A stretch of 64,000 nt of DNA from a virus: IMG/VR virus record IMGVR_UViG_3300025131_011243, positions 1-64,000 of that record; one strand, 5' to 3'. Both the position numbers and the translations under genes were made by a program. Shown in pieces: positions 1-64,000 of this stretch (its first letter is position 1; each line of letters opens with the position of its first letter). The notes under the pieces were generated by a model. That model was given only the letters and a program-made list of their open reading frames with translations, was not told the DNA's origin and did not search any database.

Positions 1-309
1 TCATTCTTCATCCTCCCAATCCCATTTAATATCTATACCATTGGGGAACTTGATTGATGCGATAATCCTTGCCTGAAAATCTGTTCTATGATTAATTCGT
101 TGAAACTCTTTCTTGGCACGTTCCACCAACCCCTCAGGAACCTTGTTGCTCATCTTTACGCCAAGTTCATCGTAGTCTGCCCAATGAGATATAATCTGAA
201 CATGATAAACGCAATCTCCCTTAACCAGATCCTGTTTGGCATGCTTTAAGTCGGCGATAAACTTGTAGGAATCAAAAAGCAAATTGTTCAAACGTCTTTC
301 TGGAGTCAT
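1..309 (-). CDS. Hypothetical protein, 102 aa
   Basis: I do not recognise this protein. It is small, charged and soluble-looking, with an acidic tail (WDWEDEE), and has no signal peptide or membrane segment. Its ATG overlaps the stop of the upstream gene (306-791) in an ATGA arrangement, so the two are probably translationally coupled and co-transcribed leftwards. The reading frame is complete; its TGA stop lies at the left edge of the window. Confidence 0.7.
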   Translation of the reverse strand: MTPERRLNNLLFDSYKFIADLKHAKQDLVKGDCVYHVQIISHWADYDELGVKMSNKVPEGLVERAKKEFQRINHRTDFQARIIASIKFPNGIDIKWDWEDEE

Positions 310-791
310 GTAATCGCCCCTATGTTCCTTGGATCCATCTTTTCCCTGATAGCAGATATCTTTTTGAACTCTTCCTCCGGTATAGCATGTCTATAGTATC
401 GAATGTAATACAGAGCAAGACTATTGGTTACCATGCCGTTAGGCAAAATCAAATCACAACAACCACTAGCCTTGCCGCACTTGGTTACATGAAACCCTCT
501 ATACATAGGCCCTTCTCCAGCACAAGATAGTATGTACTTAACCGCATCGGTGATATCGTCATCAACAGGTTCTGTGGAAGGTTCTGAATCTTTGTCTGGT
601 TCGATCTGAAGAAGGTATTGGTCAGATGTATCGTGCATCGTAGGTTCCTCAAAAAATGCGGGCCTTCCACCCGACTCGTCGGTTTGGCGTGTATCTGCCC
701 ACGCAGGTCTTGAGACGTTAGCCGCCTTGGTTGCCTGACGAACTATTGCCTCTTCGGCTTGACCATATAGGGATTCAGCCCAAAGGCTCAT
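306..791 (-). CDS. Hypothetical protein, 161 aa
   Basis: Unknown function. The N-terminal ~70 residues are polar and probably disordered (many Glu/Asp/Ser). The C-terminal ~80 residues contain a small Cys-containing part (KCGKASGCCDL) followed by an aromatic helix-like stretch (LALYYIRYYRHA). It is the first gene of a leftward pair with 1-309. There is no Shine-Dalgarno sequence. A TATAAT box lies only 8 nt before the ATG, which predicts a leaderless message. Confidence 0.65.
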   Translation of the reverse strand: MSLWAESLYGQAEEAIVRQATKAANVSRPAWADTRQTDESGGRPAFFEEPTMHDTSDQYLLQIEPDKDSEPSTEPVDDDITDAVKYILSCAGEGPMYRGFHVTKCGKASGCCDLILPNGMVTNSLALYYIRYYRHAIPEEEFKKISAIREKMDPRNIGAIT

Positions 792-798
792 TGATAAA

Positions 799-812
799 CA
801 TTATAACCGACA
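799..812 (-). promoter_or_regulatory. Promoter-like element TGTCGGTTATAATG
   Basis: Read on the minus strand this is TGTCGG followed at once by TATAAT, 8 nt before the start codon of 306-791. It matches the recurrent TGTCGA/TATAAT-type element found before many operons in this window. No -35 box is apparent. Confidence 0.5.
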
Positions 813-822
813 TACAAACACT

Positions 823-1104
823 TTAATCGTCTTCGACTGGGACTTTACCTTCATGGTATTGAACCTCATTCATCCATATGTCGCAATAATACCGCCTGTT
901 CGGACGGTCTTTGTGACATCTGATTGTAACCCATCGACCGATCAAATCCCTGTTAAAAGGACCATCAGATATGAGCATCTTTTCAACCGAGAAAAACCCG
1001 AAACCCAAGTCTATCTCAAACTTGACTTCATCGTCTCTCTTGCTGTCAATGACAAAAGCCTTATACTCGTATTCAACGGGACCACCTGGATGAACATGAG
1101 GCAT
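823..1104 (-). CDS. Degenerate staphylococcal-nuclease-like protein
   Basis: 93 aa. The pattern YKAFVIDSKRDDEVKFEIDLGFGFF and the following Ile/Leu-rich strands resemble the beta-barrel of SNase-like nucleases (V-x-D-G-D-T-x-x-V-x-[IV]-D-L-G-F-G), but the Asp/Arg/Glu catalytic residues are not evident, so nuclease activity is doubtful. It is a tandem paralogue of the next gene upstream (1106-1375): both share GPV-x-YEY-[KR]-AFV, LGF-x-x-F, LIG-x-[WF]-VTIRC and DIW. The fold call rests on motif recall only. Confidence 0.6.
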   Translation of the reverse strand: MPHVHPGGPVEYEYKAFVIDSKRDDEVKFEIDLGFGFFSVEKMLISDGPFNRDLIGRWVTIRCHKDRPNRRYYCDIWMNEVQYHEGKVPVEDD

Positions 1105-1105
1105 A

Positions 1106-1375
1106 CTAACTCTCCTTCAAACCGTTGTGGTATTGAATAGATCGAATCCAGATATCGGCGAAATAACGACTTTTGTCACTGTGCTTGCGACAACGAATCG
1201 TTACGAATGATCCAATAAGCGCTTTCTTGAATGGCGGGTCAGTAATGTAAATCCATTCGTCCGTAAATAGATTGAAACCCAAGTTGACCTGTAGCTTGAC
1301 CACATTGTCGTGACCGTCTAAGACAAACGCTCGGTATTCATAGGCAACGGGACCACTTGGTTCAGTATCAGACAT
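1106..1375 (-). CDS. Degenerate staphylococcal-nuclease-like protein, paralogue
   Basis: 89 aa. This is the sister copy of 823-1104 by tandem duplication, with the same order of conserved blocks (GPVAYEYRAFVLDG, LGFNLF, LIGSFVTIRC, DIWIRSIQYH). The GHDNVVKLQVNLGF stretch sits where SNase enzymes have their D-G-D-T metal site, but the acidic pair is missing. The two genes are 1 bp apart and transcribed leftwards together. Confidence 0.6.
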   Translation of the reverse strand: MSDTEPSGPVAYEYRAFVLDGHDNVVKLQVNLGFNLFTDEWIYITDPPFKKALIGSFVTIRCRKHSDKSRYFADIWIRSIQYHNGLKES

Positions 1376-1410
1376 ACTAAACTTTTAAGTGAAAACCAAT
1401 AGATTCCTTC

Positions 1411-1599
1411 TCAGTCCAAATTTTCGGCAGATATGACCTTGATGCCAAAGCCTTCTATTAAAGCACAATCAGTATCCTCAGGGTCATCAGCACAGTCTTG
1501 ACCAATCTCGATAAGCTCATCAATCAAATCCATGACATTCTTCTCACTTAAATCGTCTTCAGTACTTACTTCCAATACAACCTTGTAGCGGTCTAACAT
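1411..1599 (-). CDS. Hypothetical acidic protein, 62 aa
   Basis: The frame is open further upstream, but the start used here (MLDRYKVVLEVS) is preceded by a clear Shine-Dalgarno sequence (ggagag), so the longer reading is unlikely. The product is strongly acidic (DDLSEKN, DCADDPEDTDC) with a beta-alpha appearance. No family recognised. It lies in the leftward cluster of small genes 1-1792. Confidence 0.6.
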   Translation of the reverse strand: MLDRYKVVLEVSTEDDLSEKNVMDLIDELIEIGQDCADDPEDTDCALIEGFGIKVISAENLD

Positions 1600-1609
1600 A
1601 ACTTCTCTC

Positions 1610-1792
1610 CTATTGCTTGTACCAAACCAGTGCGTCAGCCTTACCCAACAGAACCATACACGCACCTTTGATGTTCAACCAAATGCCATACGGTCCATAA
1701 AAAGGCAAAGGACGAGCAGCAACCCATTTGCCACCAATCTCCGCTTGAGTATCATTCATGTGCGATTTGATGCTGTCTGCGTTGTAGATCAT
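1610..1792 (-). CDS. Hypothetical protein, 60 aa
   Basis: The start MIYNADSIKSH was chosen because an AGGAGAAGGG ribosome-binding site precedes it; upstream codons in frame have no comparable site. The middle of the protein (GGKWVAARPLPFYGPYGI) is compact and aromatic, and a short hydrophobic stretch (GACMVLLGKADALVWY) ends it. No family recognised. Confidence 0.6.
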   Translation of the reverse strand: MIYNADSIKSHMNDTQAEIGGKWVAARPLPFYGPYGIWLNIKGACMVLLGKADALVWYKQ

Positions 1793-1913
1793 GCCCTTCT
1801 CCTGTAAATCGATACATTTTACCTTACGTATATCCACTAAATTAGAACAGGAATCGAAATCAATAAGTCGTAAATTGATATCGAGATACGTATAATTGCT
1901 GTGAATATCAATA

Positions 1914-2480
1914 ATGGCTCGTAAAAAGACTGCAATCAGGCCCGTAAGCACCTCCAATAACTTGGACGGTCCATCTCAGCTTATCGTACAGCTTATCCAA
2001 GATAAATACGACCGACTTGTCGAAGACCTGCATGACGAAGTTGAAGAGAATAAGGGCAATATCGAGAAAACTAAAGAAATGATCGAACAACGCTGCAAGG
2101 AAGCTAAACAAGATGCCCTCGCACAAGTCGATACTTTCTTCAAAATGAATGATAAACGAATAGATGCTATCGATGATGCCCTCAGAGGAAGCGAAGACCG
2201 AATGGGTATGTTCGAAATGATTAGACGACATCAGGTGTATGTTAGAGTCATGGGCGCTGCAATCATCCTACTACTAGGCTTTCGTATCTGGGGATTGGGC
2301 CTGAATGATATTATCAAGCCCATTATTAAGAAAATAGGCCCTGCCGAAACTGAGCAAATAGAAGGAAATCAACAAGAAACCACGAAAGAAGATAAAGAAA
2401 CACTCGAAACTCTAGAGCCTCCGATTATGCCTAAACCCAGACCATCAACCCATAGATCAAGAAGAGGATTTAGTCTATGA
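1914..2480 (+). CDS. Coiled-coil membrane protein, 188 aa
   Basis: Residues ~20-95 form a charged, heptad-like coiled coil (DKYDRLVEDLHDEVEENKGN onward). One membrane segment follows at ~112-130 (VMGAAIILLLGFRIWGLG) and then a Pro/Glu/Thr-rich tail ending in basic residues. It overlaps the structural gene 2477-3472 by ATGA, so it is coupled to the head/neck module. It could be a membrane-anchored structural or lysis accessory protein, but the sequence does not say which. A TATAAT at 1891-1896 precedes it. Confidence 0.65.
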   Translation: MARKKTAIRPVSTSNNLDGPSQLIVQLIQDKYDRLVEDLHDEVEENKGNIEKTKEMIEQRCKEAKQDALAQVDTFFKMNDKRIDAIDDALRGSEDRMGMFEMIRRHQVYVRVMGAAIILLLGFRIWGLGLNDIIKPIIKKIGPAETEQIEGNQQETTKEDKETLETLEPPIMPKPRPSTHRSRRGFSL

Positions 2481-3472
2481 GCATCCAAGCAGTAACCGAT
2501 AAACGGGGAAGTTTCCGACAAGGCGAACTGTCCTCTATCTTTATCAGAATCACTGACTTCGACGGTAACCCTGTCGATCCAGAAGCGATCTCCGTATCCA
2601 TCGATGACGAAGATGGATTGGAAGCTATTGCTGCATCTACTCCCGAAAAAGTAGTAGATGGATTCTACATCCTCGACTGGACCGTAGACACCGACCAAGC
2701 AGCAGGAAAATACATAGCAACATGGGAGTATACGGTAGACGCCACCGACTATACCGAACTGCAAAACATTATCATCGCCGCCGATGGAGATGATACATCC
2801 CTGTATTCAGGTCGTATCGTTGACTTCCGAATGGCTCTCGAAGATCATTTGGGAGAAGTTCAGAGAATCCCTGTCGTTGACGAAGAAGGACGACCCAATA
2901 ATACCAAAACAGAATTTGCCTTCTCATTCAAACGCTGGAGCCCCATGGGCGGTGTACAGGTTTATCGCAACCAAGAACTGGTCACAAGCGGTATCGAAGT
3001 TGATTACAACAATGGCAAAGTCGTCTTCGATTCCCCACTACTCAGACAAGAAGCTGTCAATGCTTACTACCGGTTCAAGTGGTTTAGCGATAAAGAACTA
3101 GACAGATTCCTCAGCAATGGACTTCACGCTATCAACGCAGTGCCTCCGGCGACTGGCTACAGTATCGCAACTTTGCCAGAGGCTCAGATCCCAACGCTTC
3201 TCTACGGAGCAACCAAGGATGCCTTGCGCCGTCTGATGATTGACTTGCAATACCAGGTTCCTCAACAAGTCTATGGCAGCCCAGAAGATGCTCAGCGAGC
3301 CTTCTCTAACTTTGAGACGCTGAAGCAGAACTACGAAAAGGACTGGGAATTCCTGCTTGAGAAGAAGAAATTCGGAACATGGCCACGTATTAGAATAGTG
3401 GCGGTGCCAGAATATACCCTCCCGGGTGGCAGATCAAGGTGGTTCAGATATTTATTTAAAGGTTCATCATAG
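2477..3472 (+). CDS. Phage structural protein (neck/connector-type) with Ig-like N-domain
   Basis: 331 aa. Residues ~1-105 look like an Ig-like beta-sandwich (FRQGELSSIFIRITDFDG ... GKYIATWEYTV). The middle contains a beta-rich block (GGVQVYRNQELVTSGIEVDY), and the C-terminal ~130 residues are helical and end in EYTLPGGRSRWFRYLF. That ending is one I associate from memory with phage head-tail/neck proteins of large tailed phages. Its position directly after the coiled-coil gene fits a structural operon. The exact role (head completion, connector) is inferred. Confidence 0.6.
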   Translation: MSIQAVTDKRGSFRQGELSSIFIRITDFDGNPVDPEAISVSIDDEDGLEAIAASTPEKVVDGFYILDWTVDTDQAAGKYIATWEYTVDATDYTELQNIIIAADGDDTSLYSGRIVDFRMALEDHLGEVQRIPVVDEEGRPNNTKTEFAFSFKRWSPMGGVQVYRNQELVTSGIEVDYNNGKVVFDSPLLRQEAVNAYYRFKWFSDKELDRFLSNGLHAINAVPPATGYSIATLPEAQIPTLLYGATKDALRRLMIDLQYQVPQQVYGSPEDAQRAFSNFETLKQNYEKDWEFLLEKKKFGTWPRIRIVAVPEYTLPGGRSRWFRYLFKGSS

Positions 3473-3540
3473 ACTTATATCAATTTCGTACCTTCATTTC
3501 TGTTGGTTTGCGAAAAAAGATTAAACTCTGGTAAACATAT

Positions 3541-3559
3541 AGCCGATATGTATAGTAGG
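3541..3559 (+). promoter_or_regulatory. Promoter-like element AGCCGATATGTATAGTAGG
   Basis: A CCGAT core followed by TATAGT, ahead of the endonuclease-methyltransferase gene and pointing towards it. A GGAGA ribosome-binding-like stretch lies at 3574-3578. It is one of the recurring elements listed in the findings. Confidence 0.4.
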
Positions 3560-3653
3560 ACCTACATACTATCGGAGAACTGTTATACCACGCAAAGGAC
3601 AAAAACAAACAGAAGAAGCCAAAGCCAAACAAAGAGAAGCTCAATACAAGAAC

Positions 3654-5705
3654 ATGGTTTCATTAATAGACTGGAATCGTGGAGACGGTTTGTGGGATAT
3701 TCAAATCAAAAATGGTTCCAGAAATCGACAAAAAAACCACATCACTCTCAGAGAATTTCATAAATACATCGAAGAAGACAAGATGCTAATCAAGGAGATA
3801 GCCAGGTCTGGTCTAACTTCAAAACATCTATTACAGTTTATGAGCAACTTCTTTCAAGGCAAAATATCCCTAACCAAAGATGAATTTGTTCAAACATACA
3901 AAAAGGGAATATCTCTTGAAGATATTGCTAAGAAGCACAACATAACACGTAATGATATTACATTTTTACGGCAATTATATAATGTAAAGGCTACTGGTGC
4001 TACATACCAAAACCGAAAACAGACAGAAGAGCCTCTTACAGATAGACAAAAACATATTTTATATGGATCTATGATGGGAGATGCTGGCATGATATCTCCC
4101 TCTTCAGCAAAATTCAAACATGGAATCAAACAGAAAGATTATCTACTTTGGAAGCATAAAGAGTTCTCCAATTTAGCTACTGAACAATCGCTTAAGGGAG
4201 AAACAACGTTAGATAAAAGAAGTGGCAACTGGAATGAGACATGGAGATTTTACACACATGCCAATAGCGACGTAGAAGAATGTATAACAGAATTCTATAA
4301 GCATGAAACTAAAGAAATTAGTCCATTAATACTAGACAATCTTAATGAACTATCTATGGCAGTTTGGTACATGGATGATGGCAAAACAGACTGGTCATAT
4401 TCTAAGATGGAAAAAACCGACTGGGACATTACTCCCGAATGTTCCCTATGCACAGACTGGTTCTCCAAGAAAAGCTGCAATCTTATCGTCGATTGGCTTA
4501 ATACCAGATGGGGAATCAAAAGCCATCTGAGACAAAGAAAAGTGAGTGACCCAAACAAGGGCTACAGAGTTATTATAGATTCTGACTGTGCATATCAATT
4601 TCTAAATTTAATCAAATCTCATATGTTGCCCATGTTTGCGTACAAATATGACTTTACTACCTATCTAAAGAAACGTGGTGTTGATCAAGTGAAAATATCT
4701 TATACAGAGCTTATTAGGTCTCCCAAAGGGGATGACTTTCAATCCCTTATTCCAGAAGATCAAGACCACTTCATCCATGGATTTATGAAGTATATACGCA
4801 AAAAAGGATTCCGCTCTGTTTTTGGCACCCCAGAGTCTCATATAAAGGCCATGCAAAAGATATTGGATTATGATTCTGGTAAACTGATGCATGACTCGGA
4901 AATTGGATTCAATTCTTTGGGCAATCGTTTTGTAATTTCTCATTTCCCGAATTTTTGGACATCAAAAGCAAAGGCTTCTATGTCTATTAAGGAAACAGTT
5001 GACAACGACAGATATCTATATGAAATCGTCAGGTCAATTTTGATTGATGGGTATACGCCCAAAGGATCCAGATTATGGCAGAAACTAAATCGATATCGTG
5101 GTAACAAATCGATCAGCAGCTTCATGCCATGCGTAGCTAAGGCTATTTACGACAAGTATTGTCCTAAAAAGGCCAAAGTACTCGATCCATGTTCCGGATA
5201 TGGCGGCAGGGTAACTGGAGCGGCAGCTTCAGATAAAGTATTATCTTATACTGGATGTGAAGTAAACATAAACACTTGGAAAGGTTTGAGAGATCTTACC
5301 GAAACGCTAAGAGAATATGGGGACATTACCAAATCCATGCCAATTTACAATCAAGATGCCATTCAATGCATGCAGCAATTCCGTGAAGATGCTTTTGATT
5401 TCATTTTTACATCACCGCCGTATTTTGATGCTGAAGAATACGATGAAAATCAATCGCAAAGCTGTTGGAAATATGCTCATTATACTGATTGGTTCGACGA
5501 ATTTCTACTCCAAGGTGTCAAAGATATGGTTAGAATATCTAAATTAGCAATCGTCAATGTAGCCAACACAGGAGGCTACAAGATAGCGGATGATCTTCGG
5601 AAAGAAGTATCAAAAGAAGGACTGTTGAAGGAAGAATTTCGTTTGAGAATACCCCAATTTGGAGGCAAGTTCAGATATGAACCATTATTCGTATTGTCTA
5701 AGTAG
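3654..5705 (+). CDS. LAGLIDADG homing endonuclease fused to DNA methyltransferase
   Basis: 683 aa from the first ATG. Residues ~85-115 form a helix-turn-helix (YKKGISLEDIAKKHNITRND). Residues ~130-345 are LAGLIDADG-type: the motif-like ILYGSMMGDAGM and AVWYMDDGKTDW carry the expected acidic residues. Residues ~420-683 are an amino-methyltransferase with a SAM motif (LDPCSGYGGR) and the catalytic TSPPYF typical of N4-cytosine/N6-adenine DNA methylases. The fusion suggests a self-protecting mobile gene or a host methylase captured by an endonuclease. The frame is open upstream to an ATA codon at 3585 behind GGAGA, reading IPRKGQKQTEEAK, so the true N-terminus may be 23 residues longer. Confidence 0.8.
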   Translation: MVSLIDWNRGDGLWDIQIKNGSRNRQKNHITLREFHKYIEEDKMLIKEIARSGLTSKHLLQFMSNFFQGKISLTKDEFVQTYKKGISLEDIAKKHNITRNDITFLRQLYNVKATGATYQNRKQTEEPLTDRQKHILYGSMMGDAGMISPSSAKFKHGIKQKDYLLWKHKEFSNLATEQSLKGETTLDKRSGNWNETWRFYTHANSDVEECITEFYKHETKEISPLILDNLNELSMAVWYMDDGKTDWSYSKMEKTDWDITPECSLCTDWFSKKSCNLIVDWLNTRWGIKSHLRQRKVSDPNKGYRVIIDSDCAYQFLNLIKSHMLPMFAYKYDFTTYLKKRGVDQVKISYTELIRSPKGDDFQSLIPEDQDHFIHGFMKYIRKKGFRSVFGTPESHIKAMQKILDYDSGKLMHDSEIGFNSLGNRFVISHFPNFWTSKAKASMSIKETVDNDRYLYEIVRSILIDGYTPKGSRLWQKLNRYRGNKSISSFMPCVAKAIYDKYCPKKAKVLDPCSGYGGRVTGAAASDKVLSYTGCEVNINTWKGLRDLTETLREYGDITKSMPIYNQDAIQCMQQFREDAFDFIFTSPPYFDAEEYDENQSQSCWKYAHYTDWFDEFLLQGVKDMVRISKLAIVNVANTGGYKIADDLRKEVSKEGLLKEEFRLRIPQFGGKFRYEPLFVLSK

Positions 5706-5764
5706 ACTGATCCGTCCGCACATAATACAAGCATGCTGTACAAAGTAGATCCAAAGGGAAGAAT

Positions 5765-5989
5765 ATGACTAATCTTATCGTCAAATATTCTACTCGCATG
5801 ACGCCATACGTACGTTGGCAGTTCAGGCCGATGTGGACAAGTATATGTCGGTCCCTGGATTTTGAATTAAGGGACAGGATACTAGGATTCCGCCCAACAG
5901 CAACACTAGCGACTCACCCCACAGCTATAGGTCTTATCATGTACCAAGATATAGATCAAGATGTTCAAGGAATCAGGATGTCGATATAG
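5765..5989 (+). CDS. Doubtful ORF, possibly a damaged small gene
   Basis: A GGGAAG ribosome-binding-like site precedes the ATG, but the 74-residue reading looks unlike a normal protein. One extra A in the AAA at 5783-5785 would give MTNLIVKIFYSHDAIRT... ending at a TGA after VPGF, which is more protein-like. Its 3' end runs into the 35-bp tandem repeat. The 5706-6014 stretch holds nothing else that I can support. Confidence 0.2.
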   Translation: MTNLIVKYSTRMTPYVRWQFRPMWTSICRSLDFELRDRILGFRPTATLATHPTAIGLIMYQDIDQDVQGIRMSI

Positions 5990-6016
5990 ATCAAGATGTT
6001 CAAGGAATCAGGATGT
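5948..6016 (+). repeat. 35-bp tandem direct repeat (two copies)
   Basis: The unit beginning gatatagatcaagatgttc occurs at 5948-5982 and again at 5983-6016, the second copy matching 34 of 35 positions. The second copy carries the AAGGA Shine-Dalgarno sequence and leads directly into the GTG start of the next gene, so the duplication sits in its translation-initiation region. Confidence 0.9.
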
Positions 6017-6680
6017 GAGTTATTTATACAAAAGAGGTGATACTGTTTTTCATTACGACGAAGAATGTAATCGAATAAGAACGCTTACGATAAGGCATCA
6101 GATGAGCGGGTGGGATGAGGATGACTGGGAATATTACAATTGCACTGGCGTAGATTACGAAGATGGAGATGGAGATGACATTTGGGAAGTATCTCAACGA
6201 GACATCTTCCCAACTCACGAAGAGGCCCAACAAAGACATTTAACGGTATCCGATAGAAAGGTATCAAACTCAATGGACGACACAAGTAAGTTAAAGGCAG
6301 AGAACAAGCTTCTAAGAACTCAGTTGGGCATAAGCCATCACATACCTATTGACATTGATTTTTCAGACATAACCATAGAAGCAGAAAGTACTCTAAGCGA
6401 CTGTTGGAAATGGATTACAACAGCCAGGAAACGCAATGCTCCTCACCGCAAACGAAACATTAGCATGGGCGATGTTGATAGTATTCATCTTGTCGCCAGA
6501 GCGGCAGAAGAATTGGGAGAAGTCTCTCAAGCTATCACAAGGGACGGTAACCAGCAAGAAGAACTTGCCGACCTATTCGCTGTCTTGATGCAACTATGTT
6601 TGGAGGAAGGATTCAAGGAGGATGACATAGCTTCCAGAATGCTGACTAAGCTGAAAGACATTTTCGGGGAGAACGAATAA
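6015..6680 (+). CDS. MazG-like nucleotide pyrophosphohydrolase domain protein
   Basis: 221 aa from GTG 6015, chosen because AAGGA at 6002-6006 is well spaced; the longer frame from 5961 would translate the tandem repeat. The N-terminal ~75 residues are acidic and of unknown fold. The C-terminal ~90 residues carry the MazG/NTP-PPase pattern ARAAEELGEVSQAI ... EELADLFAVLMQLCLEEGF, i.e. the E-x-x-E plus E-x-x-D metal-binding helices that hydrolyse NTPs to NMP and PPi. Phage MazG proteins are thought to adjust nucleotide or alarmone pools. It converges with the subtilase gene with no gap. Confidence 0.75.
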   Translation: MSYLYKRGDTVFHYDEECNRIRTLTIRHQMSGWDEDDWEYYNCTGVDYEDGDGDDIWEVSQRDIFPTHEEAQQRHLTVSDRKVSNSMDDTSKLKAENKLLRTQLGISHHIPIDIDFSDITIEAESTLSDCWKWITTARKRNAPHRKRNISMGDVDSIHLVARAAEELGEVSQAITRDGNQQEELADLFAVLMQLCLEEGFKEDDIASRMLTKLKDIFGENE

Positions 6681-7493
6681 CTACTTGATTGACTTGATGT
6701 TGGTTGAGACTAGTGAAGTATATACATCATTTGGTTTAGTAGATCTTTTTTCTAGCCGCCGTTTTTCAATTTCTAATGCCATCAATCCTGCAACATAAGC
6801 TGATGCTACGCTAGATCCAGATACCGTTGTATACATACCTTCCAGATAAGTCGAATAGCAAGGTTGTGACGGTACAGCCAGTTGGATTCTATTGTTGATA
6901 ATGTCTTTTCTATGTCGTTTCCTACCTTCTGGAAGCGAGCAGACAGAAAGTACCTCATCATATCTTGCGGGGAAGTCAGGCTCGTCTGTGGCCTTCTTCA
7001 TATGATTACCTGCCGCAGCGACCAAGCAGATCCCGGATTTGTAAGCTTTGATTACAGCGTCATGCAGGAGGTTATACTCAGCCGTTGTTCCCAAAGCAAC
7101 AAGAATGATATCGACCTGTTTGACAGTTGCCCAGAGGATAGATCCAACCAATGAATTAAAACTACATTCCCCCTTTGCGTCCATGGCTTTCGCATGGCAC
7201 AGGGAGGCATCAGGAGCAACGCCTCTAACTGAAGCGGCTTGTTTACCTCCGATGATTCCAGCGATAGAGGTGGCATGTCCTTGTTGATCCTGAACGCCCG
7301 ACATATCTTCAGAGAAATCGGCAACATCTTCTGGTTTCTTGAGATCGGGATGAGATGGTGCTCCTGAATCTACGATGGCGATAGAAACACCTTTGCCAGT
7401 AAGCCTACCGCTATATCCATAGGTTGAGGACATGTAGATGACAGGTTTTTCAAGTTTGGTCAATACGGTACGTTTAGTAGGTTTTGAACTCAT
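6681..7493 (-). CDS. Subtilisin-like serine protease (S8), compact
   Basis: 270 aa. The catalytic triad is visible: Asp in SIAIVDSGAPSHPD (~42), His in QGHATSIAGIIGG (~73) and Ser in SGSSVASAYVAGL (~227), with the oxyanion region AAAGNH between. There is no signal peptide or obvious propeptide, so it should act in the cytoplasm or virion. It is shorter than secreted subtilisins because the prodomain is missing. A second, intein-containing subtilase is encoded at 27466-30300. It lies 3 bp downstream of the glycosyltransferase-like gene on the same strand. Confidence 0.9.
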   Translation of the reverse strand: MSSKPTKRTVLTKLEKPVIYMSSTYGYSGRLTGKGVSIAIVDSGAPSHPDLKKPEDVADFSEDMSGVQDQQGHATSIAGIIGGKQAASVRGVAPDASLCHAKAMDAKGECSFNSLVGSILWATVKQVDIILVALGTTAEYNLLHDAVIKAYKSGICLVAAAGNHMKKATDEPDFPARYDEVLSVCSLPEGRKRHRKDIINNRIQLAVPSQPCYSTYLEGMYTTVSGSSVASAYVAGLMALEIEKRRLEKRSTKPNDVYTSLVSTNIKSIK

Positions 7494-7496
7494 CGA

Positions 7497-8207
7497 TTAC
7501 CTTAAAATATCAGCGGGTACTTGATAAACGCACCCATTCCCAAAGAATTCCAACCTCAAGTTAAGAGGCAATGTTTCAAGAAAATACACATATTTTCTCA
7601 AGTAGACCGCCAAAGTCATGGTCAAATGATCATCCGTAATGATGGATGCCGACTTGTTAATGTCATTCATTCGACGATAGATATTCTTCTTCGACGGTAT
7701 GAAGTAAGGAGTTAATCTTTCGAATTCCACTTTATCGGTTACGAATCTTCTCAAGTTGGCGTTGGCAATTCCGATGCCGACTCTAGATCTTCGTGATTTT
7801 GATTTTGGATAGTATTGAATATCAGGACCTTGGCCCTTCCACTTGACTCCTGCCAAGTTGAAGTAGACCTGATACAGACTCATCGCAGATGGTTTGTTGC
7901 CTCTGAGTATATCCCAATACCGGCTAAAGCTTCCCATGTTACGATATGGTCCTTCAGGATTCTGTTCATCTCCTTCATCTGGCACGAATAGAGGGATCAT
8001 CTTCTCATAATCCCCTTGCCCCGTAAGCTCAACAAACTCTTCTGGCGTTAGGATTTTGGACACATTGCTATGTTTGAAGATTTGTTTATGATCTGGATCG
8101 GACACGACCCACGTTAAATCGGCCTCTTTACAGAGGGCTTTGTTCAACGAGGAAGCGATAATGCATTCGCTCGATGTTCCACGATGCATGATTAGATACT
8201 GTTTCAT
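7497..8207 (-). CDS. Glycosyltransferase family 9-like (heptosyltransferase-type fold)
   Basis: 236 aa. The start (YLIMHRGTSSECIIASSLNKAL) and following ADLTWVVSDPDHKQIFKHSN resemble the N-terminal Rossmann domain of ADP-heptose:LPS glycosyltransferases. The C-terminal nucleotide-sugar domain looks shortened or diverged, so the donor cannot be named. ATGA overlap with 8204-8809 places it in one operon with the GT4 enzyme 8791-10191. Confidence 0.5.
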   Translation of the reverse strand: MKQYLIMHRGTSSECIIASSLNKALCKEADLTWVVSDPDHKQIFKHSNVSKILTPEEFVELTGQGDYEKMIPLFVPDEGDEQNPEGPYRNMGSFSRYWDILRGNKPSAMSLYQVYFNLAGVKWKGQGPDIQYYPKSKSRRSRVGIGIANANLRRFVTDKVEFERLTPYFIPSKKNIYRRMNDINKSASIITDDHLTMTLAVYLRKYVYFLETLPLNLRLEFFGNGCVYQVPADILR

Positions 8208-8809
8208 CTTAGTTCGCTGGTAAAGTCAATAACTTCAACATCAGTCCCTCCAGAGAACATTCGATCTGCCATGTCTTGGGCATTTATTTCTCCGCCCTGT
8301 TTCTGAGCCTTGCGTTCCTGAATCTTTTGAGCAATAGTCTTCTTCTTATCTTCCTGATCCTTGTTGTGTCTCTTGATAATTCTCTTCTTCACTGGCTCGG
8401 CAACGATTTCCAAGATTCCGTTATCGAGCAAAGTTTGCACTTCATCCGATTCCAAAACGCCTGGTCTTACTCTTGATAACTGGATGCAATCTGCTTCGTT
8501 TTTGAATTTAAGTCCAACGTCTGTGATTTGTAATGGACCTTTTCGAGTAGAACGAATGTACATTTTATTGGGGTCGCCGCCTTCGTTGACAACAGCGGTT
8601 GCTAAGTCAGCGCCAGCTATGAGTTCTAGAACATCTCTTGGGGAAGCTTCCATAGCAGCGGTTACGTAGTATAGTTTTTCACGAACGGAGAGGGCATCCC
8701 TTATGTCATTAAGGTTATTGAACGGATAGCTTTCTACCCCTTCATTCCCATACAGGATGACGACTTCGTTTTCCGAATCAACAAAAACAATCATGTTATT
8801 GTTCTCCAA
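8204..8809 (-). CDS. Hypothetical protein, 201 aa
   Basis: No family recognised. The N-terminal ~120 residues are a mixed alpha/beta domain (MIVFVDSENEVVILYGNEG). Residues ~140-175 are highly basic and helical (KKRIIKRHNKDQEDKKKTIA), suggesting nucleic-acid or partner binding, and the tail is acidic. It sits between two glycosyltransferase-like genes and overlaps both, so it probably works with them. Confidence 0.65.
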   Translation of the reverse strand: MENNNMIVFVDSENEVVILYGNEGVESYPFNNLNDIRDALSVREKLYYVTAAMEASPRDVLELIAGADLATAVVNEGGDPNKMYIRSTRKGPLQITDVGLKFKNEADCIQLSRVRPGVLESDEVQTLLDNGILEIVAEPVKKRIIKRHNKDQEDKKKTIAQKIQERKAQKQGGEINAQDMADRMFSGGTDVEVIDFTSELR

Positions 8810-10191
8810 ATTTGTTCAAGCCGTTCTTTAGCCCTTGTTGCTACGGTACGGATACTGTAGTTCTTGACTAGGAACTGCTGTAGCTTTTTGTTCCTTACTT
8901 TATAATCGTCATAATTGTCATATACACTCCTCATCAGAGCAGCAGCTTCATCAATTGTTTTATCCGCTGTCAAAGCCGGAAACTCCTGATCGTCCCAATA
9001 ATGGACATGCATTTGCCCAGGCTGCATTTTTACGAACTTATCAGGTTCCAGTAGAGCAGAATTATGAGATTTAAGGAACATTGTGTGTCCGGAAAAATTC
9101 GTAGCGATGACGGGCAAGCCGCATAGAGAAGATTCGGCATAAGGGAGTCCGTACCCTTCGCCTCTTGTGAAAAGAACGAAAGCATCGCAAGCTCTATACA
9201 AATTGGGCATCTGGAATTCAGGTATGATCCTAGAACATCTGACAATATGGGCGGGGTTATCTCCCCCATACTTCTTAACATGAGTTTCTACGTCTTTTTG
9301 AATGACATCGCTTCGTTTAGGATTGTTCTGGAACCTACTTACCAGCAACAGAGAGACATCATCATCTCCGTTGAAAGCCTTTAAGAAAGCCTTGAGCAGG
9401 ACATCATAGCCTTTGCGGTACGACCATCCGAACACGCTTACGAATACGAATTTCTTTAGAGAGGGTCGAAAGACATAGGATTCCCCTTCTTCTTGGTACG
9501 TTTTCGTATTGATGGAATCCGGCATCACATAGATTGGTCGTTCAACGCCATGGTTTGCCAATACTTCGCCGCAAAAATTTGAAGTAACCCAAATCTCGTT
9601 ATACTGATTGGCTACCTCCACGAATTGATCAGGGATAGTTTTTGACTCTACTGTTGTATAGAGGATCTTATATTTACCTTGACTGATATTGCTGAATGAC
9701 GGGATAATACTATCGATGTAGATTGCATTGCGACTTGCTGGTCGTTGTAAAGCTGACAGGACTCTATATTCCATCTCATTGAGTGTATTGCCTGATCCTT
9801 GGATGGGGTCGATCTTAACATTGACGCCAAGAGCATTCAGTCCATGAACAAGATTTCGGTTGACCTTGGCATATCCTCCAGCCTCGAACAGGTGTCCTTT
9901 AAGTTTGACTTCAAGTTGAGGTGAATCTTTGTCTACGACTTGTTCGGGCTCATCGGCTAATTCTTGAGCCATCTTTTCTCCTTCCTTTTGAAGTTTCATG
10001 ACTGTTCGTTCTATATGAGTATTCCCGGCTTCCGTGACTTCAAAACGACCTCTCAAAACAAATTGACGAAACGACCTGGACTTCTTGATATCATCCAAGT
10101 CTATGTTTTGTGGCGTTGAGTCTTGGAATGGGATATGCCTATCGATATCTTCGAGATAGACAGTATTCTGACAATGGTTAATGAACTTCAT
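8791..10191 (-). CDS. Glycosyltransferase, GT4-type (GT-B fold)
   Basis: 466 aa. After a ~100-residue N-terminal extension (phage-specific, with a basic/acidic linker) comes a standard GT-B enzyme: GGYAKVNRNLVHGLNALG (N-domain), IWVTSNFCGEVLANHGV, VFVSVFGWSYRKGYDVLLKA, and the C-domain E-x7-E-type site RGEGYGLPYAESSLCGLPVI. It transfers sugars from a nucleotide donor to an unknown acceptor. In phages such enzymes decorate hypermodified DNA or virion proteins, or alter the host surface. First gene of the operon 10191->7497. Confidence 0.85.
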   Translation of the reverse strand: MKFINHCQNTVYLEDIDRHIPFQDSTPQNIDLDDIKKSRSFRQFVLRGRFEVTEAGNTHIERTVMKLQKEGEKMAQELADEPEQVVDKDSPQLEVKLKGHLFEAGGYAKVNRNLVHGLNALGVNVKIDPIQGSGNTLNEMEYRVLSALQRPASRNAIYIDSIIPSFSNISQGKYKILYTTVESKTIPDQFVEVANQYNEIWVTSNFCGEVLANHGVERPIYVMPDSINTKTYQEEGESYVFRPSLKKFVFVSVFGWSYRKGYDVLLKAFLKAFNGDDDVSLLLVSRFQNNPKRSDVIQKDVETHVKKYGGDNPAHIVRCSRIIPEFQMPNLYRACDAFVLFTRGEGYGLPYAESSLCGLPVIATNFSGHTMFLKSHNSALLEPDKFVKMQPGQMHVHYWDDQEFPALTADKTIDEAAALMRSVYDNYDDYKVRNKKLQQFLVKNYSIRTVATRAKERLEQIWRTIT

Positions 10192-10214
10192 GACGACATC
10201 CGGGGAGTTATCTA

Positions 10215-10230
10215 CTTGCTATATCGTCAT
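10215..10230 (-). promoter_or_regulatory. Promoter-like element ATGACGATATAGCAAG
   Basis: GACGAT followed by ATATAG on the minus strand, 24 nt before the GT4 start codon. It resembles the recurrent element. The rest of the 10192-10544 gap holds the terminator at 10423-10452 and no gene that I can support. Confidence 0.35.
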
Positions 10231-10422
10231 TAGTCGTCATTTTGCTCCGGCGAAAACAAAGCGCAAACGAACGTCTTGGAGAATGTGAAGAAATCAAAGA
10301 TCTGACTTTGATATTCTCTAAACATATAGCCACATGCAACAAGAAAAACAACGACAAGAAAATCATATCCAATAACCATGCTTCCCTCTCTTTCTAGCTA
10401 CATTATCGACAATACCAAGCGC

Positions 10423-10452
10423 AAAAAAATACCCCTCCGTGTCGAGGGGTAT
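10423..10452 (-). terminator. Rho-independent terminator
   Basis: A 9-bp perfect stem ATACCCCTC/GAGGGGTAT with a 6-nt loop, followed on the minus strand by seven T residues (A-run at 10423-10429). It ends the leftward transcript carrying 10545-11476. Confidence 0.85.
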
Positions 10453-10544
10453 CAAAGCGGTAATCCCAATTGGATCCGGTAGGGAAACTCGCTTCGCTTT
10501 TATACTATTAATTTCCAACGGACACTGGATTGTCCTTCTTAAAT

Positions 10545-10811
10545 CTATACATCGGGCTGATACAGGATGATAGGGGTTCCCTCTCCGACCCATGCCCCTT
10601 CGCAGTTGAAACTAAAATAATCTACAGCCTCTTCAAAGGTCATTCCGTCTTCCATTAGACTGGCAATGCATTTATCGTAATCGTAGACAACTAGAGTTGG
10701 TTGACCGCATCGACCCCCCACCCCAATGATGGCATCATCATAGCCATCCATTAAAAGGGCTTCAGGATTTTCCTCGGCGATCCGAAATCTAACTGCTTCA
10801 GCGACTGACAT
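10545..10811 (-). CDS. Small conserved phage protein, 88 aa
   Basis: The sequence (LVVYDYDKCIASLMEDGMTF, followed by EEAVDYFSFNCEGAWVGEG) resembles a short protein type that I have seen repeatedly in phage genomes without an assigned function. It is acidic and soluble and reads from a normal ATG. It is the last gene before the terminator at 10423-10452. Function unknown. Confidence 0.7.
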   Translation of the reverse strand: MSVAEAVRFRIAEENPEALLMDGYDDAIIGVGGRCGQPTLVVYDYDKCIASLMEDGMTFEEAVDYFSFNCEGAWVGEGTPIILYQPDV

Positions 10812-10818
10812 GTTAACC

Positions 10819-10989
10819 TCATTTCATCGGACAGTCATCTCGGCTGCAAGAAACTGGGGCATCGTCTAGGAAGCATTTGTTACAGACGGGACAACATCTT
10901 TTGTTAGCTTCTTTCTTGGCTTCCGCTTCCTTATCTCCGACTTTGAGAACATCAAGGTCTTTAGTAACGGTTGTTTTATACAAGGTCAT
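10819..10989 (-). CDS. Small zinc-ribbon-like protein, 56 aa
   Basis: Read by hand from ATG 10989 to TGA 10819. It begins MTLYKTTVTKDLDVLKVGDK and ends with a Cys cluster, CCPVCNKCF ... CSRDDCP, typical of a metal-binding ribbon. The ribosome-binding site ggag lies 8 nt ahead of the ATG. It fits tightly between its neighbours in the leftward operon. Confidence 0.7.
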   Translation of the reverse strand: MTLYKTTVTKDLDVLKVGDKEAEAKKEANKRCCPVCNKCFLDDAPVSCSRDDCPMK

Positions 10990-11006
10990 TTTACTATCTC
11001 CATAAA

Positions 11007-11024
11007 CACTATATTCATCGTCAT
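11007..11024 (-). promoter_or_regulatory. Promoter-like element ATGACGATGAATATAGTG
   Basis: GACGAT plus TATAGT on the minus strand, about 17 nt before the start codon of the zinc-ribbon gene. Member of the recurrent promoter-like set. Confidence 0.35.
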
Positions 11025-11025
11025 A

Positions 11026-11211
11026 TTATGAAGCATTTCTAGAGAGCAAGAAATATAAGCCAAAGAACACACCCGACAGGCAGTAAAAAATAGCAATGGT
11101 AGGCCAATAGCCACCGATCCACGGCATCAGCGTGTAGAACAAGATATCGTAGCCTAATGGCAGAAAGAATGTTCCCGCCATTAGGCTCAATGTAGCCAAT
11201 AGCTTTTTCAT
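11026..11211 (-). CDS. Small membrane protein (probable frameshift at its start)
   Basis: The reading from ATG 11211 gives two hydrophobic segments (LLATLSLMAGTFFLPLGYDI and IAIFYCLSGVFFGLYFLL). That ATG lacks a properly spaced Shine-Dalgarno. A second frame starting at 11269 has a good AAGGA site and a protein-like acidic leader (MEESEPNLDEPDPSKTIEG) but then degenerates. Removing one A from the A5 run beside 11211 joins leader and membrane part into a smooth 80-residue protein. I therefore suspect a one-base insertion, in nature or in the assembly, and a true gene spanning 11026-11269. Confidence 0.5.
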   Translation of the reverse strand: MKKLLATLSLMAGTFFLPLGYDILFYTLMPWIGGYWPTIAIFYCLSGVFFGLYFLLSRNAS

Positions 11212-11275
11212 GACCTTCAATCGTTTTACTAGGGTCAGGTTCGTCTAAGTTTGGTTCTGATTCTTCCATAGTTCC

Positions 11276-11476
11276 TTAGTCCACATGTTGCTCGCTATGG
11301 AGTTCTTCCATGATGGCAAAATACTCCAACCAAGTAAACCGTACTCTGAATCCGTCTGGCCAGAACATCCAAATATGATCATCTGTTTTCTCCTTGACGG
11401 GAGGAAAATCTCCTGTGCAAATTCTTCTGGCCCATTCTTTGATCACGACCCAACGCTCCTGCTGTACAGTTTCCAT
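11276..11476 (-). CDS. Hypothetical protein, 66 aa
   Basis: Starts with METVQQERWVVIKEWARRI behind a strong AGGAG ribosome-binding site. It is rich in Trp and charged residues, with no membrane segment and no family recognised. It is the first gene of the leftward operon that ends at the terminator 10423-10452 and is divergent from 11583-12452. Confidence 0.65.
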   Translation of the reverse strand: METVQQERWVVIKEWARRICTGDFPPVKEKTDDHIWMFWPDGFRVRFTWLEYFAIMEELHSEQHVD

Positions 11477-11548
11477 AATCGACTCCTAAAAGCAACAGGA
11501 CATACATACTTACCATTCCAAAACCACTGGTCTAAATCCTCTGTATCA

Positions 11549-11567
11549 GACGATACTTATACAGAAT
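11549..11567 (+). promoter_or_regulatory. Promoter-like element GACGATACTTATACAGAAT
   Basis: GACGAT core and TTATAC box on the plus strand, 16 nt before the start of the dehydrogenase gene, with the Shine-Dalgarno AGGAG between them. Same class as the other recurrent elements. Confidence 0.45.
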
Positions 11568-11582
11568 GATCAGGAGAATATC

Positions 11583-12452
11583 ATGATAAACAAGACAATA
11601 GGCGTTATCGGTAAGGGTTTTGTGGGAACTGCTGTAGTACGAGGTTTTATGAATTTCGTTCAAGACGTACTTATTTACGATGCTGATCCCAAAAAGTCAT
11701 CCCACTCCTTTGAAGATACTGTAAACGCAGACTTTGTATTCATATGCCTTCCGACACCTATGGAGAATGCTGAAGGTGGAAAGGCGGATCTTTCCATCGT
11801 CGAAAATTGCATGGCCAAGATTGCTCCTTACGCCGAAAAAAACGAATCAGCTTATCTAATCAAGTCAACTGTACCCATCGGAACGACCCGGATATTGTCT
11901 GAAAAGTTTGGCATCATCAGACTTTATCATAATCCGGAATTCCTAACCGCCAGAACATCTAATGTTGACTTTATTACGCCTACAAGAAATATTATTGGTT
12001 ATGTAAGACACGATAAAAACGACATAGTAAACGTAATGTATGTGAAAAGCTTTTTTGAAGACAGATTTCCTGGCGTACCATGCATGGGAATGACAAGCGA
12101 TGAATCTGAAGCAGTTAAATATTTTGCTAACTGTTTTTTCGCCACCAAGGTAACGTTCTTTAACGAAATCAAACTACTCGTTGATAAACTGGGCTTGGAT
12201 TGGGATTTGATAATTGGAGGAGTTATGGCAGATGGAAGAATTGGTATGTCTCACTACGAAGTACCGGGACATGATAACGAAAGAGGCTATGGTGGGCTAT
12301 GTTTTCCAAAGGATATTAATGCACTTATCAATACGATGGAAGAGAATGGAATCGACCCCAAATTGCTCAAGGCATCTTGGGAGCAGAACAAGGCTGTAAG
12401 AGAAAATTGGGATTGGGCAACGAACGCTTCAGCCGTATCTCAGAGACCCTGA
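11583..12452 (+). CDS. UDP-glucose/GDP-mannose 6-dehydrogenase-like enzyme, truncated type
   Basis: 289 aa. Family hallmarks in order: NAD-binding GVIGKGFVGTAV (7-18), KSTVPIGTT (~97-105), NPEFL (~119-123), the central helix with KYFANCF (~179-185), and the catalytic cysteine loop GYGGLCFPKD (~238-247). Such enzymes oxidise a sugar-nucleotide C6 alcohol to the acid in two NAD+-dependent steps. Cellular members are ~390-450 aa; the C-terminal UDP-binding domain is missing here, so activity or substrate may differ. The Cys and Lys needed for catalysis are present. The enzyme may feed the nearby glycosyltransferases. Its end overlaps the convergent nucleoside hydrolase. Confidence 0.85.
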   Translation: MINKTIGVIGKGFVGTAVVRGFMNFVQDVLIYDADPKKSSHSFEDTVNADFVFICLPTPMENAEGGKADLSIVENCMAKIAPYAEKNESAYLIKSTVPIGTTRILSEKFGIIRLYHNPEFLTARTSNVDFITPTRNIIGYVRHDKNDIVNVMYVKSFFEDRFPGVPCMGMTSDESEAVKYFANCFFATKVTFFNEIKLLVDKLGLDWDLIIGGVMADGRIGMSHYEVPGHDNERGYGGLCFPKDINALINTMEENGIDPKLLKASWEQNKAVRENWDWATNASAVSQRP

Positions 12453-13318
12453 GCCAGAATGTCCCACATCCTGTTCTCGTCAATAGCGACAGCTAACAAA
12501 TCTCCGTCAGGGAAGACATGAGTACCCCATTTACCCCCTTCTCGGTAAGGCTTACCCGTAATCCAAGTAGCTACGTCTGGATGAAGGTGACAAATGGCTG
12601 CCACCGGATCGTGGAACAATTTTCCCTGCTTTTTGGCAAGATAAACGTCCATGCCCTCACGAAGCATCTCAGAAGCCCTAGAATTGGCCTCAAATAAACG
12701 CACATAATCATGTATGTCTTTATTGTAGTTAAGGGTATGACAGACGTTCTTGCCCACAAAACGCCTCTCAATTGGAGCATCAAGAAACATTATAGAACCC
12801 TGCATGTCGCCATTCAGGTTTGTGGTAGGCATCAGATCCCTACCCTCGAACTTGTCCAAACGAACAACATCGATACCCATGGCGTCAGTGACACTATAGG
12901 GAACGAAGCCTCCCTGCATGGTAGCCCGCTTGGGGAAAGTGGCGTTGCGATGATAAAACTTTCTGAAATTCTTCATAGGACCGCAAACGAATAGCTCGCA
13001 ATCCGGATGCTCAGACATAACCGTATTCATGATTTCATGGCCTGGACCATCCGGTTTCTCACTCTTTTCAGCACCATAATGATCCATAATTCTGACATGG
13101 GGACCACTTAGAGATGGTTTGTCTATATCAACCGAAGCTGATCCAACCGGGATGTCAAGTTCAACTTCTCTGAGCAATAATTTGGTTATGGCAATTTGGT
13201 CTCTATAACCTGGATAGACAAGAATAGCTTTCAGATCTACGCCAGCAGATATGAGATAACAAAGAGAAAAATAATCATCTGCATCATTGCCGATATCAGT
13301 TTCTACAACAAGTTTCAT
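12440..13318 (-). CDS. Inosine/uridine-preferring nucleoside hydrolase-like
   Basis: 292 aa. The N-terminal calcium/substrate motif ETDIGNDADDYFSL is the family's D-x-G-x-D-x-D-D signature, and near the C-terminus FHDPVAAICHLHPDVATW matches the conserved H-D-P-x-A block. The family cleaves the N-glycosidic bond of ribonucleosides (or related compounds such as nicotinamide riboside) to base and ribose. In a phage it may salvage bases or act on NAD breakdown products. ATGA overlap with 13318-13584 indicates coupling. Confidence 0.85.
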   Translation of the reverse strand: MKLVVETDIGNDADDYFSLCYLISAGVDLKAILVYPGYRDQIAITKLLLREVELDIPVGSASVDIDKPSLSGPHVRIMDHYGAEKSEKPDGPGHEIMNTVMSEHPDCELFVCGPMKNFRKFYHRNATFPKRATMQGGFVPYSVTDAMGIDVVRLDKFEGRDLMPTTNLNGDMQGSIMFLDAPIERRFVGKNVCHTLNYNKDIHDYVRLFEANSRASEMLREGMDVYLAKKQGKLFHDPVAAICHLHPDVATWITGKPYREGGKWGTHVFPDGDLLAVAIDENRMWDILAQGL

Positions 13319-13584
13319 CAGCTAAGATCTATGTATTGGGGAACACGAACTTGCACAACGACGATGTCTCCAGGTTTTCTGACGACTGGATCTGGTAGAG
13401 GAGCAAACTTCAAGTCATTCATGATAGCCATAAGCTTGTTTTTGTCCGTCTCTTCCGTATGGATAGTTATGTCGCCACTGGTGTTGTAGTCAAGCGAAGA
13501 AGTGGGCTCGTAAGACGTGTAGTAAGAATCCTCAGACGATGAGGAAGATTCGGAAGATGAGTCAACGTTAATATAGACCGGCAT
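13318..13584 (-). CDS. Hypothetical Ser/Asp/Glu-rich protein, 88 aa
   Basis: The N-terminal half is low-complexity and acidic (DSSSESSSSSEDSYYTSYEP), probably disordered. The C-terminal half has a short conserved-looking domain (KLMAIMNDLKFAPLPDPVVRKPGDIVVVQV). It overlaps both neighbours (TGA/ATG) in the leftward operon. Function not recognised. Confidence 0.6.
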   Translation of the reverse strand: MPVYINVDSSSESSSSSEDSYYTSYEPTSSLDYNTSGDITIHTEETDKNKLMAIMNDLKFAPLPDPVVRKPGDIVVVQVRVPQYIDLS

Positions 13585-14309
13585 TAATCGTCAATGTCCA
13601 AGTAAGCAAACGGAACCACTTCTACAACTTCTGGCTCTATCGGTTGTACAAATTCTATTTCTTTCACCGATATGGGAGAGGATTCTACGAACCCCTCAAT
13701 TTCCATTCCAGATCTTATATCATCAAGACTAACGATTTCCGGCAGTTCAAAATGAGCCTTAACATCTTTTATCCAAGAGACTATATCCGGATGCCATAAA
13801 GCTAAACCGTCTTCTGGGAATTTGGGATAACCAAGCACAGTTCTGTAGGCACGTATGTATATATGCTTTTGACCACGACACATATTCACAAACTCTTTAT
13901 CATGACCAGGGATAGAGGGCATGGTTTCATTAATCAAAATATCATACGGTTCGATACGATTGCATATCAACCAATAATGACTGGGACTACTTGCTATGGG
14001 ATAATAGGCGATACCATTTTTTGCCAACCAAGATGTTGCCCTATTCAGGCACGACGCATCATCGCAATCCACCATAAGGATATGGTTTGAATTGAATCTG
14101 CTATTCGAACTCTTGAGAGATATGCATCCCTTCAAATCGGACTTTCCCACAGTAGAACGCAGGGCATGGGAACGCATCACCTTGGCAATCTTTTTGAATG
14201 ACGAAAATTGGGTCAAAGACCAATCGCTGTAACCATCTGATTTGTTTTTGCGTAACAAATACTTCAACGTCATGATAGCCTCGCTTAGGCTATCATACCA
14301 AATAATCAA
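13584..14309 (-). CDS. Possible AEP-primase-like fold protein, 241 aa
   Basis: The central part has ILMVDCDDASC, with an acidic pair at the end of a strand, followed by YYPIASSPSHYWLIC, which resembles the DxD and S-x-H motifs of archaeo-eukaryotic primase/PrimPol folds. The third acidic motif is not obvious, so enzymatic activity is uncertain. The C-terminal ~60 residues are acidic, hydrophobic and unlike a catalytic domain. An alternative is an unrelated nucleotide-binding protein. Confidence 0.4.
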   Translation of the reverse strand: MIIWYDSLSEAIMTLKYLLRKNKSDGYSDWSLTQFSSFKKIAKVMRSHALRSTVGKSDLKGCISLKSSNSRFNSNHILMVDCDDASCLNRATSWLAKNGIAYYPIASSPSHYWLICNRIEPYDILINETMPSIPGHDKEFVNMCRGQKHIYIRAYRTVLGYPKFPEDGLALWHPDIVSWIKDVKAHFELPEIVSLDDIRSGMEIEGFVESSPISVKEIEFVQPIEPEVVEVVPFAYLDIDD

Positions 14310-14701
14310 ACACTATTATGAGGACTTGGACGTTCAAGTTCTTCTAAAATACGACGATAAGTATCGATGATATCGTCAATGCTGTCTTTGTTACGCATGT
14401 AGGTATCGGCAGCATGTCTCCTGATCCAATTCATTATGTAATCAGGATGAGCCCCTTCCTTAATCATCCGATGAATTGTCAGCACTCGATACATATCGAT
14501 ATAAGCTTCAAACTTGGCTTGGTTGTCTTGGTAGTATTCCGGGAAGTTAATCTTGTACCAAACAGCTATTTCTGGAGGCGTTCTGAATACCAGATCAAGA
14601 GGGTATTCAACTTGAGGAGTCTTCTGAACTATAGGGGCAGAATTACAAGACGATAAGCATAAAGAGATGACCAATAAGATGGGTATCAAATAACGAATCA
14701 T
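14306..14701 (-). CDS. Predicted lipoprotein, 131 aa
   Basis: The signal peptide MIRYLIPILLVISLCLSSCN ends in a lipobox (L-S-S-C), so the mature protein should be lipid-anchored to a bacterial membrane after Cys19. The mature part is helical and charged (EIAVWYKINFPEYYQDNQ; DSIDDIIDTYRRILEELE). Phage lipoproteins can mediate superinfection exclusion or lysis, but nothing specific shows that here. Overlaps 13584-14309 by ATGA. Confidence 0.75.
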   Translation of the reverse strand: MIRYLIPILLVISLCLSSCNSAPIVQKTPQVEYPLDLVFRTPPEIAVWYKINFPEYYQDNQAKFEAYIDMYRVLTIHRMIKEGAHPDYIMNWIRRHAADTYMRNKDSIDDIIDTYRRILEELERPSPHNSV

Positions 14702-14709
14702 GTAAAACC

Positions 14710-15099
14710 CTAGCCTTCAACAACGCCCGCCTCTGTGTCGGCGTATTGCGGGCTACGGCTATCATTTAGCACAAGCTGTATAGCTTGGCCGAATGCCTGA
14801 GTTAAAGCATTGGCAACTTGACTGACAAAAGAGGTATTGCTTTTCTGCCTAAAACTATCTTCCCATGGCGGCAGGATAGTACATTGATTGTTACATTTGT
14901 CCAAGAATCCGGAGAACTTGTCCGGAATATCAACCTCTTGCTTATTCCAGTTCAAAAAAGACTTGCGTTGAGCCTGCTGGCTTAGTTGTCCGCTTGTTTC
15001 GTCGTAGATCCATATGATCACTTGATCGCAATCCGGATCGGTAGAGACGGGCTCTTTATCTAGAGAAACAAAATAATCTGCATAACGAAACCAATTCAT
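14710..15099 (-). CDS. MNW-tagged protein, 129 aa, unknown function
   Basis: Begins MNWFRYADYF, the shared N-terminal tag. The body (WIYDETSGQLSQQAQRKSFL ... ILPPWEDSF ... FGQAIQLVLND) is not recognised. It is the leftmost member of the tagged set. A hairpin terminator at 15146-15169 isolates it from the sialidase-like gene upstream. Confidence 0.7.
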   Translation of the reverse strand: MNWFRYADYFVSLDKEPVSTDPDCDQVIIWIYDETSGQLSQQAQRKSFLNWNKQEVDIPDKFSGFLDKCNNQCTILPPWEDSFRQKSNTSFVSQVANALTQAFGQAIQLVLNDSRSPQYADTEAGVVEG

Positions 15100-15145
15100 G
15101 CATTACATTTACAACCACAACGATACGACATCCTTCTAAAGACAA

Positions 15146-15169
15146 AGAGAGGGTCGTAAAACCCTCTCT
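15146..15169 (-). terminator. Hairpin terminator, weak U-tract
   Basis: A 9-bp perfect stem AGAGAGGGT/ACCCTCTCT with a 6-nt loop, followed on the minus strand by TTGTCTTT. It lies between the end of the sialidase-like gene and the start of 14710-15099. Confidence 0.65.
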
Positions 15170-15224
15170 ATTGCCTTCTCCTCCAAGTTTTTCTTCTAAC
15201 TCACTGCATAACGAAGAGATTGTT

Positions 15225-16226
15225 CTACCCGATAACGTCCACCAAAAACTCATGATCAAATACATGATGAGCTATTTTACCCCGGTTGGTATGCACAATA
15301 TGTACGTCCCCATTATCAGCAACCATGTAGTTGGGATAGCTAATCCCGCCAGTCTTAACCTTAGTCGTCGGCCTGCCTAAAGAGAATTTGCGTTTATCTC
15401 TAGGATTGCATAGGAAGATATTTGTACGATAAAGATCTTCATTCAGTACAAGCAATGGGACATCCCATTCGCCCAACGCTAGAATGGATGAGTTAAAGTT
15501 AGGCCAAACAGACATGTCGAGATCTGACCACTCTTTCAGGTCTTCGTCATACGCAAATGTCGTCCATGCATATTCGCTATAACCCTTCTTGCATACGTTG
15601 CGGCAGAGGGCAACCAAGTTCCCTTCTGAATTCTCAAACAATGTAGGTTGGATAGCTGCTCCATATCCCAAGTTTCCCATTCTGACATTGTTCTTCTTAA
15701 TCCATTCGTCATCGATTTGACCGAAGTCAACCCAATGAGATATTTTGCCATCAGAGAAAGTCCAGATGGAACAGACGGGATCACGCTCCCGGTAAAGGGG
15801 AATGAGCAATTGTCCTTTGTATCGGTATGGAGCGCAACGAGCTAGTAATCCAAACGCCTCATCGATTCGTTCAGGCTCACAGACGATGATCATTCCATCG
15901 TCCCTCACCTTGACCTCTGCAAGCCAATTACTGCAATACATCCATCGTTGCACAGGATGTTTAGGGACTTCTCCTTTTAGGCCCTTGTCTTCGTAGAGCG
16001 AATAGAAGATCCATGTCTTTCCGTTGTCGTTGATCAGAAGAGGGTTACCGGTCTTATGGTTGAGAAAGACTTTTTCTTTCTCTGTTGTCAGGAAGACCCT
16101 TTGTTTGTCCGTACATTCCTGGCCGCAATAGCCAGCGATCAGAACAAACCCATTCGCCTCGCATATGGTTGAACAGTGATGCGGGGACGCTTCTACAGAG
16201 AGCATCTGCAATTTATAATCAAACAT
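15225..16226 (-). CDS. Sialidase-like beta-propeller (BNR family)
   Basis: 333 aa. Repeated beta-sheet blades are visible: NPLLINDNGKTWIFYSLYE, CAPYRYKGQLLIPLYRERD, GAAIQPTLFENSEGNLVALC and GGISYPNYMVADNGDVHIVH. The IQP-x-L-F ... L-x-A-L-x-R pattern is typical of BNR_2/exo-sialidase-type propellers that bind or cleave acidic sugars. There is no signal peptide, so it is more likely a virion or intracellular enzyme than a secreted one. Catalytic Tyr/Glu and the Arg triad cannot be assigned with certainty. Confidence 0.6.
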   Translation of the reverse strand: MFDYKLQMLSVEASPHHCSTICEANGFVLIAGYCGQECTDKQRVFLTTEKEKVFLNHKTGNPLLINDNGKTWIFYSLYEDKGLKGEVPKHPVQRWMYCSNWLAEVKVRDDGMIIVCEPERIDEAFGLLARCAPYRYKGQLLIPLYRERDPVCSIWTFSDGKISHWVDFGQIDDEWIKKNNVRMGNLGYGAAIQPTLFENSEGNLVALCRNVCKKGYSEYAWTTFAYDEDLKEWSDLDMSVWPNFNSSILALGEWDVPLLVLNEDLYRTNIFLCNPRDKRKFSLGRPTTKVKTGGISYPNYMVADNGDVHIVHTNRGKIAHHVFDHEFLVDVIG

Positions 16227-16245
16227 GGATCCAGTATAGCGTTAT

Positions 16246-17907
16246 TTAGCCACTTTGGGGACCATATATGGCCATGATTTCTGACCTAAGATTCAAGACA
16301 AATTGACGAGCTTCTTCTTCATTAGTGACCTCCCCGTTCCTCTGAGCCTCTAGAAGACTGTTTTGGGCCATTCCGATGAATCCCATAGTCTGTCCTTTGG
16401 GCAGATAGTGGGGCTTAAGGTCAGGATACATCTGCATAATTTCCCTACCATCGATAAACGGCTGTCTTGCTTTTTCAGTCATCTCTGCTCGATAAATTTG
16501 CATTGCTTCATACTGCCTGCGCTTCTTCTCAATTCCTTCAGGGGCATTCTCTCGCCCTGTAGCCAATTCATCCGCTGGCCCCAAGATTTGCCATATGAAT
16601 GACCAAGCTTTATCGGCAAGAGCATCGTTTTCTCCTACCATCTTTTTCATCTTGTCACGCATTCTCCCAAAGGCACCGCCCTTAACCTTCAAATCATCCG
16701 TACCCTCTTGTTCTTTCGTGATGTCAGCGTGATGCGCATACATATGGAACGCAACCAAAGTGTTGACAAACTTCCTGTCTTCCTCTGAGATATATCCCAT
16801 AGTTTTAGTAACAGCGTCAGATATCTCCATGGACCTGTTTTCATGCCCCTTGTACGTCATTCTTTCAGGTTCGGTCTCATGGGGCTTTTGGATATCAGGT
16901 GCCAATTTGCCAAGATCGTGGAACACAGCCGCAAGATTAACAAGAGATCTTTCATTATCAGGCAAGCCCAATTCCTTGGCCTTTTTATTTGCTTCCTCTA
17001 TAACCAGCAGCGTATGCTTCATCACATCCCATTTGTGATAAGGAGTCTGCTGATCCATTTCGATAGGTTTAAGATTTTCCGTTTCAGGAGACTTGAACAC
17101 CTCTCTGTACAAACCGGAGGAAAACAGAAGCCTCATTCCTTTTTCCGGATTGTCGGCTGACAACGTCTTTAAGATTTCAGGACCCGCACGTTGCGAATCG
17201 ACGCTTCCATACGAAGCCTGAACTTCAGGATCTGCCATCGCAGCTTCCGTAGCAGGATCAATCGTTGACTGAGGGTAGCGAGCATAGAACCTGGCGAGCC
17301 TCAACATTCTCAGAGGATCGTCACTGAATGTCGTCTTGGGGTCAAGTGGCGTGCGCAACGTCATGGTTTGAAGATCTTGCATTCCTTTCTTAGTAAAATC
17401 TTCTACCTGACCATTCTCTATGTTGTAGAACATGGAGTTGATAGTCAGATCTCTTCGCTCAGCATCTTCTTGAGGCGTCCCCATCATCATTTCTGTAGGG
17501 ATACGTGAGCCAGTTTCATAAATACCTGACGGTTCCTTTCTCATGTTTACAAAATCAATCTTCTGTCCGTCGATTTCGATAGCCGCCGTCGCCAAGTGTT
17601 TTGATTTATCCAAGTTTTGCGGAACGACGTAGGATCCCCCAATCAGACCTCTTGGGACCTGATTCTGTTGGACGTATAGTTTAATTGCTTCAACAAAATC
17701 CTTACCAGTCATTCCTTCAAGAGAAATATCAATATCATCGCTATCTTGATCCATCAACTTATCTCGAACCCATCCTCCGGCGACACGGGGATGAGGATCG
17801 TTAGGAAGCGACTGGGCTACCATCGTAATAACATCGAAAACCTTTCGTTCATGGTCAGTGATAACGATAGGAGATTCGTTTTGAGATACTTTACGATACC
17901 AATTCAT
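16246..17907 (-). CDS. MNW-tagged CCA-adding enzyme / poly(A) polymerase with HD domain
   Basis: 553 aa from MNWYRKVSQN, chosen because AAGGA precedes it and it keeps the shared tag; an in-frame ATG lies 8 codons upstream. The nucleotidyltransferase head shows AGGWVRDKLM, the metal pair DDIDISLEG and RRDLTINSMFYN, then DDPLRMLRLARFYARY, all diagnostic of class II tRNA nucleotidyltransferases. A C-terminal HD phosphohydrolase domain follows (LAAVFHDLGKL). The enzyme adds or repairs tRNA 3'-CCA. Domain order and length match bacterial Cca. A tag on a housekeeping-type enzyme suggests delivery or relocation rather than structure. Confidence 0.9.
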   Translation of the reverse strand: MNWYRKVSQNESPIVITDHERKVFDVITMVAQSLPNDPHPRVAGGWVRDKLMDQDSDDIDISLEGMTGKDFVEAIKLYVQQNQVPRGLIGGSYVVPQNLDKSKHLATAAIEIDGQKIDFVNMRKEPSGIYETGSRIPTEMMMGTPQEDAERRDLTINSMFYNIENGQVEDFTKKGMQDLQTMTLRTPLDPKTTFSDDPLRMLRLARFYARYPQSTIDPATEAAMADPEVQASYGSVDSQRAGPEILKTLSADNPEKGMRLLFSSGLYREVFKSPETENLKPIEMDQQTPYHKWDVMKHTLLVIEEANKKAKELGLPDNERSLVNLAAVFHDLGKLAPDIQKPHETEPERMTYKGHENRSMEISDAVTKTMGYISEEDRKFVNTLVAFHMYAHHADITKEQEGTDDLKVKGGAFGRMRDKMKKMVGENDALADKAWSFIWQILGPADELATGRENAPEGIEKKRRQYEAMQIYRAEMTEKARQPFIDGREIMQMYPDLKPHYLPKGQTMGFIGMAQNSLLEAQRNGEVTNEEEARQFVLNLRSEIMAIYGPQSG

Positions 17908-18271
17908 CTGTCCATGGTCCTTGATGGTCATGCTTTACCTGATTCCTCAACGCCTGTTCAGGGCTATATCTTACTACATTCTGCGGCTTAAACAAGTCGT
18001 AAAAATCAGCATTTTCTATAGACCCTCTACCCGACATATTCATCTGCCAATCGTACACTCTTCCGACAGCTTCTATCCAAGCATGTTCATACCTTTTCGG
18101 CTCTAATGCTAATGGCTCCTCCACCGTTCCGTGACATACGAAAATATTTTCTTCAGGGACGACCCCATCTTCAACCATTGTCCAAGCCAATTCGTTTGCA
18201 AAGGGGAAGCACAGACCGATAGGACAGGTCTCCCGTTCATTGGCCAATTTAACTACTTCATGCCAATTCAT
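17891..18271 (-). CDS. MNW-tagged protein, possible papain-like fold
   Basis: 126 aa from MNWHEVVKLA. The order Cys (IGLCFPFANELA), CHGTV, HAWIEAVGRVYDW is reminiscent of small Cys-His-Asp papain/transglutaminase-like proteins seen in phages, where Cys, His and Asp would form the active site. This is motif resemblance only. It overlaps the ART-like gene upstream and the CCA enzyme downstream in the tagged operon. Confidence 0.55.
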   Translation of the reverse strand: MNWHEVVKLANERETCPIGLCFPFANELAWTMVEDGVVPEENIFVCHGTVEEPLALEPKRYEHAWIEAVGRVYDWQMNMSGRGSIENADFYDLFKPQNVVRYSPEQALRNQVKHDHQGPWTDELVS

Positions 18272-18734
18272 TGCAGTCGTCCCCGCCCATGCGAACAATA
18301 CGGATATCCCTAATAGCTTCCGGAGGAATCACTGCCTTTTTCCTAGACGAGTAGGAAGGATTGATCAAAAACTGATTCCTACCCGATCCTCCGGTTTCTC
18401 TACTGACCGATTGACTCATAAACCATTGTGAATCAAGTTCCATCCTGATGACGGCTGACTTATCTTTTTCCGCCATTGCTTTCATGCATCCATAGACAGC
18501 AGCTTCAGACGAAGTAGTCGAAAATCCGACATGACCCAAGTCGTCATGCGTAATCGTTCTTTCTTGCAGAATCTTTCTAGCCCTTTTTAGGCTTGTTCCA
18601 TGAAAAACAATATACCCGCCTTCTGGGCTAAGATCGGGCGGCGTATCTCTTTCATGTATGGTATCGCCTACCCCCTCTCTCAATGGAAAGGGGGGCCACT
18701 CTTGTTCCTCTTGGGCGTAATGAAACCAATTCAT
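18258..18734 (-). CDS. MNW-tagged ADP-ribosyltransferase-like protein
   Basis: 158 aa. Tag MNWFHYAQEE, then an ART-like core: YIVFHGTSLKRARKILQERT (the H-G-T substrate-binding strand), VGFSTTSSEAAVYGC (the S-T-T strand with the following helix), and a C-terminal acidic/basic strand. This arrangement recalls PARP/ART enzymes that transfer ADP-ribose from NAD+. The catalytic Glu is not certain. The gene overlaps its upstream (18731-19159) and downstream (17891-18271) neighbours. Confidence 0.6.
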   Translation of the reverse strand: MNWFHYAQEEQEWPPFPLREGVGDTIHERDTPPDLSPEGGYIVFHGTSLKRARKILQERTITHDDLGHVGFSTTSSEAAVYGCMKAMAEKDKSAVIRMELDSQWFMSQSVSRETGGSGRNQFLINPSYSSRKKAVIPPEAIRDIRIVRMGGDDCNELA

Positions 18735-19159
18735 TCTTTGTCATCCGGATGAGGAATCTTAACCGCTTGAATGCCATGCTCTTCAGCACTGTCAATATCT
18801 GGTTGGAAGTCATCATGATGTATAGCCGCACCTATCTCGGCCAACTGCGGACCTTTATGATCTCCGCTGGTGAAGTAAATCTGATCAACGGGAAGTTTGT
18901 GCTTAGCAATAAAATCGGCAACAGAAATGCGACCGCTTTCTTGATCGTGGGTCGATTCGGCCTCTTCGTTTCTTGATGTGACGACAACAATACGATGACC
19001 AGCCTCATGGTATTTGGTCATTCTCTGTATGCTGTCCCAGTTGGGTTCCATGCCGCCACGCCATAGCTGATCTTCCCATGACCATATAGGCATAGTGAGA
19101 GTGCAGTCGAAGTCGAACGATACTGTACTGGGAGATTCCAACTCTTGATACCAATTCAT
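18731..19159 (-). CDS. MNW-tagged HAD-superfamily phosphatase
   Basis: 142 aa. After MNWYQELESP comes HAD motif I, VSFDFDCTLT (D-x-D-x-T nucleophile), motif II Thr in VVVTSRNEEAE, a Lys/Gly loop (GDHKGPQ) and motif IV HHDD. No large cap domain is present, so the substrate may be a macromolecule or small phosphoester. An ATG two codons upstream is equally close to the AGGAAG ribosome-binding site; the MNW start is kept because of the shared tag. Confidence 0.75.
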   Translation of the reverse strand: MNWYQELESPSTVSFDFDCTLTMPIWSWEDQLWRGGMEPNWDSIQRMTKYHEAGHRIVVVTSRNEEAESTHDQESGRISVADFIAKHKLPVDQIYFTSGDHKGPQLAEIGAAIHHDDFQPDIDSAEEHGIQAVKIPHPDDKE

Positions 19160-19236
19160 AGCCATTTTTCTTCCTGACGCTCAGTTTATTTACTGAATTC
19201 TGGCTATGGTATCCTCTTATGTCGTAAAACGCAAGG

Positions 19237-19582
19237 CTATTCTAGGATAATAGTAACACTAATACCAGTCACATTATTATCCTGTTCTGCCTGAATGGCT
19301 TGGATAGCCTTATCCTTCTCGGATTCAGAAAACTGATCCCATTTGTCTTTGACGACTTTGACTACTCCGGTATTGAGATCATGTTCTTTGATGACCCCAT
19401 GAATAGCCAAGTTCGTTACGTAATACTGTGGCTCGTACCCCGCCCATTCTTCGAACAACCCAGAAGGTTGCTCTACGACGGGATCGGTAGGAGTATTGTC
19501 GGAAGTCCCGTTCCTATCACATGAAAATACGATGACCAGCAGAAATACGCACACTACAACAATAGGTATGATTTTTTTTCAT
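19237..19582 (-). pseudogene. Lipoprotein gene with A8 frameshift in its signal peptide
   Basis: The main frame (19237-19554) has no good start. An ATG at 19582 with AGAGGA 6 nt upstream is out of frame by one base because of a run of eight A. With seven A it would read MKKIIPIVVVCVFLLVIVFS followed by Cys, an ordinary lipoprotein signal peptide, and continue into DRNGTSDNTPTDPVVEQPSG. The mature part (~85 aa) is acidic and unrecognised. The frame could be restored by slippage on A8, be phase-variable, or be an assembly error. Confidence 0.6.
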
Positions 19583-19625
19583 AATGCATCCTCTAGTTAG
19601 GTTACTGTAATATAGATCGTCTGAT

Positions 19626-20354
19626 CTAGGCGGAGACATCCAGCCCGGCTCCGGAAACATATCGCTTGAATTCTTCCACAAATGACCTATCATTAGATGG
19701 GTTGGCATTAAATGAGTCATGTTCAAAAAAGATAGCTTGATTGCTAACGTCTTGCCCCTTAAGCCAAACTACCTGTACTTTGTTTCCAGGCATATTTGCG
19801 GTTACCGCTTCTGATCCATATGGGTTGCCTCCGGCACTATTCCATATAGCCATAACCCTACCAGCATATCCCAATGTAGCCTCATTAGCATAGGCAGTAA
19901 AACTACTTCTAAAAAAACTGCCATCAAAAGCATCGAATGAGATTTTACGCACCTCTCCATGCTTCACGGCTTCGTCGTAGATGGATTTTAGACAAAAATT
20001 CAGATTCCTAAAATCACTGCCGACCCCATTGTACGTTGATCTTTCATCTGTTTGCCACTCAGGCAAGTCTGAAGTTTGTCTGCTTTGATACCCAAAATCA
20101 TGAGGCACCCATTCGTCCTGACCAGAACCCGGTTGATAGGTAGACCAGTCAACATCCTTAACAATATCCCATGCTTCGGATATCTCAACCATCCTCACAC
20201 TATCTCCACCTGGACGATCCGGATGATACTTCATAGCCATTTGTCGGTACTTGTTCTGCACTTCGCTACGAGACGATGGCGTACCCGAAATACCCAAGAC
20301 ACCCAAGGCATCTTCAATACTCATTCTTCTTACTGCTGATTTGAACCAGTTCAT
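19626..20354 (-). CDS. MNW-tagged J-domain (DnaJ-like) protein
   Basis: 242 aa. Tag MNWFKSAVRR, then a J-domain at ~12-75: SIEDALGVLGISGTPSSRSE, YRQMAMKYHPDRPGGDS (the HPD motif that stimulates DnaK ATPase), SEAWDIVKDV. The C-terminal ~150 residues are not a standard DnaJ zinc/substrate domain (SFDAFDGSFFRSSFTAYANE) and are unknown. A tagged J-protein could recruit the host DnaK to a phage structure. Stop overlaps nothing; the start overlaps the stop of 20351-21040. Confidence 0.8.
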   Translation of the reverse strand: MNWFKSAVRRMSIEDALGVLGISGTPSSRSEVQNKYRQMAMKYHPDRPGGDSVRMVEISEAWDIVKDVDWSTYQPGSGQDEWVPHDFGYQSRQTSDLPEWQTDERSTYNGVGSDFRNLNFCLKSIYDEAVKHGEVRKISFDAFDGSFFRSSFTAYANEATLGYAGRVMAIWNSAGGNPYGSEAVTANMPGNKVQVVWLKGQDVSNQAIFFEHDSFNANPSNDRSFVEEFKRYVSGAGLDVSA

Positions 20355-21040
20355 ACCGTAATCGCCTCAGAAGGGCTTGGGGTAGGATCTAGCTGAGGAT
20401 CGCTATCGCCGCCTCTTCCGCCTCTATTGTTCCACCATCGATCAATCTCTTTCTTCAACCATTCTGCTACCTCGTAGGGCGTGGTTAGTCCCTCAACGCC
20501 ATCTATTCTTTCCATGTCGAATCTTGGATCGCCTTTTCTAGCAATAGGTATGGGATATTGATGCAACTGCATATGCTCTTTACTGTCGATCTCGTCTCCC
20601 GGCATCATACCCGGACGCCAACCTTCAGCAAAGCATCTGAATGTCAAAAGCTTATGACCGATCTGTGAATCAAAACTTCTAACCTCTTCGTATGGAGATC
20701 CATATTCTCGTTCTTTTACATCTCTTTCTTGACTATTGCTGGGACCCCACCATTTACCGCCAGGAGGATTGTTGTCGGCAAAGTATCCGGGAGGATACTC
20801 CATGTTCAAATGCTTGTTGATCTCCCAGAAACATTTGAAGTAGTATCTGTCGCCTTCTGTTTTGACGTTAGCTCCCTGCATTTCTATGACACCATATTTT
20901 TGCAACCTGTAACTGGGCATCAACTTCCTGGTTTCAAGGACACCCCAATCACCGCCAACAATATGGGATACCGACTGGAAGATGTGGTTAGGCATATCTT
21001 CAATCCTAGCTTTGCCAGCAAATTTAGAGAACCAATTCAT
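20351..21040 (-). CDS. MNW-tagged protein, 229 aa, unknown
   Basis: Begins MNWFSKFAGK; an alternative GTG two codons upstream lacks support. The body has a compact beta-rich part (YGVIEMQGANVKTEGDRYYF) and a Gly/Pro/Asp-rich tail (GGRGGDSDPQLDPTPSPSE). No catalytic motif seen. It overlaps both neighbours in the leftward tagged operon 22356->14710. Confidence 0.65.
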   Translation of the reverse strand: MNWFSKFAGKARIEDMPNHIFQSVSHIVGGDWGVLETRKLMPSYRLQKYGVIEMQGANVKTEGDRYYFKCFWEINKHLNMEYPPGYFADNNPPGGKWWGPSNSQERDVKEREYGSPYEEVRSFDSQIGHKLLTFRCFAEGWRPGMMPGDEIDSKEHMQLHQYPIPIARKGDPRFDMERIDGVEGLTTPYEVAEWLKKEIDRWWNNRGGRGGDSDPQLDPTPSPSEAITV

Positions 21041-21042
21041 GA

Positions 21043-22356
21043 TCACTCTACTGTTCTAAGGCTTAACCACTTAATGGTTTTTTCCAATTTATCTTCCAGG
21101 TAGCTGTCGGGACCTGCTTGCTCGATTATCTGTTGGTATTTTTCTGTGTTGGAATTGATAAGTGCCCTGACATCAAAATTCATTTTATTTAGACTTTCAA
21201 GGATAGAAACCAAAACTTCCGGATTGGTTTCCGCATCATGCATACGAAGCATGGATTCTGTATCTCCAAGACTCTTGTACCCTTGAACTACATATCGCCT
21301 ATTGGTTTTCTCTATGGCAGTTTCATAAGCCTGAAGAACGTCAGGCCACTTCTTTGCTGTCGCCAACTCAATAAATTGTTCCTTCGACAACCAATAGGGA
21401 TCAAGCCCAATTTTGTCCTGTTGGGGATGATAAATACTGGCAAACTGTTTCCCAACAGAACGTACCAAATCAGCAATCTCCGGATGACCGAACCCCCCTT
21501 CCTGATGCTTCCGTATTAGTTCATCTCGATTTTCGTTTGTTTCTTGGTCACGAGGATAAGATCCCTTAAAATATGACATAAGCATTTCAGTGTTACGAGC
21601 CTTAATTTCCGGCTGAGGATGAGACAGGATATGCATTGCCATTGTATCCGGATTCTGTAAATCCTCACTATAAATCTTTAAGTCTTCTTTATCATAAGAA
21701 CTGCCTGGGCTGGTGACGAACTCTCCCCACAGATATGGGTCCAACTCTCCACTCAATGCCTTCGGCGGGACATCAAATCCGAATTGTTCTTTCAAAGATT
21801 TTGAATCAGCCATCATAATTTGAACAGGACTCATACCCTCATTGCTTCCTCGATTACTTCGGTCAGCAGTTGAGTACCATCCTCCTTGAGCCCCGTTAGG
21901 TCCCATTTGCAAAGGCACTGTTCCCTTAAGTAGATAGACTACGTCACCGATAGAGACAGCAGTACCCTCTCGTATCTGATCTAGTATGTAATCAATTCTT
22001 TTCTTCTCATATTCGCCTGAATGAACATCCATATCCCATTCAGTAATGGGGTTTCCACCCGCTCCTACACCCGTAATAAACGGATTGGGTTCAATGGGAT
22101 TGAGATAAATACGACCTTGATCTGCATTGATAAATGATATCTCCCAATAGGGCGTCATATTGAGAGTTTGATCAGCGACCTTATCTCCTATCGATGCCGA
22201 GTTCATGTCATGAATACCACCCGGATCGTCAAACCAATCGATGTACCATCCTTCAGTAGTGTCTTTCTTAATCTTGGAGAATGGATACATCCAAACACCT
22301 TGGCTCTCAAATACCCTGTCACCCAATGGAGCATTAGCTTGTTTGAACCAGTTCAT
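21043..22356 (-). CDS. MNW-tagged protein, 437 aa, unknown
   Basis: The frame is open to 22452, but MNWFKQANAP at 22356 is the shared start and is preceded by the promoter-like TTTGTCGTATGTATTGAT abutting the ATG. There is no Shine-Dalgarno, so the message may be leaderless. The middle (DPYLWGEFVTSPGSSYDKED) and C-terminal parts (helical, HEAT-like: NPEVLVSILESLNKMNFDVR) are not a family I know. It is the first gene of the tagged operon running left. Confidence 0.65.
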   Translation of the reverse strand: MNWFKQANAPLGDRVFESQGVWMYPFSKIKKDTTEGWYIDWFDDPGGIHDMNSASIGDKVADQTLNMTPYWEISFINADQGRIYLNPIEPNPFITGVGAGGNPITEWDMDVHSGEYEKKRIDYILDQIREGTAVSIGDVVYLLKGTVPLQMGPNGAQGGWYSTADRSNRGSNEGMSPVQIMMADSKSLKEQFGFDVPPKALSGELDPYLWGEFVTSPGSSYDKEDLKIYSEDLQNPDTMAMHILSHPQPEIKARNTEMLMSYFKGSYPRDQETNENRDELIRKHQEGGFGHPEIADLVRSVGKQFASIYHPQQDKIGLDPYWLSKEQFIELATAKKWPDVLQAYETAIEKTNRRYVVQGYKSLGDTESMLRMHDAETNPEVLVSILESLNKMNFDVRALINSNTEKYQQIIEQAGPDSYLEDKLEKTIKWLSLRTVE

Positions 22357-22374
22357 ATCAATACATACGACAAA
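22357..22374 (-). promoter_or_regulatory. Promoter-like element abutting an MNW start
   Basis: Minus strand TTTGTCGTATGTATTGAT followed immediately by ATGAACTGG. It has the TGTCG core of the recurrent element but a weak TATA part. Confidence 0.4.
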
Positions 22375-22436
22375 TACACGCTTCGGTCCTGCCAAAAGAC
22401 AAAGAGGGATTGTTCTACGTTGTGAGAAAGTGATAT

Positions 22437-23018
22437 ATGGATAAGACCCCATGTTGTTTTTATCAAATATTTGGGTCTAAAACGCCTGTTTCAACACAAA
22501 AAGAGGGGCATGGCGATTGTGGCTGTTGCGTGCCTAGCCCAGAGGATAATCCCAAATGTACCGGCTTTTATCCAGCCCCAAGAATACGTAAGTTTGAAGT
22601 GAAGAGCGACAGATTGCTTTATCTGTTATTGTTAGGCATCTCTTTGATGTCGTGTGCCGATTTATATGCAACCATATTTCATGCCATCAATTTCGGTCTT
22701 TTTGAACTTAATCCGATTGCTGCTTTTGTTCTAGCGGGTGGGGTTTTTAGCCTAGTTATGTTCAAGATGGGAGCTACTGGTATCACAGTAGGGTCTTTGC
22801 TTAAGGCCAATGAGATCTCTAAGAAAAGGTCCTATAAAAGCAGGATTACTATTTACTTGGGAACGTGGATCATGTTCTTAGTCATGTCTTGGTTGACCTA
22901 TTACTGGTATGTTTATACAGACTTTATCAATGAGAACGCACATCAAATTATGGAAATTCAGACTAGAAGCGATGCTCCCATTCATAAAAATGATGCCATT
23001 TTTTTGCCGCAAGAATAA
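22437..23018 (+). CDS. Membrane protein with Cys-rich N-terminus
   Basis: 193 aa. Residues 1-50 are Cys-rich (DKTPCCFYQ, GDCGCCVPSPEDNPKC) and may bind a metal. Three membrane segments follow: LLYLLLLGISLMSCADLYAT, the region from LNPIAAFVLAGG to GITVGSLL, and TIYLGTWIMFLVMSWLTYYW. The overall pattern resembles DUF5658-type small membrane proteins. It is divergent from the tagged operon and converges with 22982-26152, overlapping its 3' end by 37 bp. Confidence 0.65.
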   Translation: MDKTPCCFYQIFGSKTPVSTQKEGHGDCGCCVPSPEDNPKCTGFYPAPRIRKFEVKSDRLLYLLLLGISLMSCADLYATIFHAINFGLFELNPIAAFVLAGGVFSLVMFKMGATGITVGSLLKANEISKKRSYKSRITIYLGTWIMFLVMSWLTYYWYVYTDFINENAHQIMEIQTRSDAPIHKNDAIFLPQE

Positions 23019-26000
23019 GCTGCTGACTTAATGCACTTGAACCAATTCGTACCTGCGGTTGAATCTGCGTCCTGAGAATCCTGTGGTGCTTGAGGCATCT
23101 GTTGAGGAGCTTGCTGAGGTACTTGAGGAGTAGCAGCAACTGGCGGGATGATTCTTGCCCTCTTTAATCCTATCCCCCATTTGGGGTCTATCTGCACAAT
23201 GCCCCCGACCCTTATATCATCCCCTGCTGAGAAACTGTCGTCGTCCATGAAGGCAGTAACCTTGTTTCCTTGTATGTCTTCAAGAACATACCGTTGGTTG
23301 TATCTTGACGGAGTGCTAGATACAACTCTGAAGTCATTCTCAATCGTATCTCCGTCGTTGTACGCTACTGCCGCTGCTTGTGGAGCGGGTCTTAAGGTCG
23401 CAAAGAGTTGTCGAGGATCTTCAGAAGATACCGGTTTGCCTTTGTCATCTCTTACAGACTCTACCTGTTTGGCAACATCTTCGTTAGTATAGACTCCACC
23501 TTGACCTGATTCGTCTTGCCATTGCCAGTTGCCGTCATCGGTTCTCGTAAGAACGACGGGCAGTCCATTGGCATGTTGTTTGGCGAGATACCAAGTAAGA
23601 ACTGGAGGATTGATAAAGTCTTCCATCTGCTTGTCGGTCGCAGCAATCTGGTCTTGGTAGGTTTGGTCGTCAATAACAGAAACGTCGGTCAATACGGTTG
23701 CGAATTTTTGGCCAGTATAGAAAGATCCTGATACCGTACCTTGAATTGCAACATCTTGGCCCATATTGGCATCAAGTTCGTCTATCAGCCATGTAACGGT
23801 ATTTTGTCTCTGTCCATCTTCAGCTATGTTGTACATGCTGGCTTGAGGATGCTCTTTGGGATTGTCTTGCAATATCTTGACCAGTATGGGTTTCTTCTCA
23901 ACCAGTTTCCCTTTGAATACAACTTGAGAACCCTCAGGACCCACCAAGTCTTCGTTCTGGGTTTCAATACCCTTGGATTGTAACATCCTCTTGTATTTTT
24001 CAGGTAACCATGCTGCCGTACTATATGTTTTCTTCTTAACAACGCCTGTTTCTACGGCGTTGTGTATGTTCCAATTGAATTCTGCATTTGATCTTTCTCT
24101 AGAATTCATTTGAGCATTGTTGGGGTCATCTGGATCGAATGGGGGTACGGTACTTATCCATTCCAACGCTTGATTAACAGTCGCTAAGTCTCCAGCGGAT
24201 ATGGGGGCGTCTTCGCTGTACTTTTCGTCGGAATCTCTGCTAACGCACATGTTGTAAGCTATCTCTGGAGTAGACGCATCCCCAGTCCGCTTGGAATCTG
24301 TTTTGCTCACAAATCCATGGGCGTTCTCAAGGGCCATTACTTTGCTTAGAAACAGGGCTACAGGTATGCCTTTCTTTTCATAGTATTTCCTCAATTGCAT
24401 CTCATCCATATCGCCGCCTAGTCCTGCTCTTATCTCTTTGAGAAGTTCGTTAAGCTTGGAGGCGTAATTGGCTATGGAATTGGGGCTGTTGTCTTTGGAT
24501 TTAACAAAGTCGCTTAGACAAGAGCTACCTACGCATTTAAGTTCTCCGCTTTCGGTATTACTAAGCATGTACAGAAGGACTCTCTTCCTTTTTTCCCTAC
24601 AGTCTTCGCATATGGCCCTGATGTTTTGGGAATCGTATTCTGTAACCACTTTTGATTCTACTGCCTGCTGTTCTTTTTCGTCATTCGTAAAGTGCTCTAC
24701 GTTGTTGGTTATCTTGCCAGTTTCCATGTCTTCTGTGGGCATGACTTTGGACAACAGTTGCCATCCTTTGATGATTGGTATGTTGCCTATGATTCTTACT
24801 TTTTGAGACCGGCTTAGTCTATCAGCATCCAAAACTTCTACATGAAGAGGGGGCAATCCCAGCTTGTCTGCCCTGGCATTGAGTTTTTTGATCTTGCCTT
24901 CCAGCCATTTCATAGACTGTTCGGGGACATCGAATTCATGAGTTTGCCCCAAGTCTTCAGTGTGCGTTTGTTCTATGGTGGCGGGGATATCTTGAGGTCT
25001 GATTTGTTGGATATACGCCATGATATCTTTGGGGACGTATTGCCAGTTTTCTTCATTCTTTCTTGTAGCCTTTAGCCAATATTTGACTTCATGATCTTTG
25101 GGAACGATGTCTTTCATTTCTGTGGGGATGTCTTCCCATCGGCCTGGATTACCTTGTAGATATCTGTCCCAAATATTGATGAGAATCTCTTCGGGGATTT
25201 GTTTCTTGACATCATCTCCGACTTCTCTCCATTGTTCCCAATAATGAGTTGGGGCAGACTTGAGTTTTCGGATAAGGAAATCAACCTTGATAATTTCTTT
25301 GTACTTCTCTTGAGATTCTGGGGAAAGTCTCTGGATTCTACTTTCGTCCTCATATAGGAAGTTGATCATCGCATTATCAAATATGTCTTCAGGTATGTGG
25401 GGGAAATCTTCTGATTTTAGCGTGATGGGGTCGTCGTTCAGCCTAAGGGCTGCAATGCTTCCAACAAGTTGTCTTCGTTCTGAATGGAGAATCTGTTCGT
25501 CCTGTACAGCACCTTGCATCTTTTGTATAGCTTCTTTTGTAGAATCTCCGCATGACTCCCAGTTGGGATTCTTGTATGTTGTTCCATCTATGAAGGCAAA
25601 TTCGATTGGAATAACATGAAGATCTCTATAGGTAAGGACGCATTTACCATCGTTCTCACCGGTATAAACGATGCCTTTGACTCCGGTTTTGTCCAAGTTG
25701 TATCTTGAAGTGAACGGCTGAGCGATATGAGAAGAATAGTATTCTTTTTCTAGATCTTCGCTCCATCCTTCTATCTGTTGCCAGTGATTCTGCTTGGTTT
25801 CGTCATCGGTAGACGGGTCGATAATAGCATCGATACCAATGATACTTTTGATCTGATCCGCTAAGCTGTAATTGCTTCCATACACTTCTTTTGCAACGGG
25901 ATAGTCGAAGATGACGAATCCGTTTAGATCGACTTGACCTTTGATTACGTAGCCACCATAAGCCCTCATATTGCCAGATTGATATGAAGATCGAAGGTCG

Positions 26001-26152
26001 TAAGTTGAGTAGATGCCAGATCCATATAGTCCGTGTGGTCCAGCTAAGAATCCTACACTACAAACGGCTTCTGGGGTAGAGACGTCTCTGGTTCGGTGGT
26101 ATACTGTGACCGTAGAGCCATTTAGGTCTATTTTGCCTATATTGTCAGCCAT
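22982..26152 (-). CDS. Large ART-like / zinc-domain / OB-fold protein with a tag-like C-terminus
   Basis: 1056 aa. Residues ~10-110: ART-like (VTVYHRTRDVSTPEA, GLYGSGIYSTYDLRSSY, GYVIKGQVDL). Residues ~525-570: zinc-type domain (AICEDCREKRKRVLLYML ... ECVG-like GELKCVGSSCLSDF), a unit I recall from other phage and plasmid proteins. Residues ~750-840 and ~930-1010: OB-like folds; the second (YNDGDTIENDFRVV ... FSAGDDIRVGGIV) is closely matched in the helicase at 35242-37647. The last ~22 residues read TNWFKCIKSAAYSCG, i.e. an MNW tag whose ATG is now ACG. GGGGAAAA precedes the ATG. Confidence 0.7.
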   Translation of the reverse strand: MADNIGKIDLNGSTVTVYHRTRDVSTPEAVCSVGFLAGPHGLYGSGIYSTYDLRSSYQSGNMRAYGGYVIKGQVDLNGFVIFDYPVAKEVYGSNYSLADQIKSIIGIDAIIDPSTDDETKQNHWQQIEGWSEDLEKEYYSSHIAQPFTSRYNLDKTGVKGIVYTGENDGKCVLTYRDLHVIPIEFAFIDGTTYKNPNWESCGDSTKEAIQKMQGAVQDEQILHSERRQLVGSIAALRLNDDPITLKSEDFPHIPEDIFDNAMINFLYEDESRIQRLSPESQEKYKEIIKVDFLIRKLKSAPTHYWEQWREVGDDVKKQIPEEILINIWDRYLQGNPGRWEDIPTEMKDIVPKDHEVKYWLKATRKNEENWQYVPKDIMAYIQQIRPQDIPATIEQTHTEDLGQTHEFDVPEQSMKWLEGKIKKLNARADKLGLPPLHVEVLDADRLSRSQKVRIIGNIPIIKGWQLLSKVMPTEDMETGKITNNVEHFTNDEKEQQAVESKVVTEYDSQNIRAICEDCREKRKRVLLYMLSNTESGELKCVGSSCLSDFVKSKDNSPNSIANYASKLNELLKEIRAGLGGDMDEMQLRKYYEKKGIPVALFLSKVMALENAHGFVSKTDSKRTGDASTPEIAYNMCVSRDSDEKYSEDAPISAGDLATVNQALEWISTVPPFDPDDPNNAQMNSRERSNAEFNWNIHNAVETGVVKKKTYSTAAWLPEKYKRMLQSKGIETQNEDLVGPEGSQVVFKGKLVEKKPILVKILQDNPKEHPQASMYNIAEDGQRQNTVTWLIDELDANMGQDVAIQGTVSGSFYTGQKFATVLTDVSVIDDQTYQDQIAATDKQMEDFINPPVLTWYLAKQHANGLPVVLTRTDDGNWQWQDESGQGGVYTNEDVAKQVESVRDDKGKPVSSEDPRQLFATLRPAPQAAAVAYNDGDTIENDFRVVSSTPSRYNQRYVLEDIQGNKVTAFMDDDSFSAGDDIRVGGIVQIDPKWGIGLKRARIIPPVAATPQVPQQAPQQMPQAPQDSQDADSTAGTNWFKCIKSAAYSCGKKMASFL

Positions 26153-26180
26153 CGTTTTCCCCTAAATCTAGAACCATCTT

Positions 26181-26200
26181 CTATTACTGTAGATCGGCAA
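26181..26200 (-). promoter_or_regulatory. Promoter-like element upstream of 22982-26152
   Basis: Minus strand TTGCCGATCTACAGTAATAG: the CCGAT core then a TA-rich box, 29 nt before the start codon. Member of the recurrent set. Confidence 0.4.
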
Positions 26201-26240
26201 AAATTCCTTACTTTACAAAACAGGTAAAATCCTGTATCTG

Positions 26241-26260
26241 GACGAATTATACCTATAGTC
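26241..26260 (+). promoter_or_regulatory. Promoter-like element abutting an MNW start
   Basis: Plus strand GACGAATTATACCTATAGTC directly followed by ATGAACTGG. There is no ribosome-binding site, so a leaderless message is expected. Confidence 0.45.
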
Positions 26261-26884
26261 ATGAACTGGTACAAACGTTTATTCGTATTCGCCGACGAAG
26301 ACGCTGATCTATCCCCGGATCACGGTCAATCCCCATCCTATATGTCTTTAGATCAAATTGGCGAAGACAATGCTTTCAATGTCTTCCAGAAGAGTTACGA
26401 AGACGCAACTGGACAAAGCTGGGACAAAGATAAGTTCAGGTCCAGAGCCGGTGATTGGCGATTTTACGGCGATGAGAATGGATATGTGGCTGCAAGAGAA
26501 CAAAGATCAGGCATGCTGAAGCTTGTGGGGATGGCTGGTAATCCAAGATCTATCTTGAGAGGATTGCAAGATCTATTGGCTGAAGGCAAACCTACTTGGG
26601 GAATGGTGAGTAAGGATATTGCCGATATGGCAAAGAGGTTGGGGTTTAAATCTCCACCTGGCATATTAGCGAAGATGATGATTGGTAAGATACCGTCCTA
26701 TGTATTCGGAAATGCCGAAATCAAGAATGTTGGAATGGACGGGGGAGTTACGTTTGATTACCCAGATATTGGAGAAGCAACGAAATACTATGTCGCTAAC
26801 GACGCTTACTATCAAATACTTTTAAGTGATGACAGGGTTCCCGGTTGGGGCCGTCCTATACTAAGAAAGATACTTGGACAATGA
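26261..26884 (+). CDS. MNW-tagged GNAT-like protein
   Basis: 207 aa. Tag MNWYKRLFVF. Residues ~55-130 (WRFYGDENGYVAAREQRSG, LKLVGMAGNPRSILRGLQDL, KPTWGMVSKDIADMAKRLGF) resemble a GNAT-like domain found in phages, with the acetyl-CoA loop not well conserved. Its stop overlaps the ATG of the next tagged gene (ATGA). It opens the rightward operon 26261-30300. Confidence 0.55.
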   Translation: MNWYKRLFVFADEDADLSPDHGQSPSYMSLDQIGEDNAFNVFQKSYEDATGQSWDKDKFRSRAGDWRFYGDENGYVAAREQRSGMLKLVGMAGNPRSILRGLQDLLAEGKPTWGMVSKDIADMAKRLGFKSPPGILAKMMIGKIPSYVFGNAEIKNVGMDGGVTFDYPDIGEATKYYVANDAYYQILLSDDRVPGWGRPILRKILGQ

Positions 26885-27462
26885 ACTGGTTCAAAGAACA
26901 TGTTAATGAAGCACCATTAGTCAAAACGGCTGAAAGCGAAAAGGCTTTCTTTGCCGATGAATCTGATGATGCTATCGCTGCGAATCAGGTTGGAAAATAT
27001 ATCACCCTGTTCAATGCTCAGCGATATGTTATGGATAGTTATACAACGAAAGTAGCTTTGTCGAAAACTAAAACCAAGTATGCAGTATCCCTAATGACTA
27101 ATCACAACTTTCTTGGGGGTAAAGCGGGCGAGGAGTGCTGGACGTATGGACTTGATGAGTTTGATAAAGCAAGAGATACATATGAAAGGCTTAACATAAT
27201 TACGGGAGAAGTTTCTACTGAGTTTATTGAGAAGGAAATGCCTACTTCAATATACTGGCCCGTTCTTAGAGCTAGAATAGAAGGAGAAATTGACGACGGG
27301 TCAAGGAACCGCACCAATATTCCTTCTGTTAATTATTCTAGGAAAGTCGTTTCGATGTCTCCGGATTGGCGAGAAAACATATACGGGCCACGATACCCTC
27401 AATATTCAGAGGGGAGCGAAAAGGACTATATAAAGTTCTGGGCTACTCAAACTGGGAGATAA
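26881..27462 (+). CDS. MNW-tagged protein, 193 aa, unknown
   Basis: Starts MNWFKEHVNE at the ATGA overlap with the preceding gene; the open frame further upstream overlaps that gene and is not used. The body (YITLFNAQRYVMDSYTTKVA, GEECWTYGLDEFDKARDTYE) is alpha/beta and unrecognised. It lies just before the intein-containing subtilase (3-nt gap) on the same strand. Confidence 0.65.
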   Translation: MNWFKEHVNEAPLVKTAESEKAFFADESDDAIAANQVGKYITLFNAQRYVMDSYTTKVALSKTKTKYAVSLMTNHNFLGGKAGEECWTYGLDEFDKARDTYERLNIITGEVSTEFIEKEMPTSIYWPVLRARIEGEIDDGSRNRTNIPSVNYSRKVVSMSPDWRENIYGPRYPQYSEGSEKDYIKFWATQTGR

Positions 27463-27465
27463 GTA

Positions 27466-30300
27466 ATGGCAAGAGGTTCTTATGTAGTTAGCAACGTTTC
27501 GGAAAGGATCATATCTATAGGTGACTTGAGAAAAGCCCCCACTATAGAACCTGGGGGATCTTGCAACCTTACAAACTATTACACTATCCAAGAAATTGGT
27601 CAATCCATAGACTTGGCATCCATGATTTCTCACGGATGGTTAAGGGAAAAAGTATACGATCCTGATGAAAAGACCGTCACAGAAACCGAGACAGAATACA
27701 CAACCTTTTCCGACCAATCAGTAGCGTTGCCTAATGTCGCTGTTACGGAGACATTGGATGCGCAGGGGTTTGGGGCTATGTCTCAAAGATTCGGTTATCA
27801 GGTTTCTATGTATGGCATACCTGAGGTCTGGAAAGATACTCAAGGAGAGGGAGTTGTTATAGGAATACTTGACACCGGAGCCCAGACTAATCATGAAGAC
27901 TTGTCTGGACAATTCGCATCATCGCAACCGAATGTATCTGACGGGCATGGTCATGGTAGCCATGTTGCCGGAATAATATCAGCGACTAACAACAGTCTTG
28001 GTATCGTGGGAATAGCTCCTAAGGCCAAGCTTATTGCCATTCCGGTTCTGGATCACAGGGGGCGAGGATCAGAACAAAGTATTGTTGCTGGTATCAGGAA
28101 AGCTATAGATCTTGGATGCGATATTATCAACATGTCTCTAGGAGCGTCGGTAGATTTGCCGGAAATTCATAGGTTCCTATTTGAGGCTTATGAGAAAAAT
28201 ATCGTGGTAGTTTGTGCGTCTGGTAATTCGGGAGATGTAGGGAAAACGCTGTACCCCGGAAGGTATCCTGAAACTATTTCCGTTGGAGCTTTGGATAAAA
28301 ACAATATCAGGGCATGGTTTAGTCAGACAGGTCCACGACTTGATTTTATGGCTCCTGGCGTGTCTGTTCTTTCTACTTATCCTGGAAATCGTTACGCCTA
28401 CATGTCAGGCACTTGTTTGCCAAAAGAAGTAAGTGTATATACTAATACTGGTCCCATTAGTATAGGAGAAATAAAATCAGGAGATATAGTTTATTCACAC
28501 ACCGACAGTGGAGTTGTTGAATCTAAAGTTAAGAAGCAGTGGAGTAATGGATTCAAAGAATTGAGGAAAATTAAAACGACTAGAACTTCCTTGCGATGCA
28601 CTGATAATCATCCCATTTTAACTATCAACAGAAATGGTAGAGGAAAAAGTCAAGACTTAGAATGGCGACGTGCAGATCAAATCTTCAAGGGGGACTTTAT
28701 AGTATCTGCTGATGGAATTCCTTGTCCTGTCCGGTTAAAGGAAATCAGTATAAAAGATCATTGGTCCGTTTCGTTACGAAAATCTATCAATGTTTCCAGA
28801 TCGGACGTTAGGGAAAAAAACATTGATTTGTCTGTGAATCTAGATACAGCAGTAGCATTTTTGAATGCTAAACATGGCATGAGATATGATAAAGCAAAAA
28901 TATTGTTAGAATCATTTGACATTAATAGAAGTAATTTGTTATTTGGGACATGCAGTAGTTCAAAGATACCATTGTCCTTGAATATTGACGAGTCTATCGC
29001 TTATCTTGTTGGGTTTTATTTGGGAGATGGATGGATATGTCAAGACAATAGGAACAAGAAAGGGATATCTGGATCGTATAAATCTCTTTATTTTGCAAAG
29101 TGCAATATAGAAAAAATTAATAGTCATTTGCGGCATGTTTTTGCATCCACATTTTTACATGAATTGATAGAATTGGATAATAGCCAGTTTATATGCCGCA
29201 ATTCTATGATTGCAGATATATTTTTTGATCTCTGTAATGGGTCGCACAGGGCTAGAGACAAGTTTATTCCTTCGTGGGTATTTTATCAAGACAGAAGCGT
29301 TGTAGATGCGTTCATATCGGGTATCGTAGATTCGGATGGTTGTGTTAAGAGAAAAGGCTACGGAGTGTCTTCGTGCAGCAAGAAGTTGATCGAGGGATTG
29401 TGTGCTTTATGCGACTATGTAGGGATACGCAGAAATAACATGGGATACAGAAGAAGAAAAGTTCAGCCACCTAATTCGAAGAAACCTATATTTACTGAAG
29501 AATACAGTCTAACTATGTCAATCGACCCAAGTCGTGTTATGGGGGTTAAATGTGCATCGAAATTCATTGAACAGGAAACGTATCCGACTTTGGGTGGTGG
29601 GGTGGCCACTGTAGTTGGAACTGGAGTAAGAGTAGAGAGAGTGGTAGAGGTTGTAGAAAAGGATGGAACAGAAGAGGTGTTTGATATAGAGGTGGAAGGA
29701 AATCATAATTTTGTGGCTAATAATATGGTGGTTCATAACAGTATGGCCTGTCCATGGGTTTCCGGCGTTGTTGCATTGATCATTTCTAAGCATCGAAAAC
29801 TGGGCGGCAGAACGCCAGTTAATTCTGTCGAAGATGTTAGGGAACATTTGAGAAAGACAGCGATTGATCTTGATAACATTGGTCATGACGATAGGACTGG
29901 GTATGGATTGATAGATGTCAGTAAAGCTATCTCTGAACTTGATAAGTTGAAGGGGCCTGACCTGATCGTGTCGGCTATCAGAGGAGATGCTCCAGGTCAT
30001 GACGCTAAGAATCTTCTTGAAGAATGGATAGAATTTACCAATATCAGTGGTTTGGATGTCGATCTAAGTGGATGGGCTATGGACGATCTCGCTGGATGGC
30101 ATTACGATTTCGCAGAAGGGTTTGTTGTCAAGTCTGGATGTTCATTCAAGATCCGTACAGGTATCGGAGAGGATAGCGATACTGATCTATACTTTAACTA
30201 CCGTCGTCCTATTTGGAACAACCCAGGCGATACCGTTAAACTTCATGACAAAAACGGCAAAGAACAATTGAACTACAGCTACGGCGACAAGGTTAGTTGA
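27466..30300 (+). CDS. Subtilase with intein at the catalytic serine, plus lamin-tail domain
   Basis: 944 aa precursor. Residues 1-65: small N-terminal domain. Asp136 (VIGILDTGAQ) and His163 (DGHGHGSHVAG) are the first two triad residues. At residue 317 an intein begins with Cys (CLPKEVSVYT) and ends VVHN, directly before SMACPWVSGVVAL, whose first Ser is the catalytic nucleophile. Splicing would rejoin MSGT with SMACPWVSG, giving the canonical GTSMA-x-P block. After the protease comes a lamin-tail-like beta-sandwich (EEWIEFTNISGLDVDLSGWA ... LYFNYRRPIWNNPGDTVKLH). Spliced length is ~502 aa. No signal peptide. TGA is followed at once by TAA. Confidence 0.9.
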   Translation: MARGSYVVSNVSERIISIGDLRKAPTIEPGGSCNLTNYYTIQEIGQSIDLASMISHGWLREKVYDPDEKTVTETETEYTTFSDQSVALPNVAVTETLDAQGFGAMSQRFGYQVSMYGIPEVWKDTQGEGVVIGILDTGAQTNHEDLSGQFASSQPNVSDGHGHGSHVAGIISATNNSLGIVGIAPKAKLIAIPVLDHRGRGSEQSIVAGIRKAIDLGCDIINMSLGASVDLPEIHRFLFEAYEKNIVVVCASGNSGDVGKTLYPGRYPETISVGALDKNNIRAWFSQTGPRLDFMAPGVSVLSTYPGNRYAYMSGTCLPKEVSVYTNTGPISIGEIKSGDIVYSHTDSGVVESKVKKQWSNGFKELRKIKTTRTSLRCTDNHPILTINRNGRGKSQDLEWRRADQIFKGDFIVSADGIPCPVRLKEISIKDHWSVSLRKSINVSRSDVREKNIDLSVNLDTAVAFLNAKHGMRYDKAKILLESFDINRSNLLFGTCSSSKIPLSLNIDESIAYLVGFYLGDGWICQDNRNKKGISGSYKSLYFAKCNIEKINSHLRHVFASTFLHELIELDNSQFICRNSMIADIFFDLCNGSHRARDKFIPSWVFYQDRSVVDAFISGIVDSDGCVKRKGYGVSSCSKKLIEGLCALCDYVGIRRNNMGYRRRKVQPPNSKKPIFTEEYSLTMSIDPSRVMGVKCASKFIEQETYPTLGGGVATVVGTGVRVERVVEVVEKDGTEEVFDIEVEGNHNFVANNMVVHNSMACPWVSGVVALIISKHRKLGGRTPVNSVEDVREHLRKTAIDLDNIGHDDRTGYGLIDVSKAISELDKLKGPDLIVSAIRGDAPGHDAKNLLEEWIEFTNISGLDVDLSGWAMDDLAGWHYDFAEGFVVKSGCSFKIRTGIGEDSDTDLYFNYRRPIWNNPGDTVKLHDKNGKEQLNYSYGDKVS
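28414..29739 (+). mobile_element. Intein with LAGLIDADG homing endonuclease
   Basis: 442 residues, far longer than a mini-intein. Splicing block A is CLPKEVSVYTNTGPISIGEI, with block B around RTSLRCTDNHPILT (the T-x-x-H). The endonuclease has LVGFYLGDGW and FISGIVDSDGCV, each with the acidic metal-binding residue. C-terminal blocks F/G are VFDIEVEGNHNFVANNMVVH then N, with +1 Ser from the protease. All residues needed for splicing are present. The codon use is more A/T-rich than the flanking protease. Confidence 0.9.
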
Positions 30301-30310
30301 TAAGGTCGAA

Positions 30311-31018
30311 TCAACCTTTCATGACAGCCGCTATATTCTTGGTCTTCTTGCCTGTCCTGTGATCTACAACTCTTGATTTCATAAAGTTGTATGTCCTTAT
30401 CTTCCCAGACCGACTTCCCCCTTGGATTTGGCCCTTCCTATTTTGAGCGTAGTTTCTACGCCTCTCATTGGCCTTGTGGTCATTAACCTTGGCAGTCAGA
30501 ACCTTCAGGGCTTCTTTCTTGTTTTGGCCCTGTTTCCGGCCATTGATGAATACTGATATTCCTGTAGGAACATGTTTCATCCTGACGGCTGAATCTCTAG
30601 CGTTCTGGTGCTGTCCTCCTTTGCCGTGTCCTCCTTGAGTTTTGGTCTCTATCTCAGATTTCGGTAAGGGAGAATAGCTTTCGTCGAGCAGAGGTAAGAC
30701 GGCGACAGATACGACGGAGGTTTGTGCTCTTCCTCGTTTCTCTGTTGGGGGAATTCGTTGTACGGTGTGCTTTCCGGATTCATGCTGAAAAGCTTTCCAA
30801 GCATCTTTCCCTGAGAACTTGATAACGCTATTTCCGGCTGAAACATGCAGCTTGGTATGGGATAGACCGATACTGGCCGCATATCTCAAATAAGCGTCTG
30901 TCAGTTGAGCAGTAAAGATTTTGGAGTCTTGTCCGCCTGTGCCGAAAAGCACCTCTACAACAACCTCTTCGCTACCGTCTCTTCAACTGGTACGATCCTT
31001 GAAATGTTGGTTGTTCAT
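30311..31018 (-). CDS. RF1-type peptide chain release factor, with in-frame UGA at codon 12
   Basis: The conserved part shows LFGTGGQDSKIF, HTVQRIPPTEKRGRAQTS (P-x-T, the RF1-type UAA/UAG-reading tripeptide) and HGKGGQHQNARDSAVRM with the catalytic GGQ. Cellular RF1 is ~360 aa; here the N-terminal domain 1 is absent. ATG 31018 has AAGGA 8 nt upstream and a promoter-like box before it, giving MNNQHFKDRTS then TGA (30983-30985), then in the same frame RDGSEEVVVEVLFGTGG, which matches RF1. Either UGA is read through, or translation restarts at GTG 30952, or the gene is damaged. Confidence 0.75.
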
Positions 31019-31037
31019 GGCTTTGTCCTTTTGTTAA

Positions 31038-31052
31038 CTACTATATCATCGG
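31038..31052 (-). promoter_or_regulatory. Promoter-like element CCGATGATATAGTAG
   Basis: CCGAT plus TATAGT on the minus strand, 19 nt before ATG 31018, with the Shine-Dalgarno between. It supports 31018 as the real start of the release-factor message. Confidence 0.45.
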
Positions 31053-31101
31053 ACTAATTTATGTCAAGTATTTATATTCTAGCTGTCTTGCCCTTTTCCC
31101 T

Positions 31102-31491
31102 TTATTCTTCTTGACAAACTAGTTCGTACCATTTGTCAAATATCTTGTCACCGATAATCAACTTAAGCGAACTCTTGAAAAGCGAATGTGCTTCATCATA
31201 AGTATCTTGAAGCGCCTCTTCATTATCTAGAGTGCTGAAGTTTTCACATATCCTTATGATCAGACAATAGAATAAAATGATCTCATCATTGGTCAAACAT
31301 ATTCTTCTTCCGGACTCATGGAACAATCTTAAGTGGAGACTAGTATCTTCTTCACCTTCTGTTTCCATATCCTGAACCCATGCTCCGCCATTCGCAAAGA
31401 CGCATACAGCATGATCGTAAACCCGGCAAAAAGCTTTGGGTCCGTATTGATCGTGAAACAGGCTCTCGATTAATGGAATGTGGCTAGACAT
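31102..31491 (-). CDS. Hypothetical protein, 129 aa
   Basis: Helical, with several Cys and a hydrophobic stretch (IILFYCLIIRICENF) that is too charged at its flanks to be a clear membrane span. Not recognised. It overlaps the DUF2203 gene by about 20 nt, so the pair is probably co-translated leftwards. Confidence 0.6.
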   Translation of the reverse strand: MSSHIPLIESLFHDQYGPKAFCRVYDHAVCVFANGGAWVQDMETEGEEDTSLHLRLFHESGRRICLTNDEIILFYCLIIRICENFSTLDNEEALQDTYDEAHSLFKSSLKLIIGDKIFDKWYELVCQEE

Positions 31492-31871
31492 GTTTCCAAT
31501 TCTGTGATAGGTTTTTTGTCTCTAGTTGTTTTATCGACAGGATACCAGAACTCAACACAATGCTGTCCATATTCCCAATACCAATTAACATTACCTTTAC
31601 TATAAATGCCTGGAAAGGAGACCGCCCCCAACTCGAAGTCCTTCAACTCTATATAAGCTTTCCTAAGCTCTTCTACATAACACGCCAGATCAGCCATGTG
31701 TTCCGTGTACTCATTCTGATAAGCCTCTGTATGTTCTAGATTTTTAGCATATTGGATTTTGGGTCTGAGTTTAAGAACTTGTTCGAAAGTATTAACAACG
31801 TCCTTAACGACATGCTTAACATAGACTAAGGAGCGATTGGCTTCTTCGAGGCTGAAACGTTTTTCAGGCAT
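31470..31871 (-). CDS. DUF2203-family protein
   Basis: 133 aa from MPEKRFSLEE. It has the family layout: F-S-L-E-E-A-N-R-S-L at the start, a long helix, then CYVEELRKAYIELKDFELGA, VSFPG and a Trp/Tyr-rich strand (VNWYWEYGQHCVEFWYPVD). The family is widespread in bacteria and has no assigned function. TTG two codons upstream is also possible. Confidence 0.7.
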   Translation of the reverse strand: MPEKRFSLEEANRSLVYVKHVVKDVVNTFEQVLKLRPKIQYAKNLEHTEAYQNEYTEHMADLACYVEELRKAYIELKDFELGAVSFPGIYSKGNVNWYWEYGQHCVEFWYPVDKTTRDKKPITELETCLATFH

Positions 31872-31938
31872 TGACAATCCACATTAACAACTACCCACAC
31901 TTACAATGGATCAGCCAAAATAACCTGCTAACATGTAA

Positions 31939-32037
31939 TTATGAAGATCCCAAAGATTCCCTGATCTCTCTACGAATTTTCATCAGAAGTCTACCGAGAT
32001 GATTTTCTCCCTGCCCATTGCGGACTCCCCAAGTCAT
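31939..32037 (-). CDS. Short ORF next to the endonuclease, possible 3' gene fragment
   Basis: 32 aa: begins MTWGVRNGQGENHLGRLLMK and ends in RREIRESLGSS. Its ATG overlaps the TGA of the GIY-YIG gene. The sequence is well ordered and resembles C-terminal ends of some small phage proteins that I recall (NGQGEN-x-LG-x-x-L-M). It may be the 3' remnant of a gene split by the endonuclease, or a small gene in its own right. Confidence 0.4.
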   Translation of the reverse strand: MTWGVRNGQGENHLGRLLMKIRREIRESLGSS

Positions 32038-32759
32038 ATAGGCTTCTTTCCAAGAATCTTCCATTGCTTATGATGGGAAGCTTTGCCTACAGATACGCTC
32101 CACATATGTCCAGCATTCAACCCATGTTCCTTGCAAAACGACCATAGATTATCCGTGATGTATTCTACCTCATCTGGACCCACAATTTCATAAATGAACT
32201 TCCTCTTCTTTTTGCTCATCTTAGACTTTGACTCTTTGCTATACTTTTTACCGGTATTGGAATTGCGTATTTTATCCCTATGTTCATCAGACAACACCTT
32301 GCCAAGATTCGCCTTAGACAACTTCTTCTTTGTTGCGTCGGACATTTTATATCCCAGGTGACTTTTTCTAAGTTTCTCAATAGTCTCTGGGCTTGCCTTC
32401 TTGCCGGTGTTTGCTATTGAAATCTTTTTTCTGGTCTCGGCTGAAAGAATACCAGACGATTGTCCCGCTCTTAGGTTGTAACCATTGGGAGAGAAGCTGT
32501 CTAATTTTTTGACCCAATATACCTCCCTACTGTCTACCTCCGTTTGGGAACACCCATCTTTAACTTCTTCAAGCAATTCTACTTTGAAATGACGCTCACC
32601 ATATTTGGATATAGCGAACACTATTGGCATTCGTTTTTTAGTTTTCCACCTAGCTTCCGCACAATGCCTTTTGAATCTATTGTCTATCCCACGTCATGTT
32701 TGTCCAACGTAAACCTTGCTGTTTACGTCATTCGTGATTTTATATATGCAAGCTTTCAT
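32034..32759 (-). pseudogene. GIY-YIG homing endonuclease interrupted by in-frame UGA
   Basis: From ATG 32759 the frame gives ACIYKITNDVNSKVYVGQT, then TGA (32694-32696), then RGIDNRFKRHCAEARW, which is exactly the GIY-YIG catalytic module (Y..Y, YVG, R...RF..H). The part after ATG 32630 contains repeated NUMOD3-like DNA-binding segments (SAETRKKISIANTGKKASPE; SDEHRDKIRNSNTGKKYSKE). Canonical relatives have an ordinary residue at the TGA position. The downstream ORF alone lacks the catalytic core and should be inactive. Confidence 0.75.
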
Positions 32760-32807
32760 ACTTACAAATAACCACTTTTCTACCGATCTCCTCTTTAATT
32801 ACCCTCA

Positions 32808-33440
32808 TTACTTCCTAACATAAAATGTAAGGTAATCATGTATACCTGACCATTGAGGAATATCTATATCGTCTGTCTCTTCCCAATTTTCAGCCAACGT
32901 GCAGAAGAAGCTATCATCCCCCGTGCATCCGTACCCACCTTCTCCAACAAATATCAACTTGTTGCCTAAGAATTTCTTCAATGTATTGTTAGCCATGGGA
33001 TCGTCGTATGGGGGCCAGACAAGCATAAGAACTCCATGAGTTCCGTATGCCGACATGGCCGCTTCATTACTCATGTCCTTCACATCGATAAACGGATCTC
33101 TTGACAATTCCTCTTGATGAGACGAAAGGTTGTCAGTAACGGTAACGTTTATACCTTCGTCTCTCATTAGTTTTGCCCAAAGCCCCAGACCGCCTCCTAC
33201 CTCAATAACCTTATCGTTTTGTACGAATGCTTTAATCTGTTCAATAGCCTCAATGTTAGGGACGGACCATCCGTAGTTATTGATATACTGCCTGCGTCTA
33301 TAGTGTTCTTTCATGTACCTGTCGATATCATCGCCCGCATCGCCCTCATACCTCTTGGCATTAGGGTCTATCCAATCGGGTCCATCGGGTCCAAAGCGTG
33401 AAAGCTCGTCGTACAGATTGGCGAACTTGAACCAGTTCAT
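32808..33440 (-). CDS. MNW-tagged class I methyltransferase-like protein
   Basis: 210 aa. Tag MNWFKFANLY. Residues ~75-105 show a SAM-binding-like loop, KVIEVGGGLGLWAKLMRDEG, ending in VTVTD. Later LMLVWPPYDDPMANNTLKKF, with its PPYD, resembles the catalytic strand of this fold. Substrate unknown. TTGTCG lies ~25 nt upstream of the ATG, and GAGGG serves as ribosome-binding site. Confidence 0.65.
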   Translation of the reverse strand: MNWFKFANLYDELSRFGPDGPDWIDPNAKRYEGDAGDDIDRYMKEHYRRRQYINNYGWSVPNIEAIEQIKAFVQNDKVIEVGGGLGLWAKLMRDEGINVTVTDNLSSHQEELSRDPFIDVKDMSNEAAMSAYGTHGVLMLVWPPYDDPMANNTLKKFLGNKLIFVGEGGYGCTGDDSFFCTLAENWEETDDIDIPQWSGIHDYLTFYVRK

Positions 33441-33513
33441 CCCTCATAATTCAAAAAAACGACAAGATCTACCTCTGAAAGGATTCAATACCGACCTTTT
33501 GCCCACTCTGCCT

Positions 33514-33974
33514 TTATAATCCAAATCCCGCCCGGCACCATCTGTGTATTTCCTGCGGAATAGCCATCCACGCCTTCCTCGGACTTATCGCTTGCTGACG
33601 TATCAACGCCCATAGGTCCTCAATGACCGTTCCCTTGTTATGAGCTACCAACCATCCAACAACGTTTCTGTCCCTCCAGTCCCCGCTTCTCCATGGCTGA
33701 TCCGCTCCCTTAATGTCAGGATTAACCTGTTCAAACCATGAATGAGTCTCAGGCGAAACAATGTCCGCACCAGTTGGACCAATCTTGTATGGCTGAGATG
33801 TATGCCAATGATTAGCATCAGCACGAACAAATCCAAAATCTTCATCATCTCCAGCAAACCATACTGGCTTGCGTTACAGGGAAACAACCCTTCGATACCC
33901 TTGAAGGGGTAGTCCTTGAGGCAATTAACGTATGCTCGCCATCTTAGCCCCTGATCTAAGAAACAGAGCGTCAA
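33514..33974 (-). pseudogene. Frameshifted gene, unknown product
   Basis: Two frames each look coding. The upstream one reads NCLKDYPFKGIEGLFPCNA; the second (33873-33514) reads KPVWFAGDDEDFGFVRADAN ... GADIVSPETHSWFEQVNPDI ... and ends at TAA with no start codon of its own. Adding one A to GCAAG at about 33870 joins them as PCNAKPVWFAGDDED. The gene is therefore shifted by one base near 33868-33872. The only ATG in the first frame (33974) overlaps the aldolase gene. Confidence 0.6.
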
Positions 33975-34674
33975 TTCCCACAGCTATAAAGCGATACCCT
34001 TGATTCACCGCTTGTTGGACGGCTCCTCTGTCGGGCTCAACGACATGAATGCCAGCAGGTTTCTTGTGATACGAACATGTCTCCATGTATTCTCTCAAAG
34101 CCTTCTCAACGATGGGATGATCAAAGTCCCCGCAATGTCCCAACGTTCCGCTTAGATCGTACGGACCTACAAATGTAGCATCAACATCGTCCATCGCTAC
34201 GATGTTATGTAGATCCTGAAGAATGTCCTTATGTTCTACTTGAAGGATAACAGCGATCTCGTTGTTAGCTCTTTCGATGTAGTCTTTGAAGTTGTTTCCA
34301 TACATATTAGCAACGCTGAATCCGAACCCTCTATCGCCATGCGGAGGATACTTGCATTCGGCAACAGCATTCCTAGCTTCCGAGCAATTCTTGATCATAG
34401 GCACTATGATCCCGCCCGCACCGGCATCCAAGGATCGATGGATCCAAGTAGGATCGTTGTACGGAACTCTTACAACAGGCGATACGTCGCATCTATTGAG
34501 GATGCGGAATATGTCTGCTAATGACTCGATATTGATTGCACCATGTTCCAGGTCAACGCATACCCAGTCGAATCCTATGTCTGCCAAAATTTCGGCAATG
34601 GCGACATGAGGAATCTGCATCCATGTTCCGAATGTCAAACGCTCTTCTCTAATGAGACGCCTTAGATTTTTCAT
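33925..34674 (-). CDS. HpcH/HpaI-family aldolase
   Basis: 249 aa from MKNLRRLIRE, which overlaps the IscA-like stop; a TTG nine codons upstream is less likely. Hallmarks of class II pyruvate aldolases: FGTWMQIPHVAIAEILADIG, DWVCVDLEHGAI, VRVPYNDPTWIHRSLDAGAG, GIIVPMI and GPYDLSGTLG. Glu/Asp ligands for the divalent metal and an Arg for pyruvate are in place. The family cleaves 2-keto-3-deoxy sugar acids or 4-hydroxy-2-oxo acids to pyruvate and an aldehyde. It would fit sugar metabolism with the dehydrogenase and glycosyltransferases. Confidence 0.85.
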   Translation of the reverse strand: MKNLRRLIREERLTFGTWMQIPHVAIAEILADIGFDWVCVDLEHGAINIESLADIFRILNRCDVSPVVRVPYNDPTWIHRSLDAGAGGIIVPMIKNCSEARNAVAECKYPPHGDRGFGFSVANMYGNNFKDYIERANNEIAVILQVEHKDILQDLHNIVAMDDVDATFVGPYDLSGTLGHCGDFDHPIVEKALREYMETCSYHKKPAGIHVVEPDRGAVQQAVNQGYRFIAVGIDALFLRSGAKMASIR

Positions 34675-35000
34675 GCTGAGAAACTCGATCCACAACCGCA
34701 AGTGCTAGTAGAATTTGGGTTCTCGAATACAAAACCTTTACCCATCAATCCCTCTGAGAAATCAACTACTGTCCCGTTGAGGTAAAGATAACTTTTAGGA
34801 TCGCATATCACTTTAAGACCATGTTGAGAAAACTCTTCATCACTGTCATCCTTATCTTCTGTAAGATCAAGCAGGTAGCTAAAGCCTGAACATCCTCCGC
34901 CTTTGATTCCTACCCTAAGATGTATTCTGGCAATATCGATCTCTTCTTTCAAAGCAATATCTTTGACTTCGTTCGCCGCTATTTCTGTTAGTTCTATCAT
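34671..35000 (-). CDS. IscA/ErpA-type iron-sulfur carrier
   Basis: 109 aa. A complete HesB-fold protein with the three ligand cysteines: one in GIKGGGCSGFSYLLD and the pair in TSTCGCGSSF. It binds and passes on Fe-S clusters. Length matches cellular A-type carriers. ATGA overlaps on both sides tie it to the aldolase and to the tagged gene 34997-35245. A phage A-type carrier may support Fe-S enzymes during infection. Confidence 0.9.
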   Translation of the reverse strand: MIELTEIAANEVKDIALKEEIDIARIHLRVGIKGGGCSGFSYLLDLTEDKDDSDEEFSQHGLKVICDPKSYLYLNGTVVDFSEGLMGKGFVFENPNSTSTCGCGSSFSA

Positions 35001-35245
35001 TCTTCGGCTTCCCTACCTACATAGTCGTCAATTGCTTCATGATTTCTTGCGTACACCATAACCATTGCTGTAAAACGATCAAGAGAGACGCCCTCTGGGA
35101 GGTCCCCAACAGAGGCAATTTCTCTTTGCAATTCTTCAAAAGAAGCTGTTGCGGGATCTATTTTGGATGTATACCGCAAGAACATCAAAGCCGCTTTTAC
35201 TTGACGAAGTCTTTCTTCGTTATCGATTTGATTAAACCAATTCAT
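34997..35245 (-). CDS. MNW-tagged small helical protein, 82 aa
   Basis: Starts MNWFNQIDNE. The rest is helical (RLRQVKAALMFLRYTSKIDP; FEELQREIASVG; RFTAMVMVYARNHEAIDDYV). No family recognised. Its ATG overlaps the stop of the helicase gene (ATGA), so it is probably translated with it. Confidence 0.65.
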   Translation of the reverse strand: MNWFNQIDNEERLRQVKAALMFLRYTSKIDPATASFEELQREIASVGDLPEGVSLDRFTAMVMVYARNHEAIDDYVGREAEE

Positions 35246-37647
35246 TGATCATCCGGCTTGGGCTCAAGAACATGAAGTTCGTTTTCCGCCCTTGTGTACG
35301 CAACGTACTTCAGGTTCCCTTCCTGAACCAAGTCTTCAGAATTTTTGGCATTAGGATGTGGGAATAACTGGTCTTCTACGATAAAGACTCTCTTGAATTG
35401 CATTCCCTTAGCCTTGTGGGCTGTGGTAAGTAGAACAAATGTTCTGGGGTCTTTCTTCTTCATGTCCTGAACCTTCTTCGCAGAATCTTCATCAACACCC
35501 CTAAATCTTTCCACTAAATATGTTCTTAAATCTCTTGTGGTATTTACCCTGATATTCAATTCCTGATCAAAGAAATTCATTTCCCTGAGATGGCTTACAA
35601 CACTTGTTAACGCCTCGGTAGCCTCTGTTACCTTACTCAATGCTTCGCTCTTAGCTATACGACCCTTCCATTTCTTTTGCTTGTCTTCTGAATATCTAAT
35701 TAATTCAGACATAAACTGATCTATACCCATCACTCTCTCGTTTTTGTTTTGGTCTTTGCCAGCTACGCTTGAGATATGCTTGGTCAGTTCTTCAGAAAAG
35801 TTCTTTCCAAGAACGACAAAATTCATTCCTCTTTTCAGTAGATCCATAGCGGCTGATGTGAGAGGTGCATTAACTCTAGATATGAATGCCGTCTCCTCTT
35901 TCAGCTTACCCCCACCATCCGTCCACTCATCTTGCAAACCCATAATAGCGTTATCGTACGACATGCCTTCTGTAACTTCTCCATCATGTTGCAAACCAGC
36001 TTGAAGGTCGTGTACGTTTGTGTTCTGATTAACGTAGTCAATGATATTCTTACCGCTTCTGTAGTTGGTTGGAAGCTCGTGCTGAGCCCCTCCTGTGTTT
36101 TGCGTTATCGTATCAAAAGTTTCATTTTCTCCCCCACGGAATCGATAAACAGCCTGATTGGGATCCCCCACTGCAACTATCCTAGCCCCCTGTTCCTCCA
36201 GTTTTTGAAGCATAAGAACTTGGCATCTATTGAAATCCTGAACCTCGTCTGCCAAGACGACATCATACCTCGGCCAACTTATTTGGTCTGCATAGATAGC
36301 GGAATACCAAAGCGTATCATCCTGATCTCTTAAACCTCGGAATAGATTCCTATTTGGATCTGGCTCTGGAAGAGGATTATCCGGAGTAGAATAATGGAGC
36401 ATATCCATGGCCTTATCTATGATTTGCGGAGTCCAATCTCTAGCATTTGGTGAAGGAACCCCATTTTTGTTATCTTCTAATGTAACATCAATAGTAAAGC
36501 TCTGAATCAACCCCTTTAGGAGATCGGTAGCACCTGGATCGCTTGGGATGACTGCAAAGTTTTTAGCCAAATTGGCGAGCCTTGATATGGAAATTTTTGC
36601 AGGCCAGTTAAGATGCCTGGGGAACGTACTGTCGTTTTTCATATAAGCATCAACCATCCTAAACATCCTAGATCCACCATATCCTTTCGGAATTAGACTG
36701 GAACTATCAATCAAATCCATTTTAGCACTCTTGCCCAAAATATTTCCTAAGAACGAGTGGCTTGTTTTTACCTCAACACCATTGGGAAATTTACCCTTAC
36801 CGGAAGATGCTTCTGTTTGATTCTTTTTGCCGAATACGATGTATATCCACTTCTCGGCAGGATCTTTGAATGACGCCAAATGCTTAAGCATAGTAGTCTT
36901 GCCTGCCCCAGCAAGAGCATTCATCATAATATTGTCATCAGATTGAAGGAACGAAACTTCTACGCCCTTCTGTTCAGGACTTATCCTGTCGTCGGGTATC
37001 CTACCTTTGACTGCATTCGGATCATCCGGCTGTTCGTCTTCCTGTTGAGCATCGCCATCTTGACCAGACGGTTGGGAAACCACCTTCGGCTTAATGATTC
37101 TGATCTGATCTCTACCATTGTAGTTTTCCCATTTAACGATACCGCTGATTCTTATAACGTCTCCGGCGACGAAACCTTCATCGTCCATGAAAACAGCCAT
37201 CTTAACTCCAGAAGCCTCTTCCAAAAGATAGTAATGATTGTATTTTGAAGGCTTGCTTACTAGAACTGTGAAGTCTTCCTCTATAGCATCTCCTTCATTG
37301 TACACCGTGGGAGCAACGGCAGGAGTCGCTGGTGGCTGAGGTTGAGCAACCGGTTGTTGAGGTTGGGGCTGAGTCCCAGGAGTTGCGGTCAGGGGCATTA
37401 GATCAACGCCCATACTTTGTTCAAGATAGTCTTTAGCTCTTTGATTGGCTGTAATGTGAGTTACTTCTATGGCCCACGCTCTGGGAACTATGCCATCCCA
37501 TCTAAATCCCATCTTACTAAGATCTTGCCTAAAGTCGTAGGTGGCCCCACCGGTTAGGGTAAAATAGGGGGTTCCTTGGACGTCAACCACATTAGATTGG
37601 ATGCCTCCAGCGGCTAAAACGATATGAGTATACCAGTTACCAAACAA
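35242..37647 (-). CDS. UvrD/Rep-like superfamily 1 helicase with OB-fold insert
   Basis: 801 aa. Begins MFGNWYTHIVLAAGG, a variant of the tag (GNWY). Residues ~115-190: OB-like module (YNEGDAIEEDFTVLVSKPSK ... FVAGDVIRISGIVKW) matching the one in 22982-26152. From ~235 an SF1A helicase: Walker A ALAGAGKTTML, Walker B VVLADEVQDF, motif III VAVGDPNQAVYRFRGG, motif IV NYRSGKNI, motif V-VI TTAHKAKGMQFKRVF and YVAYTRAENELHVL. It should be an ATP-driven 3'-5' DNA translocase in replication or repair. A Gln/Pro linker separates the modules. Confidence 0.9.
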   Translation of the reverse strand: MFGNWYTHIVLAAGGIQSNVVDVQGTPYFTLTGGATYDFRQDLSKMGFRWDGIVPRAWAIEVTHITANQRAKDYLEQSMGVDLMPLTATPGTQPQPQQPVAQPQPPATPAVAPTVYNEGDAIEEDFTVLVSKPSKYNHYYLLEEASGVKMAVFMDDEGFVAGDVIRISGIVKWENYNGRDQIRIIKPKVVSQPSGQDGDAQQEDEQPDDPNAVKGRIPDDRISPEQKGVEVSFLQSDDNIMMNALAGAGKTTMLKHLASFKDPAEKWIYIVFGKKNQTEASSGKGKFPNGVEVKTSHSFLGNILGKSAKMDLIDSSSLIPKGYGGSRMFRMVDAYMKNDSTFPRHLNWPAKISISRLANLAKNFAVIPSDPGATDLLKGLIQSFTIDVTLEDNKNGVPSPNARDWTPQIIDKAMDMLHYSTPDNPLPEPDPNRNLFRGLRDQDDTLWYSAIYADQISWPRYDVVLADEVQDFNRCQVLMLQKLEEQGARIVAVGDPNQAVYRFRGGENETFDTITQNTGGAQHELPTNYRSGKNIIDYVNQNTNVHDLQAGLQHDGEVTEGMSYDNAIMGLQDEWTDGGGKLKEETAFISRVNAPLTSAAMDLLKRGMNFVVLGKNFSEELTKHISSVAGKDQNKNERVMGIDQFMSELIRYSEDKQKKWKGRIAKSEALSKVTEATEALTSVVSHLREMNFFDQELNIRVNTTRDLRTYLVERFRGVDEDSAKKVQDMKKKDPRTFVLLTTAHKAKGMQFKRVFIVEDQLFPHPNAKNSEDLVQEGNLKYVAYTRAENELHVLEPKPDDQ

Positions 37648-37701
37648 TATTCTGCCCTTTGCATGGGATTATACCATATACCTTCGGGCAAAAGAAGGGC
37701 T

Positions 37702-38037
37702 TTACCTTTGTCGAGTTAGGTTTTTTATCTCTTGGCGTAATGCGGCCATTTTTGACTTGATTTGTTCATCGGTCCAGTCGTCATAAAGGCATCCCTCGTC
37801 CTCATAAATCTCTACCCAATCTCCATCACCATCCACTGACAATTCGCTGAGAATTTCGGCTATCTTGAATGGGTCTTTGTTATCAATAGCTTTGATCAAA
37901 TCCTCATTACCACCTTCACGACATTCCATACGGTCGATAGCAAGACATTCCATGAACCGTTGTAGTTCTTTTTTGGTTCGCAATGTCTCTTCGGAAACAC
38001 TGTCTACATCGTAATCGTGCATGTGAACTTTGTACAT
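37702..38037 (-). CDS. Hypothetical acidic protein, tandem paralogue A
   Basis: 111 aa. Shares its plan with the next gene upstream (38041-38418): M-Y-x-[VL]-x-M-x-D-[YH]-D start, RF-x-x-x-x-A, a IKAI-[ED]-[ND]-KD helix and a terminal DGE/DEQI-x-x-[KR] helix. It is acidic and has no catalytic motif. Role unknown. Confidence 0.65.
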   Translation of the reverse strand: MYKVHMHDYDVDSVSEETLRTKKELQRFMECLAIDRMECREGGNEDLIKAIDNKDPFKIAEILSELSVDGDGDWVEIYEDEGCLYDDWTDEQIKSKMAALRQEIKNLTRQR

Positions 38038-38040
38038 CTT

Positions 38041-38418
38041 CTATCCCTGTTTTTCTTCGAGGATCAATTTCTCTTTTTCTCTGGCTATATTTTCGATCCT
38101 GTCTCTGATTTCCCCATCGGTTAGAAACGCAGGAGCAGGGGCATTCGTAGGATCATATTCTGCTATCTCCACATACTCCCCATTGCAATCTTCGTGAATC
38201 TTATTGTAAATCCTTACTATCTCGTCGATATCCTTGTCTTCTATTGCCTTAATCATGGCATTATCTTGTTCGTAATTTCTGTCTCCCGGTATACTGACTT
38301 CGTCACCTATAGCATCTAATGCTATTTCGGCCAAGAAGCGAAAGGTCTGATTTCTATCCTCAAAATCTTTTTCATAAACGAAGTCAGGGTCATGGTCATA
38401 CATCTTCAGATGATACAT
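38041..38418 (-). CDS. Hypothetical acidic protein, tandem paralogue B
   Basis: 125 aa. Paralogue of 37702-38037 (MYHLKMYDHDPDF; MIKAIEDKDIDEIVRIYNKI; LTDGEIRDRIENIAREKEK). The start overlaps the end of 38406-38738. The two copies have diverged in the middle but keep length and order. Confidence 0.65.
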   Translation of the reverse strand: MYHLKMYDHDPDFVYEKDFEDRNQTFRFLAEIALDAIGDEVSIPGDRNYEQDNAMIKAIEDKDIDEIVRIYNKIHEDCNGEYVEIAEYDPTNAPAPAFLTDGEIRDRIENIAREKEKLILEEKQG

Positions 38419-38738
38419 AAGTCATCTCCTTTGTCTTTTGCCCAAGCTACATCGAACCATGGACTTCCACATTCTCGGTATGTCCTGTTCATGGGGAATG
38501 GGGGACTACCTTGACCCTTATCGAACTTCTCTTTCTGTTCGCAAAACTCAAGAAATTTATCAAGATCATTACATTCATAAAGCTGGATGATTTCTGCCCA
38601 CTCCATCCAACGCCATTCATTGTCTATCTTTTTCGGCAAGAAGAGGAACCTCTTGATTGTCCGTATCTTCTCTCCTCTGGGTCCAGGTTTAGGTGGTCTG
38701 GCTGCTACTCTCATGGTTGTAATCCCGTTTAATGACAT
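38406..38738 (-). CDS. Hypothetical protein, 110 aa
   Basis: An N-terminal basic stretch (MRVAARPPKPGPRGEKIRTI) is followed by KRFLFLPKKIDNEWRWMEWA and an acidic/aromatic end. ATG 38714 (MRVAARPP, GGGA upstream) is an alternative start. First gene of the leftward trio 38738->37702. No family recognised. Confidence 0.6.
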   Translation of the reverse strand: MSLNGITTMRVAARPPKPGPRGEKIRTIKRFLFLPKKIDNEWRWMEWAEIIQLYECNDLDKFLEFCEQKEKFDKGQGSPPFPMNRTYRECGSPWFDVAWAKDKGDDLCII

Positions 38739-38803
38739 GAGGGATTACTATAGCATATTTACTATCACTTCAAAAACGTCTAGCAAACTGGTCTAACCAG
38801 CCT

Positions 38804-39256
38804 CTATGTCATATTTGCGTTGAAATATTGAGGATCATCAGTCACATCACGAAGAACCCAAGGCGGCAATTTGAATTGATGATCTACATGAGGAAGCTCA
38901 ACCTCAGCAATGACAAGGTCACGATCCAGGAATTCATCAACTTCCCAAACCATGCCATCGAATTCAACAACGTACCTATTCTTGCGTATGATGGGAGGAG
39001 GACATAGCCAAAGCATTTCGCTGGCATCGTTTATTGGAATCTCGTACTCGAACTCTAGAGATGAAGCGTTCTCTTTCAGTCCCTTGACAGTAATAAATCC
39101 TCTGTTCTTTCCATTATGTCCTACTGTACGAATACGCACGGTTCTCTCGGGATCTCGACTAAGATACCCCTGAGAAATAGCATGACAACCGCTCGACATC
39201 TTGATGACGTCTTTTATGCCCAAGATTTTGAATTTACGTTCGATTTCTACAGCCAT
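38804..39256 (-). CDS. CYTH-domain protein (triphosphatase-like)
   Basis: 150 aa. The signature E-x-E-R-K-F is at the start (MAVEIERKFKI), followed by TVRIRTVGHNGKNRGFITVK, SLEFEYEIP and VVEFDGMVWEVDEF ... VIAEVELP: the eight-strand tunnel fold with its alternating acidic and basic residues. CYTH proteins hydrolyse inorganic tripolyphosphate or thiamine triphosphate, or act as class IV adenylate cyclases. Length suits the triphosphatase group. Confidence 0.85.
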   Translation of the reverse strand: MAVEIERKFKILGIKDVIKMSSGCHAISQGYLSRDPERTVRIRTVGHNGKNRGFITVKGLKENASSLEFEYEIPINDASEMLWLCPPPIIRKNRYVVEFDGMVWEVDEFLDRDLVIAEVELPHVDHQFKLPPWVLRDVTDDPQYFNANMT

Positions 39257-39276
39257 TGCTACATCTTACTCAAATA

Positions 39277-39654
39277 CTACCACTTCCGATGCCATCTGCT
39301 GCTGCTGCTGCTGCGCTCACCATGTCGCCTGTTGCCCATATGTCTACTATGGGGCATGTGACGCCTACGATGACTGTCTCTTATGACCATATAGCCTCGA
39401 TTGTCAGGAAGGATAATAACTATTCTGACTCGTTCCCTATTGAAGGCAGGGCGGTAAGAAAAATCAGGACGATGCCACTGATAGCGGTCTTTGCAGCCCC
39501 TTCTTCCCAAGTCATTGGATCTGTGCTGCCTTAGCTGAGTTTTGCCTTCCCGGTCGTAGCGATGTCCTCGATCTCGTCTGCCGTCCTTAGCCATGGCCGG
39601 AGATGTAAAAGCCAAGGCCATGATGGCTACTAAAACTATAATCCATTTTGTCAT
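39277..39654 (-). CDS. Secreted Arg/His-rich protein
   Basis: 125 aa. The Sec signal peptide MTKWIIVLVAIMALAFTSPA with A-M-A cleavage is followed by a very basic, His/Arg-rich mature part (RRDRGHRYDREGKTQLRQHR; HRRRHMPHSRHMGNRRHGER). The C-terminal Ser run is encoded by a (CTG)6-type microsatellite at 39296-39313. It should be exported to the periplasm or outside. Function unknown; it may bind nucleic acid, heme or metals. Confidence 0.65.
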   Translation of the reverse strand: MTKWIIVLVAIMALAFTSPAMAKDGRRDRGHRYDREGKTQLRQHRSNDLGRRGCKDRYQWHRPDFSYRPAFNRERVRIVIILPDNRGYMVIRDSHRRRHMPHSRHMGNRRHGERSSSSSRWHRKW

Positions 39655-39670
39655 ATTTGCTCTCCTTTCT

Positions 39671-39686
39671 ATCTATTATAACGTCC
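39671..39686 (-). promoter_or_regulatory. Promoter-like element GGACGTTATAATAGAT
   Basis: GACG followed at once by TTATAAT on the minus strand, ~17 nt before the start codon of 39277-39654, with AGGAG between. Strong member of the recurrent set. Confidence 0.5.
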
Positions 39687-39708
39687 AAAAGCTCTAAAAG
39701 TTGCCAGA

Positions 39709-39791
39709 ATCCGGACATGACGCCGGATATCTGTCCCGATAGCCCATAATTGGCCTCAAATCTACCAGATTAAATCCCTTCTGTCCGGATT
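39709..39791. repeat. 10-bp perfect inverted repeat (AATCCGGACA ... TGTCCGGATT)
   Basis: Arms at 39709-39718 and 39782-39791 in the divergent gap between 39277-39654 and 39880-40554. It could be a protein-binding operator or a large stem-loop. No T-tract follows. Confidence 0.5.
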
Positions 39792-39864
39792 AAGCAGAAC
39801 CTCTGCAAACCCACCATGCCCACAAATGGGCTTCAGGAGCTTTGTGAAGAAGATGTTTTCTATC

Positions 39865-39879
39865 TGTCGATATTAAGGC
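39865..39879 (+). promoter_or_regulatory. Promoter-like element TGTCGATATTAAGGC
   Basis: TGTCGAT followed by ATTAA and directly by the ATG of 39880-40554. It is the same core as at 48452-48464 and 51033-51048. Confidence 0.4.
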
Positions 39880-40554
39880 ATGAATACAGTAGATACCCCA
39901 TGCCGTCTATGCCACTCTTTCGGCTTCTGTCAAAAATACGAACAAGACTACGCCAACCATGTAGACAAAAAAGGTGTATGGCAAAAATGCATGTCCCCTA
40001 TCCGTAAATGTCAGCATGCCATCGCCGATTTCCATTTAGACAAACTCCAAGGAGTCGATATCCTAGAAGTAGGATGCGGAAGCAAACGAAAAGGCGAATT
40101 CATCAAGAACTTGGTTACTCCCCATTGCCAATGGCGAGGTATGGATATTAAGAAGACTGACCTAACAACTGACATAGGAAGAGTCGAGAACATGCCATTT
40201 AACGATGAAGAGTTTGACATTGTTATCGGCAATCAGACGATGGAGCATTGGGACGACATCCCCAAAGCTTTGAGCGAGATCTACCGAGTCATGAGGCATC
40301 CTGGCGAATTGTACCTCAACGTTCCTATCTACCTTCATGGGTCAGAATATTTCGTCACTGGCAACTTGGAACCTGTAGCCAAAATGCTTAAGGAAGCCGG
40401 TTTTCACAACATCGTTGTGGAAACATGGAGAAAGGGCCATGAAGGTCTGGGAAGATACTTCCCCGGCGAATCGAAGAAGCATTGCAAGAAATTCGGCATG
40501 AAGATAGAAGATACAACTTCAGCCTATATCGCAAACTTCACCTGCGATAAATGA
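39880..40554 (+). CDS. Class I SAM-dependent methyltransferase with Cys-rich N-terminus
   Basis: 224 aa. Residues 8-45 hold several Cys/His (PCRLCHSFGFCQKY; KCMSPIRKCQH) that could form a zinc site. The Methyltransf_11-type domain follows: VDILEVGCGSKRKGEF (SAM), WRGMDIKKTDL, VENMPFNDEEFDIVIGNQTM, EHWDD, RVMRHPGELYLNVP. The fold methylates small molecules or glycans as well as proteins; substrate unknown. It converges with 40555-40980 with no gap. Confidence 0.8.
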   Translation: MNTVDTPCRLCHSFGFCQKYEQDYANHVDKKGVWQKCMSPIRKCQHAIADFHLDKLQGVDILEVGCGSKRKGEFIKNLVTPHCQWRGMDIKKTDLTTDIGRVENMPFNDEEFDIVIGNQTMEHWDDIPKALSEIYRVMRHPGELYLNVPIYLHGSEYFVTGNLEPVAKMLKEAGFHNIVVETWRKGHEGLGRYFPGESKKHCKKFGMKIEDTTSAYIANFTCDK

Positions 40555-40980
40555 TCACGATACAGAATCAGCAAACTCAATCGCATACTGCTTCGCCTGA
40601 TCCAATGTCTTAGCAGGACCGTCATACTGAGTCTCATTGCCGCTAGGCGTAGCTGCCACAGGTTCATCTCCGATTCCAAAGTTACTCATAGCTCTATGGC
40701 TCCACCCCCACCAGTTCTGACTTTCCTCTTCGAACCCTATCGAGCAAACATCATGATCATCGCATGAAGCCTCTGGAGCTATACCCTTTTCTTCGATAAG
40801 CATCTTGGCTGTTTCCACATCCCCTATGTAGCACCCGCTGTCAGCGTAGGCGGATTCCATTTCCACCCTTCCATCTTCGTCATTACCCACCTGAGTATCT
40901 TCGGTACGAACTTCATAGCCGTCGAATTTTTCTACGTTGAGCACCTTCTTCTTTAACTGAGCTTGTTTATACCAGTTCAT
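40555..40980 (-). CDS. MNW-tagged protein, 141 aa, unknown
   Basis: Starts MNWYKQAQLK. The body has an acidic beta-rich stretch (GYEVRTEDTQVGNDEDGRVE), two Cys pairs (DSGCYIGD, EASCDDHDVC) and a helical end with KTLDQAKQYAIEFADS. No family recognised. Start overlaps the stop of 40967-41506. Last gene of the leftward tagged operon. Confidence 0.65.
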   Translation of the reverse strand: MNWYKQAQLKKKVLNVEKFDGYEVRTEDTQVGNDEDGRVEMESAYADSGCYIGDVETAKMLIEEKGIAPEASCDDHDVCSIGFEEESQNWWGWSHRAMSNFGIGDEPVAATPSGNETQYDGPAKTLDQAKQYAIEFADSVS

Positions 40981-41506
40981 TGAGATCCTCTTGGGCGGGC
41001 CTTAGACCTTCGCCTTTTACCAATAGTTCAGATTCAGCATACCCACGTTGGAATAGATCTATGACAGCTACAACATCCTGCTTATTAACTACATAAGTAT
41101 CTGGATCAACCCCTTTCTGGGTAGCAAAGAAATTGGCTGTTGACATATCTAAAGTAACAGGAACAACAGGCCCCTTAGGAACCCCTCCTCGATGTACGGT
41201 TATCCACTCTGGCATACCTTGCAATGCCTGCTGAGATAATCTAACAACTTCATCTCTTGCTGCCAAAATTTCATTCCTGAATTCAGGACCATGCATATTG
41301 GCCAGATCTTCCTCGTTTATGCCTAAATCTGAAAGAGCATCATACATATCAACATCATCATCAAACAGATTTGCTATTACATCTGAACCAGATGACGTAT
41401 CCATAAAGTTACCCTGAACATTCAGTAAAGCCTTAAGCCCCCTACTATTAACCTGTTCAGGCCCTAGCTTGCCCGGAAGTTTAGAAGTTTCTTTATACCA
41501 ATTCAT
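40967..41506 (-). CDS. MNW-tagged ADP-ribosyltransferase-like protein (R-S-E type)
   Basis: 179 aa from MNWYKETSKL; the open frame upstream to 41713 overlaps the next gene and is rejected. The order WITVHRGG (Arg), LDMSTANFFAT (S-T-x strand), QRGYAESELLVKGEG (E-x-E-like) matches the Arg-Ser-Glu core of toxin-type ARTs that modify Arg or other residues using NAD+. A helical ~90-residue leader precedes it. This is the tagged protein most like T4 Alt in catalytic layout, though identity is not claimed. Confidence 0.65.
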   Translation of the reverse strand: MNWYKETSKLPGKLGPEQVNSRGLKALLNVQGNFMDTSSGSDVIANLFDDDVDMYDALSDLGINEEDLANMHGPEFRNEILAARDEVVRLSQQALQGMPEWITVHRGGVPKGPVVPVTLDMSTANFFATQKGVDPDTYVVNKQDVVAVIDLFQRGYAESELLVKGEGLRPAQEDLNELV

Positions 41507-43392
41507 TCTACAACCCCAATCGGTTCGAGTACCGTTCCATCCCAAGTTCTCCATTCGCCCAAAGACGATACCTGATATCCCATAGCATTGGGCTTGGGAA
41601 CAAACTCCATGATCGAAACCTGTTCTGGATCTACCTTCGACAGCCCTACGGCATCGCTCAAAAAGAACAAAGGATTTAAAGGACCACCAGCCTCTTCCCT
41701 GAACGTTATCCACTCTTTGTACAAATCAAAACGCTTGTCAATCAATTCATCCGAAGTAAGCCTTCGACGGAACCTTGTATACTTAGTCTCCACCCCAGTG
41801 CCATGGGGCCATGCTTCTCCCACAGGTTCCCACTCCCATTCGTCCTTCTCATTCTGTTCTTCAACTGTTTTGGGGAAAATGAAAGCGTCTGTATATTCAT
41901 ACCCTTCAAGAGTAGCCTTGATGTCAATTGGCATTTCGTCTGTATCTTTTCTGCTGTGGTAGTAGTAGATATTTTTCAACCAAGGTCTATCCGCATCTTC
42001 CCCCTTTGCTGCCATATCTAACATTTGCTCGATTGAGATTTTATTCTTGGCTACTTTCACGCCATCCAGCAACGAACTCTTGATAGCCCTGGCGACATCG
42101 ATGTCGGTCGTAAAGCTGATCGTATCGCTTGCTCCTCCGCCAAGACCTAATCCAAGACCCTGAGATAATTCTTCTCTGGTCTTCAGACCGCTATTGATAA
42201 CTTCATCTCTTGCTGTCGTTACATGGTACAATCTCTGCGGCAAAGGCTTAACTGTTTCGATATTGCCTACGTTAAGAAGGAGACCTCTGTCCCTTGCAGT
42301 TTGGGGATTTATTTCTCCCCTTCCTATGGCACGTTGCATTTGGCCCTTCCATTCTCTCCTTTTGTTCCACCATTCTTTATAGGCATCCTCATCGTCGCCA
42401 TAGCGTTCATCCCATGGACCGGCATAATCCTTTTCAGACATATCCCAAAGATTGGATTGTGACTCTTTATGCCAGTTCATCTTGTCCGCTTCCATTAGGT
42501 CGGCTGACAGGTCACGCCACGCCAGGTCGATCCACGCCTGTTCATGGGTTCCAATCAGAGCATGGTCCACGCCACTGCCATGGATGCCGCTCTCGTGATC
42601 AGAGATGCGGACCTCGATCACTTCATCGCCCCGATCCAGCGTGACGTATTGGCTGAAGGAGCGGGACGAAGGCTCGGTGTACACACTCCAGCCGTGCGAC
42701 CTTGCCGTGTCCGTGACCGCCGCAACGGCCTGCTCGACCCATTCAACTCGGGCATCGTCATCCGCCAAGTTGGGGTCTATCGCCGGAGGCAGATCAATGG
42801 CTTCCGGCTCGGCTACTTCGGCCTCCTCATCTCCAGGTTGATTGGCTTCTTCGACAAGCTGACGATAATATGATCTAGCCAGACTTTCTCCAGCAGGCGT
42901 CATTTGCCCTAAAATCTGATCTGGTTTTCTATTCTTCATCCATTCAGATAATAGATAAGTACCTATCCCCATACTTTGCATTTCATCCACAACCCACACG
43001 CCAGGAACTCCCCATTCATCAGATACTAGACCCACAGCCTCGCCTTGCTCAAAAGCTACAATAGTGTTATTGTATAAATCCTTGCCTTGCAATCTTATTT
43101 CTTCATCAGTTAAATACAAAGCCAAGCCCTTTTCATCTCTAACTATTTCATCATTATCATCTGTTCGCACGTATTTGTTTTTCTCTCCATTCTGCCTAAA
43201 CTCAATAGGCATATCTCCAAATACCTTTTGGGAATGTAAAACAGGATACCCTTCTATCTGCATCCAAGACAGGCCCTCTCTATCCGCATAATCTTCATAA
43301 GCATCAGACGAGATATCTCCTGTACGATGATGGTCTATGAATTCATCCTCTGTCATATCTGTTACATTTTGTGCAAATTTATACCAGTTCAT
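41503..43392 (-). CDS. Composite protein: tag + GNAT + GC-rich insert + second tag + ART-like
   Basis: 629 aa from MNWYKFAQNV. Residues ~85-175: GNAT-like (NTIVAFEQGEAVGLVSDEWG, VDEMQSMGIGTYLLSEWMKN with the acetyl-CoA loop). Residues ~185-304: encoded by a ~61% GC island (42481-42840), reading ARVEWVEQAVAAVTDTARSH ... VEVRISDHESG-like. Residue 305 is a second tag, MNWHKESQSN. Residues ~370-470: ART-like (LPQRLYHVTTARDEVINSGL; GGGASDTISFTTDIDVARAI). C-terminal ~110 residues unknown. Two formerly separate tagged genes appear fused by the insertion. TTG one codon upstream is not needed. Confidence 0.7.
   Translation of the reverse strand: MNWYKFAQNVTDMTEDEFIDHHRTGDISSDAYEDYADREGLSWMQIEGYPVLHSQKVFGDMPIEFRQNGEKNKYVRTDDNDEIVRDEKGLALYLTDEEIRLQGKDLYNNTIVAFEQGEAVGLVSDEWGVPGVWVVDEMQSMGIGTYLLSEWMKNRKPDQILGQMTPAGESLARSYYRQLVEEANQPGDEEAEVAEPEAIDLPPAIDPNLADDDARVEWVEQAVAAVTDTARSHGWSVYTEPSSRSFSQYVTLDRGDEVIEVRISDHESGIHGSGVDHALIGTHEQAWIDLAWRDLSADLMEADKMNWHKESQSNLWDMSEKDYAGPWDERYGDDEDAYKEWWNKRREWKGQMQRAIGRGEINPQTARDRGLLLNVGNIETVKPLPQRLYHVTTARDEVINSGLKTREELSQGLGLGLGGGASDTISFTTDIDVARAIKSSLLDGVKVAKNKISIEQMLDMAAKGEDADRPWLKNIYYYHSRKDTDEMPIDIKATLEGYEYTDAFIFPKTVEEQNEKDEWEWEPVGEAWPHGTGVETKYTRFRRRLTSDELIDKRFDLYKEWITFREEAGGPLNPLFFLSDAVGLSKVDPEQVSIMEFVPKPNAMGYQVSSLGEWRTWDGTVLEPIGVVE
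42481..42840. other. GC-rich island inside a composite gene
   Basis: By hand count 221 of 360 bases are G or C (61%), against about 45% in the adjacent line 42841-42900 and similar values on the other side. Its left edge coincides with the base before the internal tag ATG (42480). Codons here prefer G/C at the third position, unlike the rest of the gene. Confidence 0.8.
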
Positions 43393-43856
43393 CAATACCT
43401 CACCATATGAGCAGAACCATCTGAATTCGTTGATTCAATATCAAAACCAAAACGATCCTCCAGAACGTGGACTAACCTTGGATTAATAACCCATAATCTC
43501 ATCATCGTTTTCATATCATACTGACTGCTGAAGCTTTCGTAATACTCTATGGCCTCTTTGATCAGCTTGATTCCTACCAATCCTTTCCCTCTAAATTCCG
43601 GCAAAACAGAAATGTCAAATGAAAACACAGATACGTCATCCTCATTACCCCATCCGCTGGAAATCGCACCAATCACACGACCATCCTCAATAGCCAGATG
43701 AGATAAGTCCTTGGTAGAATCCGGCCTTACTCCACTGTCTTCAAAGACCTTATCAGCTTGATCGGCCAGGTCGTAGATATCCTCATCAAGATCGATGTCT
43801 ATATCATCTTCCAATGAGAACGGAACGATATTCACAGCTTGCTTATACCAGTTCAT
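43392..43856 (-). CDS. MNW-tagged GNAT acetyltransferase
   Basis: 154 aa from MNWYKQAVNI. GNAT pattern: AIEDGRVIGAISSGWGNEDD, SFDISVLPEFRGKGLVGIKL (R-x-G-x-G acetyl-CoA loop), MRLWVINPRLVHVLEDRFGF (N...L...GF end). It transfers an acyl group from acyl-CoA to an unknown amine. Its stop and the next ATG share bases (TGATG), and its own ATG overlaps 43843-44391. Confidence 0.8.
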   Translation of the reverse strand: MNWYKQAVNIVPFSLEDDIDIDLDEDIYDLADQADKVFEDSGVRPDSTKDLSHLAIEDGRVIGAISSGWGNEDDVSVFSFDISVLPEFRGKGLVGIKLIKEAIEYYESFSSQYDMKTMMRLWVINPRLVHVLEDRFGFDIESTNSDGSAHMVRY

Positions 43857-44391
43857 CTTTGTCCTCATTCTGATCTAGAATCATAACAGCATTCGAATCT
43901 GGGTACTTGTTGACGAATCCCATGTCCTCGTACCATTTTCTTAGCTTCTTGGAATTCAATCCAGGTTTCCCTCTGCCAACTTGGCCATGAATGGGAGCCG
44001 GTTCGATAACAACCTTAACTCCAATCTCTTTAGCAACAGACAATAATTGCTGCATAGCTTCATTTCCTCTGCCGGATTTTCGTTCCGAAGGATCGACAAT
44101 AATACCGGAAAGAGTGATTTGATCATCCCTAGCAGAGTAAGAGTCTCCTACCATGACATAGTTCTTATGGGGATATAGATCATTACGAGACAGACCCAGC
44201 TTAACCTTGCCGTCTTGACTGACTAGCGTAGGATAAGTGTAGGATCCAATGTTCATAGCATTGGGGTTCATGCTCAGGTCTTCCATGTTCATGGCTTCTT
44301 CATAAGTCCAGCCATATTCTGCCATTTTATCAGCAATCATTTGGACCAGGTTGACATTGGACTCGGTCTGTGATTCTTTATACCAATTCAT
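43843..44391 (-). CDS. MNW-tagged GNAT-like acetyltransferase
   Basis: 182 aa. Tag MNWYKESQTE, nearly identical to the internal tag MNWHKESQSN of the neighbouring composite gene. GNAT features: LSGIIVDPSERKSGRGNEAM (R-x-x-G-x-G), KVVIEPAPIHGQVGRGKPGL, KLRKWYEDMGFVNKY. First gene of the leftward operon 44391->40555. Confidence 0.75.
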   Translation of the reverse strand: MNWYKESQTESNVNLVQMIADKMAEYGWTYEEAMNMEDLSMNPNAMNIGSYTYPTLVSQDGKVKLGLSRNDLYPHKNYVMVGDSYSARDDQITLSGIIVDPSERKSGRGNEAMQQLLSVAKEIGVKVVIEPAPIHGQVGRGKPGLNSKKLRKWYEDMGFVNKYPDSNAVMILDQNEDKDELV

Positions 44392-44472
44392 AGCTTATCT
44401 AATGTTCTATAAATGGGGGTCATTATCCTTGCTGATAGAAGGTTATGCTATCCTTATTGCCGAAATTGAGGT

Positions 44473-45228
44473 ATGAACTGGTTTAAGAAGATCTCGTCCG
44501 TCACCTTCTCCCCTTCCGGGACCCATGGTATAGCCCAACCCATGAGCCTGCTGGATCTATCTTCAGACCTATTTAGATTCGCAATTAAGAACAAAATAAT
44601 ATCAGGAAAACACAATAGCGTAGACGTAGATGGAGACAGCGACTGGATGTCAGGCTTGGGCATTATTAACTTCTACCTGACAGACGATGCTACCCTAGAA
44701 GATGTTAAAAGAGTCGTAGATGCCTATAACGAAAGCCAAGCAGGACAGGTCTATATTCAGGTGGGAAGGCAAGAACAATCCGGTATGATGGCTGGAGATG
44801 TTGTTCGACTGAACGTTATCAAAAATACTACATCAGACAGAGAAGAAGTGCCAGAAATGAACTTGGCTAATGCCAATGCCTATAAAATGATGCAAGTACT
44901 CAAAAGGTTTGGACTAAATATTGAAGATATCAATAATGGATGTATCGATGTGGACGACTACATGGGGGCAAGACAGTTGATGACCGATCAAACATTAAAA
45001 GAACATGAACAAAAATTCGACATGAATAGAGACTGGGACCAAATGATGGGGACATATCAAGAACCAGAACCATGGGAACAATCAGAGCCAGAAGAACCAA
45101 CGCCAGAGAATGTTCATGGTCCTGACTTTGACTTGAATAGAATAAACCAATACCTGTCAAGATTAGACGGTATCGCTCAATGGACCATTGACAACGATCT
45201 TCCTGATCGCAGAATTTGCTGGAGCTAA
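44473..45228 (+). CDS. MNW-tagged protein, 251 aa, unknown
   Basis: Starts MNWFKKISSV; TTGCCGAAATTGAGGT abuts the ATG on the plus strand. The core is alpha/beta (GIINFYLTDDATLEDVKRVV; GQVYIQVGRQEQSGMMAGDV). The C-terminal ~75 residues are Glu/Pro-rich, then helical (NRINQYLSRLDGIAQWTIDN). Convergent with 45225-45461, overlapping by 4 bp. No family recognised. Confidence 0.65.
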   Translation: MNWFKKISSVTFSPSGTHGIAQPMSLLDLSSDLFRFAIKNKIISGKHNSVDVDGDSDWMSGLGIINFYLTDDATLEDVKRVVDAYNESQAGQVYIQVGRQEQSGMMAGDVVRLNVIKNTTSDREEVPEMNLANANAYKMMQVLKRFGLNIEDINNGCIDVDDYMGARQLMTDQTLKEHEQKFDMNRDWDQMMGTYQEPEPWEQSEPEEPTPENVHGPDFDLNRINQYLSRLDGIAQWTIDNDLPDRRICWS

Positions 45229-45461
45229 CAGAATATAGACGCCTTTACGATCTTGTCGTTTTCGATATGAACACACATTCGATTGGGAATGGCACAGTAA
45301 TCCAGATGCTCCTCAATAAACTTCCCATCAACACTCAAAATGCTAACGAACAACGGCTTGCCCTCTCTGTCCCTCTTGCCCTTAAGAGCAAACTTAGCCT
45401 CCCTGTGCGTTAGACCTATAATGGACTGCTGAAGAGCCTCTCGTTCTTCTGTCGGATTCAT
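45225..45461 (-). CDS. I78-like (potato-inhibitor-like) protease inhibitor
   Basis: 78 aa from MNPTEEREAL. The pattern IIGLTHREAKFAL ... VSILSVDGKF ... LDYCAIPNRMCVHIENDKIV follows the small I78/potato-inhibitor-I fold (G-L-T-x-x-E-A, D-Y-x-P-x-R-[VL]-x-V-x-x-D), in which the loop before P-x-R binds a serine protease. Because the phage encodes two subtilases, self-protection or host-protease inhibition is plausible. Resemblance was judged by eye. Confidence 0.5.
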   Translation of the reverse strand: MNPTEEREALQQSIIGLTHREAKFALKGKRDREGKPLFVSILSVDGKFIEEHLDYCAIPNRMCVHIENDKIVKASIFC

Positions 45462-45462
45462 A

Positions 45463-45870
45463 TTAACTCCCCAATACCATAGGATATTTACCAAAACCTA
45501 TCTTCTCGCTGTCGATGGGGTCTTGAGGTTTATCAAACGCTGACGGAACAAGATATCCAAACAAGCAACTTCCTCCCCATCCTTCTTCGTAAGCATTGCC
45601 ATCATGAACCCATATACTGACTCGCATCCAACCACTTTCTGCCCAGACTTCGAACAACTCGTCAAAAACAAGCTTCTCTCTGAAAGCAATGTATTCTTCT
45701 TGGTTTTCGTGCGGGATTGCAATGCAGATGTTAAGTCCGTACAACTTGTCTTTGTCTTCACAGTCTTTGGGAACAAGATTAAAAGGCATGGCAGCTAGAC
45801 ATGACATACTGGATATGGGAATACTATCACGCTCTCCAGTCTTCTGATTTACGAAGAACATTTTCTTCAT
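45463..45870 (-). CDS. Hypothetical protein, 135 aa
   Basis: From MKKMFFVNQK; five more in-frame codons lie upstream. It has a compact alpha/beta body (LYGLNICIAIPHENQEEYIA; GWMRVSIWVHDGNAYEEG) and ends in GKYPMVLGS. Not recognised. It overlaps the upstream gene (ATGA) and sits 1 bp from the inhibitor-like gene. Confidence 0.6.
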   Translation of the reverse strand: MKKMFFVNQKTGERDSIPISSMSCLAAMPFNLVPKDCEDKDKLYGLNICIAIPHENQEEYIAFREKLVFDELFEVWAESGWMRVSIWVHDGNAYEEGWGGSCLFGYLVPSAFDKPQDPIDSEKIGFGKYPMVLGS

Positions 45871-46211
45871 GGCATTCCTACGCAAAAAGGAGGCTCTCTA
45901 AAAGCCTTAAACACCAAACCATTGCCGATTACAAGTGGAACTACTTTAGCAATCATGTCAATACACGATTGCTCGTCATCGAACTTGCAGAAAGTGCAAT
46001 CCCCAGTCATGACTTTCTCCATACCGTCAGCACGATATGGAGGAGTTCTCATAGGGTTAAAATATAATCCCCATTGTTCGGTCTGGGAAAAGAGCATGAA
46101 TTTAGCATCGATGCCGTAGATCTCTCCAAGATCCTCATCGACCACGAACCTAGCCATGAAATCTTCAAAACTATTGATCTCTTCTGGATTAAAATAATCT
46201 CTGATACTCAT
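45867..46211 (-). CDS. Hypothetical protein, 114 aa
   Basis: From MSIRDYFNPE. Mixed alpha/beta (FEDFMARFVVDEDLGEIYGI; WGLYFNPMRTPPYRA), with one Cys pair (CTFC). A frame continues 7 codons upstream without a better start. Function unknown. It leads the leftward trio 46211->45225. Confidence 0.6.
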   Translation of the reverse strand: MSIRDYFNPEEINSFEDFMARFVVDEDLGEIYGIDAKFMLFSQTEQWGLYFNPMRTPPYRADGMEKVMTGDCTFCKFDDEQSCIDMIAKVVPLVIGNGLVFKAFREPPFCVGMP

Positions 46212-46249
46212 GCAATATAGATCGTCACACAAATTGCCAGATCTTGAAC

Positions 46250-46630
46250 CTAGAACATGAAGCCGTCTTCGTCGTCTTGTCTTTCTCGCTCAACTATATA
46301 GGGCTCCTCTACCTCATACGCTTCACTACCATAGGCTGGATCTATAGTATGAAAAGAACTATCACTCTCCGGGGTCCACCCTTTATCAGCCTTAGCTTGA
46401 TACTCGGATGCTTTCTGATCGGAAGAATTCTGATCTCTGGTTCCAAGGTCAGCAGCCCAACGAGATCCATCTGTCATTTCGGCAACAATATAAAAGGATT
46501 CTCCATAGATGTGACCACTGGGATTCTCCATATCAGCTAACTCTGGATCTTGTCCAATCACCCCATAATCTGATCGGGCAAAAACTCGAACGACCCTATC
46601 TTTGTACCCTGAAGTTTTAACAATCCTCAT
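46250..46630 (-). CDS. MRxIRT-tagged protein, 126 aa
   Basis: Starts MRIVKTSGYKDRVVRV, a variant of the second tag. The body is an acidic beta-type domain (GVIGQDPELADMENPSGHIY; FYIVAEMTDGSRWAADLG). No known family. Lies between tagged genes of both classes. Confidence 0.6.
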   Translation of the reverse strand: MRIVKTSGYKDRVVRVFARSDYGVIGQDPELADMENPSGHIYGESFYIVAEMTDGSRWAADLGTRDQNSSDQKASEYQAKADKGWTPESDSSFHTIDPAYGSEAYEVEEPYIVERERQDDEDGFMF

Positions 46631-46641
46631 AACGATATCCT

Positions 46642-47271
46642 TTATATGTACTCTACCTTGGCTACTTTCAGTGGACCATTGAACGCAATACTACCACCTC
46701 TTCCAACAAATTGCAACAAATCCTCTTGACTCATGATGGATTTCATCTTACGAGCAACATCCTTGACCATCTCTGAATAAGAGGCGTCAACATTATCAGA
46801 CCCCTCCATCATCTCGTTTGTCGCATGAAATCCATCAAATGCCTCGTCCATCGAAACGTTGCCCCACTCCGGATTACGATCCTCTTGGATCATTCTCCTG
46901 TAAGCCTCCCAGACCTCTTTGACCCCCGGCTCGCTAGAAGAAGGATTTGTATCAGATAAATAGTCTGCAACCTGATCTTCATCAGGCATAGCTAAGTTGT
47001 AGTCAGGAACAGCATGGATAACAGCTACACCTTGAGCCTTGGTAATGCTGGAGATCTCTTTAGCATACTTAATTGCTGCGTCTTTTGAAAAGAAACAATA
47101 AACGCTATCCGGGTCTGAGGGGTTTCCGCCAAAAAACCCTCCGCTCCAATTGCCTGGTCCCGATCCTCTGGGAGAGATAATTCCATCTTGCTCAATCTTT
47201 TGGGCAAGAGAAGCTATCGTTCCATGATAAACGATGTTGGACAAAGATTGGGAAGTCTTGTACCAGTTCAT
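46642..47271 (-). CDS. MNW-tagged ADP-ribosyltransferase-like protein
   Basis: 209 aa. Tag MNWYKTSQSL. ART-like elements: NIVYHGTIASLAQKIEQDGI (H-G-T strand), SVYCFFSKDAAIKYAKEISS (aromatic-S strand and helix), GVAVIHAVPDY, and a helical insertion with a conserved-looking C-terminus (LQFVGRGGSIAFNGPLKVAK). The catalytic acid is not certain. The ATG is preceded by GAGCGATATATCGAACTGT with no Shine-Dalgarno. Confidence 0.55.
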   Translation of the reverse strand: MNWYKTSQSLSNIVYHGTIASLAQKIEQDGIISPRGSGPGNWSGGFFGGNPSDPDSVYCFFSKDAAIKYAKEISSITKAQGVAVIHAVPDYNLAMPDEDQVADYLSDTNPSSSEPGVKEVWEAYRRMIQEDRNPEWGNVSMDEAFDGFHATNEMMEGSDNVDASYSEMVKDVARKMKSIMSQEDLLQFVGRGGSIAFNGPLKVAKVEYI

Positions 47272-47360
47272 ACAGTTCGATATATCGCTCTAAAGTTCCT
47301 GGATCACGACGCTTTAAGCGACAAACTGTCGGGATTCAGAGTGTCTGATTATCAGATATC

Positions 47361-47576
47361 ATGAATTGCGACATGAAAAACATATCCACCTACGTCTCTT
47401 GGGAAGTTTGGCAAATGATGCGACCAGCATTCAGGGCGGTCTCTGATAAGTACGGAAACCAATTTAGGCAAAGTATTTGTCGAGGATTTGATAAAGGAAG
47501 AAACCCTTCATTCCTAGCACAGAGGATACAACAAAGAATGTTAAAAGACCCGCAAGGAACCCAATATGAGGATTAA
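47361..47576 (+). CDS. Small helical protein, 71 aa
   Basis: Begins MNCDMKNISTYVSWEVWQMM; the start looks like the tag with Trp3 changed to Cys (TGG to TGC), which may be chance. The alternative start is MKNIST at 47373. The rest is a basic amphipathic helix (AFRAVSDKYGNQFRQSICRG) and KDPQGTQYED. Overlaps the kinase gene by 11 bp. Confidence 0.5.
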   Translation: MNCDMKNISTYVSWEVWQMMRPAFRAVSDKYGNQFRQSICRGFDKGRNPSFLAQRIQQRMLKDPQGTQYED

Positions 47577-48111
47577 CCTTTTCGGAGCCCCAGGCAGTGG
47601 TAAATCAACAACTGCCGCATGGCTGTTTTCAGAACTCAAAGTAGCTGGATATAACGTCGAACAAGTCACAGAATATGTCAAGTTCTGGACCTACATCCCC
47701 AGAGAAGTAAAGCCTTGGGATCAAGTCTACATCTTAGGCAAACAAATCCATCAAGAAGCGACGATCTTAGCCGGAGGAGCAGACCATATCGTTTCTGATT
47801 CTCCGCTGCTTATAGCTGTGTTCTACTCTTTCTATTATAACAACCCAATGCAATACGATCTACTGAACATAGCCCTTAGATTCGAAATGCACTATCCATC
47901 CATCAACATCTATCTCGAACAAGATGATATTATGGAATTCTCGGATACCGGCAGATATCACGGTAAAGAAGAATCTGCAAAAATCGATGCAGATATGAAA
48001 GACTATCTTACGATGTGGACTAATGGGAAGTTTACAAGATTAAAAGCAACGGATAGGGAAAATATAATATCCAATGTAGTCGATGCCTTGTCTAGTCATC
48101 AAAAAACCTAA
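47566..48111 (+). CDS. P-loop kinase / AAA_28-type NTPase
   Basis: 181 aa. Walker A at 6-14 (LFGAPGSGKSTTAAWLFSEL), then VTEYVKFWTYIPREVKPWDQ, an acidic/Ser pair VSDSPLLIAVFY like the DS-x-x-P of NadR/thymidylate-kinase-like enzymes, and YLEQDDIMEFSDTGRYHGKE as a lid. It likely phosphorylates a nucleoside or cofactor precursor using ATP; ribosylnicotinamide is one candidate given the nucleoside hydrolase. Its 3' end overlaps the convergent 48092-48451. Confidence 0.75.
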   Translation: MRINLFGAPGSGKSTTAAWLFSELKVAGYNVEQVTEYVKFWTYIPREVKPWDQVYILGKQIHQEATILAGGADHIVSDSPLLIAVFYSFYYNNPMQYDLLNIALRFEMHYPSINIYLEQDDIMEFSDTGRYHGKEESAKIDADMKDYLTMWTNGKFTRLKATDRENIISNVVDALSSHQKT

Positions 48112-48451
48112 TCTTGTGACCAGGATACATGTTGATCAAATTCAATGTAGCGTCCTCAACAAGTGGCCTACTCCACCCTTCTGATGACAATAGTTTGGCA
48201 GACCCAAAATCTATTACTCTCATCGATATAAACCTTCGTCCTATGCGACCGTAGGAAAATATCCTGCCCAACTTCTTCTTCATAGAAATGTTTTGATCTT
48301 CAAATGTCCGATGATCGGTCTTGACTTCTTCTTTACTCAAGACGATAAGCTCATTGTTCAGAGAAGACCACCACCAATAAGATACACAATCTTCTTCATG
48401 ACCTATTGAACAATAATTAAACGGAACCCACTCATCTAAACTTATCTCCAT
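48092..48451 (-). CDS. Hypothetical protein, 119 aa
   Basis: From MEISLDEWVPFN, whose ATG directly follows the element TGTCGATAGTAAT, so the message is probably leaderless. Trp-rich middle (DCVSYWWWSSLNNELIVLSK) and a basic C-terminal half. Unknown. Confidence 0.6.
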   Translation of the reverse strand: MEISLDEWVPFNYCSIGHEEDCVSYWWWSSLNNELIVLSKEEVKTDHRTFEDQNISMKKKLGRIFSYGRIGRRFISMRVIDFGSAKLLSSEGWSRPLVEDATLNLINMYPGHKIRFFDD

Positions 48452-48464
48452 ATTACTATCGACA
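48452..48464 (-). promoter_or_regulatory. Promoter-like element TGTCGATAGTAAT abutting ATG
   Basis: Minus strand. Nearly the same bases recur at 51033-51048 and 55983-55997. There are 0 nt between the element and the ATG. Confidence 0.5.
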
Positions 48465-48476
48465 AAATTTCGGCAC

Positions 48477-48503
48477 AAAAAAAGCGACCCTAATAGGTCG
48501 CTC
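48477..48503 (-). terminator. Rho-independent terminator
   Basis: Stem AGCGACC/GGTCGCT with a 6-nt loop, followed on the minus strand by seven T. Ends the leftward MRxIRT operon 50373->48524. Confidence 0.85.
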
Positions 48504-48523
48504 TACCGCACATGCCGGGAGGT

Positions 48524-48910
48524 TTATCCAAGATATGACGTTATTTCGTATTTGCCCGAAGGCATAACACACCAAGATAACGTTAGCATAGCATTCTTAA
48601 CAGGAGATCTCTGACCGTCTACTTCCCATACCAAATCAAAGTCTGCCCGTTGGTCGGCAGCTTGAGGGTCTCCACATTCCTTACCCCCAAGTAACATGCC
48701 ATTCCAATTCGACCCCTCTTCATCTATGGGGTAAACATCGTGGGCTTTGAGGATATCAAACAAACCCTGAAGCGGGATTTGCTCGAAATACTTGCCTGTC
48801 AAAAGATCGTATATCTTCCGGCTTATGCTACGCTTCACCTGAGGAGGCAAAACTTTTGGCATTGGCAAGGCACTTTCATTTTCCCATCCCGCTGTCCTGA
48901 TTACCCTCAT
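48524..48910 (-). CDS. MRxIRT-tagged protein, 128 aa
   Basis: Starts MRVIRTAGWENESALP, the second tag class. The body is VKRSISRKIYDLLTGKYFEQ, an acidic turn, then a beta-rich end (FDLVWEVDGQRSPVKNAMLT). Unknown family. Overlaps the next gene upstream by ATGA; followed by the terminator at 48477-48503. Confidence 0.65.
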   Translation of the reverse strand: MRVIRTAGWENESALPMPKVLPPQVKRSISRKIYDLLTGKYFEQIPLQGLFDILKAHDVYPIDEEGSNWNGMLLGGKECGDPQAADQRADFDLVWEVDGQRSPVKNAMLTLSWCVMPSGKYEITSYLG

Positions 48911-49410
48911 GCCCCCATTCTCCTCTCAGCCATCATCTCCTGATGAGATTCCCAAGCACTTTGAGACCTCTCTTCTAGATACTTAATGAACTCTTCGTCC
49001 AAAGGTTCCGGAACAACTCTTTGACCCTTACATTCGTAACATTGAACGTCATATCGCCCGCTTGTGTATTCTTCTGCAAAATCTGGATCTTCAGCAAAAT
49101 CCTCTCCCGTCAATCCACCCGCATCAATGGATGGATTGACATGAGTACCCTTGCCTTGGCAAGTTTCACAAACCACCCATTTGAAAGGAATCATTTTCCG
49201 TTCCGTTGTATCGTAATCCAGAGACCCGTCAGGACCCACAGGGGCTGGCATCTCTACCAAAGCTTGCATGTTCTTGATATCAAGCTTTTCGTACCAACTG
49301 CCTTTGTTGCCAGCCATGACTCGACTGTCGCCCATGTAATTGAGGTCGTCCATGATAGCTCTTGCATCTGAGTTAGACATCTTGTATCCTTTTGTTCTTA
49401 TGGTTCTCAT
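48907..49410 (-). CDS. MRxIRT-tagged protein with DnaJ-type zinc finger
   Basis: 167 aa. Tag MRTIRTKGYK. Residues ~88-145 contain CETCQGKGTHVNPS and CYECKGQRVV, two C-x-x-C-x-G-x-G-like pairs as in the DnaJ zinc-finger region, separated by an acidic loop. It may bind unfolded protein or nucleic acid. A separate tagged J-domain protein is at 19626-20354, so the two halves of a DnaJ-like function are on different tagged proteins. Confidence 0.7.
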   Translation of the reverse strand: MRTIRTKGYKMSNSDARAIMDDLNYMGDSRVMAGNKGSWYEKLDIKNMQALVEMPAPVGPDGSLDYDTTERKMIPFKWVVCETCQGKGTHVNPSIDAGGLTGEDFAEDPDFAEEYTSGRYDVQCYECKGQRVVPEPLDEEFIKYLEERSQSAWESHQEMMAERRMGA

Positions 49411-49413
49411 GGT

Positions 49414-50373
49414 TTAATATCCATCTGGGTAGTCATTGGGATTATAATCTCTGTCCCAAGCTTCTTGTCTTTCTATTTCATCCATAGGATCATATTCTGG
49501 TTCATCATATCCAACGTCACTCGTATCCAAGTCATCGTCGTCTATGGCGGGACCCCATCTCTCTTCTATCGTTTGGAACAATTCTTTTGGCATTTGGATT
49601 TTCGTTTTGCCGTCTATGATAAGAGTTGCTCCATTAACAAGCCTTTCATCAGATCCCTCTGGGGGATATCCGGGATCTCCATTCGATAGGGTATGAACAC
49701 CTGGATCATAGTATCCTGAGCTTTCGTAATCAATAGATATTTCCATCGTATGATCGGAAGGGTTCGCTCCTAATGAAGAGAAATGTTGCATGATAAATGC
49801 AGAGACATCATCCGGTACGGCTGTATCGTTTCCTTCTTCTATAATCTCGTTCGTCTCTTCGGGTATGTATAATTCAACTGTGATGCTTCCGTATACTCCG
49901 CTCCAAGATTTGGAGCGTCCAGCACTCTTAAGCCATCCAGACCTTCTGCCGACTCTTATCCAATCTCGCTGATCCATCTGAAGCTTGTTCTCAACGGGCT
50001 GTTCTGGTTGCGTTGGTTGTTCTGGTTGAGTTGGTTGCGTTGGCAAAGGGCCATATTTAATCTCGTCTTCAGACGTCACGTTGAATCCCTTACCCTTAAG
50101 TGAAGCGATTGCCTGTTGTAACTGTTCGGCAGGCATAGGAACCCTAAACGATTGTCCTGTAAACATCCTCTCATTAAAATTCTGTGGCTTAACACTCTTA
50201 AGGTATTGTTTGGCTCTATTGCTTACAAATTCCAACACCACAGGACCACTACCAGGACCTCCATCATGCAATAATATATCCGCTTCTCTACGGCGACGAG
50301 AGGTCTCCATTTGAGCAGGAGTTCTTTCGTCTTCCCATGCCGTCTTCCATCCCGATGTTCTGATTACTTTCAT
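49414..50373 (-). CDS. MRxIRT-tagged protein with GGPGSGP motif
   Basis: 319 aa. Tag MKVIRTSGWK. Residues ~35-45 read LLHDGGPGSGPVV; the HDGGPGSGP string is one that I recall from phage head-associated proteins. A Pro/Gln/Glu linker (PTQPEQPTQPEQP) leads to MDQRDWIRVGRRSGWLKSAG, which matches MSKNEWRRIGKQAGWWNKQ in 51123-51548. The C-terminal half is acidic and ends in DYNPNDYPDGY. Function unknown; the motif suggests a virion component. Confidence 0.65.
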   Translation of the reverse strand: MKVIRTSGWKTAWEDERTPAQMETSRRRREADILLHDGGPGSGPVVLEFVSNRAKQYLKSVKPQNFNERMFTGQSFRVPMPAEQLQQAIASLKGKGFNVTSEDEIKYGPLPTQPTQPEQPTQPEQPVENKLQMDQRDWIRVGRRSGWLKSAGRSKSWSGVYGSITVELYIPEETNEIIEEGNDTAVPDDVSAFIMQHFSSLGANPSDHTMEISIDYESSGYYDPGVHTLSNGDPGYPPEGSDERLVNGATLIIDGKTKIQMPKELFQTIEERWGPAIDDDDLDTSDVGYDEPEYDPMDEIERQEAWDRDYNPNDYPDGY

Positions 50374-50421
50374 ACTGAATTCTCCTGCTTAGAACTTATC
50401 TATACCCTTCTGCTCAAATCG

Positions 50422-50691
50422 TCAGTTTCCTTCAATGCTATCGAATAAAGTGGAATCAGGTTTATTCTTGACGGAAGTTTTCTTGGGTTCAGGAACCTCT
50501 TGATTCAAGGATTTCAATATCCTGAATACGTCAGAAAATTTACTGTACTTGATGCCCCACTTTAATCGCTGTAGCAAATGAGAATTAGATCCAGTATAAA
50601 CATACCGTTTGCCATCAATATAGACTACAAGCCTGCCCGTAGAGTCGTGAGCCGCAATTTGGACTTCAGTAGCAATCTTAAACCAGTTCAT
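50422..50691 (-). CDS. MNW-tagged small protein, 89 aa
   Basis: Starts MNWFKIATEV. Beta-hairpin-like middle (STGRLVVYIDGKRYVYTGSN) followed by a helix and a polar tail. The ATG is immediately preceded by TCGAATATAATGT on the minus strand, with no ribosome-binding site. Unknown function. Confidence 0.65.
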   Translation of the reverse strand: MNWFKIATEVQIAAHDSTGRLVVYIDGKRYVYTGSNSHLLQRLKWGIKYSKFSDVFRILKSLNQEVPEPKKTSVKNKPDSTLFDSIEGN

Positions 50692-50704
50692 ACATTATAT
50701 TCGA
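50692..50704 (-). promoter_or_regulatory. Promoter-like element TCGAATATAATGT abutting ATG
   Basis: CGA core, then TATAAT on the minus strand, 2 nt before the MNW start codon. Predicts a leaderless message. Confidence 0.5.
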
Positions 50705-50730
50705 TTATTTCATATGATGAACCTGGAAAC

Positions 50731-50773
50731 AAAAAAAAGGCCCCTCCGTCCATGCGTAGGGACGAAGAGGCTA
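50731..50773 (-). terminator. Rho-independent terminator
   Basis: An imperfect GC-rich stem (GCCCCTCCGTCC with GGACGAAGAGGC) followed on the minus strand by an eight-base T run (A-run 50731-50738). Ends the transcript of 50818-51018. Confidence 0.75.
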
Positions 50774-50817
50774 GAAACATGAAGCATTTACTCTATCTAT
50801 ATCGTCATATTGACGGA

Positions 50818-51018
50818 TTATACATCATCGTCAAAATCATCTTCTATAGGAGCGAACTCAATAAGATAAGTCCCACCAACAATGATCTCTTGACCCTTTT
50901 CGGTCATGAAACATGCTCTCTCTTTTGAATATGAAATATTAGTGACATTTTCCCAAGCAAGGAAGGGCTCCTTGGGATTAGGGGTATATAACACTACTCT
51001 ACCTTTTCTGTCTGACAT
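50818..51018 (-). CDS. Hypothetical protein, 66 aa
   Basis: Starts MSDRKGRVVLYTPNPKEPFL behind AGGAG. A small beta-rich protein (NVTNISYSKERACFMTEKGQ, EIIVGGTYLIEF) with an acidic end (DDFDDDV). A single-gene transcript bounded by a promoter-like element and a terminator, so it is probably expressed on its own. Unknown. Confidence 0.65.
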   Translation of the reverse strand: MSDRKGRVVLYTPNPKEPFLAWENVTNISYSKERACFMTEKGQEIIVGGTYLIEFAPIEDDFDDDV

Positions 51019-51032
51019 GTTTGTTCTCCTAT

Positions 51033-51048
51033 GTATTACCTATCGACA
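51033..51048 (-). promoter_or_regulatory. Promoter-like element TGTCGATAGGTAATAC
   Basis: Minus strand, 15 nt before ATG 51018 with AGGAG in between. Almost identical to 48452-48464. Confidence 0.5.
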
Positions 51049-51075
51049 GAACTCAAATTGTAATTGAATTTTTGG

Positions 51076-51102
51076 CACAAAAAAGCGGCACGAATGCCGC
51101 TT
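51076..51102 (-). terminator. Rho-independent terminator
   Basis: An 8-bp perfect stem AAGCGGCA/TGCCGCTT with CGAA loop and a T-run on the minus strand. Ends the transcript of 51123-52862. Confidence 0.85.
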
Positions 51103-51122
51103 GGAAAGGCGTGAAAGTAATT

Positions 51123-51548
51123 TTATGCCATCTGCTGTTGCTGAGGTTGCTGAGGTTACTGTTGTTGCTGCTGCCCTTGTTGCTGTTCCTGCTGTATCTC
51201 TTGGATCTGCTGTTGTATGCCCTGTAGCCTTTGCTGTAATGTCTGCTGTAGTTGTTGCAATTTCTGTAAATCAACCTGCTGATCATGCGAACCCACGCCA
51301 GCAGTTTGCGGACCAGAAACTGGTTGCTGGGAAAAAGTACCAGTGTCCTAATCTACCACTTCTTCCATTTCCTGTTGAGGCTGTTGAGGCTGCTGAGGCT
51401 GTTGTTGAGTCTGAGGCTGAGTCTGCTTGTTCCACCACCCCGCCTGCTTACCTATCCGCCTCCACTCATTCTTGCTCATCTTAAACGTATAACCACCATC
51501 GTCTTTCAAGATGAGTTGGGAACCTGATTTGCTAGATAGTTTTTTCAT
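51123..51548 (-). CDS. Gln-rich coiled-coil protein with in-frame UAG and UAA
   Basis: From ATG 51548 the frame reads MKKLSSKSGSQLILKDDGGY, a motif SKNEWRRIGKQAGWWNKQ, a Gln/Pro run and EMEEVVD, then TAG (51348-51350). The same frame continues DTGTFSQQPVSGPQTAGVGS and a heptad-like Gln coil (VDLQKLQQLQQTLQQRLQGI) to TAA (51156-51158), then PQQPQQQQMA and a final TAA. Each internal stop is one C-to-T change from a Gln codon. Without readthrough the product is 66 aa. Other frames of this repetitive stretch are also open, so caution is needed. Confidence 0.5.
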
Positions 51549-52095
51549 TATATTCTCCTACTGGACCTCGATGGGGTGCCTCTTCTTTGCGAAAATCCCA
51601 ACTACGATCTACATGTTTATTTTCAGCCAAACCACTTTCATATGGCTGATGTTCTTTGATTATGGAAATAAGGTAATCCGCATACCCCACTTCTTCATCA
51701 TGAGTAACTATGTCTTTCCTGGAATTGAATGGAATACCTCTTAGCTTGAGCCACCCTTCCATCAACTTAACAGCCCCAGGTTTCCCAGCTTGCAAAAACT
51801 GAGTATAAAGTTCTTCAAAATCTGTATCGCCTTCAATGATATCAGCCTCTTCCTCTTCCGTAGGGAATTTGTCATTCCATTGCCAAGATTGGGCTAATTT
51901 CCTTTCTGCTACGTTTCTCACCTCTTCCTCTTTGGCCGGAATTCCCCAACCTCCGCAAGGTATGCAAGACTTAAGATCAGGAAGAGGAGGAACCTCACTC
52001 TTTGGATAAAACATCAGTCTATCACATTCAGGACATCTGATATATTCAATCATGCCTTGATCCCGCTTGTATCCCGCTGTCCTGATTGTTCTCAT
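51532..52095 (-). CDS. MRxIRT-tagged protein with zinc-type Cys pairs
   Basis: 187 aa. Tag MRTIRTAGYKRDQGMIEYIR. Two C-x-x-C pairs (CPECDRLMFYPKSE and CIPCGGWGIP) at ~20-50 form a probable zinc ribbon. Then acidic helices (FPTEEEEADIIEGDTDFEEL) and a domain with GVGYADYLISIIKEHQ-like features. Unknown role. The ATG follows GGGGAAAG. Confidence 0.65.
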   Translation of the reverse strand: MRTIRTAGYKRDQGMIEYIRCPECDRLMFYPKSEVPPLPDLKSCIPCGGWGIPAKEEEVRNVAERKLAQSWQWNDKFPTEEEEADIIEGDTDFEELYTQFLQAGKPGAVKLMEGWLKLRGIPFNSRKDIVTHDEEVGYADYLISIIKEHQPYESGLAENKHVDRSWDFRKEEAPHRGPVGEYNEKTI

Positions 52096-52137
52096 CTATC
52101 TACTTTCCCCACAATTGGGTAGATTCCTTTGGGATTC

Positions 52138-52164
52138 CTATTTGATTTGGAAGAACCAGTTCAT
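52138..52164 (-). CDS. Tag-only mini-ORF MNWFFQIK
   Basis: ATG at 52164 overlaps the TGA of 52161-52862 exactly as in other tagged pairs, then the frame ends at TAG after eight codons. It is either the stub of a deleted tagged gene or a free tag peptide. Too short to call by statistics; the position and the tag are the evidence. Confidence 0.4.
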   Translation of the reverse strand: MNWFFQIK

Positions 52165-52862
52165 GCCGCTTGACCCATCTGGTTCAAAACATTACCTATG
52201 TAAGTCTCTATCCACCTGGCTACTTGTTCTTCATTATATTGACCTGACTCAAGATATTGTAAAGCATACTGCGACATTGTATTCGATACGTTCTGTCCCC
52301 AAGAAACCTTTTCCTTATCGTCAGCCCCCAACGAATGAGTCCTGTTTCCAAAAGAGATACCATTCGCACTTGCCCACTGCTGAACTGCCACCTGAATGTC
52401 GTTGACAGCTTCTTTGTTGCTAAAATGGATAACTACTCTGTCATTGTGACCCAAATAAGCAGTCGCCGTTGAAGGAACCTTGTAATCTAAATTAGATTGA
52501 TAAGATGAAGCTATTGGCTGTAGGTATTGAAATAAACCTCCTATGCCTCCAATGACTTTTTCAATGTCTTCATCACTTGGTGTGAAATATAGTTTGTAAT
52601 TGCCGGATTCTTGAGGCAAACCTTTTTGGACATCCCATTGAGCCCAAGCAGGATTGCTAACACTAGAACTATTTACCGCAGCTATGTATTGTTGCTTAAT
52701 TTCCGTAGACACATTGGCTGCCGCCTGTTGCCAACCAGGATGAGTCGTTATCGCTTTATACAAAAATCCAGACAACTGGGCCTGATCTTTACTTGACAGT
52801 ACAGAAACTAGACCAGAGTGGGATATCTGTATGACTTGATTAGCTTGTTTGAACCAGTTCAT
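52161..52862 (-). CDS. MNW-tagged protein, 233 aa, unknown
   Basis: Starts MNWFKQANQV, identical in the first eight residues to 21043-22356. Two parts: helical residues ~15-75 (SGLVSVLSSKDQAQLSGFLY; WQQAAANVSTEIKQQYIAAV) and an alpha/beta part with YLGHNDRVVIHFSNKEAVND and a helical end (YNEEQVARWIETYIGNVLNQ). The ATG directly follows TTGCCGAAATATACAT. No known family. Confidence 0.65.
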   Translation of the reverse strand: MNWFKQANQVIQISHSGLVSVLSSKDQAQLSGFLYKAITTHPGWQQAAANVSTEIKQQYIAAVNSSSVSNPAWAQWDVQKGLPQESGNYKLYFTPSDEDIEKVIGGIGGLFQYLQPIASSYQSNLDYKVPSTATAYLGHNDRVVIHFSNKEAVNDIQVAVQQWASANGISFGNRTHSLGADDKEKVSWGQNVSNTMSQYALQYLESGQYNEEQVARWIETYIGNVLNQMGQAA

Positions 52863-52878
52863 ATGTATATTTCGGCAA
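52863..52878 (-). promoter_or_regulatory. Promoter-like element TTGCCGAAATATACAT abutting ATG
   Basis: CCGA core plus TATA on the minus strand, 0 nt from the MNW start codon. No Shine-Dalgarno. Confidence 0.45.
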
Positions 52879-52880
52879 CA

Positions 52881-52914
52881 AAAGAAAAAGCCCTCCGGCG
52901 AACCGGAGGGCTTT
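52881..52914 (-). terminator. Rho-independent terminator
   Basis: A 12-bp perfect stem AAAGCCCTCCGG/CCGGAGGGCTTT with CGAA loop and a T-rich tail on the minus strand. Ends the ParB-like gene transcript. Confidence 0.9.
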
Positions 52915-52931
52915 GAAGGCTGCCTGCCGCT

Positions 52932-53834
52932 TCAGTCGTCTTCAGGGAAAACAAGTTCCGTTTCACCCTTAGTGGACGTAGACGGAGCCCTCTTCATCTC
53001 TCTTCCTTCAATCCATGCATTCCAACTACGAATACAGACAGCAGTCAACTCGCTCATAGAGACCTTAAGCAAACCTTTGCCAGGCGTGTCTCCGACCCTT
53101 GATGAATTCAAAAGATCTCTAAGACGGAACCTTGGATCGTTTGCATGCAACAGTTCGCCTTCTGCAACTGCTGTCCAAAATTCAACCGCTTTAGCTGAAG
53201 ACTCTACAAGAGTCTTGTACATCACCGCCAAAACGCTCATGCGTCTCAGATGTTTTTGCGACCACCCTATCTCGTAGCATTTGTTTACGGCATCAGCGTC
53301 AGCGGTTGAGAAGCATTCATCCAGCTTAACGCTTCTGGGTCTGTTGCTGTTCTTTTTGAAATCGTTACCAGCCAGTTCGACGGATGAAGACATGGTAGAG
53401 GCAAACTTTGCCCCCTTGCCTGCAAAAATGCCAATACTTGTATAAGGTTTGGCAATTTCCAAAGCACTTCTAGAAGATGCAGAATTATCAAAAGAGGCAA
53501 AGCATTTCGCAAGCTCTTCTTTACTGCTGACATCAACATACATAATTGGCATAGTCAATGTACATTTGCGATTACGCATTACTGTCAACGTATGCTGAGA
53601 ATTCATCAGGACATGAGAGTGACTGCTTTGGTCCTTGGCTATGTAAACAAACCCACCTACGCATCTGGCTATAGCCACTATATTGGTATGAAAATCTTTT
53701 GACTCCATAAGATCGTTTATGAAAACTAAACGTGCGTCCTTGCAAAAACGCTGGTCTTCGTAAATGTTCATTGTCAGGAAATGATCCACTTGTACCGGGT
53801 CAACTTCTACGACTTCAAGACTTGACATTTTCAT
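52932..53834 (-). CDS. ParB-like nuclease-fold protein
   Basis: 300 aa. Residues ~15-115 resemble the ParB/DGQHR-type N-domain: a V-x-x-F-x-x-x-N-x-Y-E-D-Q-R start, VLMNSQHTLTVMRNR, LTMPIMYVDVSSKEELAKCF, and FDNSASSRSAL (the x-D-x-x-x-x-R-S of DGQHR/ParB proteins). The rest is helical (WSQKHLRRMSVLAVMYKTLV). Such proteins bind or nick DNA or use CTP. Bounded by a hairpin upstream and a terminator downstream. Confidence 0.5.
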   Translation of the reverse strand: MKMSSLEVVEVDPVQVDHFLTMNIYEDQRFCKDARLVFINDLMESKDFHTNIVAIARCVGGFVYIAKDQSSHSHVLMNSQHTLTVMRNRKCTLTMPIMYVDVSSKEELAKCFASFDNSASSRSALEIAKPYTSIGIFAGKGAKFASTMSSSVELAGNDFKKNSNRPRSVKLDECFSTADADAVNKCYEIGWSQKHLRRMSVLAVMYKTLVESSAKAVEFWTAVAEGELLHANDPRFRLRDLLNSSRVGDTPGKGLLKVSMSELTAVCIRSWNAWIEGREMKRAPSTSTKGETELVFPEDD

Positions 53835-53941
53835 CTTCGGTCCCTTTCTAGGAGGCTTGGTTTCGTACTTCAGTCCAAATTATCCCAGATTTTGCCAGAA
53901 TGTCAACCCCTAAACCCGCTATACGGGCTAAGTAAGGACAG

Positions 53942-53986
53942 ATAAACGACGTAACCCCATGTAGTTTATGTAGTTACGCCGTTTAT
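53942..53986. terminator. Long hairpin, probable terminator
   Basis: A 14-nt stem ATAAACGACGTAAC/GTTACGCCGTTTAT with one mismatch; T-rich on the plus-strand side (TTTTCTTCT). Lies between the GHKL and ParB-like genes, both on the minus strand. Confidence 0.55.
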
Positions 53987-54034
53987 TTTCTTCTAGATGA
54001 GTCGGATTCTAGCGGACTTAGCAACGATGATGAG

Positions 54035-55669
54035 TCATTCGCCTACAAGAATGCGTAAGTTATTCGACAAATCCATCTTGAACTTGATTATTGTTTCTAT
54101 GGGATCAACAGAGCCTTCTAATTCATCACATACCCCATACATATACCCTACCTCAGCACTAGCCATGGCGTGGACCATAAAATCCAAAATACGCATCATC
54201 TTTTTGTCCCTTGATGCGTCCAGATAAACCGGATGCTCCGAGTTCCATATCACAACCAATTTTCTGTCAACCTTATCAGCTTCGTAAAGCTGCCCACCTC
54301 TGCCCATCTTGGCAGATTGATACTCTACTTCACCCAATTTTCCGCTTTGCCTATTAACCCCCAACCCTCTTGACCTTCCGGTGTTTTTGGGAACTACGGT
54401 TCCCTTGCCATCTCCCGTATCTCTTTTTTCTTTCGATTGCGGTAGCGTGGGCAAAGCTAACCCTTTGGATTTTTCCCTTATCCTTTCTGATGCCGCATCA
54501 TGAACCTCCTGAATGCCATCTGCGGTATTCTCAAGCCTTTCAGTAACACAGGCTTTGTATACTTTTGATGCAAATGGACGGAAGATTTCCTCAGACAATT
54601 TATCCTTAATGCTTTTAGATATCTTGTCTGGATCAATATTGGACTTATTGTTATTTGTACCTATACCAGAATCAAGTTCATGTGCCTTGAAGTAGATAGC
54701 CATCCTCATGCTATGGTGAGTGGTGTGCTTCTGATAGCAATCAAGCGTGGTCCCATGAGCTATTTCCCTGTTATTGCGATAAACATAGATGCCACAGGTT
54801 CTATTGTTGGTAGGAAGAACCTTGTCTCGCCTCACTTTATTAGGATCAATCTCATCTCGTTCTGGGAAAGACATACACCTGTAATGTATGGTGCCAGTCT
54901 TCTTTTCCCCGTCGTATTCAAACTCTACTTCAATATCTCCCTCTTCTGGTTCAACTCTAGGCGTTGCTATTTTCTTTAGTACCCAATCCTCCCATTCAAG
55001 AGGATCATACGCCTCCACTTCATCTCCATTGATTTGAATTTTAACTCCATCATAAATCTTTTTCCAGAATATACGTGCCATTCGTTTTTTTGCTATATCG
55101 GCTGTTTGAGTTGTGACAGATATGGGGAACTTATCCAAATCATCAACCACTACAATGGTCCCATGATCGCTTATGCAACTCTCTTCTATAATCTCCACAT
55201 CCTCCCAGTCGGTGGGGGGAGTCGATATAACCCATTGATCTAATTCCACGATTTTGTTTATGTCCAAAACAGCCTTATGCCATTCCCCTCCCTTTTCCAG
55301 CGTCAGTATGGATAGCTTTTTACCAATAGCAAAGGATGCTACTTTCAACCCCATGCCGAAACAACCTAAGTCAGATATCTTGTCTTTTTCCAGATTCGAA
55401 CCAAGACGAAGAGCTTCTTGCAAAGTGTCCTCATCCATACCGTACCCATCATCCGCAATGACAATTTGCGATTTTTTGTTTCTCTGCCTTATGAATATTC
55501 TTATGTTCTTACATTCGGCATCAATGCTGTTGTCTACTAGGTCCGCAAGCACTGTATACGGATTGTACCCAGCAGTCTCCCTTAATGCCAAAACAAGACG
55601 ACCTGCATTTGGGGTGTTGTCTTTAAGATATGCGACCTGGGATTCAGACACTAGTTCTTGTGCGTTCAT
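54035..55669 (-). CDS. GHKL (Hsp90/MutL/MORC-type) ATPase
   Basis: 544 aa. The ATP-binding Bergerat fold is clear: N-box VLADLVDNSIDAECKNIRIF (~37-56), G1 IADDGYGMDEDTL (~72-84), G2 DLGCFGMGLKVASFAIGKK (~101-119). The following S5-like transducer part (VVVDDLDKFPISVTTQTADI; NRTCGIYVYRNNREIAHGTT) resembles MORC and related proteins. The C-terminal ~150 residues include a basic linker and WNSEHPVYLDASRDKKMMRI. It could act in DNA topology, mismatch-type repair or chromatin-like compaction. AGGAG precedes the ATG. Confidence 0.85.
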   Translation of the reverse strand: MNAQELVSESQVAYLKDNTPNAGRLVLALRETAGYNPYTVLADLVDNSIDAECKNIRIFIRQRNKKSQIVIADDGYGMDEDTLQEALRLGSNLEKDKISDLGCFGMGLKVASFAIGKKLSILTLEKGGEWHKAVLDINKIVELDQWVISTPPTDWEDVEIIEESCISDHGTIVVVDDLDKFPISVTTQTADIAKKRMARIFWKKIYDGVKIQINGDEVEAYDPLEWEDWVLKKIATPRVEPEEGDIEVEFEYDGEKKTGTIHYRCMSFPERDEIDPNKVRRDKVLPTNNRTCGIYVYRNNREIAHGTTLDCYQKHTTHHSMRMAIYFKAHELDSGIGTNNNKSNIDPDKISKSIKDKLSEEIFRPFASKVYKACVTERLENTADGIQEVHDAASERIREKSKGLALPTLPQSKEKRDTGDGKGTVVPKNTGRSRGLGVNRQSGKLGEVEYQSAKMGRGGQLYEADKVDRKLVVIWNSEHPVYLDASRDKKMMRILDFMVHAMASAEVGYMYGVCDELEGSVDPIETIIKFKMDLSNNLRILVGE

Positions 55670-55843
55670 AATAGGTTCTCCTATTGTACGCCTTCAATGC
55701 TCGCCAGCACCAAAGACTGGTAAAGAAACTTTTGGTTCAAACCTCACATTGAGATCCAGACCAAGACGTAACTATAGCAAACTTTTAGACACAAAATCAG
55801 CAAAAGATAGATAGCCTACAAAATTGTTGGGGGAATTATGCTT

Positions 55844-55859
55844 TGTCGATAAAGATAAT
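55844..55859 (+). promoter_or_regulatory. Promoter-like element TGTCGATAAAGATAAT
   Basis: TGTCGAT plus GATAAT on the plus strand, directly upstream of the tRNA-like RNA. It is the only plus-strand element near it, and supports an independent small RNA. Confidence 0.4.
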
Positions 55860-55888
55860 AGGCCCGCCATCGGAGTGGCTGGGCCTAT
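55858..55888 (-). terminator. Hairpin, probable minus-strand terminator
   Basis: Stem ATAGGCCC/GGGCCTAT with an inner GCCA/TGGC extension and a TTATCTTTAT tail on the minus strand. It would end the LAGLIDADG gene transcript (56046-57035). On the plus strand the same bases form the 5' hairpin of the tRNA-like RNA. Confidence 0.55.
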
Positions 55889-55983
55889 GAGCCGCCAAGG
55901 AGGGGCTTAAGTTCTTCGAGAAGAACCAGTCTAGTTTCGGGGCTTCGGAACTTTCGTCTGGGGTTCGAATCCCCACGGCTCCA
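55861..55983 (+). ncRNA. Small RNA with tRNA-like 3' end
   Basis: The 3' part has a complete T-arm, TGGGG-TTCGAAT-CCCCA, followed by CGGCTCCA, like an acceptor 3' strand with discriminator. TGAGCCG at 55888-55894 pairs with six of its seven bases, giving a 96-nt tRNA-like unit. Inside are hairpins GTTCTT-CGAG-AAGAAC and AGTTTC/GGAACT, but no standard D-arm or 7-nt anticodon loop is seen. The approach to the T-arm (GGAACTTTCGTC) also recalls tmRNA 3' ends, yet no tag reading frame fits upstream. It may be a degenerate tRNA, a tmRNA relic or a tRNA mimic. Confidence 0.45.
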
Positions 55984-55997
55984 TTTTACTATCGACA
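55983..55997 (-). promoter_or_regulatory. Promoter-like element TGTCGATAGTAAAAT
   Basis: Minus strand; same core as 48452-48464. It points into the antisense of the tRNA-like RNA, where a 17-codon ORF (MEPWGFEPQ...) is probably fortuitous, so its role is unclear. Confidence 0.35.
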
Positions 55998-56045
55998 TTT
56001 CCGGACAACTTGTCAGGAAAGCAATACCTCAATTTTAGAAACAGC

Positions 56046-57035
56046 TTAATCCATCACAGCCTTAACAGCCTCTATATGCTCAGGCAAAAACCTTGGACGA
56101 CCCTTTTCGCTGGCACGATAGCAAGGAACAGCCCCAATCTTGACCAAATGAGCTAAACGCTGATAAGGAATACCTAACTCCTCAGCTACATCCTTCATTC
56201 GCTTTGCCTCAAATCGCCACTCAGGTAACTTGAACTTGTAACCGTAACACTTGATCGGAGACTCCCGACCAATGAAGTCAAAGAATACAGGTATCCCCCT
56301 AGCCTTGATGTAAACCCGATTATCATTGTTTCTATGACATTGTATTCCGACGCCCTGAAGCCTCTCTGCCAAGAACTCTACTCGATCAGGAGCAAACCCG
56401 TCTGTAGACAACCGAAGCGACACAGAGTCTCCTGATTGAACTACAGAGCCGTCACCGAGATACCAGAGCATAACAGACTTGGGAGTAATGCGAACATCAT
56501 CAGGCGGCTGCTTGATCCTTTTGCCGGAATTGTCGGCGGGATACCAACGTTGTTTCTGGATGTATAAATCAGGATGAAACTTAGTTTGTCCATGCCAAAT
56601 AATTCCTGATTTCATACTAGCATGCTTTCCATCCCAGAAACGAGACTGATAAGCATGAAAATATGACATCATATATTGGCAAAACTCCTCATGTTCAACT
56701 CCGCAGGTAATCCTAGCACTTTCTATAGACGACTTATTGTCATATTGAATATTGCCATCACCCAGTAGAAAACCATCTACCGCTTCCATCGTAGCCTCGC
56801 ACATATAGGATATGCCATAATGCAGAGGATTGGGATCTCTGTTCCTTTTTGCCTCTGAACAGCTTCTGCCGATTCCCAGACGCTTGGCGTACTTATGCAG
56901 GGTTCCTATAGATATGCTATGCCCCTGGTCCTTGAGCATTGCCGCTATTTTGGGATAAGACATGCGTTCTGCTACATAGTGTTTGAGGAAAAATGCTTCG
57001 GTTAACAGGTCGGTGTGGTGTGGTTGTTCTCTCAT
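56046..57035 (-). CDS. LAGLIDADG homing endonuclease, free-standing
   Basis: 329 aa. N-terminal helix-turn-helix (YPKIAAMLKDQGHSISIGTL, HKYAKRLG), then two LAGLIDADG-type helices with metal-binding Asp (AVDGFLLGDGNI; VMLWYLGDGSV), DNA-contact strands between, and a C-terminal excisionase-like helix-turn-helix (VAEELGIPYQRLAHLVKIGA). It cuts a long target site to spread its own gene. It lies between the tRNA-like RNA and the capsid gene, typical neighbours for such elements. Confidence 0.85.
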   Translation of the reverse strand: MREQPHHTDLLTEAFFLKHYVAERMSYPKIAAMLKDQGHSISIGTLHKYAKRLGIGRSCSEAKRNRDPNPLHYGISYMCEATMEAVDGFLLGDGNIQYDNKSSIESARITCGVEHEEFCQYMMSYFHAYQSRFWDGKHASMKSGIIWHGQTKFHPDLYIQKQRWYPADNSGKRIKQPPDDVRITPKSVMLWYLGDGSVVQSGDSVSLRLSTDGFAPDRVEFLAERLQGVGIQCHRNNDNRVYIKARGIPVFFDFIGRESPIKCYGYKFKLPEWRFEAKRMKDVAEELGIPYQRLAHLVKIGAVPCYRASEKGRPRFLPEHIEAVKAVMD

Positions 57036-57070
57036 AATAGTCCTATTCTAGCTAAAAACCAGGCACTTAC

Positions 57071-57090
57071 TACTATAACTGTCGGCATAT
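57071..57090 (-). promoter_or_regulatory. Promoter-like element upstream of the endonuclease
   Basis: Minus strand ATATGCCGACAGTTATAGTA: CCGA core then TATAGT, 35 nt before the ATG of 56046-57035. Confidence 0.4.
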
Positions 57091-57123
57091 TCCATAACTT
57101 TCCTTTAACCTTTTTATGTAGGC

Positions 57124-57150
57124 AAAAAATAAGCCCCGCCGAAGCGGGGC
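57124..57150 (-). terminator. Rho-independent terminator after the capsid gene
   Basis: Stem GCCCCGC/GCGGGGC with CGAA loop, extended by A/U pairs, and six T on the minus strand. Ends the head-gene transcript just past the major capsid gene. Confidence 0.9.
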
Positions 57151-57182
57151 CTATTTTAGTTCTTAGATGTTACCTAAGTCTA

Positions 57183-58055
57183 TTAGGTAGCAGCAGTTAC
57201 TTCTATCTTTGAGACTGCGTAATCATTGACGATTACGATGCCTACTTCTTCGTAGATGACCCAGCCGAGACGTAACTTTTTCGGATCGTCAGCAGGGAGT
57301 ACGGTGATATCCTGACGGATCGGGAAAGCACCGACTGTTTCTGGCGAGGCGACGACGAGAACGACTGTCGAGGTCATACGAGACGATACGTGAATGTCAG
57401 CGGTCCACAAGTGACCATAAAGGCCGGTGGTGATGATTTCACGCTGAGTGGCTTCGTCAAAGAAGTCTTTGCCGAAGACACGGATCGTTGCATACTGGTT
57501 AGCATGGCAAACGATCTTAGCACTGACGAGGTCATGCTGTTCGATCAAACGGAAAGCCGTGTTGAGCGAAGCAACAGTCAAAGCGCCAACGTTGGTGACG
57601 ATCTGGTCGCCCTTGGTGTCGGCAGCGGCGATCAGTGCGTTGAAGATATTCGTATCTTCTTCCTTCTGAATTGCTTCTTTGGCCTTGATCTGAGCACGGT
57701 CAACGATGAAGAATCTACGTGCCTTGATTTCGGACAAACGAACGGTTGGGTTCGCAGCGATTTCGAAGGTTGGGACCAGAATTTCTTCGCCTTCCTGAAT
57801 CTGATCAGGAACGGCACCACGACGAGCTACGACGTGAGCGATAGCTGCAACGTCACGCTCGTAACGAGCGAGAGCACCCTGTGGCAGTTCGTCAACCATG
57901 AGAAGCTTACGACCGACCGCTTGGTACTCAAGAGCACGACGGATAGGCTCTACCATAGCCTGGGCAAGAGCGGTACGACCTTCGTCGGTCTCTAGTGCCT
58001 GGGCGATGACCATTTCCTTCTGCTCATCAGACAGATTGTTTTTCAGAAAACTCAT
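57183..58055 (-). CDS. Major capsid protein, HK97-fold
   Basis: 290 aa. Recognised by the layout of a short HK97-type shell protein: N-terminal helix region (DEGRTALAQAMVEPIRRALE), ARYERDVAAIAHVVARRGAV, a P-domain with LSEIKARRFFIVDRAQIKAK, and the C-terminal ETVGAFPIRQDITVLPADDP, LRLGWVIYEEVGIVI. This is the coat protein that forms the icosahedral head. No obvious propeptide. G/C-ending codons are frequent, as expected for the most expressed gene. Last gene before the terminator at 57124-57150. Confidence 0.85.
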   Translation of the reverse strand: MSFLKNNLSDEQKEMVIAQALETDEGRTALAQAMVEPIRRALEYQAVGRKLLMVDELPQGALARYERDVAAIAHVVARRGAVPDQIQEGEEILVPTFEIAANPTVRLSEIKARRFFIVDRAQIKAKEAIQKEEDTNIFNALIAAADTKGDQIVTNVGALTVASLNTAFRLIEQHDLVSAKIVCHANQYATIRVFGKDFFDEATQREIITTGLYGHLWTADIHVSSRMTSTVVLVVASPETVGAFPIRQDITVLPADDPKKLRLGWVIYEEVGIVIVNDYAVSKIEVTAAT

Positions 58056-58140
58056 TTGTTTTCTCCCTTTCTTTTTAGCAAGTATTCGCCCTATGCAAAC
58101 CTTGCAAACTAGTTTTTGCCTAGTCCTATGTCAGTGTTGC

Positions 58141-58713
58141 TTACTGCAAGCTGAGCATGAACTGGAGGTAGTTACCGAGTGACAAGCTGCCATCGGTCGT
58201 ATCGGTTCCGGGAACGCCGGATGGATACGCACGTGGACCAACAGTCACAACGCCGACGATCTGGCTGTTCGCCGAAGCGACGTCAGTCAGGTTACCGTTG
58301 CCGGATACGTAGAGCGGTTCACCGGGTTGATAAACAATCGGTGTTGCGCCATTGAGGGTCTCGTACTGGTCGGTTTCGAAGAGACCGCCTGCGATGTAGA
58401 TAGTGATCTTGCCGGAAGCGGCAGTTTCATTAAATGCATCGGAGACACGGTTTTGTGTCGAGCGGGTTCGAGCCGTTGGGCTAGGACCGTGAGCGCCAAT
58501 GACCAAGTCGGCGGCATAAGCCGTACCGGCAGCGGTCGTTGAACTGGTATCGCCGACAGGACCGATTGCTCGGGTTCCTGTAGCGCCAGCAGCTACTTGG
58601 GCCTGTCCGAGACTGTCAAGCTGAGCCCAGTCACCCTCAGTAAAGTTGGGGTTCGTGGACGGATCAACGGGTACGCTGATCGGGATCACATGATGCAGTT
58701 CGATAAGAGCCAT
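58141..58713 (-). CDS. Probable head decoration / structural protein
   Basis: 190 aa, Gly/Ala/Thr-rich and beta-type (ITIYIAGGLFETDQYETLNG; PIVYQPGEPLYVSGNGNLTD). The position directly before the major capsid gene, the size and the YxxGEPLYVS style fit the small outer or decoration proteins of tailed phages. No catalytic motif. RBS and start (MALIELHHVIPI) are normal. Confidence 0.7.
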   Translation of the reverse strand: MALIELHHVIPISVPVDPSTNPNFTEGDWAQLDSLGQAQVAAGATGTRAIGPVGDTSSTTAAGTAYAADLVIGAHGPSPTARTRSTQNRVSDAFNETAASGKITIYIAGGLFETDQYETLNGATPIVYQPGEPLYVSGNGNLTDVASANSQIVGVVTVGPRAYPSGVPGTDTTDGSLSLGNYLQFMLSLQ

Positions 58714-58731
58714 AATTCTCTTTCCTTCGTT

Positions 58732-61700
58732 CTATTGGCGGTTATACGCCTGTTTCCATTGAGCGTCGTCGTCGGCTTGCGCCGCAGCCACACGCTGTCC
58801 GAGCGTGAACAACTGCTGGAGTTGTGAGCTAAGCTCATTAGGCTTGGAAGCCTTATACAACTCGTCGCCAACTTCGCTACTAATTACAGGGGCCTTACCT
58901 TCGATTCCCCTCGACGCCGTGTCGAATCCCTTTTGGCTTGCGAACAAAGACTTTTCATAGTCTTTGATCTGAGCAGGTTTGTAAGCCTGAAGCTCTGCTA
59001 CTTTTTGCTGAAGTTGTTCGGACTGGATAAGTCCAGCCTGAATCATTTTTCCAGCTACTCGATAAGCTTCATTCATACTTGCCTCGGATTCCTGTGCATC
59101 GCTACTAGCGATGACGGTGCCTTTGTCTCTAGTTTGTTTCTCAGGGTCGATGTCATTTTCATCTTCATGCCCCAAGAGTTGGTTATCAGCCGGAATTTCC
59201 GGATGATCTTCAGGAGAGTCAGGTTTATCGCCCATACTTTCCTGTTCATGTCCCATCATCGAAACATTACCTTCGCCCTTCACTCCTTCGAGTGCTTCTT
59301 CGTCGCCGTCGCCTCTTGGCTTACGCTTCGAGCCTTCGGGGATACCGGCCAAGTCCTCATTTTTCTGGACTGGCTGAATATCTTCATCTTCATCAACGGG
59401 CTTAGGAGCTTCGAGTTTCTTATTTTGTGCCTCAAGGATTCTGTTTGCCAAAGCATTCATTCGATCCTTGGGGTTTCCAAATCCGTTCATTGCGGCCAGT
59501 TCAGCTTCTTTCTGTAGATCTTCTTCGGATGCAGCCTGTGAAGTACCGGCTCCATCTTCGCCGCCTGTGTAGCGATCATCGCCGCCTGTGTATCCCTGTT
59601 CCTCTTCATGTCCCATGGATGGGGAACCGACAGGAATTTCGGGCTGAGGCTTATCCTGAGGATTCAGGTCTGAAGGCTCTTGCCCGATAGTGGCGTTATC
59701 TCTTGGGACTTCAGGGTCGTTGGCCTTAGGAGGATCTTCATGCCCGATGGTTCCGGCATCTTCTCCGCCCGTATAAGGCTTAACTTCCTCTGAGTCTTGT
59801 ACGTTTTCGTGTTGAATCTGAGTAACTTGAGCTTCTTTATTCTCGCCTTCGATTGCGGCGATGACATCTGAAAGATCCATATTAATCTTTCCTGTTTGTC
59901 CAAAATCTGATCGCATGTTCATGGCTTGAATAAACTCCTGTTCCTGTTCTTGTTCTTCTCCGAACAATCCCGTCTCTGCGGGACGTGCTTCTTCTTCCAT
60001 CAAATCATCGTCGCCTTCTTTGAATTCATCGCCTACAGGAACTTCTGGGTTATCTTCTTCAATAACCTCATCTTCGATTCCTTCTTTTTCTCCAACAACG
60101 TCATCAATTACATCTTCAGCGGCATCTTCTACGACGCCATCTGGGTGATGATCTTCTGCTGCGATATCTTCAGGAGATTCGCCAAGAGCCTCATCGAGAC
60201 CTCGGTCTACTTCTTCAGTTACGCCAGGTTCAGCCTTCTCAAGTTCTGTGATAAGGTCGATGACCTTTTGAGCAACACCTTCGCCTTCCATCATTTCCAC
60301 ACCTTCGCCGCCGACTTCGTCGCCGCCGAATGGATCAACTTCATCATCCAGATCATCGATTCCGCCAACTTCGACTGGGATATCTTCAACTTCGTCAGTT
60401 TCCATCAATCCTGCGAGGTCATCGGCAAATTTATGAACTGGAGAAGCAAGAGCTTCCTTGAGGGAACCGCAACGAGAAACTGCTTCTCTGATTGCGTAAC
60501 CGCTGCGAACCTGATGCTCGACGCACTCTTCGTCGCCGTCTCGTTTGTCCTGCCAGATGCTGGCAAGCTTGACGGCCAATCCATCGGTATAAACGTCTGC
60601 GTTCTTCAACGAACTGCAAACGCAATCGTAAATTGGCTTACCTTCGCAAGGACCACTGAGGGCCAATGCATTTTCGCCAAAACGACGAGCTAGTTTTTCT
60701 CGGCAACTTTCGATTGGAAAAGTACCGGATACTGAGAATGCCTTCTTGTAATCGTCAACAACTGTACCAACCTTACTCGCCAGCTTGTTAAGGCCGGAGT
60801 TCTTGTCGGCTTTAACCTTCATGATGAGATCCGTCTTTTCACGGATGCTCATCTTATCGAAGTCAGCTTCAGCAACATTAAGGGCTTCTAGACCCTTGAG
60901 CAGTTCTTTGCGTGCTCTGCTGCAAGACGGGCATTCATCGCCAGCGATCTTAGGAACCCAACGCCATTCGGCGTAGGCATTCTTAGGATTCTTGGCATCA
61001 ACGGCATACTGAACCATATACTTGGTTCCGGTATCCATGCACATTCTCAAGCCATTTTCAAGCTTAATGGTGTTATTCTTACCTGTGGCAGGGCTAACGC
61101 TGCCAAGTTCGATTTCGCCTTCGGCCAATTTCTGAAGAGCTTCAGGAGTCAGACGAGTTGAGGCAGCGACCGGGATCTGAGGACCTTCGCCCTCTTCCGG
61201 AACCTCAAAGCCTTCGCCTTCGAATCCTTCAGCTTCTTCGGCACCCTTTTCATCAGAGGTAGTACCAGACCATTCCCAAACCTCGACATCGATCTTGATC
61301 GTACCCTTCGAACCGCAGTTATTGCATTCGAACTTGCCGCTGATAACATCAACGTCTTCCGAACCGCAAACCGGGCAGATGGATCCAGGAGGCAGTGGGC
61401 TAAGGTCGCCTTCAAGACCTTCTTCGCCGCCCAATTCATCCGGAGTAGTGCTCAGGCTTTCGACAGGAGCAGCACCGGCATCAGGAGGCTGAGGTAGGGA
61501 AGCGCCAGCACCAGGTGCTTGTGCGGCTCCGCCTTGTCCACCCATTTCGCCGCCGAACATTTGAGCTTCTTTAGTTCGTTCTGCTCTTGCGGCGGTCTTG
61601 GTTTCGGCGTCGTCAGAAGCTACGGGCATTGCCCCACCGGCTCCGCCTCCGCCAGCGACTCCCGCACCCATCATGGGCTTGGGTTCGCCAAGAACATCAT

Positions 61701-64000
61701 CAACAACATCATCGGCAGCGTCTTCGTCGCCAAGGTCGATGTCAGAGCAAGGGCCTTCGTCTTCGCCCATGAATTCAGGACCATCAACACCATCGATAGC
61801 GAGCGAGCCTGCGGCTCCTTCGGGATCGATTTCGATAGTAATAACCTGAGCTTTCTTGTTACCAAGCTGAGCTTGTGCGAACTTGTTGCATGCTTCGATG
61901 AACGGAGCCTTGTCGGCAGGATCAGCACCTACTTCTTTGATCGATGCGTAGATGCGAAATCGACCGTCAAGACCTGAGATAGCGTCGTCCAACGCAGAAA
62001 ACTTGTCAGTGATCGGTTCATCTTCATGAACTTCGCTGAGCTTAGTTTTGACAATTGTGTCAACTTCTTTCATGGCTTCCTTGGAACGAAGAACATGTGA
62101 TACTGATTCGTAAACGTCTTCGACCTTAAGGCCATGCTGAGCGTTGTCGGCAACGGCGAAGATCATGGCATCGAGACTATCTGGAGTTTCGACGCTCTTT
62201 GTAGCCATCTTACGGAAGTAAGAAACATTATTGGCTACGGCAATGCGGTCTTCGCCCTTATGAGGAAGTGCGTTAATCAAGGTTAAGTAAGCGGCCTTTT
62301 CTCGCATATCGTCGTTGTCCTGAATCTTGGAAGCGACTCTGGTCAACTCTGCGGGAGTTCGGTTGTACTTAGCGATTGCATCGGAGATAGCTCCGACAGC
62401 GACCTTAACAACGGCTTGAGCATATTCTCTTGAAGCCCAACGCTTGATGCCGTAATCCTGATTACGCAATTGATCTTCGGTAATCGTTTCATAGGTTCCG
62501 ACAAAGCGGTGGCTACTGAGCAGATCTTTAAGCTGAGCTTCGGTAATCCACTCTTCTTGATCTGTAGAAAGTTTAGAAGCAACGGCACGAGAAAAATCGT
62601 TCCATTGCTTTTCAGTGATGACATCTTGCATATCTTTCCAGCGAACAATGTAGCCTTCAGAGACTACGTCAAGCTGGTCTTCGGTAATCGTTTCATACGT
62701 ACCTCGACGAGTTTGTGGACTTTCGCTGGTTGTGTCATTGACGGGTTCGTTATCTAGACCGAGTTGTTGATCACTCTCGGTAATACCTTCATAGGTATCG
62801 CCTGTTCTTGGGTGAAGGTCTAGGTCATTGGCATCTCGTATTTGTTTTTCAGTAATAACTTCGCCTTGCGAAGCGTCGTCATCTGACGGATTGCCAATAG
62901 ATGCTGTTTTTTCCTGATCAGACATTGTTTCTGACTCCTTGGAATTCCTATTTTCTAATACTGTTTGGGCTGCCTTTTCGACATCCTGCCCAAACAGGCT
63001 TTGGATGTCCTCTGATAATTCAGAAAGGTGAGAGACCTTAAGGACCTCCTCACCTTTAGCTTCTGTTACATATGATCCGTCGAAGGTAACGGAATACCCG
63101 TTATCTCCAGAAACTGTTGTTGTTGACATATTCTTGTCTCTTAAGTTAGAAACAGTGTTACGGACCTCTTCGATCCTTCTTGTGACTTTCGATGCTGCTT
63201 TTATAAATTCCTTCTTTGAATTCAGTAATTCGTTTGACAATTTCGGTTTAGTGATCGTACCGACCCCACCCAAGTCGCCCGTTTCTGACCCTGGCATAGA
63301 TGTTGCCACAGGCTCAGGAGGTGCTTGCGGAGGTGCTTCAGGACCCGCTGGATCTATTAAAGCAGGACCTTCGGATTCGCTAACTACATCTGGAGAAGGT
63401 AGTTGTGAATAACCCATTTCGTTTAATTCGTCTACAAGATCTTGAACTTTCTCCATAGCTTCAACCAGGTCAGACACATACGCCATCGAGATATGTTCTT
63501 TTTGAGACAACATAGAGCGAGTAACTTCTTCCATATTGGTCATTGCATTTTTTAATGCTTCAAGTTCATTAACTCCGGCCTCTTTTTCCATAAGTTCAGA
63601 GTTTACTTTGACAAAACCCTCATCATTAACATTGGATGCCATCTTGACTACTTGAGCACTAAGTTCGGCAACCTTCTGCTGTACCGAAGGTTTATGAAGG
63701 ATGCAATCAACCAAGCAATCATGACAAGCTGGATTAACAACGAACGAATCCTCAATGAACTTGAGTCCGAAGTTATGCTCAAATGCTTGTTGAGCCTGGT
63801 GAACCAGAGTTTTCTTATCGCCCTTTTCTGTTCCGCAAAGAGGGCAACTATCAGTTGGCTTATTGTTACTCTGGTGATATTCGCACTTGTAGTTACCGCT
63901 GAGTTTACGATTCTTCTTCTCTCGAATATGCGAGCAATAGTCTTCTGCTGTATGAGCATGGTTGTGGCATACTGAGCAGCAGCTATAATCCACTGCGCAG
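58732..64000 (-). CDS. Giant acidic head-module protein with zinc and repeat regions (5' incomplete)
   Basis: At least 1753 residues; the frame stays open to the right edge, so the start is outside the window. In order: Cys/His zinc-like region (CCSVCHNHAHTAEDYCSHI; PLCGTEKG; NPACHDCLVDC), coiled coil, a zone of six I-T-E-x-Q-L type repeats (~375-515; nt 62461-62875), a conserved alpha part, a CPVCGSEDVDVISGKFECNN zinc ribbon (~855), and a long acidic repeat region with GHE ... PEIP and YTGGED units. The gene order (this, decoration, capsid) suggests a scaffold or core protein. Confidence 0.7.
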   Translation of the reverse strand, partial: CAVDYSCCSVCHNHAHTAEDYCSHIREKKNRKLSGNYKCEYHQSNNKPTDSCPLCGTEKGDKKTLVHQAQQAFEHNFGLKFIEDSFVVNPACHDCLVDCILHKPSVQQKVAELSAQVVKMASNVNDEGFVKVNSELMEKEAGVNELEALKNAMTNMEEVTRSMLSQKEHISMAYVSDLVEAMEKVQDLVDELNEMGYSQLPSPDVVSESEGPALIDPAGPEAPPQAPPEPVATSMPGSETGDLGGVGTITKPKLSNELLNSKKEFIKAASKVTRRIEEVRNTVSNLRDKNMSTTTVSGDNGYSVTFDGSYVTEAKGEEVLKVSHLSELSEDIQSLFGQDVEKAAQTVLENRNSKESETMSDQEKTASIGNPSDDDASQGEVITEKQIRDANDLDLHPRTGDTYEGITESDQQLGLDNEPVNDTTSESPQTRRGTYETITEDQLDVVSEGYIVRWKDMQDVITEKQWNDFSRAVASKLSTDQEEWITEAQLKDLLSSHRFVGTYETITEDQLRNQDYGIKRWASREYAQAVVKVAVGAISDAIAKYNRTPAELTRVASKIQDNDDMREKAAYLTLINALPHKGEDRIAVANNVSYFRKMATKSVETPDSLDAMIFAVADNAQHGLKVEDVYESVSHVLRSKEAMKEVDTIVKTKLSEVHEDEPITDKFSALDDAISGLDGRFRIYASIKEVGADPADKAPFIEACNKFAQAQLGNKKAQVITIEIDPEGAAGSLAIDGVDGPEFMGEDEGPCSDIDLGDEDAADDVVDDVLGEPKPMMGAGVAGGGGAGGAMPVASDDAETKTAARAERTKEAQMFGGEMGGQGGAAQAPGAGASLPQPPDAGAAPVESLSTTPDELGGEEGLEGDLSPLPPGSICPVCGSEDVDVISGKFECNNCGSKGTIKIDVEVWEWSGTTSDEKGAEEAEGFEGEGFEVPEEGEGPQIPVAASTRLTPEALQKLAEGEIELGSVSPATGKNNTIKLENGLRMCMDTGTKYMVQYAVDAKNPKNAYAEWRWVPKIAGDECPSCSRARKELLKGLEALNVAEADFDKMSIREKTDLIMKVKADKNSGLNKLASKVGTVVDDYKKAFSVSGTFPIESCREKLARRFGENALALSGPCEGKPIYDCVCSSLKNADVYTDGLAVKLASIWQDKRDGDEECVEHQVRSGYAIREAVSRCGSLKEALASPVHKFADDLAGLMETDEVEDIPVEVGGIDDLDDEVDPFGGDEVGGEGVEMMEGEGVAQKVIDLITELEKAEPGVTEEVDRGLDEALGESPEDIAAEDHHPDGVVEDAAEDVIDDVVGEKEGIEDEVIEEDNPEVPVGDEFKEGDDDLMEEEARPAETGLFGEEQEQEQEFIQAMNMRSDFGQTGKINMDLSDVIAAIEGENKEAQVTQIQHENVQDSEEVKPYTGGEDAGTIGHEDPPKANDPEVPRDNATIGQEPSDLNPQDKPQPEIPVGSPSMGHEEEQGYTGGDDRYTGGEDGAGTSQAASEEDLQKEAELAAMNGFGNPKDRMNALANRILEAQNKKLEAPKPVDEDEDIQPVQKNEDLAGIPEGSKRKPRGDGDEEALEGVKGEGNVSMMGHEQESMGDKPDSPEDHPEIPADNQLLGHEDENDIDPEKQTRDKGTVIASSDAQESEASMNEAYRVAGKMIQAGLIQSEQLQQKVAELQAYKPAQIKDYEKSLFASQKGFDTASRGIEGKAPVISSEVGDELYKASKPNELSSQLQQLFTLGQRVAAAQADDDAQWKQAYNRQ

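What the first reader, a model, noticed from the sequence alone, without database searches (positions are those of the whole stretch)
46250..52095. Second N-terminal tag, M[RK]xIRTxG[YW], on five clustered genes
Seen: MRIVKTSGYK (46250-46630), MRVIRTAGWE (48524-48910), MRTIRTKGYK (48907-49410), MKVIRTSGWK (49414-50373), MRTIRTAGYK (51532-52095). Bodies differ (zinc pairs, DnaJ-type zinc finger, GGPGSGP protein). The class is confined to 46-52 kb and is interleaved with MNW genes, suggesting a second address or a partner signal.
Basis: partly seen in the sequence, partly recalled or inferred. Interest (0 to 1): 0.75.

Follow-up and report, generated by a model that had tools for sequence, protein, structure and literature searches.

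The report
Phage N-terminal tags: predicted capsid-loading signals
A group of giant bacterial viruses puts short interchangeable start-tags on dozens of unrelated proteins, and the tags match a motif running through the virus's own head-assembly protease and scaffold, so they probably load these proteins into the virus head for delivery into the next host cell.

Summary
Five adjacent proteins start M[RK]x[IV][RK]TxG[YW]. Five were observed against 0.001 expected, and their codons and bodies differ. It is not confined to this genome: a DNA pattern for the tag gives 45 hits against 7 backward controls in 50 relatives, and 60 tagged proteins share only MKIIKTxxYxxK. The tag is an add-on: an untagged Xanthomonas-phage homologue of 48907-49410 begins exactly at the Met after the tag. 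The tag is not an independent second address. The same DUF5661 body carries this tag in three relatives and the MNW tag in another, and both tags are enriched for [KR]-x-A. That motif is invariant (38 of 38) in the propeptide of the phage's prohead protease and repeated in the fused scaffold (KxAS 321 against 45 expected). Tagged genes of this class crowd the protease (41 of 44 within 15 kb). The cargo includes ADP-ribosyltransferase, Acb1-like, Thoeris-inhibitor, pyrophosphatase and lysozyme families, typical of injected effectors. Bacillus phage G, the closest isolate, has its own tag, MKRLIKK[AS]. Best reading: a capsid-targeting and processing signal that works like phage T4's CTS but is unrelated in sequence and predicted protease specificity. 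Packaging and cleavage are inferred, not shown.

The parts
46601..46630 (-). tag MRIVKTSGYK of ORF 46250-46630
48881..48910 (-). tag MRVIRTAGWE of ORF 48524-48910; R-T-A at residues 5-7
   Evidence: homologue in G045 with variant start MKLISTNKYAAA directly upstream of its protease gene
49381..49410 (-). tag MRTIRTKGYK of ORF 48907-49410 (DnaJ-type zinc-finger-like CxxCxGKG...CxxCKGQ)
   Evidence: untagged homologue in Xanthomonas phage Rb1 aligns from Met11
50344..50373 (-). tag MKVIRTSGWK of ORF 49414-50373
52066..52095 (-). tag MRTIRTAGYK of ORF 51532-52095 (zinc-ribbon-like CxxC pair); R-T-A at residues 5-7
51348..51548 (-). ORF MKKLSSKSG...EWRRIGKQAGWW, probable decayed tag of the same class
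   Evidence: similar ORFs in relatives start MKLIKNASGK (G047) and MKIVKTAGGK (G043); likeness judged by eye
46642..47271 (-). MNW-tagged, ADP-ribosyltransferase-like by motif (IVYHGT)
   Evidence: no Pfam or PHROG hit of its own
50422..50691 (-). MNW-tagged small protein MNWFKIATE
52161..52862 (-). MNW-tagged protein MNWFKQANQ
40555..45228 (.). cluster of MNW-tagged genes (40555-40980, 40967-41506, 41503-43392, 43392-43856, 43843-44391 on minus; 44473-45228 on plus), two of them GNAT acetyltransferases
14710..22356 (-). second cluster of MNW-tagged genes, including PolyA_pol/HD, 5'-nucleotidase-like and DnaJ bodies
57183..58055 (-). major capsid protein
   Evidence: phrog_2522 major head protein E=1.3e-63; 53% identical to Bacillus phage G major head protein
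58732..64000 (-). prohead protease fused to scaffold-like region (2306 aa, runs to base 65652 of the record), starts MAFYKTATTEN, second site NVKFASVQ, intein after GSSMG
   Evidence: protease domain matches phrog_18299 head maturation protease (relative G010) and a Gordonia phage capsid maturation protease

Best explanation
The M[KR]xI[KR]TxxY tag, like the MNWYKxAQ tag beside it, is an N-terminal capsid-targeting and processing signal. During head assembly the tag docks the protein onto the protease-scaffold core, so it is enclosed in the prohead. The prohead protease then cuts after the alanine of a [KR]-x-A site in or just after the tag, the same motif that fills its own propeptide and scaffold, which frees the cargo. 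The cargo (host-takeover and counter-defence enzymes, plus some inner-head proteins) leaves with the DNA at infection. SHOWN here: the tag is a modular add-on, it recurs, it is swapped with MNW, it is enriched for [KR]xA, that motif is invariant in the protease propeptide and over-represented in the scaffold, and the genes sit next to the protease. INFERRED: enclosure in the head, cleavage at KxA, and injection.
For: Modularity: 60 proteins with the tag have 5% mean column identity but consensus MKIIKTxxYxxK; the Xanthomonas phage Rb1 homologue of 48907-49410 begins exactly where the tag ends (39% identity from Met11, E=2e-32). Swap: DUF5661 body with MNWYKQA in G004 and MKVIKSKKY/MKIIKSxSY in G036, G037, G042. 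Shared core: [KR]xA within residues 5-18 in 63% of this class and 54% of MNW against 11.7% of other genes (p=4e-21, 2e-26), still enriched when K5xA7 is excluded (p=1e-8). Link to head maturation: in 38 protease propeptides K and A of one KxA are 38/38 with S next at 32/38, and K of the first site 37/38; scaffold part KxAS 321 against 45 expected, z=42, with AxK, KxL, K..A, KA at or near expectation; protease identity by phrog_18299 E=2e-11. Place: 41/44 within 15 kb of the protease against 404/1035 other genes. Cargo: InPase, 2H-SAK, DUF5661, DUF5662 with this tag; ART-PolyVal, Acb1, Tad6, lysozyme, GNAT, zeta-like kinases with MNW; InPase, 2H and lysozyme are listed as domains of phage polyvalent proteins predicted to be injected (PMC5512222). 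Generality: Bacillus phage G has MKRLIKK[AS], 10 of 10 motif matches at gene starts, bodies including HGTS ART-like proteins. Cargo link: DUF5661 lies inside a DUF2213 protein between terminase and a DUF2184 protein in Vibrio phage VPs20 and carries a T4-CTS-like start, VKTYLEFINE, in huge phage LR756500 (T4 ipIII MKTYQEFIAE).
Against: No virion proteome of a tagged phage was available, so packaging and cleavage are unproven. About 37% of this class lack an obvious KxA within residues 5-18. After the alanine, scaffold sites prefer S and then Q, whereas tags have more Q, K, G and N, so the match is not exact. The scaffold z-score is inflated by relatedness of the 40 sequences (the window's own protein alone: 49 against 20, z about 6). 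The AlphaFold model of the protease domain was mediocre (pLDDT 64) and Foldseek gave no significant match. Position 9 tyrosine and position 4 isoleucine are conserved, which cleavage alone does not require. The Rb1 homologue works without a tag.
Confidence: 0.72

Rival explanations
1. The tag targets proteins to the head interior but is not cut: it is a docking peptide for the scaffold or shell, and the KxA resemblance reflects shared scaffold-binding rather than protease cleavage.
For: Conserved I4, T6 and Y9 besides K5; about a third of tags lack KxA within residues 5-18; T4 work separates targeting residues (4, 7) from processing residues (8, 10) in one peptide (PMC9026906).
Against: KxA is the shared element of both tags and is kept when its position shifts; it is invariant in the protease propeptide, followed by S.
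Confidence: 0.15
2. Address to another place: a phage nucleus, the host membrane or a replication site.
For: A short conserved N-terminal tag on diverse proteins is what any sorting signal looks like.
Against: No phiKZ-type nuclear shell protein in 16 lineage records including 476-548 kb ones and phage G (BLAST-level sensitivity only, several records fragmentary); tags are basic and have no hydrophobic stretch; crowding at the protease gene and the motif shared with protease and scaffold are unexplained.
Confidence: 0.07
3. Descent: the tag is the remnant of one duplicated ancestral gene family whose bodies diverged.
For: Adjacent genes on one strand; weak full-length similarity between two pairs (E about 0.01-0.02, driven by the tag).
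Against: Bodies belong to different Pfam families (DUF5661, DUF5662, 2H-SAK, InPase, DnaJ zinc finger); the Rb1 homologue lacks the tag; same body with MNW in another genome.
Confidence: 0.03
4. Translation-initiation or mRNA-level element read as peptide conservation.
For: It sits at the start codon.
Against: Synonymous codon differences at most tag positions and no conserved upstream DNA.
Confidence: 0.02

Closest known systems
Phage T4 capsid targeting sequence (CTS) of IPI, IPII, IPIII and Alt, cut by gp21
   Same: About 10-residue N-terminal peptide shared by unrelated cargo proteins; cargo includes an ADP-ribosyltransferase; predicted processing by the prohead protease; the protease and core proteins carry the same site (PMC9026906; T4 ipII and ipIII both start MKTYQEFIAE).
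   Different: No sequence similarity (MKIIKTxxY against MKTYQEFIAE); predicted cut after K-x-A, not after [LI]xE; protease fused to a scaffold-like region of over 1500 aa with KxA repeats; two interchangeable tag types; many more tagged genes.
Processed head and ejection proteins of phiKZ and SPN3US
   Same: Jumbo phages; many inner-head proteins with N-terminal propeptides removed by the prohead protease; SPN3US gp53 and gp54 share an identical 15-residue N-terminus (PMC5694885).
   Different: Cut at S/A-x-E; most propeptides exceed 100 residues; no shared short tag across dozens of unrelated genes.
Polyvalent proteins of phages and conjugative elements
   Same: Overlapping domain repertoire (ART, InPase, 2H, lysozyme) and location near late genes; predicted injection (PMC5512222).
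   Different: Here mostly single-domain proteins, each with its own tag, rather than one giant multidomain protein.
Herpesvirus assemblin and its scaffold (from memory, a lead only)
   Same: Maturation protease fused to scaffold, cutting after alanine before serine.
   Different: No homology tested; no N-terminal cargo tags known.

Membership tests
T4-type capsid targeting sequence | Short N-terminal peptide shared by otherwise unrelated proteins | tested here: met
T4-type capsid targeting sequence | Sequence similar to MKTYQEFIAE with an [LI]xE cleavage site | tested here: not met
   consensus MKIIKTxxYxxK, no conserved glutamate; T4 sequences. So it is not a member of this family by descent
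T4-type capsid targeting sequence | Site in the tag matches the site in the phage's own protease and core proteins | tested here: met
   K-x-A in tags, propeptide (38/38) and scaffold
T4-type capsid targeting sequence | Protein is enclosed in the prohead and the tag is removed | not testable with these tools
   needs virion mass spectrometry; the published phage G proteome (Gonzalez 2020) is not held
Prohead (head maturation) protease, for ORF 58732-65652 | Homology to known head maturation proteases and position next to the capsid gene | tested here: met
   phrog_18299 E=1.8e-11 in relative G010; Gordonia phage Stormageddon gp13 capsid maturation protease; adjacent to MCP
Prohead (head maturation) protease, for ORF 58732-65652 | Protease fold by structure | tested here: inconclusive
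   pLDDT 64, no Foldseek match with E<0.001
Polyvalent proteins | 2 to 15 effector domains in one polypeptide | tested here: not met
   tagged proteins are mostly under 300 aa and Pfam finds at most one or two domains in those shown singly
Phage-nucleus import signal | Genome encodes a nuclear shell (chimallin) protein | tested here: not met
   phiKZ gp54 query: no match in 16 lineage records, several of them fragments
Secretion signal peptide | Hydrophobic segment after a basic N-terminus | tested here: not met
   no hydrophobic stretch in residues 1-16 of the class (position table)

The most novel reading that the evidence does not exclude
A whole lineage of giant phages related to Bacillus phage G uses a family of interchangeable N-terminal addresses of about 10 residues (MNWYKxAQ, MWYKxAQ, M[KR]xI[KR]TxxY, MKI[FY]KxA, MKRLIKK[AS]) to load dozens of counter-defence and takeover enzymes into the capsid, read by a K-x-A-specific protease-scaffold. 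A proteome can then be searched for pre-packaged effectors by their first 10 residues.
Probability: 0.55. Interest if true: 0.85.

Novelty: new variant of a known kind. Interest (0 to 1): 0.78.

Why it matters
If true, the first 10 residues of a gene predict which proteins of unknown function in huge phages ride in the head and enter the host with the DNA. That would turn anonymous genes into candidate early effectors and counter-defence factors, and would give a short tag for loading foreign proteins into very large phage heads. It also predicts a cleavage specificity (K-x-A|S/Q) for a fused protease-scaffold that is testable in a cultivated phage (phage G) whose virion mass spectra have already been published.

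Tried and rejected
Pfam and PHROG searches with the five bodies gave no significant family; only weak DnaJ zinc-finger likeness for 48907-49410. AlphaFold plus Foldseek on the protease domain was uninformative. Co-occurrence of the two tags across 50 records was not significant (p=0.15), partly because the records are fragments. Phage nucleus import: no shell protein found. tblastn of 48524-48910, 51532-52095 and 46642-47271 against phage genomes found nothing. A K5xA7 scan of phage G showed no excess, but de novo N-terminal clustering then found that phage G uses a different tag. Single-hit matches in the wide viral pattern scan include chance hits inside longer frames, so that scan was not used for counting. 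No held paper mentions MNWYK with phage, and no paper describing these tags was found.
Full report
OBSERVATION. The five starts are real: 46250-46630, 48524-48910, 48907-49410, 49414-50373 and 51532-52095, all minus strand, ATG. The chance of five such starts among the record's genes is negligible (shuffled mean 0.001). Similarity stops at about residue 10 and codons vary synonymously, so this is selection on a peptide.

SETTING. The window is the first 64 kb of a 122,591-base virus record. The gene at 57183-58055 is a major capsid protein (phrog_2522, E=1.3e-63), 53% identical to that of Bacillus phage G. Upstream of it in transcription order, with one 190-aa gene between, lies a 2306-aa protein, 58732-65652. 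Its N-terminal part matches a capsid maturation protease of Gordonia phage Stormageddon, and the same part of an intein-free relative matches phrog_18299 head maturation protease (1.8e-11). It carries an intein after GSSMG and a long scaffold-like tail. It begins MAFYKTATTEN.

RECURRENCE. Using the capsid protein, 80 related loci were fetched. In 50 whole records a degenerate DNA pattern for the tag matched 45 times against 7 for the backward control; the MNW pattern matched dozens of times against one. Sixty tagged proteins align only in MKIIKTxxYxxK (5% mean column identity), 93 MNW proteins only in MNWYK (4%). Within the records read in stretches, the class occurs in runs beside the protease gene: 41 of 44 within 15 kb against 404 of 1035 other genes, p=2e-13, and nearly always on the protease's strand.

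THE TAG IS AN ADD-ON. The only phage-database homologue of 48907-49410, from Xanthomonas phage Rb1, aligns end to end from Met11 and lacks MRTIRTKGYK (39% identity, E=2e-32). The DUF5661 body carries MNWYKQA in G004 but MKVIKSKKY, MKIIKSESY and MKIIKSKSY in G036, G037 and G042. So the classes can replace each other, which argues against two independent addresses.

THE SHARED CORE. Without choosing any tag in advance, [KR]xA over 1684 called genes from 24 virus records shows one spike, at residue 5: 92 genes against about 14 at other positions (the start chosen for a gene preferred a tag-like ATG where one was available, which affects few genes). It contains MNW genes, this class, the protease itself (MAFYKTA, MSFKKRA, MAMYKRA) and one capsid protein. 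Tagged genes without K5xA7 still have KxA shortly after more often than others (33-44% against 9.7%, p=1e-8). In 38 protease propeptides two KxA sites stand out from variable sequence: K 37/38 with A 25/38, and K 38/38 with A 38/38 followed by S 32/38. In the scaffold-like tail KxA is 2.3-fold and KxAS 7-fold over shuffles, while reversed and shifted controls are not enriched (the window's protein alone 49 against 20). After the alanine, S (3.2-fold), Q and F (2.5-fold) are over-represented; MNW tags mostly read KxAQ or KxAK. Another head-module protein of this record, 69021-70361, has internal SFNLKQA, SFNLSKTAQ and FNWKEAQ. This is what a prohead protease cleavage motif looks like; cleavage itself is inference.

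CARGO. With this tag: DUF5661, DUF5662, 2H-SAK phosphoesterase, inorganic pyrophosphatase, RyR, DnaJ zinc finger. With MNW: 2'-5' RNA ligase/Acb1, P-loop kinase and zeta-toxin-like, GNAT, lysozyme, ART-PolyVal, Thoeris inhibitor Tad6, PolyA polymerase, DnaJ. [quoted passage not shown] In Vibrio phage VPs20 DUF5661 is part of the DUF2213 protein between terminase and a DUF2184 protein. In huge phage LR756500 it follows a start, VKTYLEFINE, that resembles the experimentally established T4 CTS MKTYQEFIAE, and all five K-x-[YF]-x-E-F-[IL]-N-E matches in LR756500 and LR756501 lie at gene starts with no control matches.

OTHER TAGS. Bacillus phage G itself has MKRLIKK[AS]: 10 of 10 motif matches in its frames of 60 aa or more, within the first 400 kb, are at gene starts, on unrelated bodies including two with the ADP-ribosyltransferase-like HGTS motif. 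Its protease gp19 has FPVKIAG and LVKTAAKVVKIAP, and gp20 begins MSKKISRLKKTA. A 333-kb relative uses MWYKxAQ and G044 uses MKI[FY]KxA. Each lineage thus has its own variant around a hydrophobic-K-x-A/S core.

READING. Best explanation: capsid targeting plus processing, T4-CTS-like in logic (PMC9026906: targeting by residues 4 and 7, processing by 8 and 10) but not a member of that family, because sequence and cleavage-site tests fail. Confidence 0.72. The main alternative is docking without cleavage (0.15). A phage nucleus is not supported by the searches made here. The phage G virion spectra are the decisive data; the paper is not held here.

Noticed in passing
58732-64000 (gene runs to base 65652 of the record): An intein interrupts the prohead protease right after GSSMG; relatives have inteins at the same or nearby spots, others none.
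   Followed up: partly
41503-43395: Two MNW proteins fused in one frame (second MNWHKESQ start at 42480), as if a stop codon was lost between neighbouring tagged genes.
   Followed up: no
LR756500 and LR756501 (loci L298-L303): Huge phages of up to 735 kb with T4-CTS-like starts K-x-[YF]-x-E-F-[IL]-N-E on unrelated genes.
   Followed up: partly
L273-L292 (Bacillus phage G, first 400 kb): A distinct N-terminal tag MKRLIKK[AS] on about a dozen unrelated genes, some with ADP-ribosyltransferase-like HGTS motifs.
   Followed up: partly
G044 (loci L270-L272, L197): Several small ORFs start MKIKLSKxQWxxIGxxxGW; the W..IG...GW motif also occurs inside window ORFs 49414-50373 and 51348-51548.
   Followed up: no
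54035-55669: GHKL-type ATPase-like protein by eye, near the capsid genes; role unclear.
   Followed up: no
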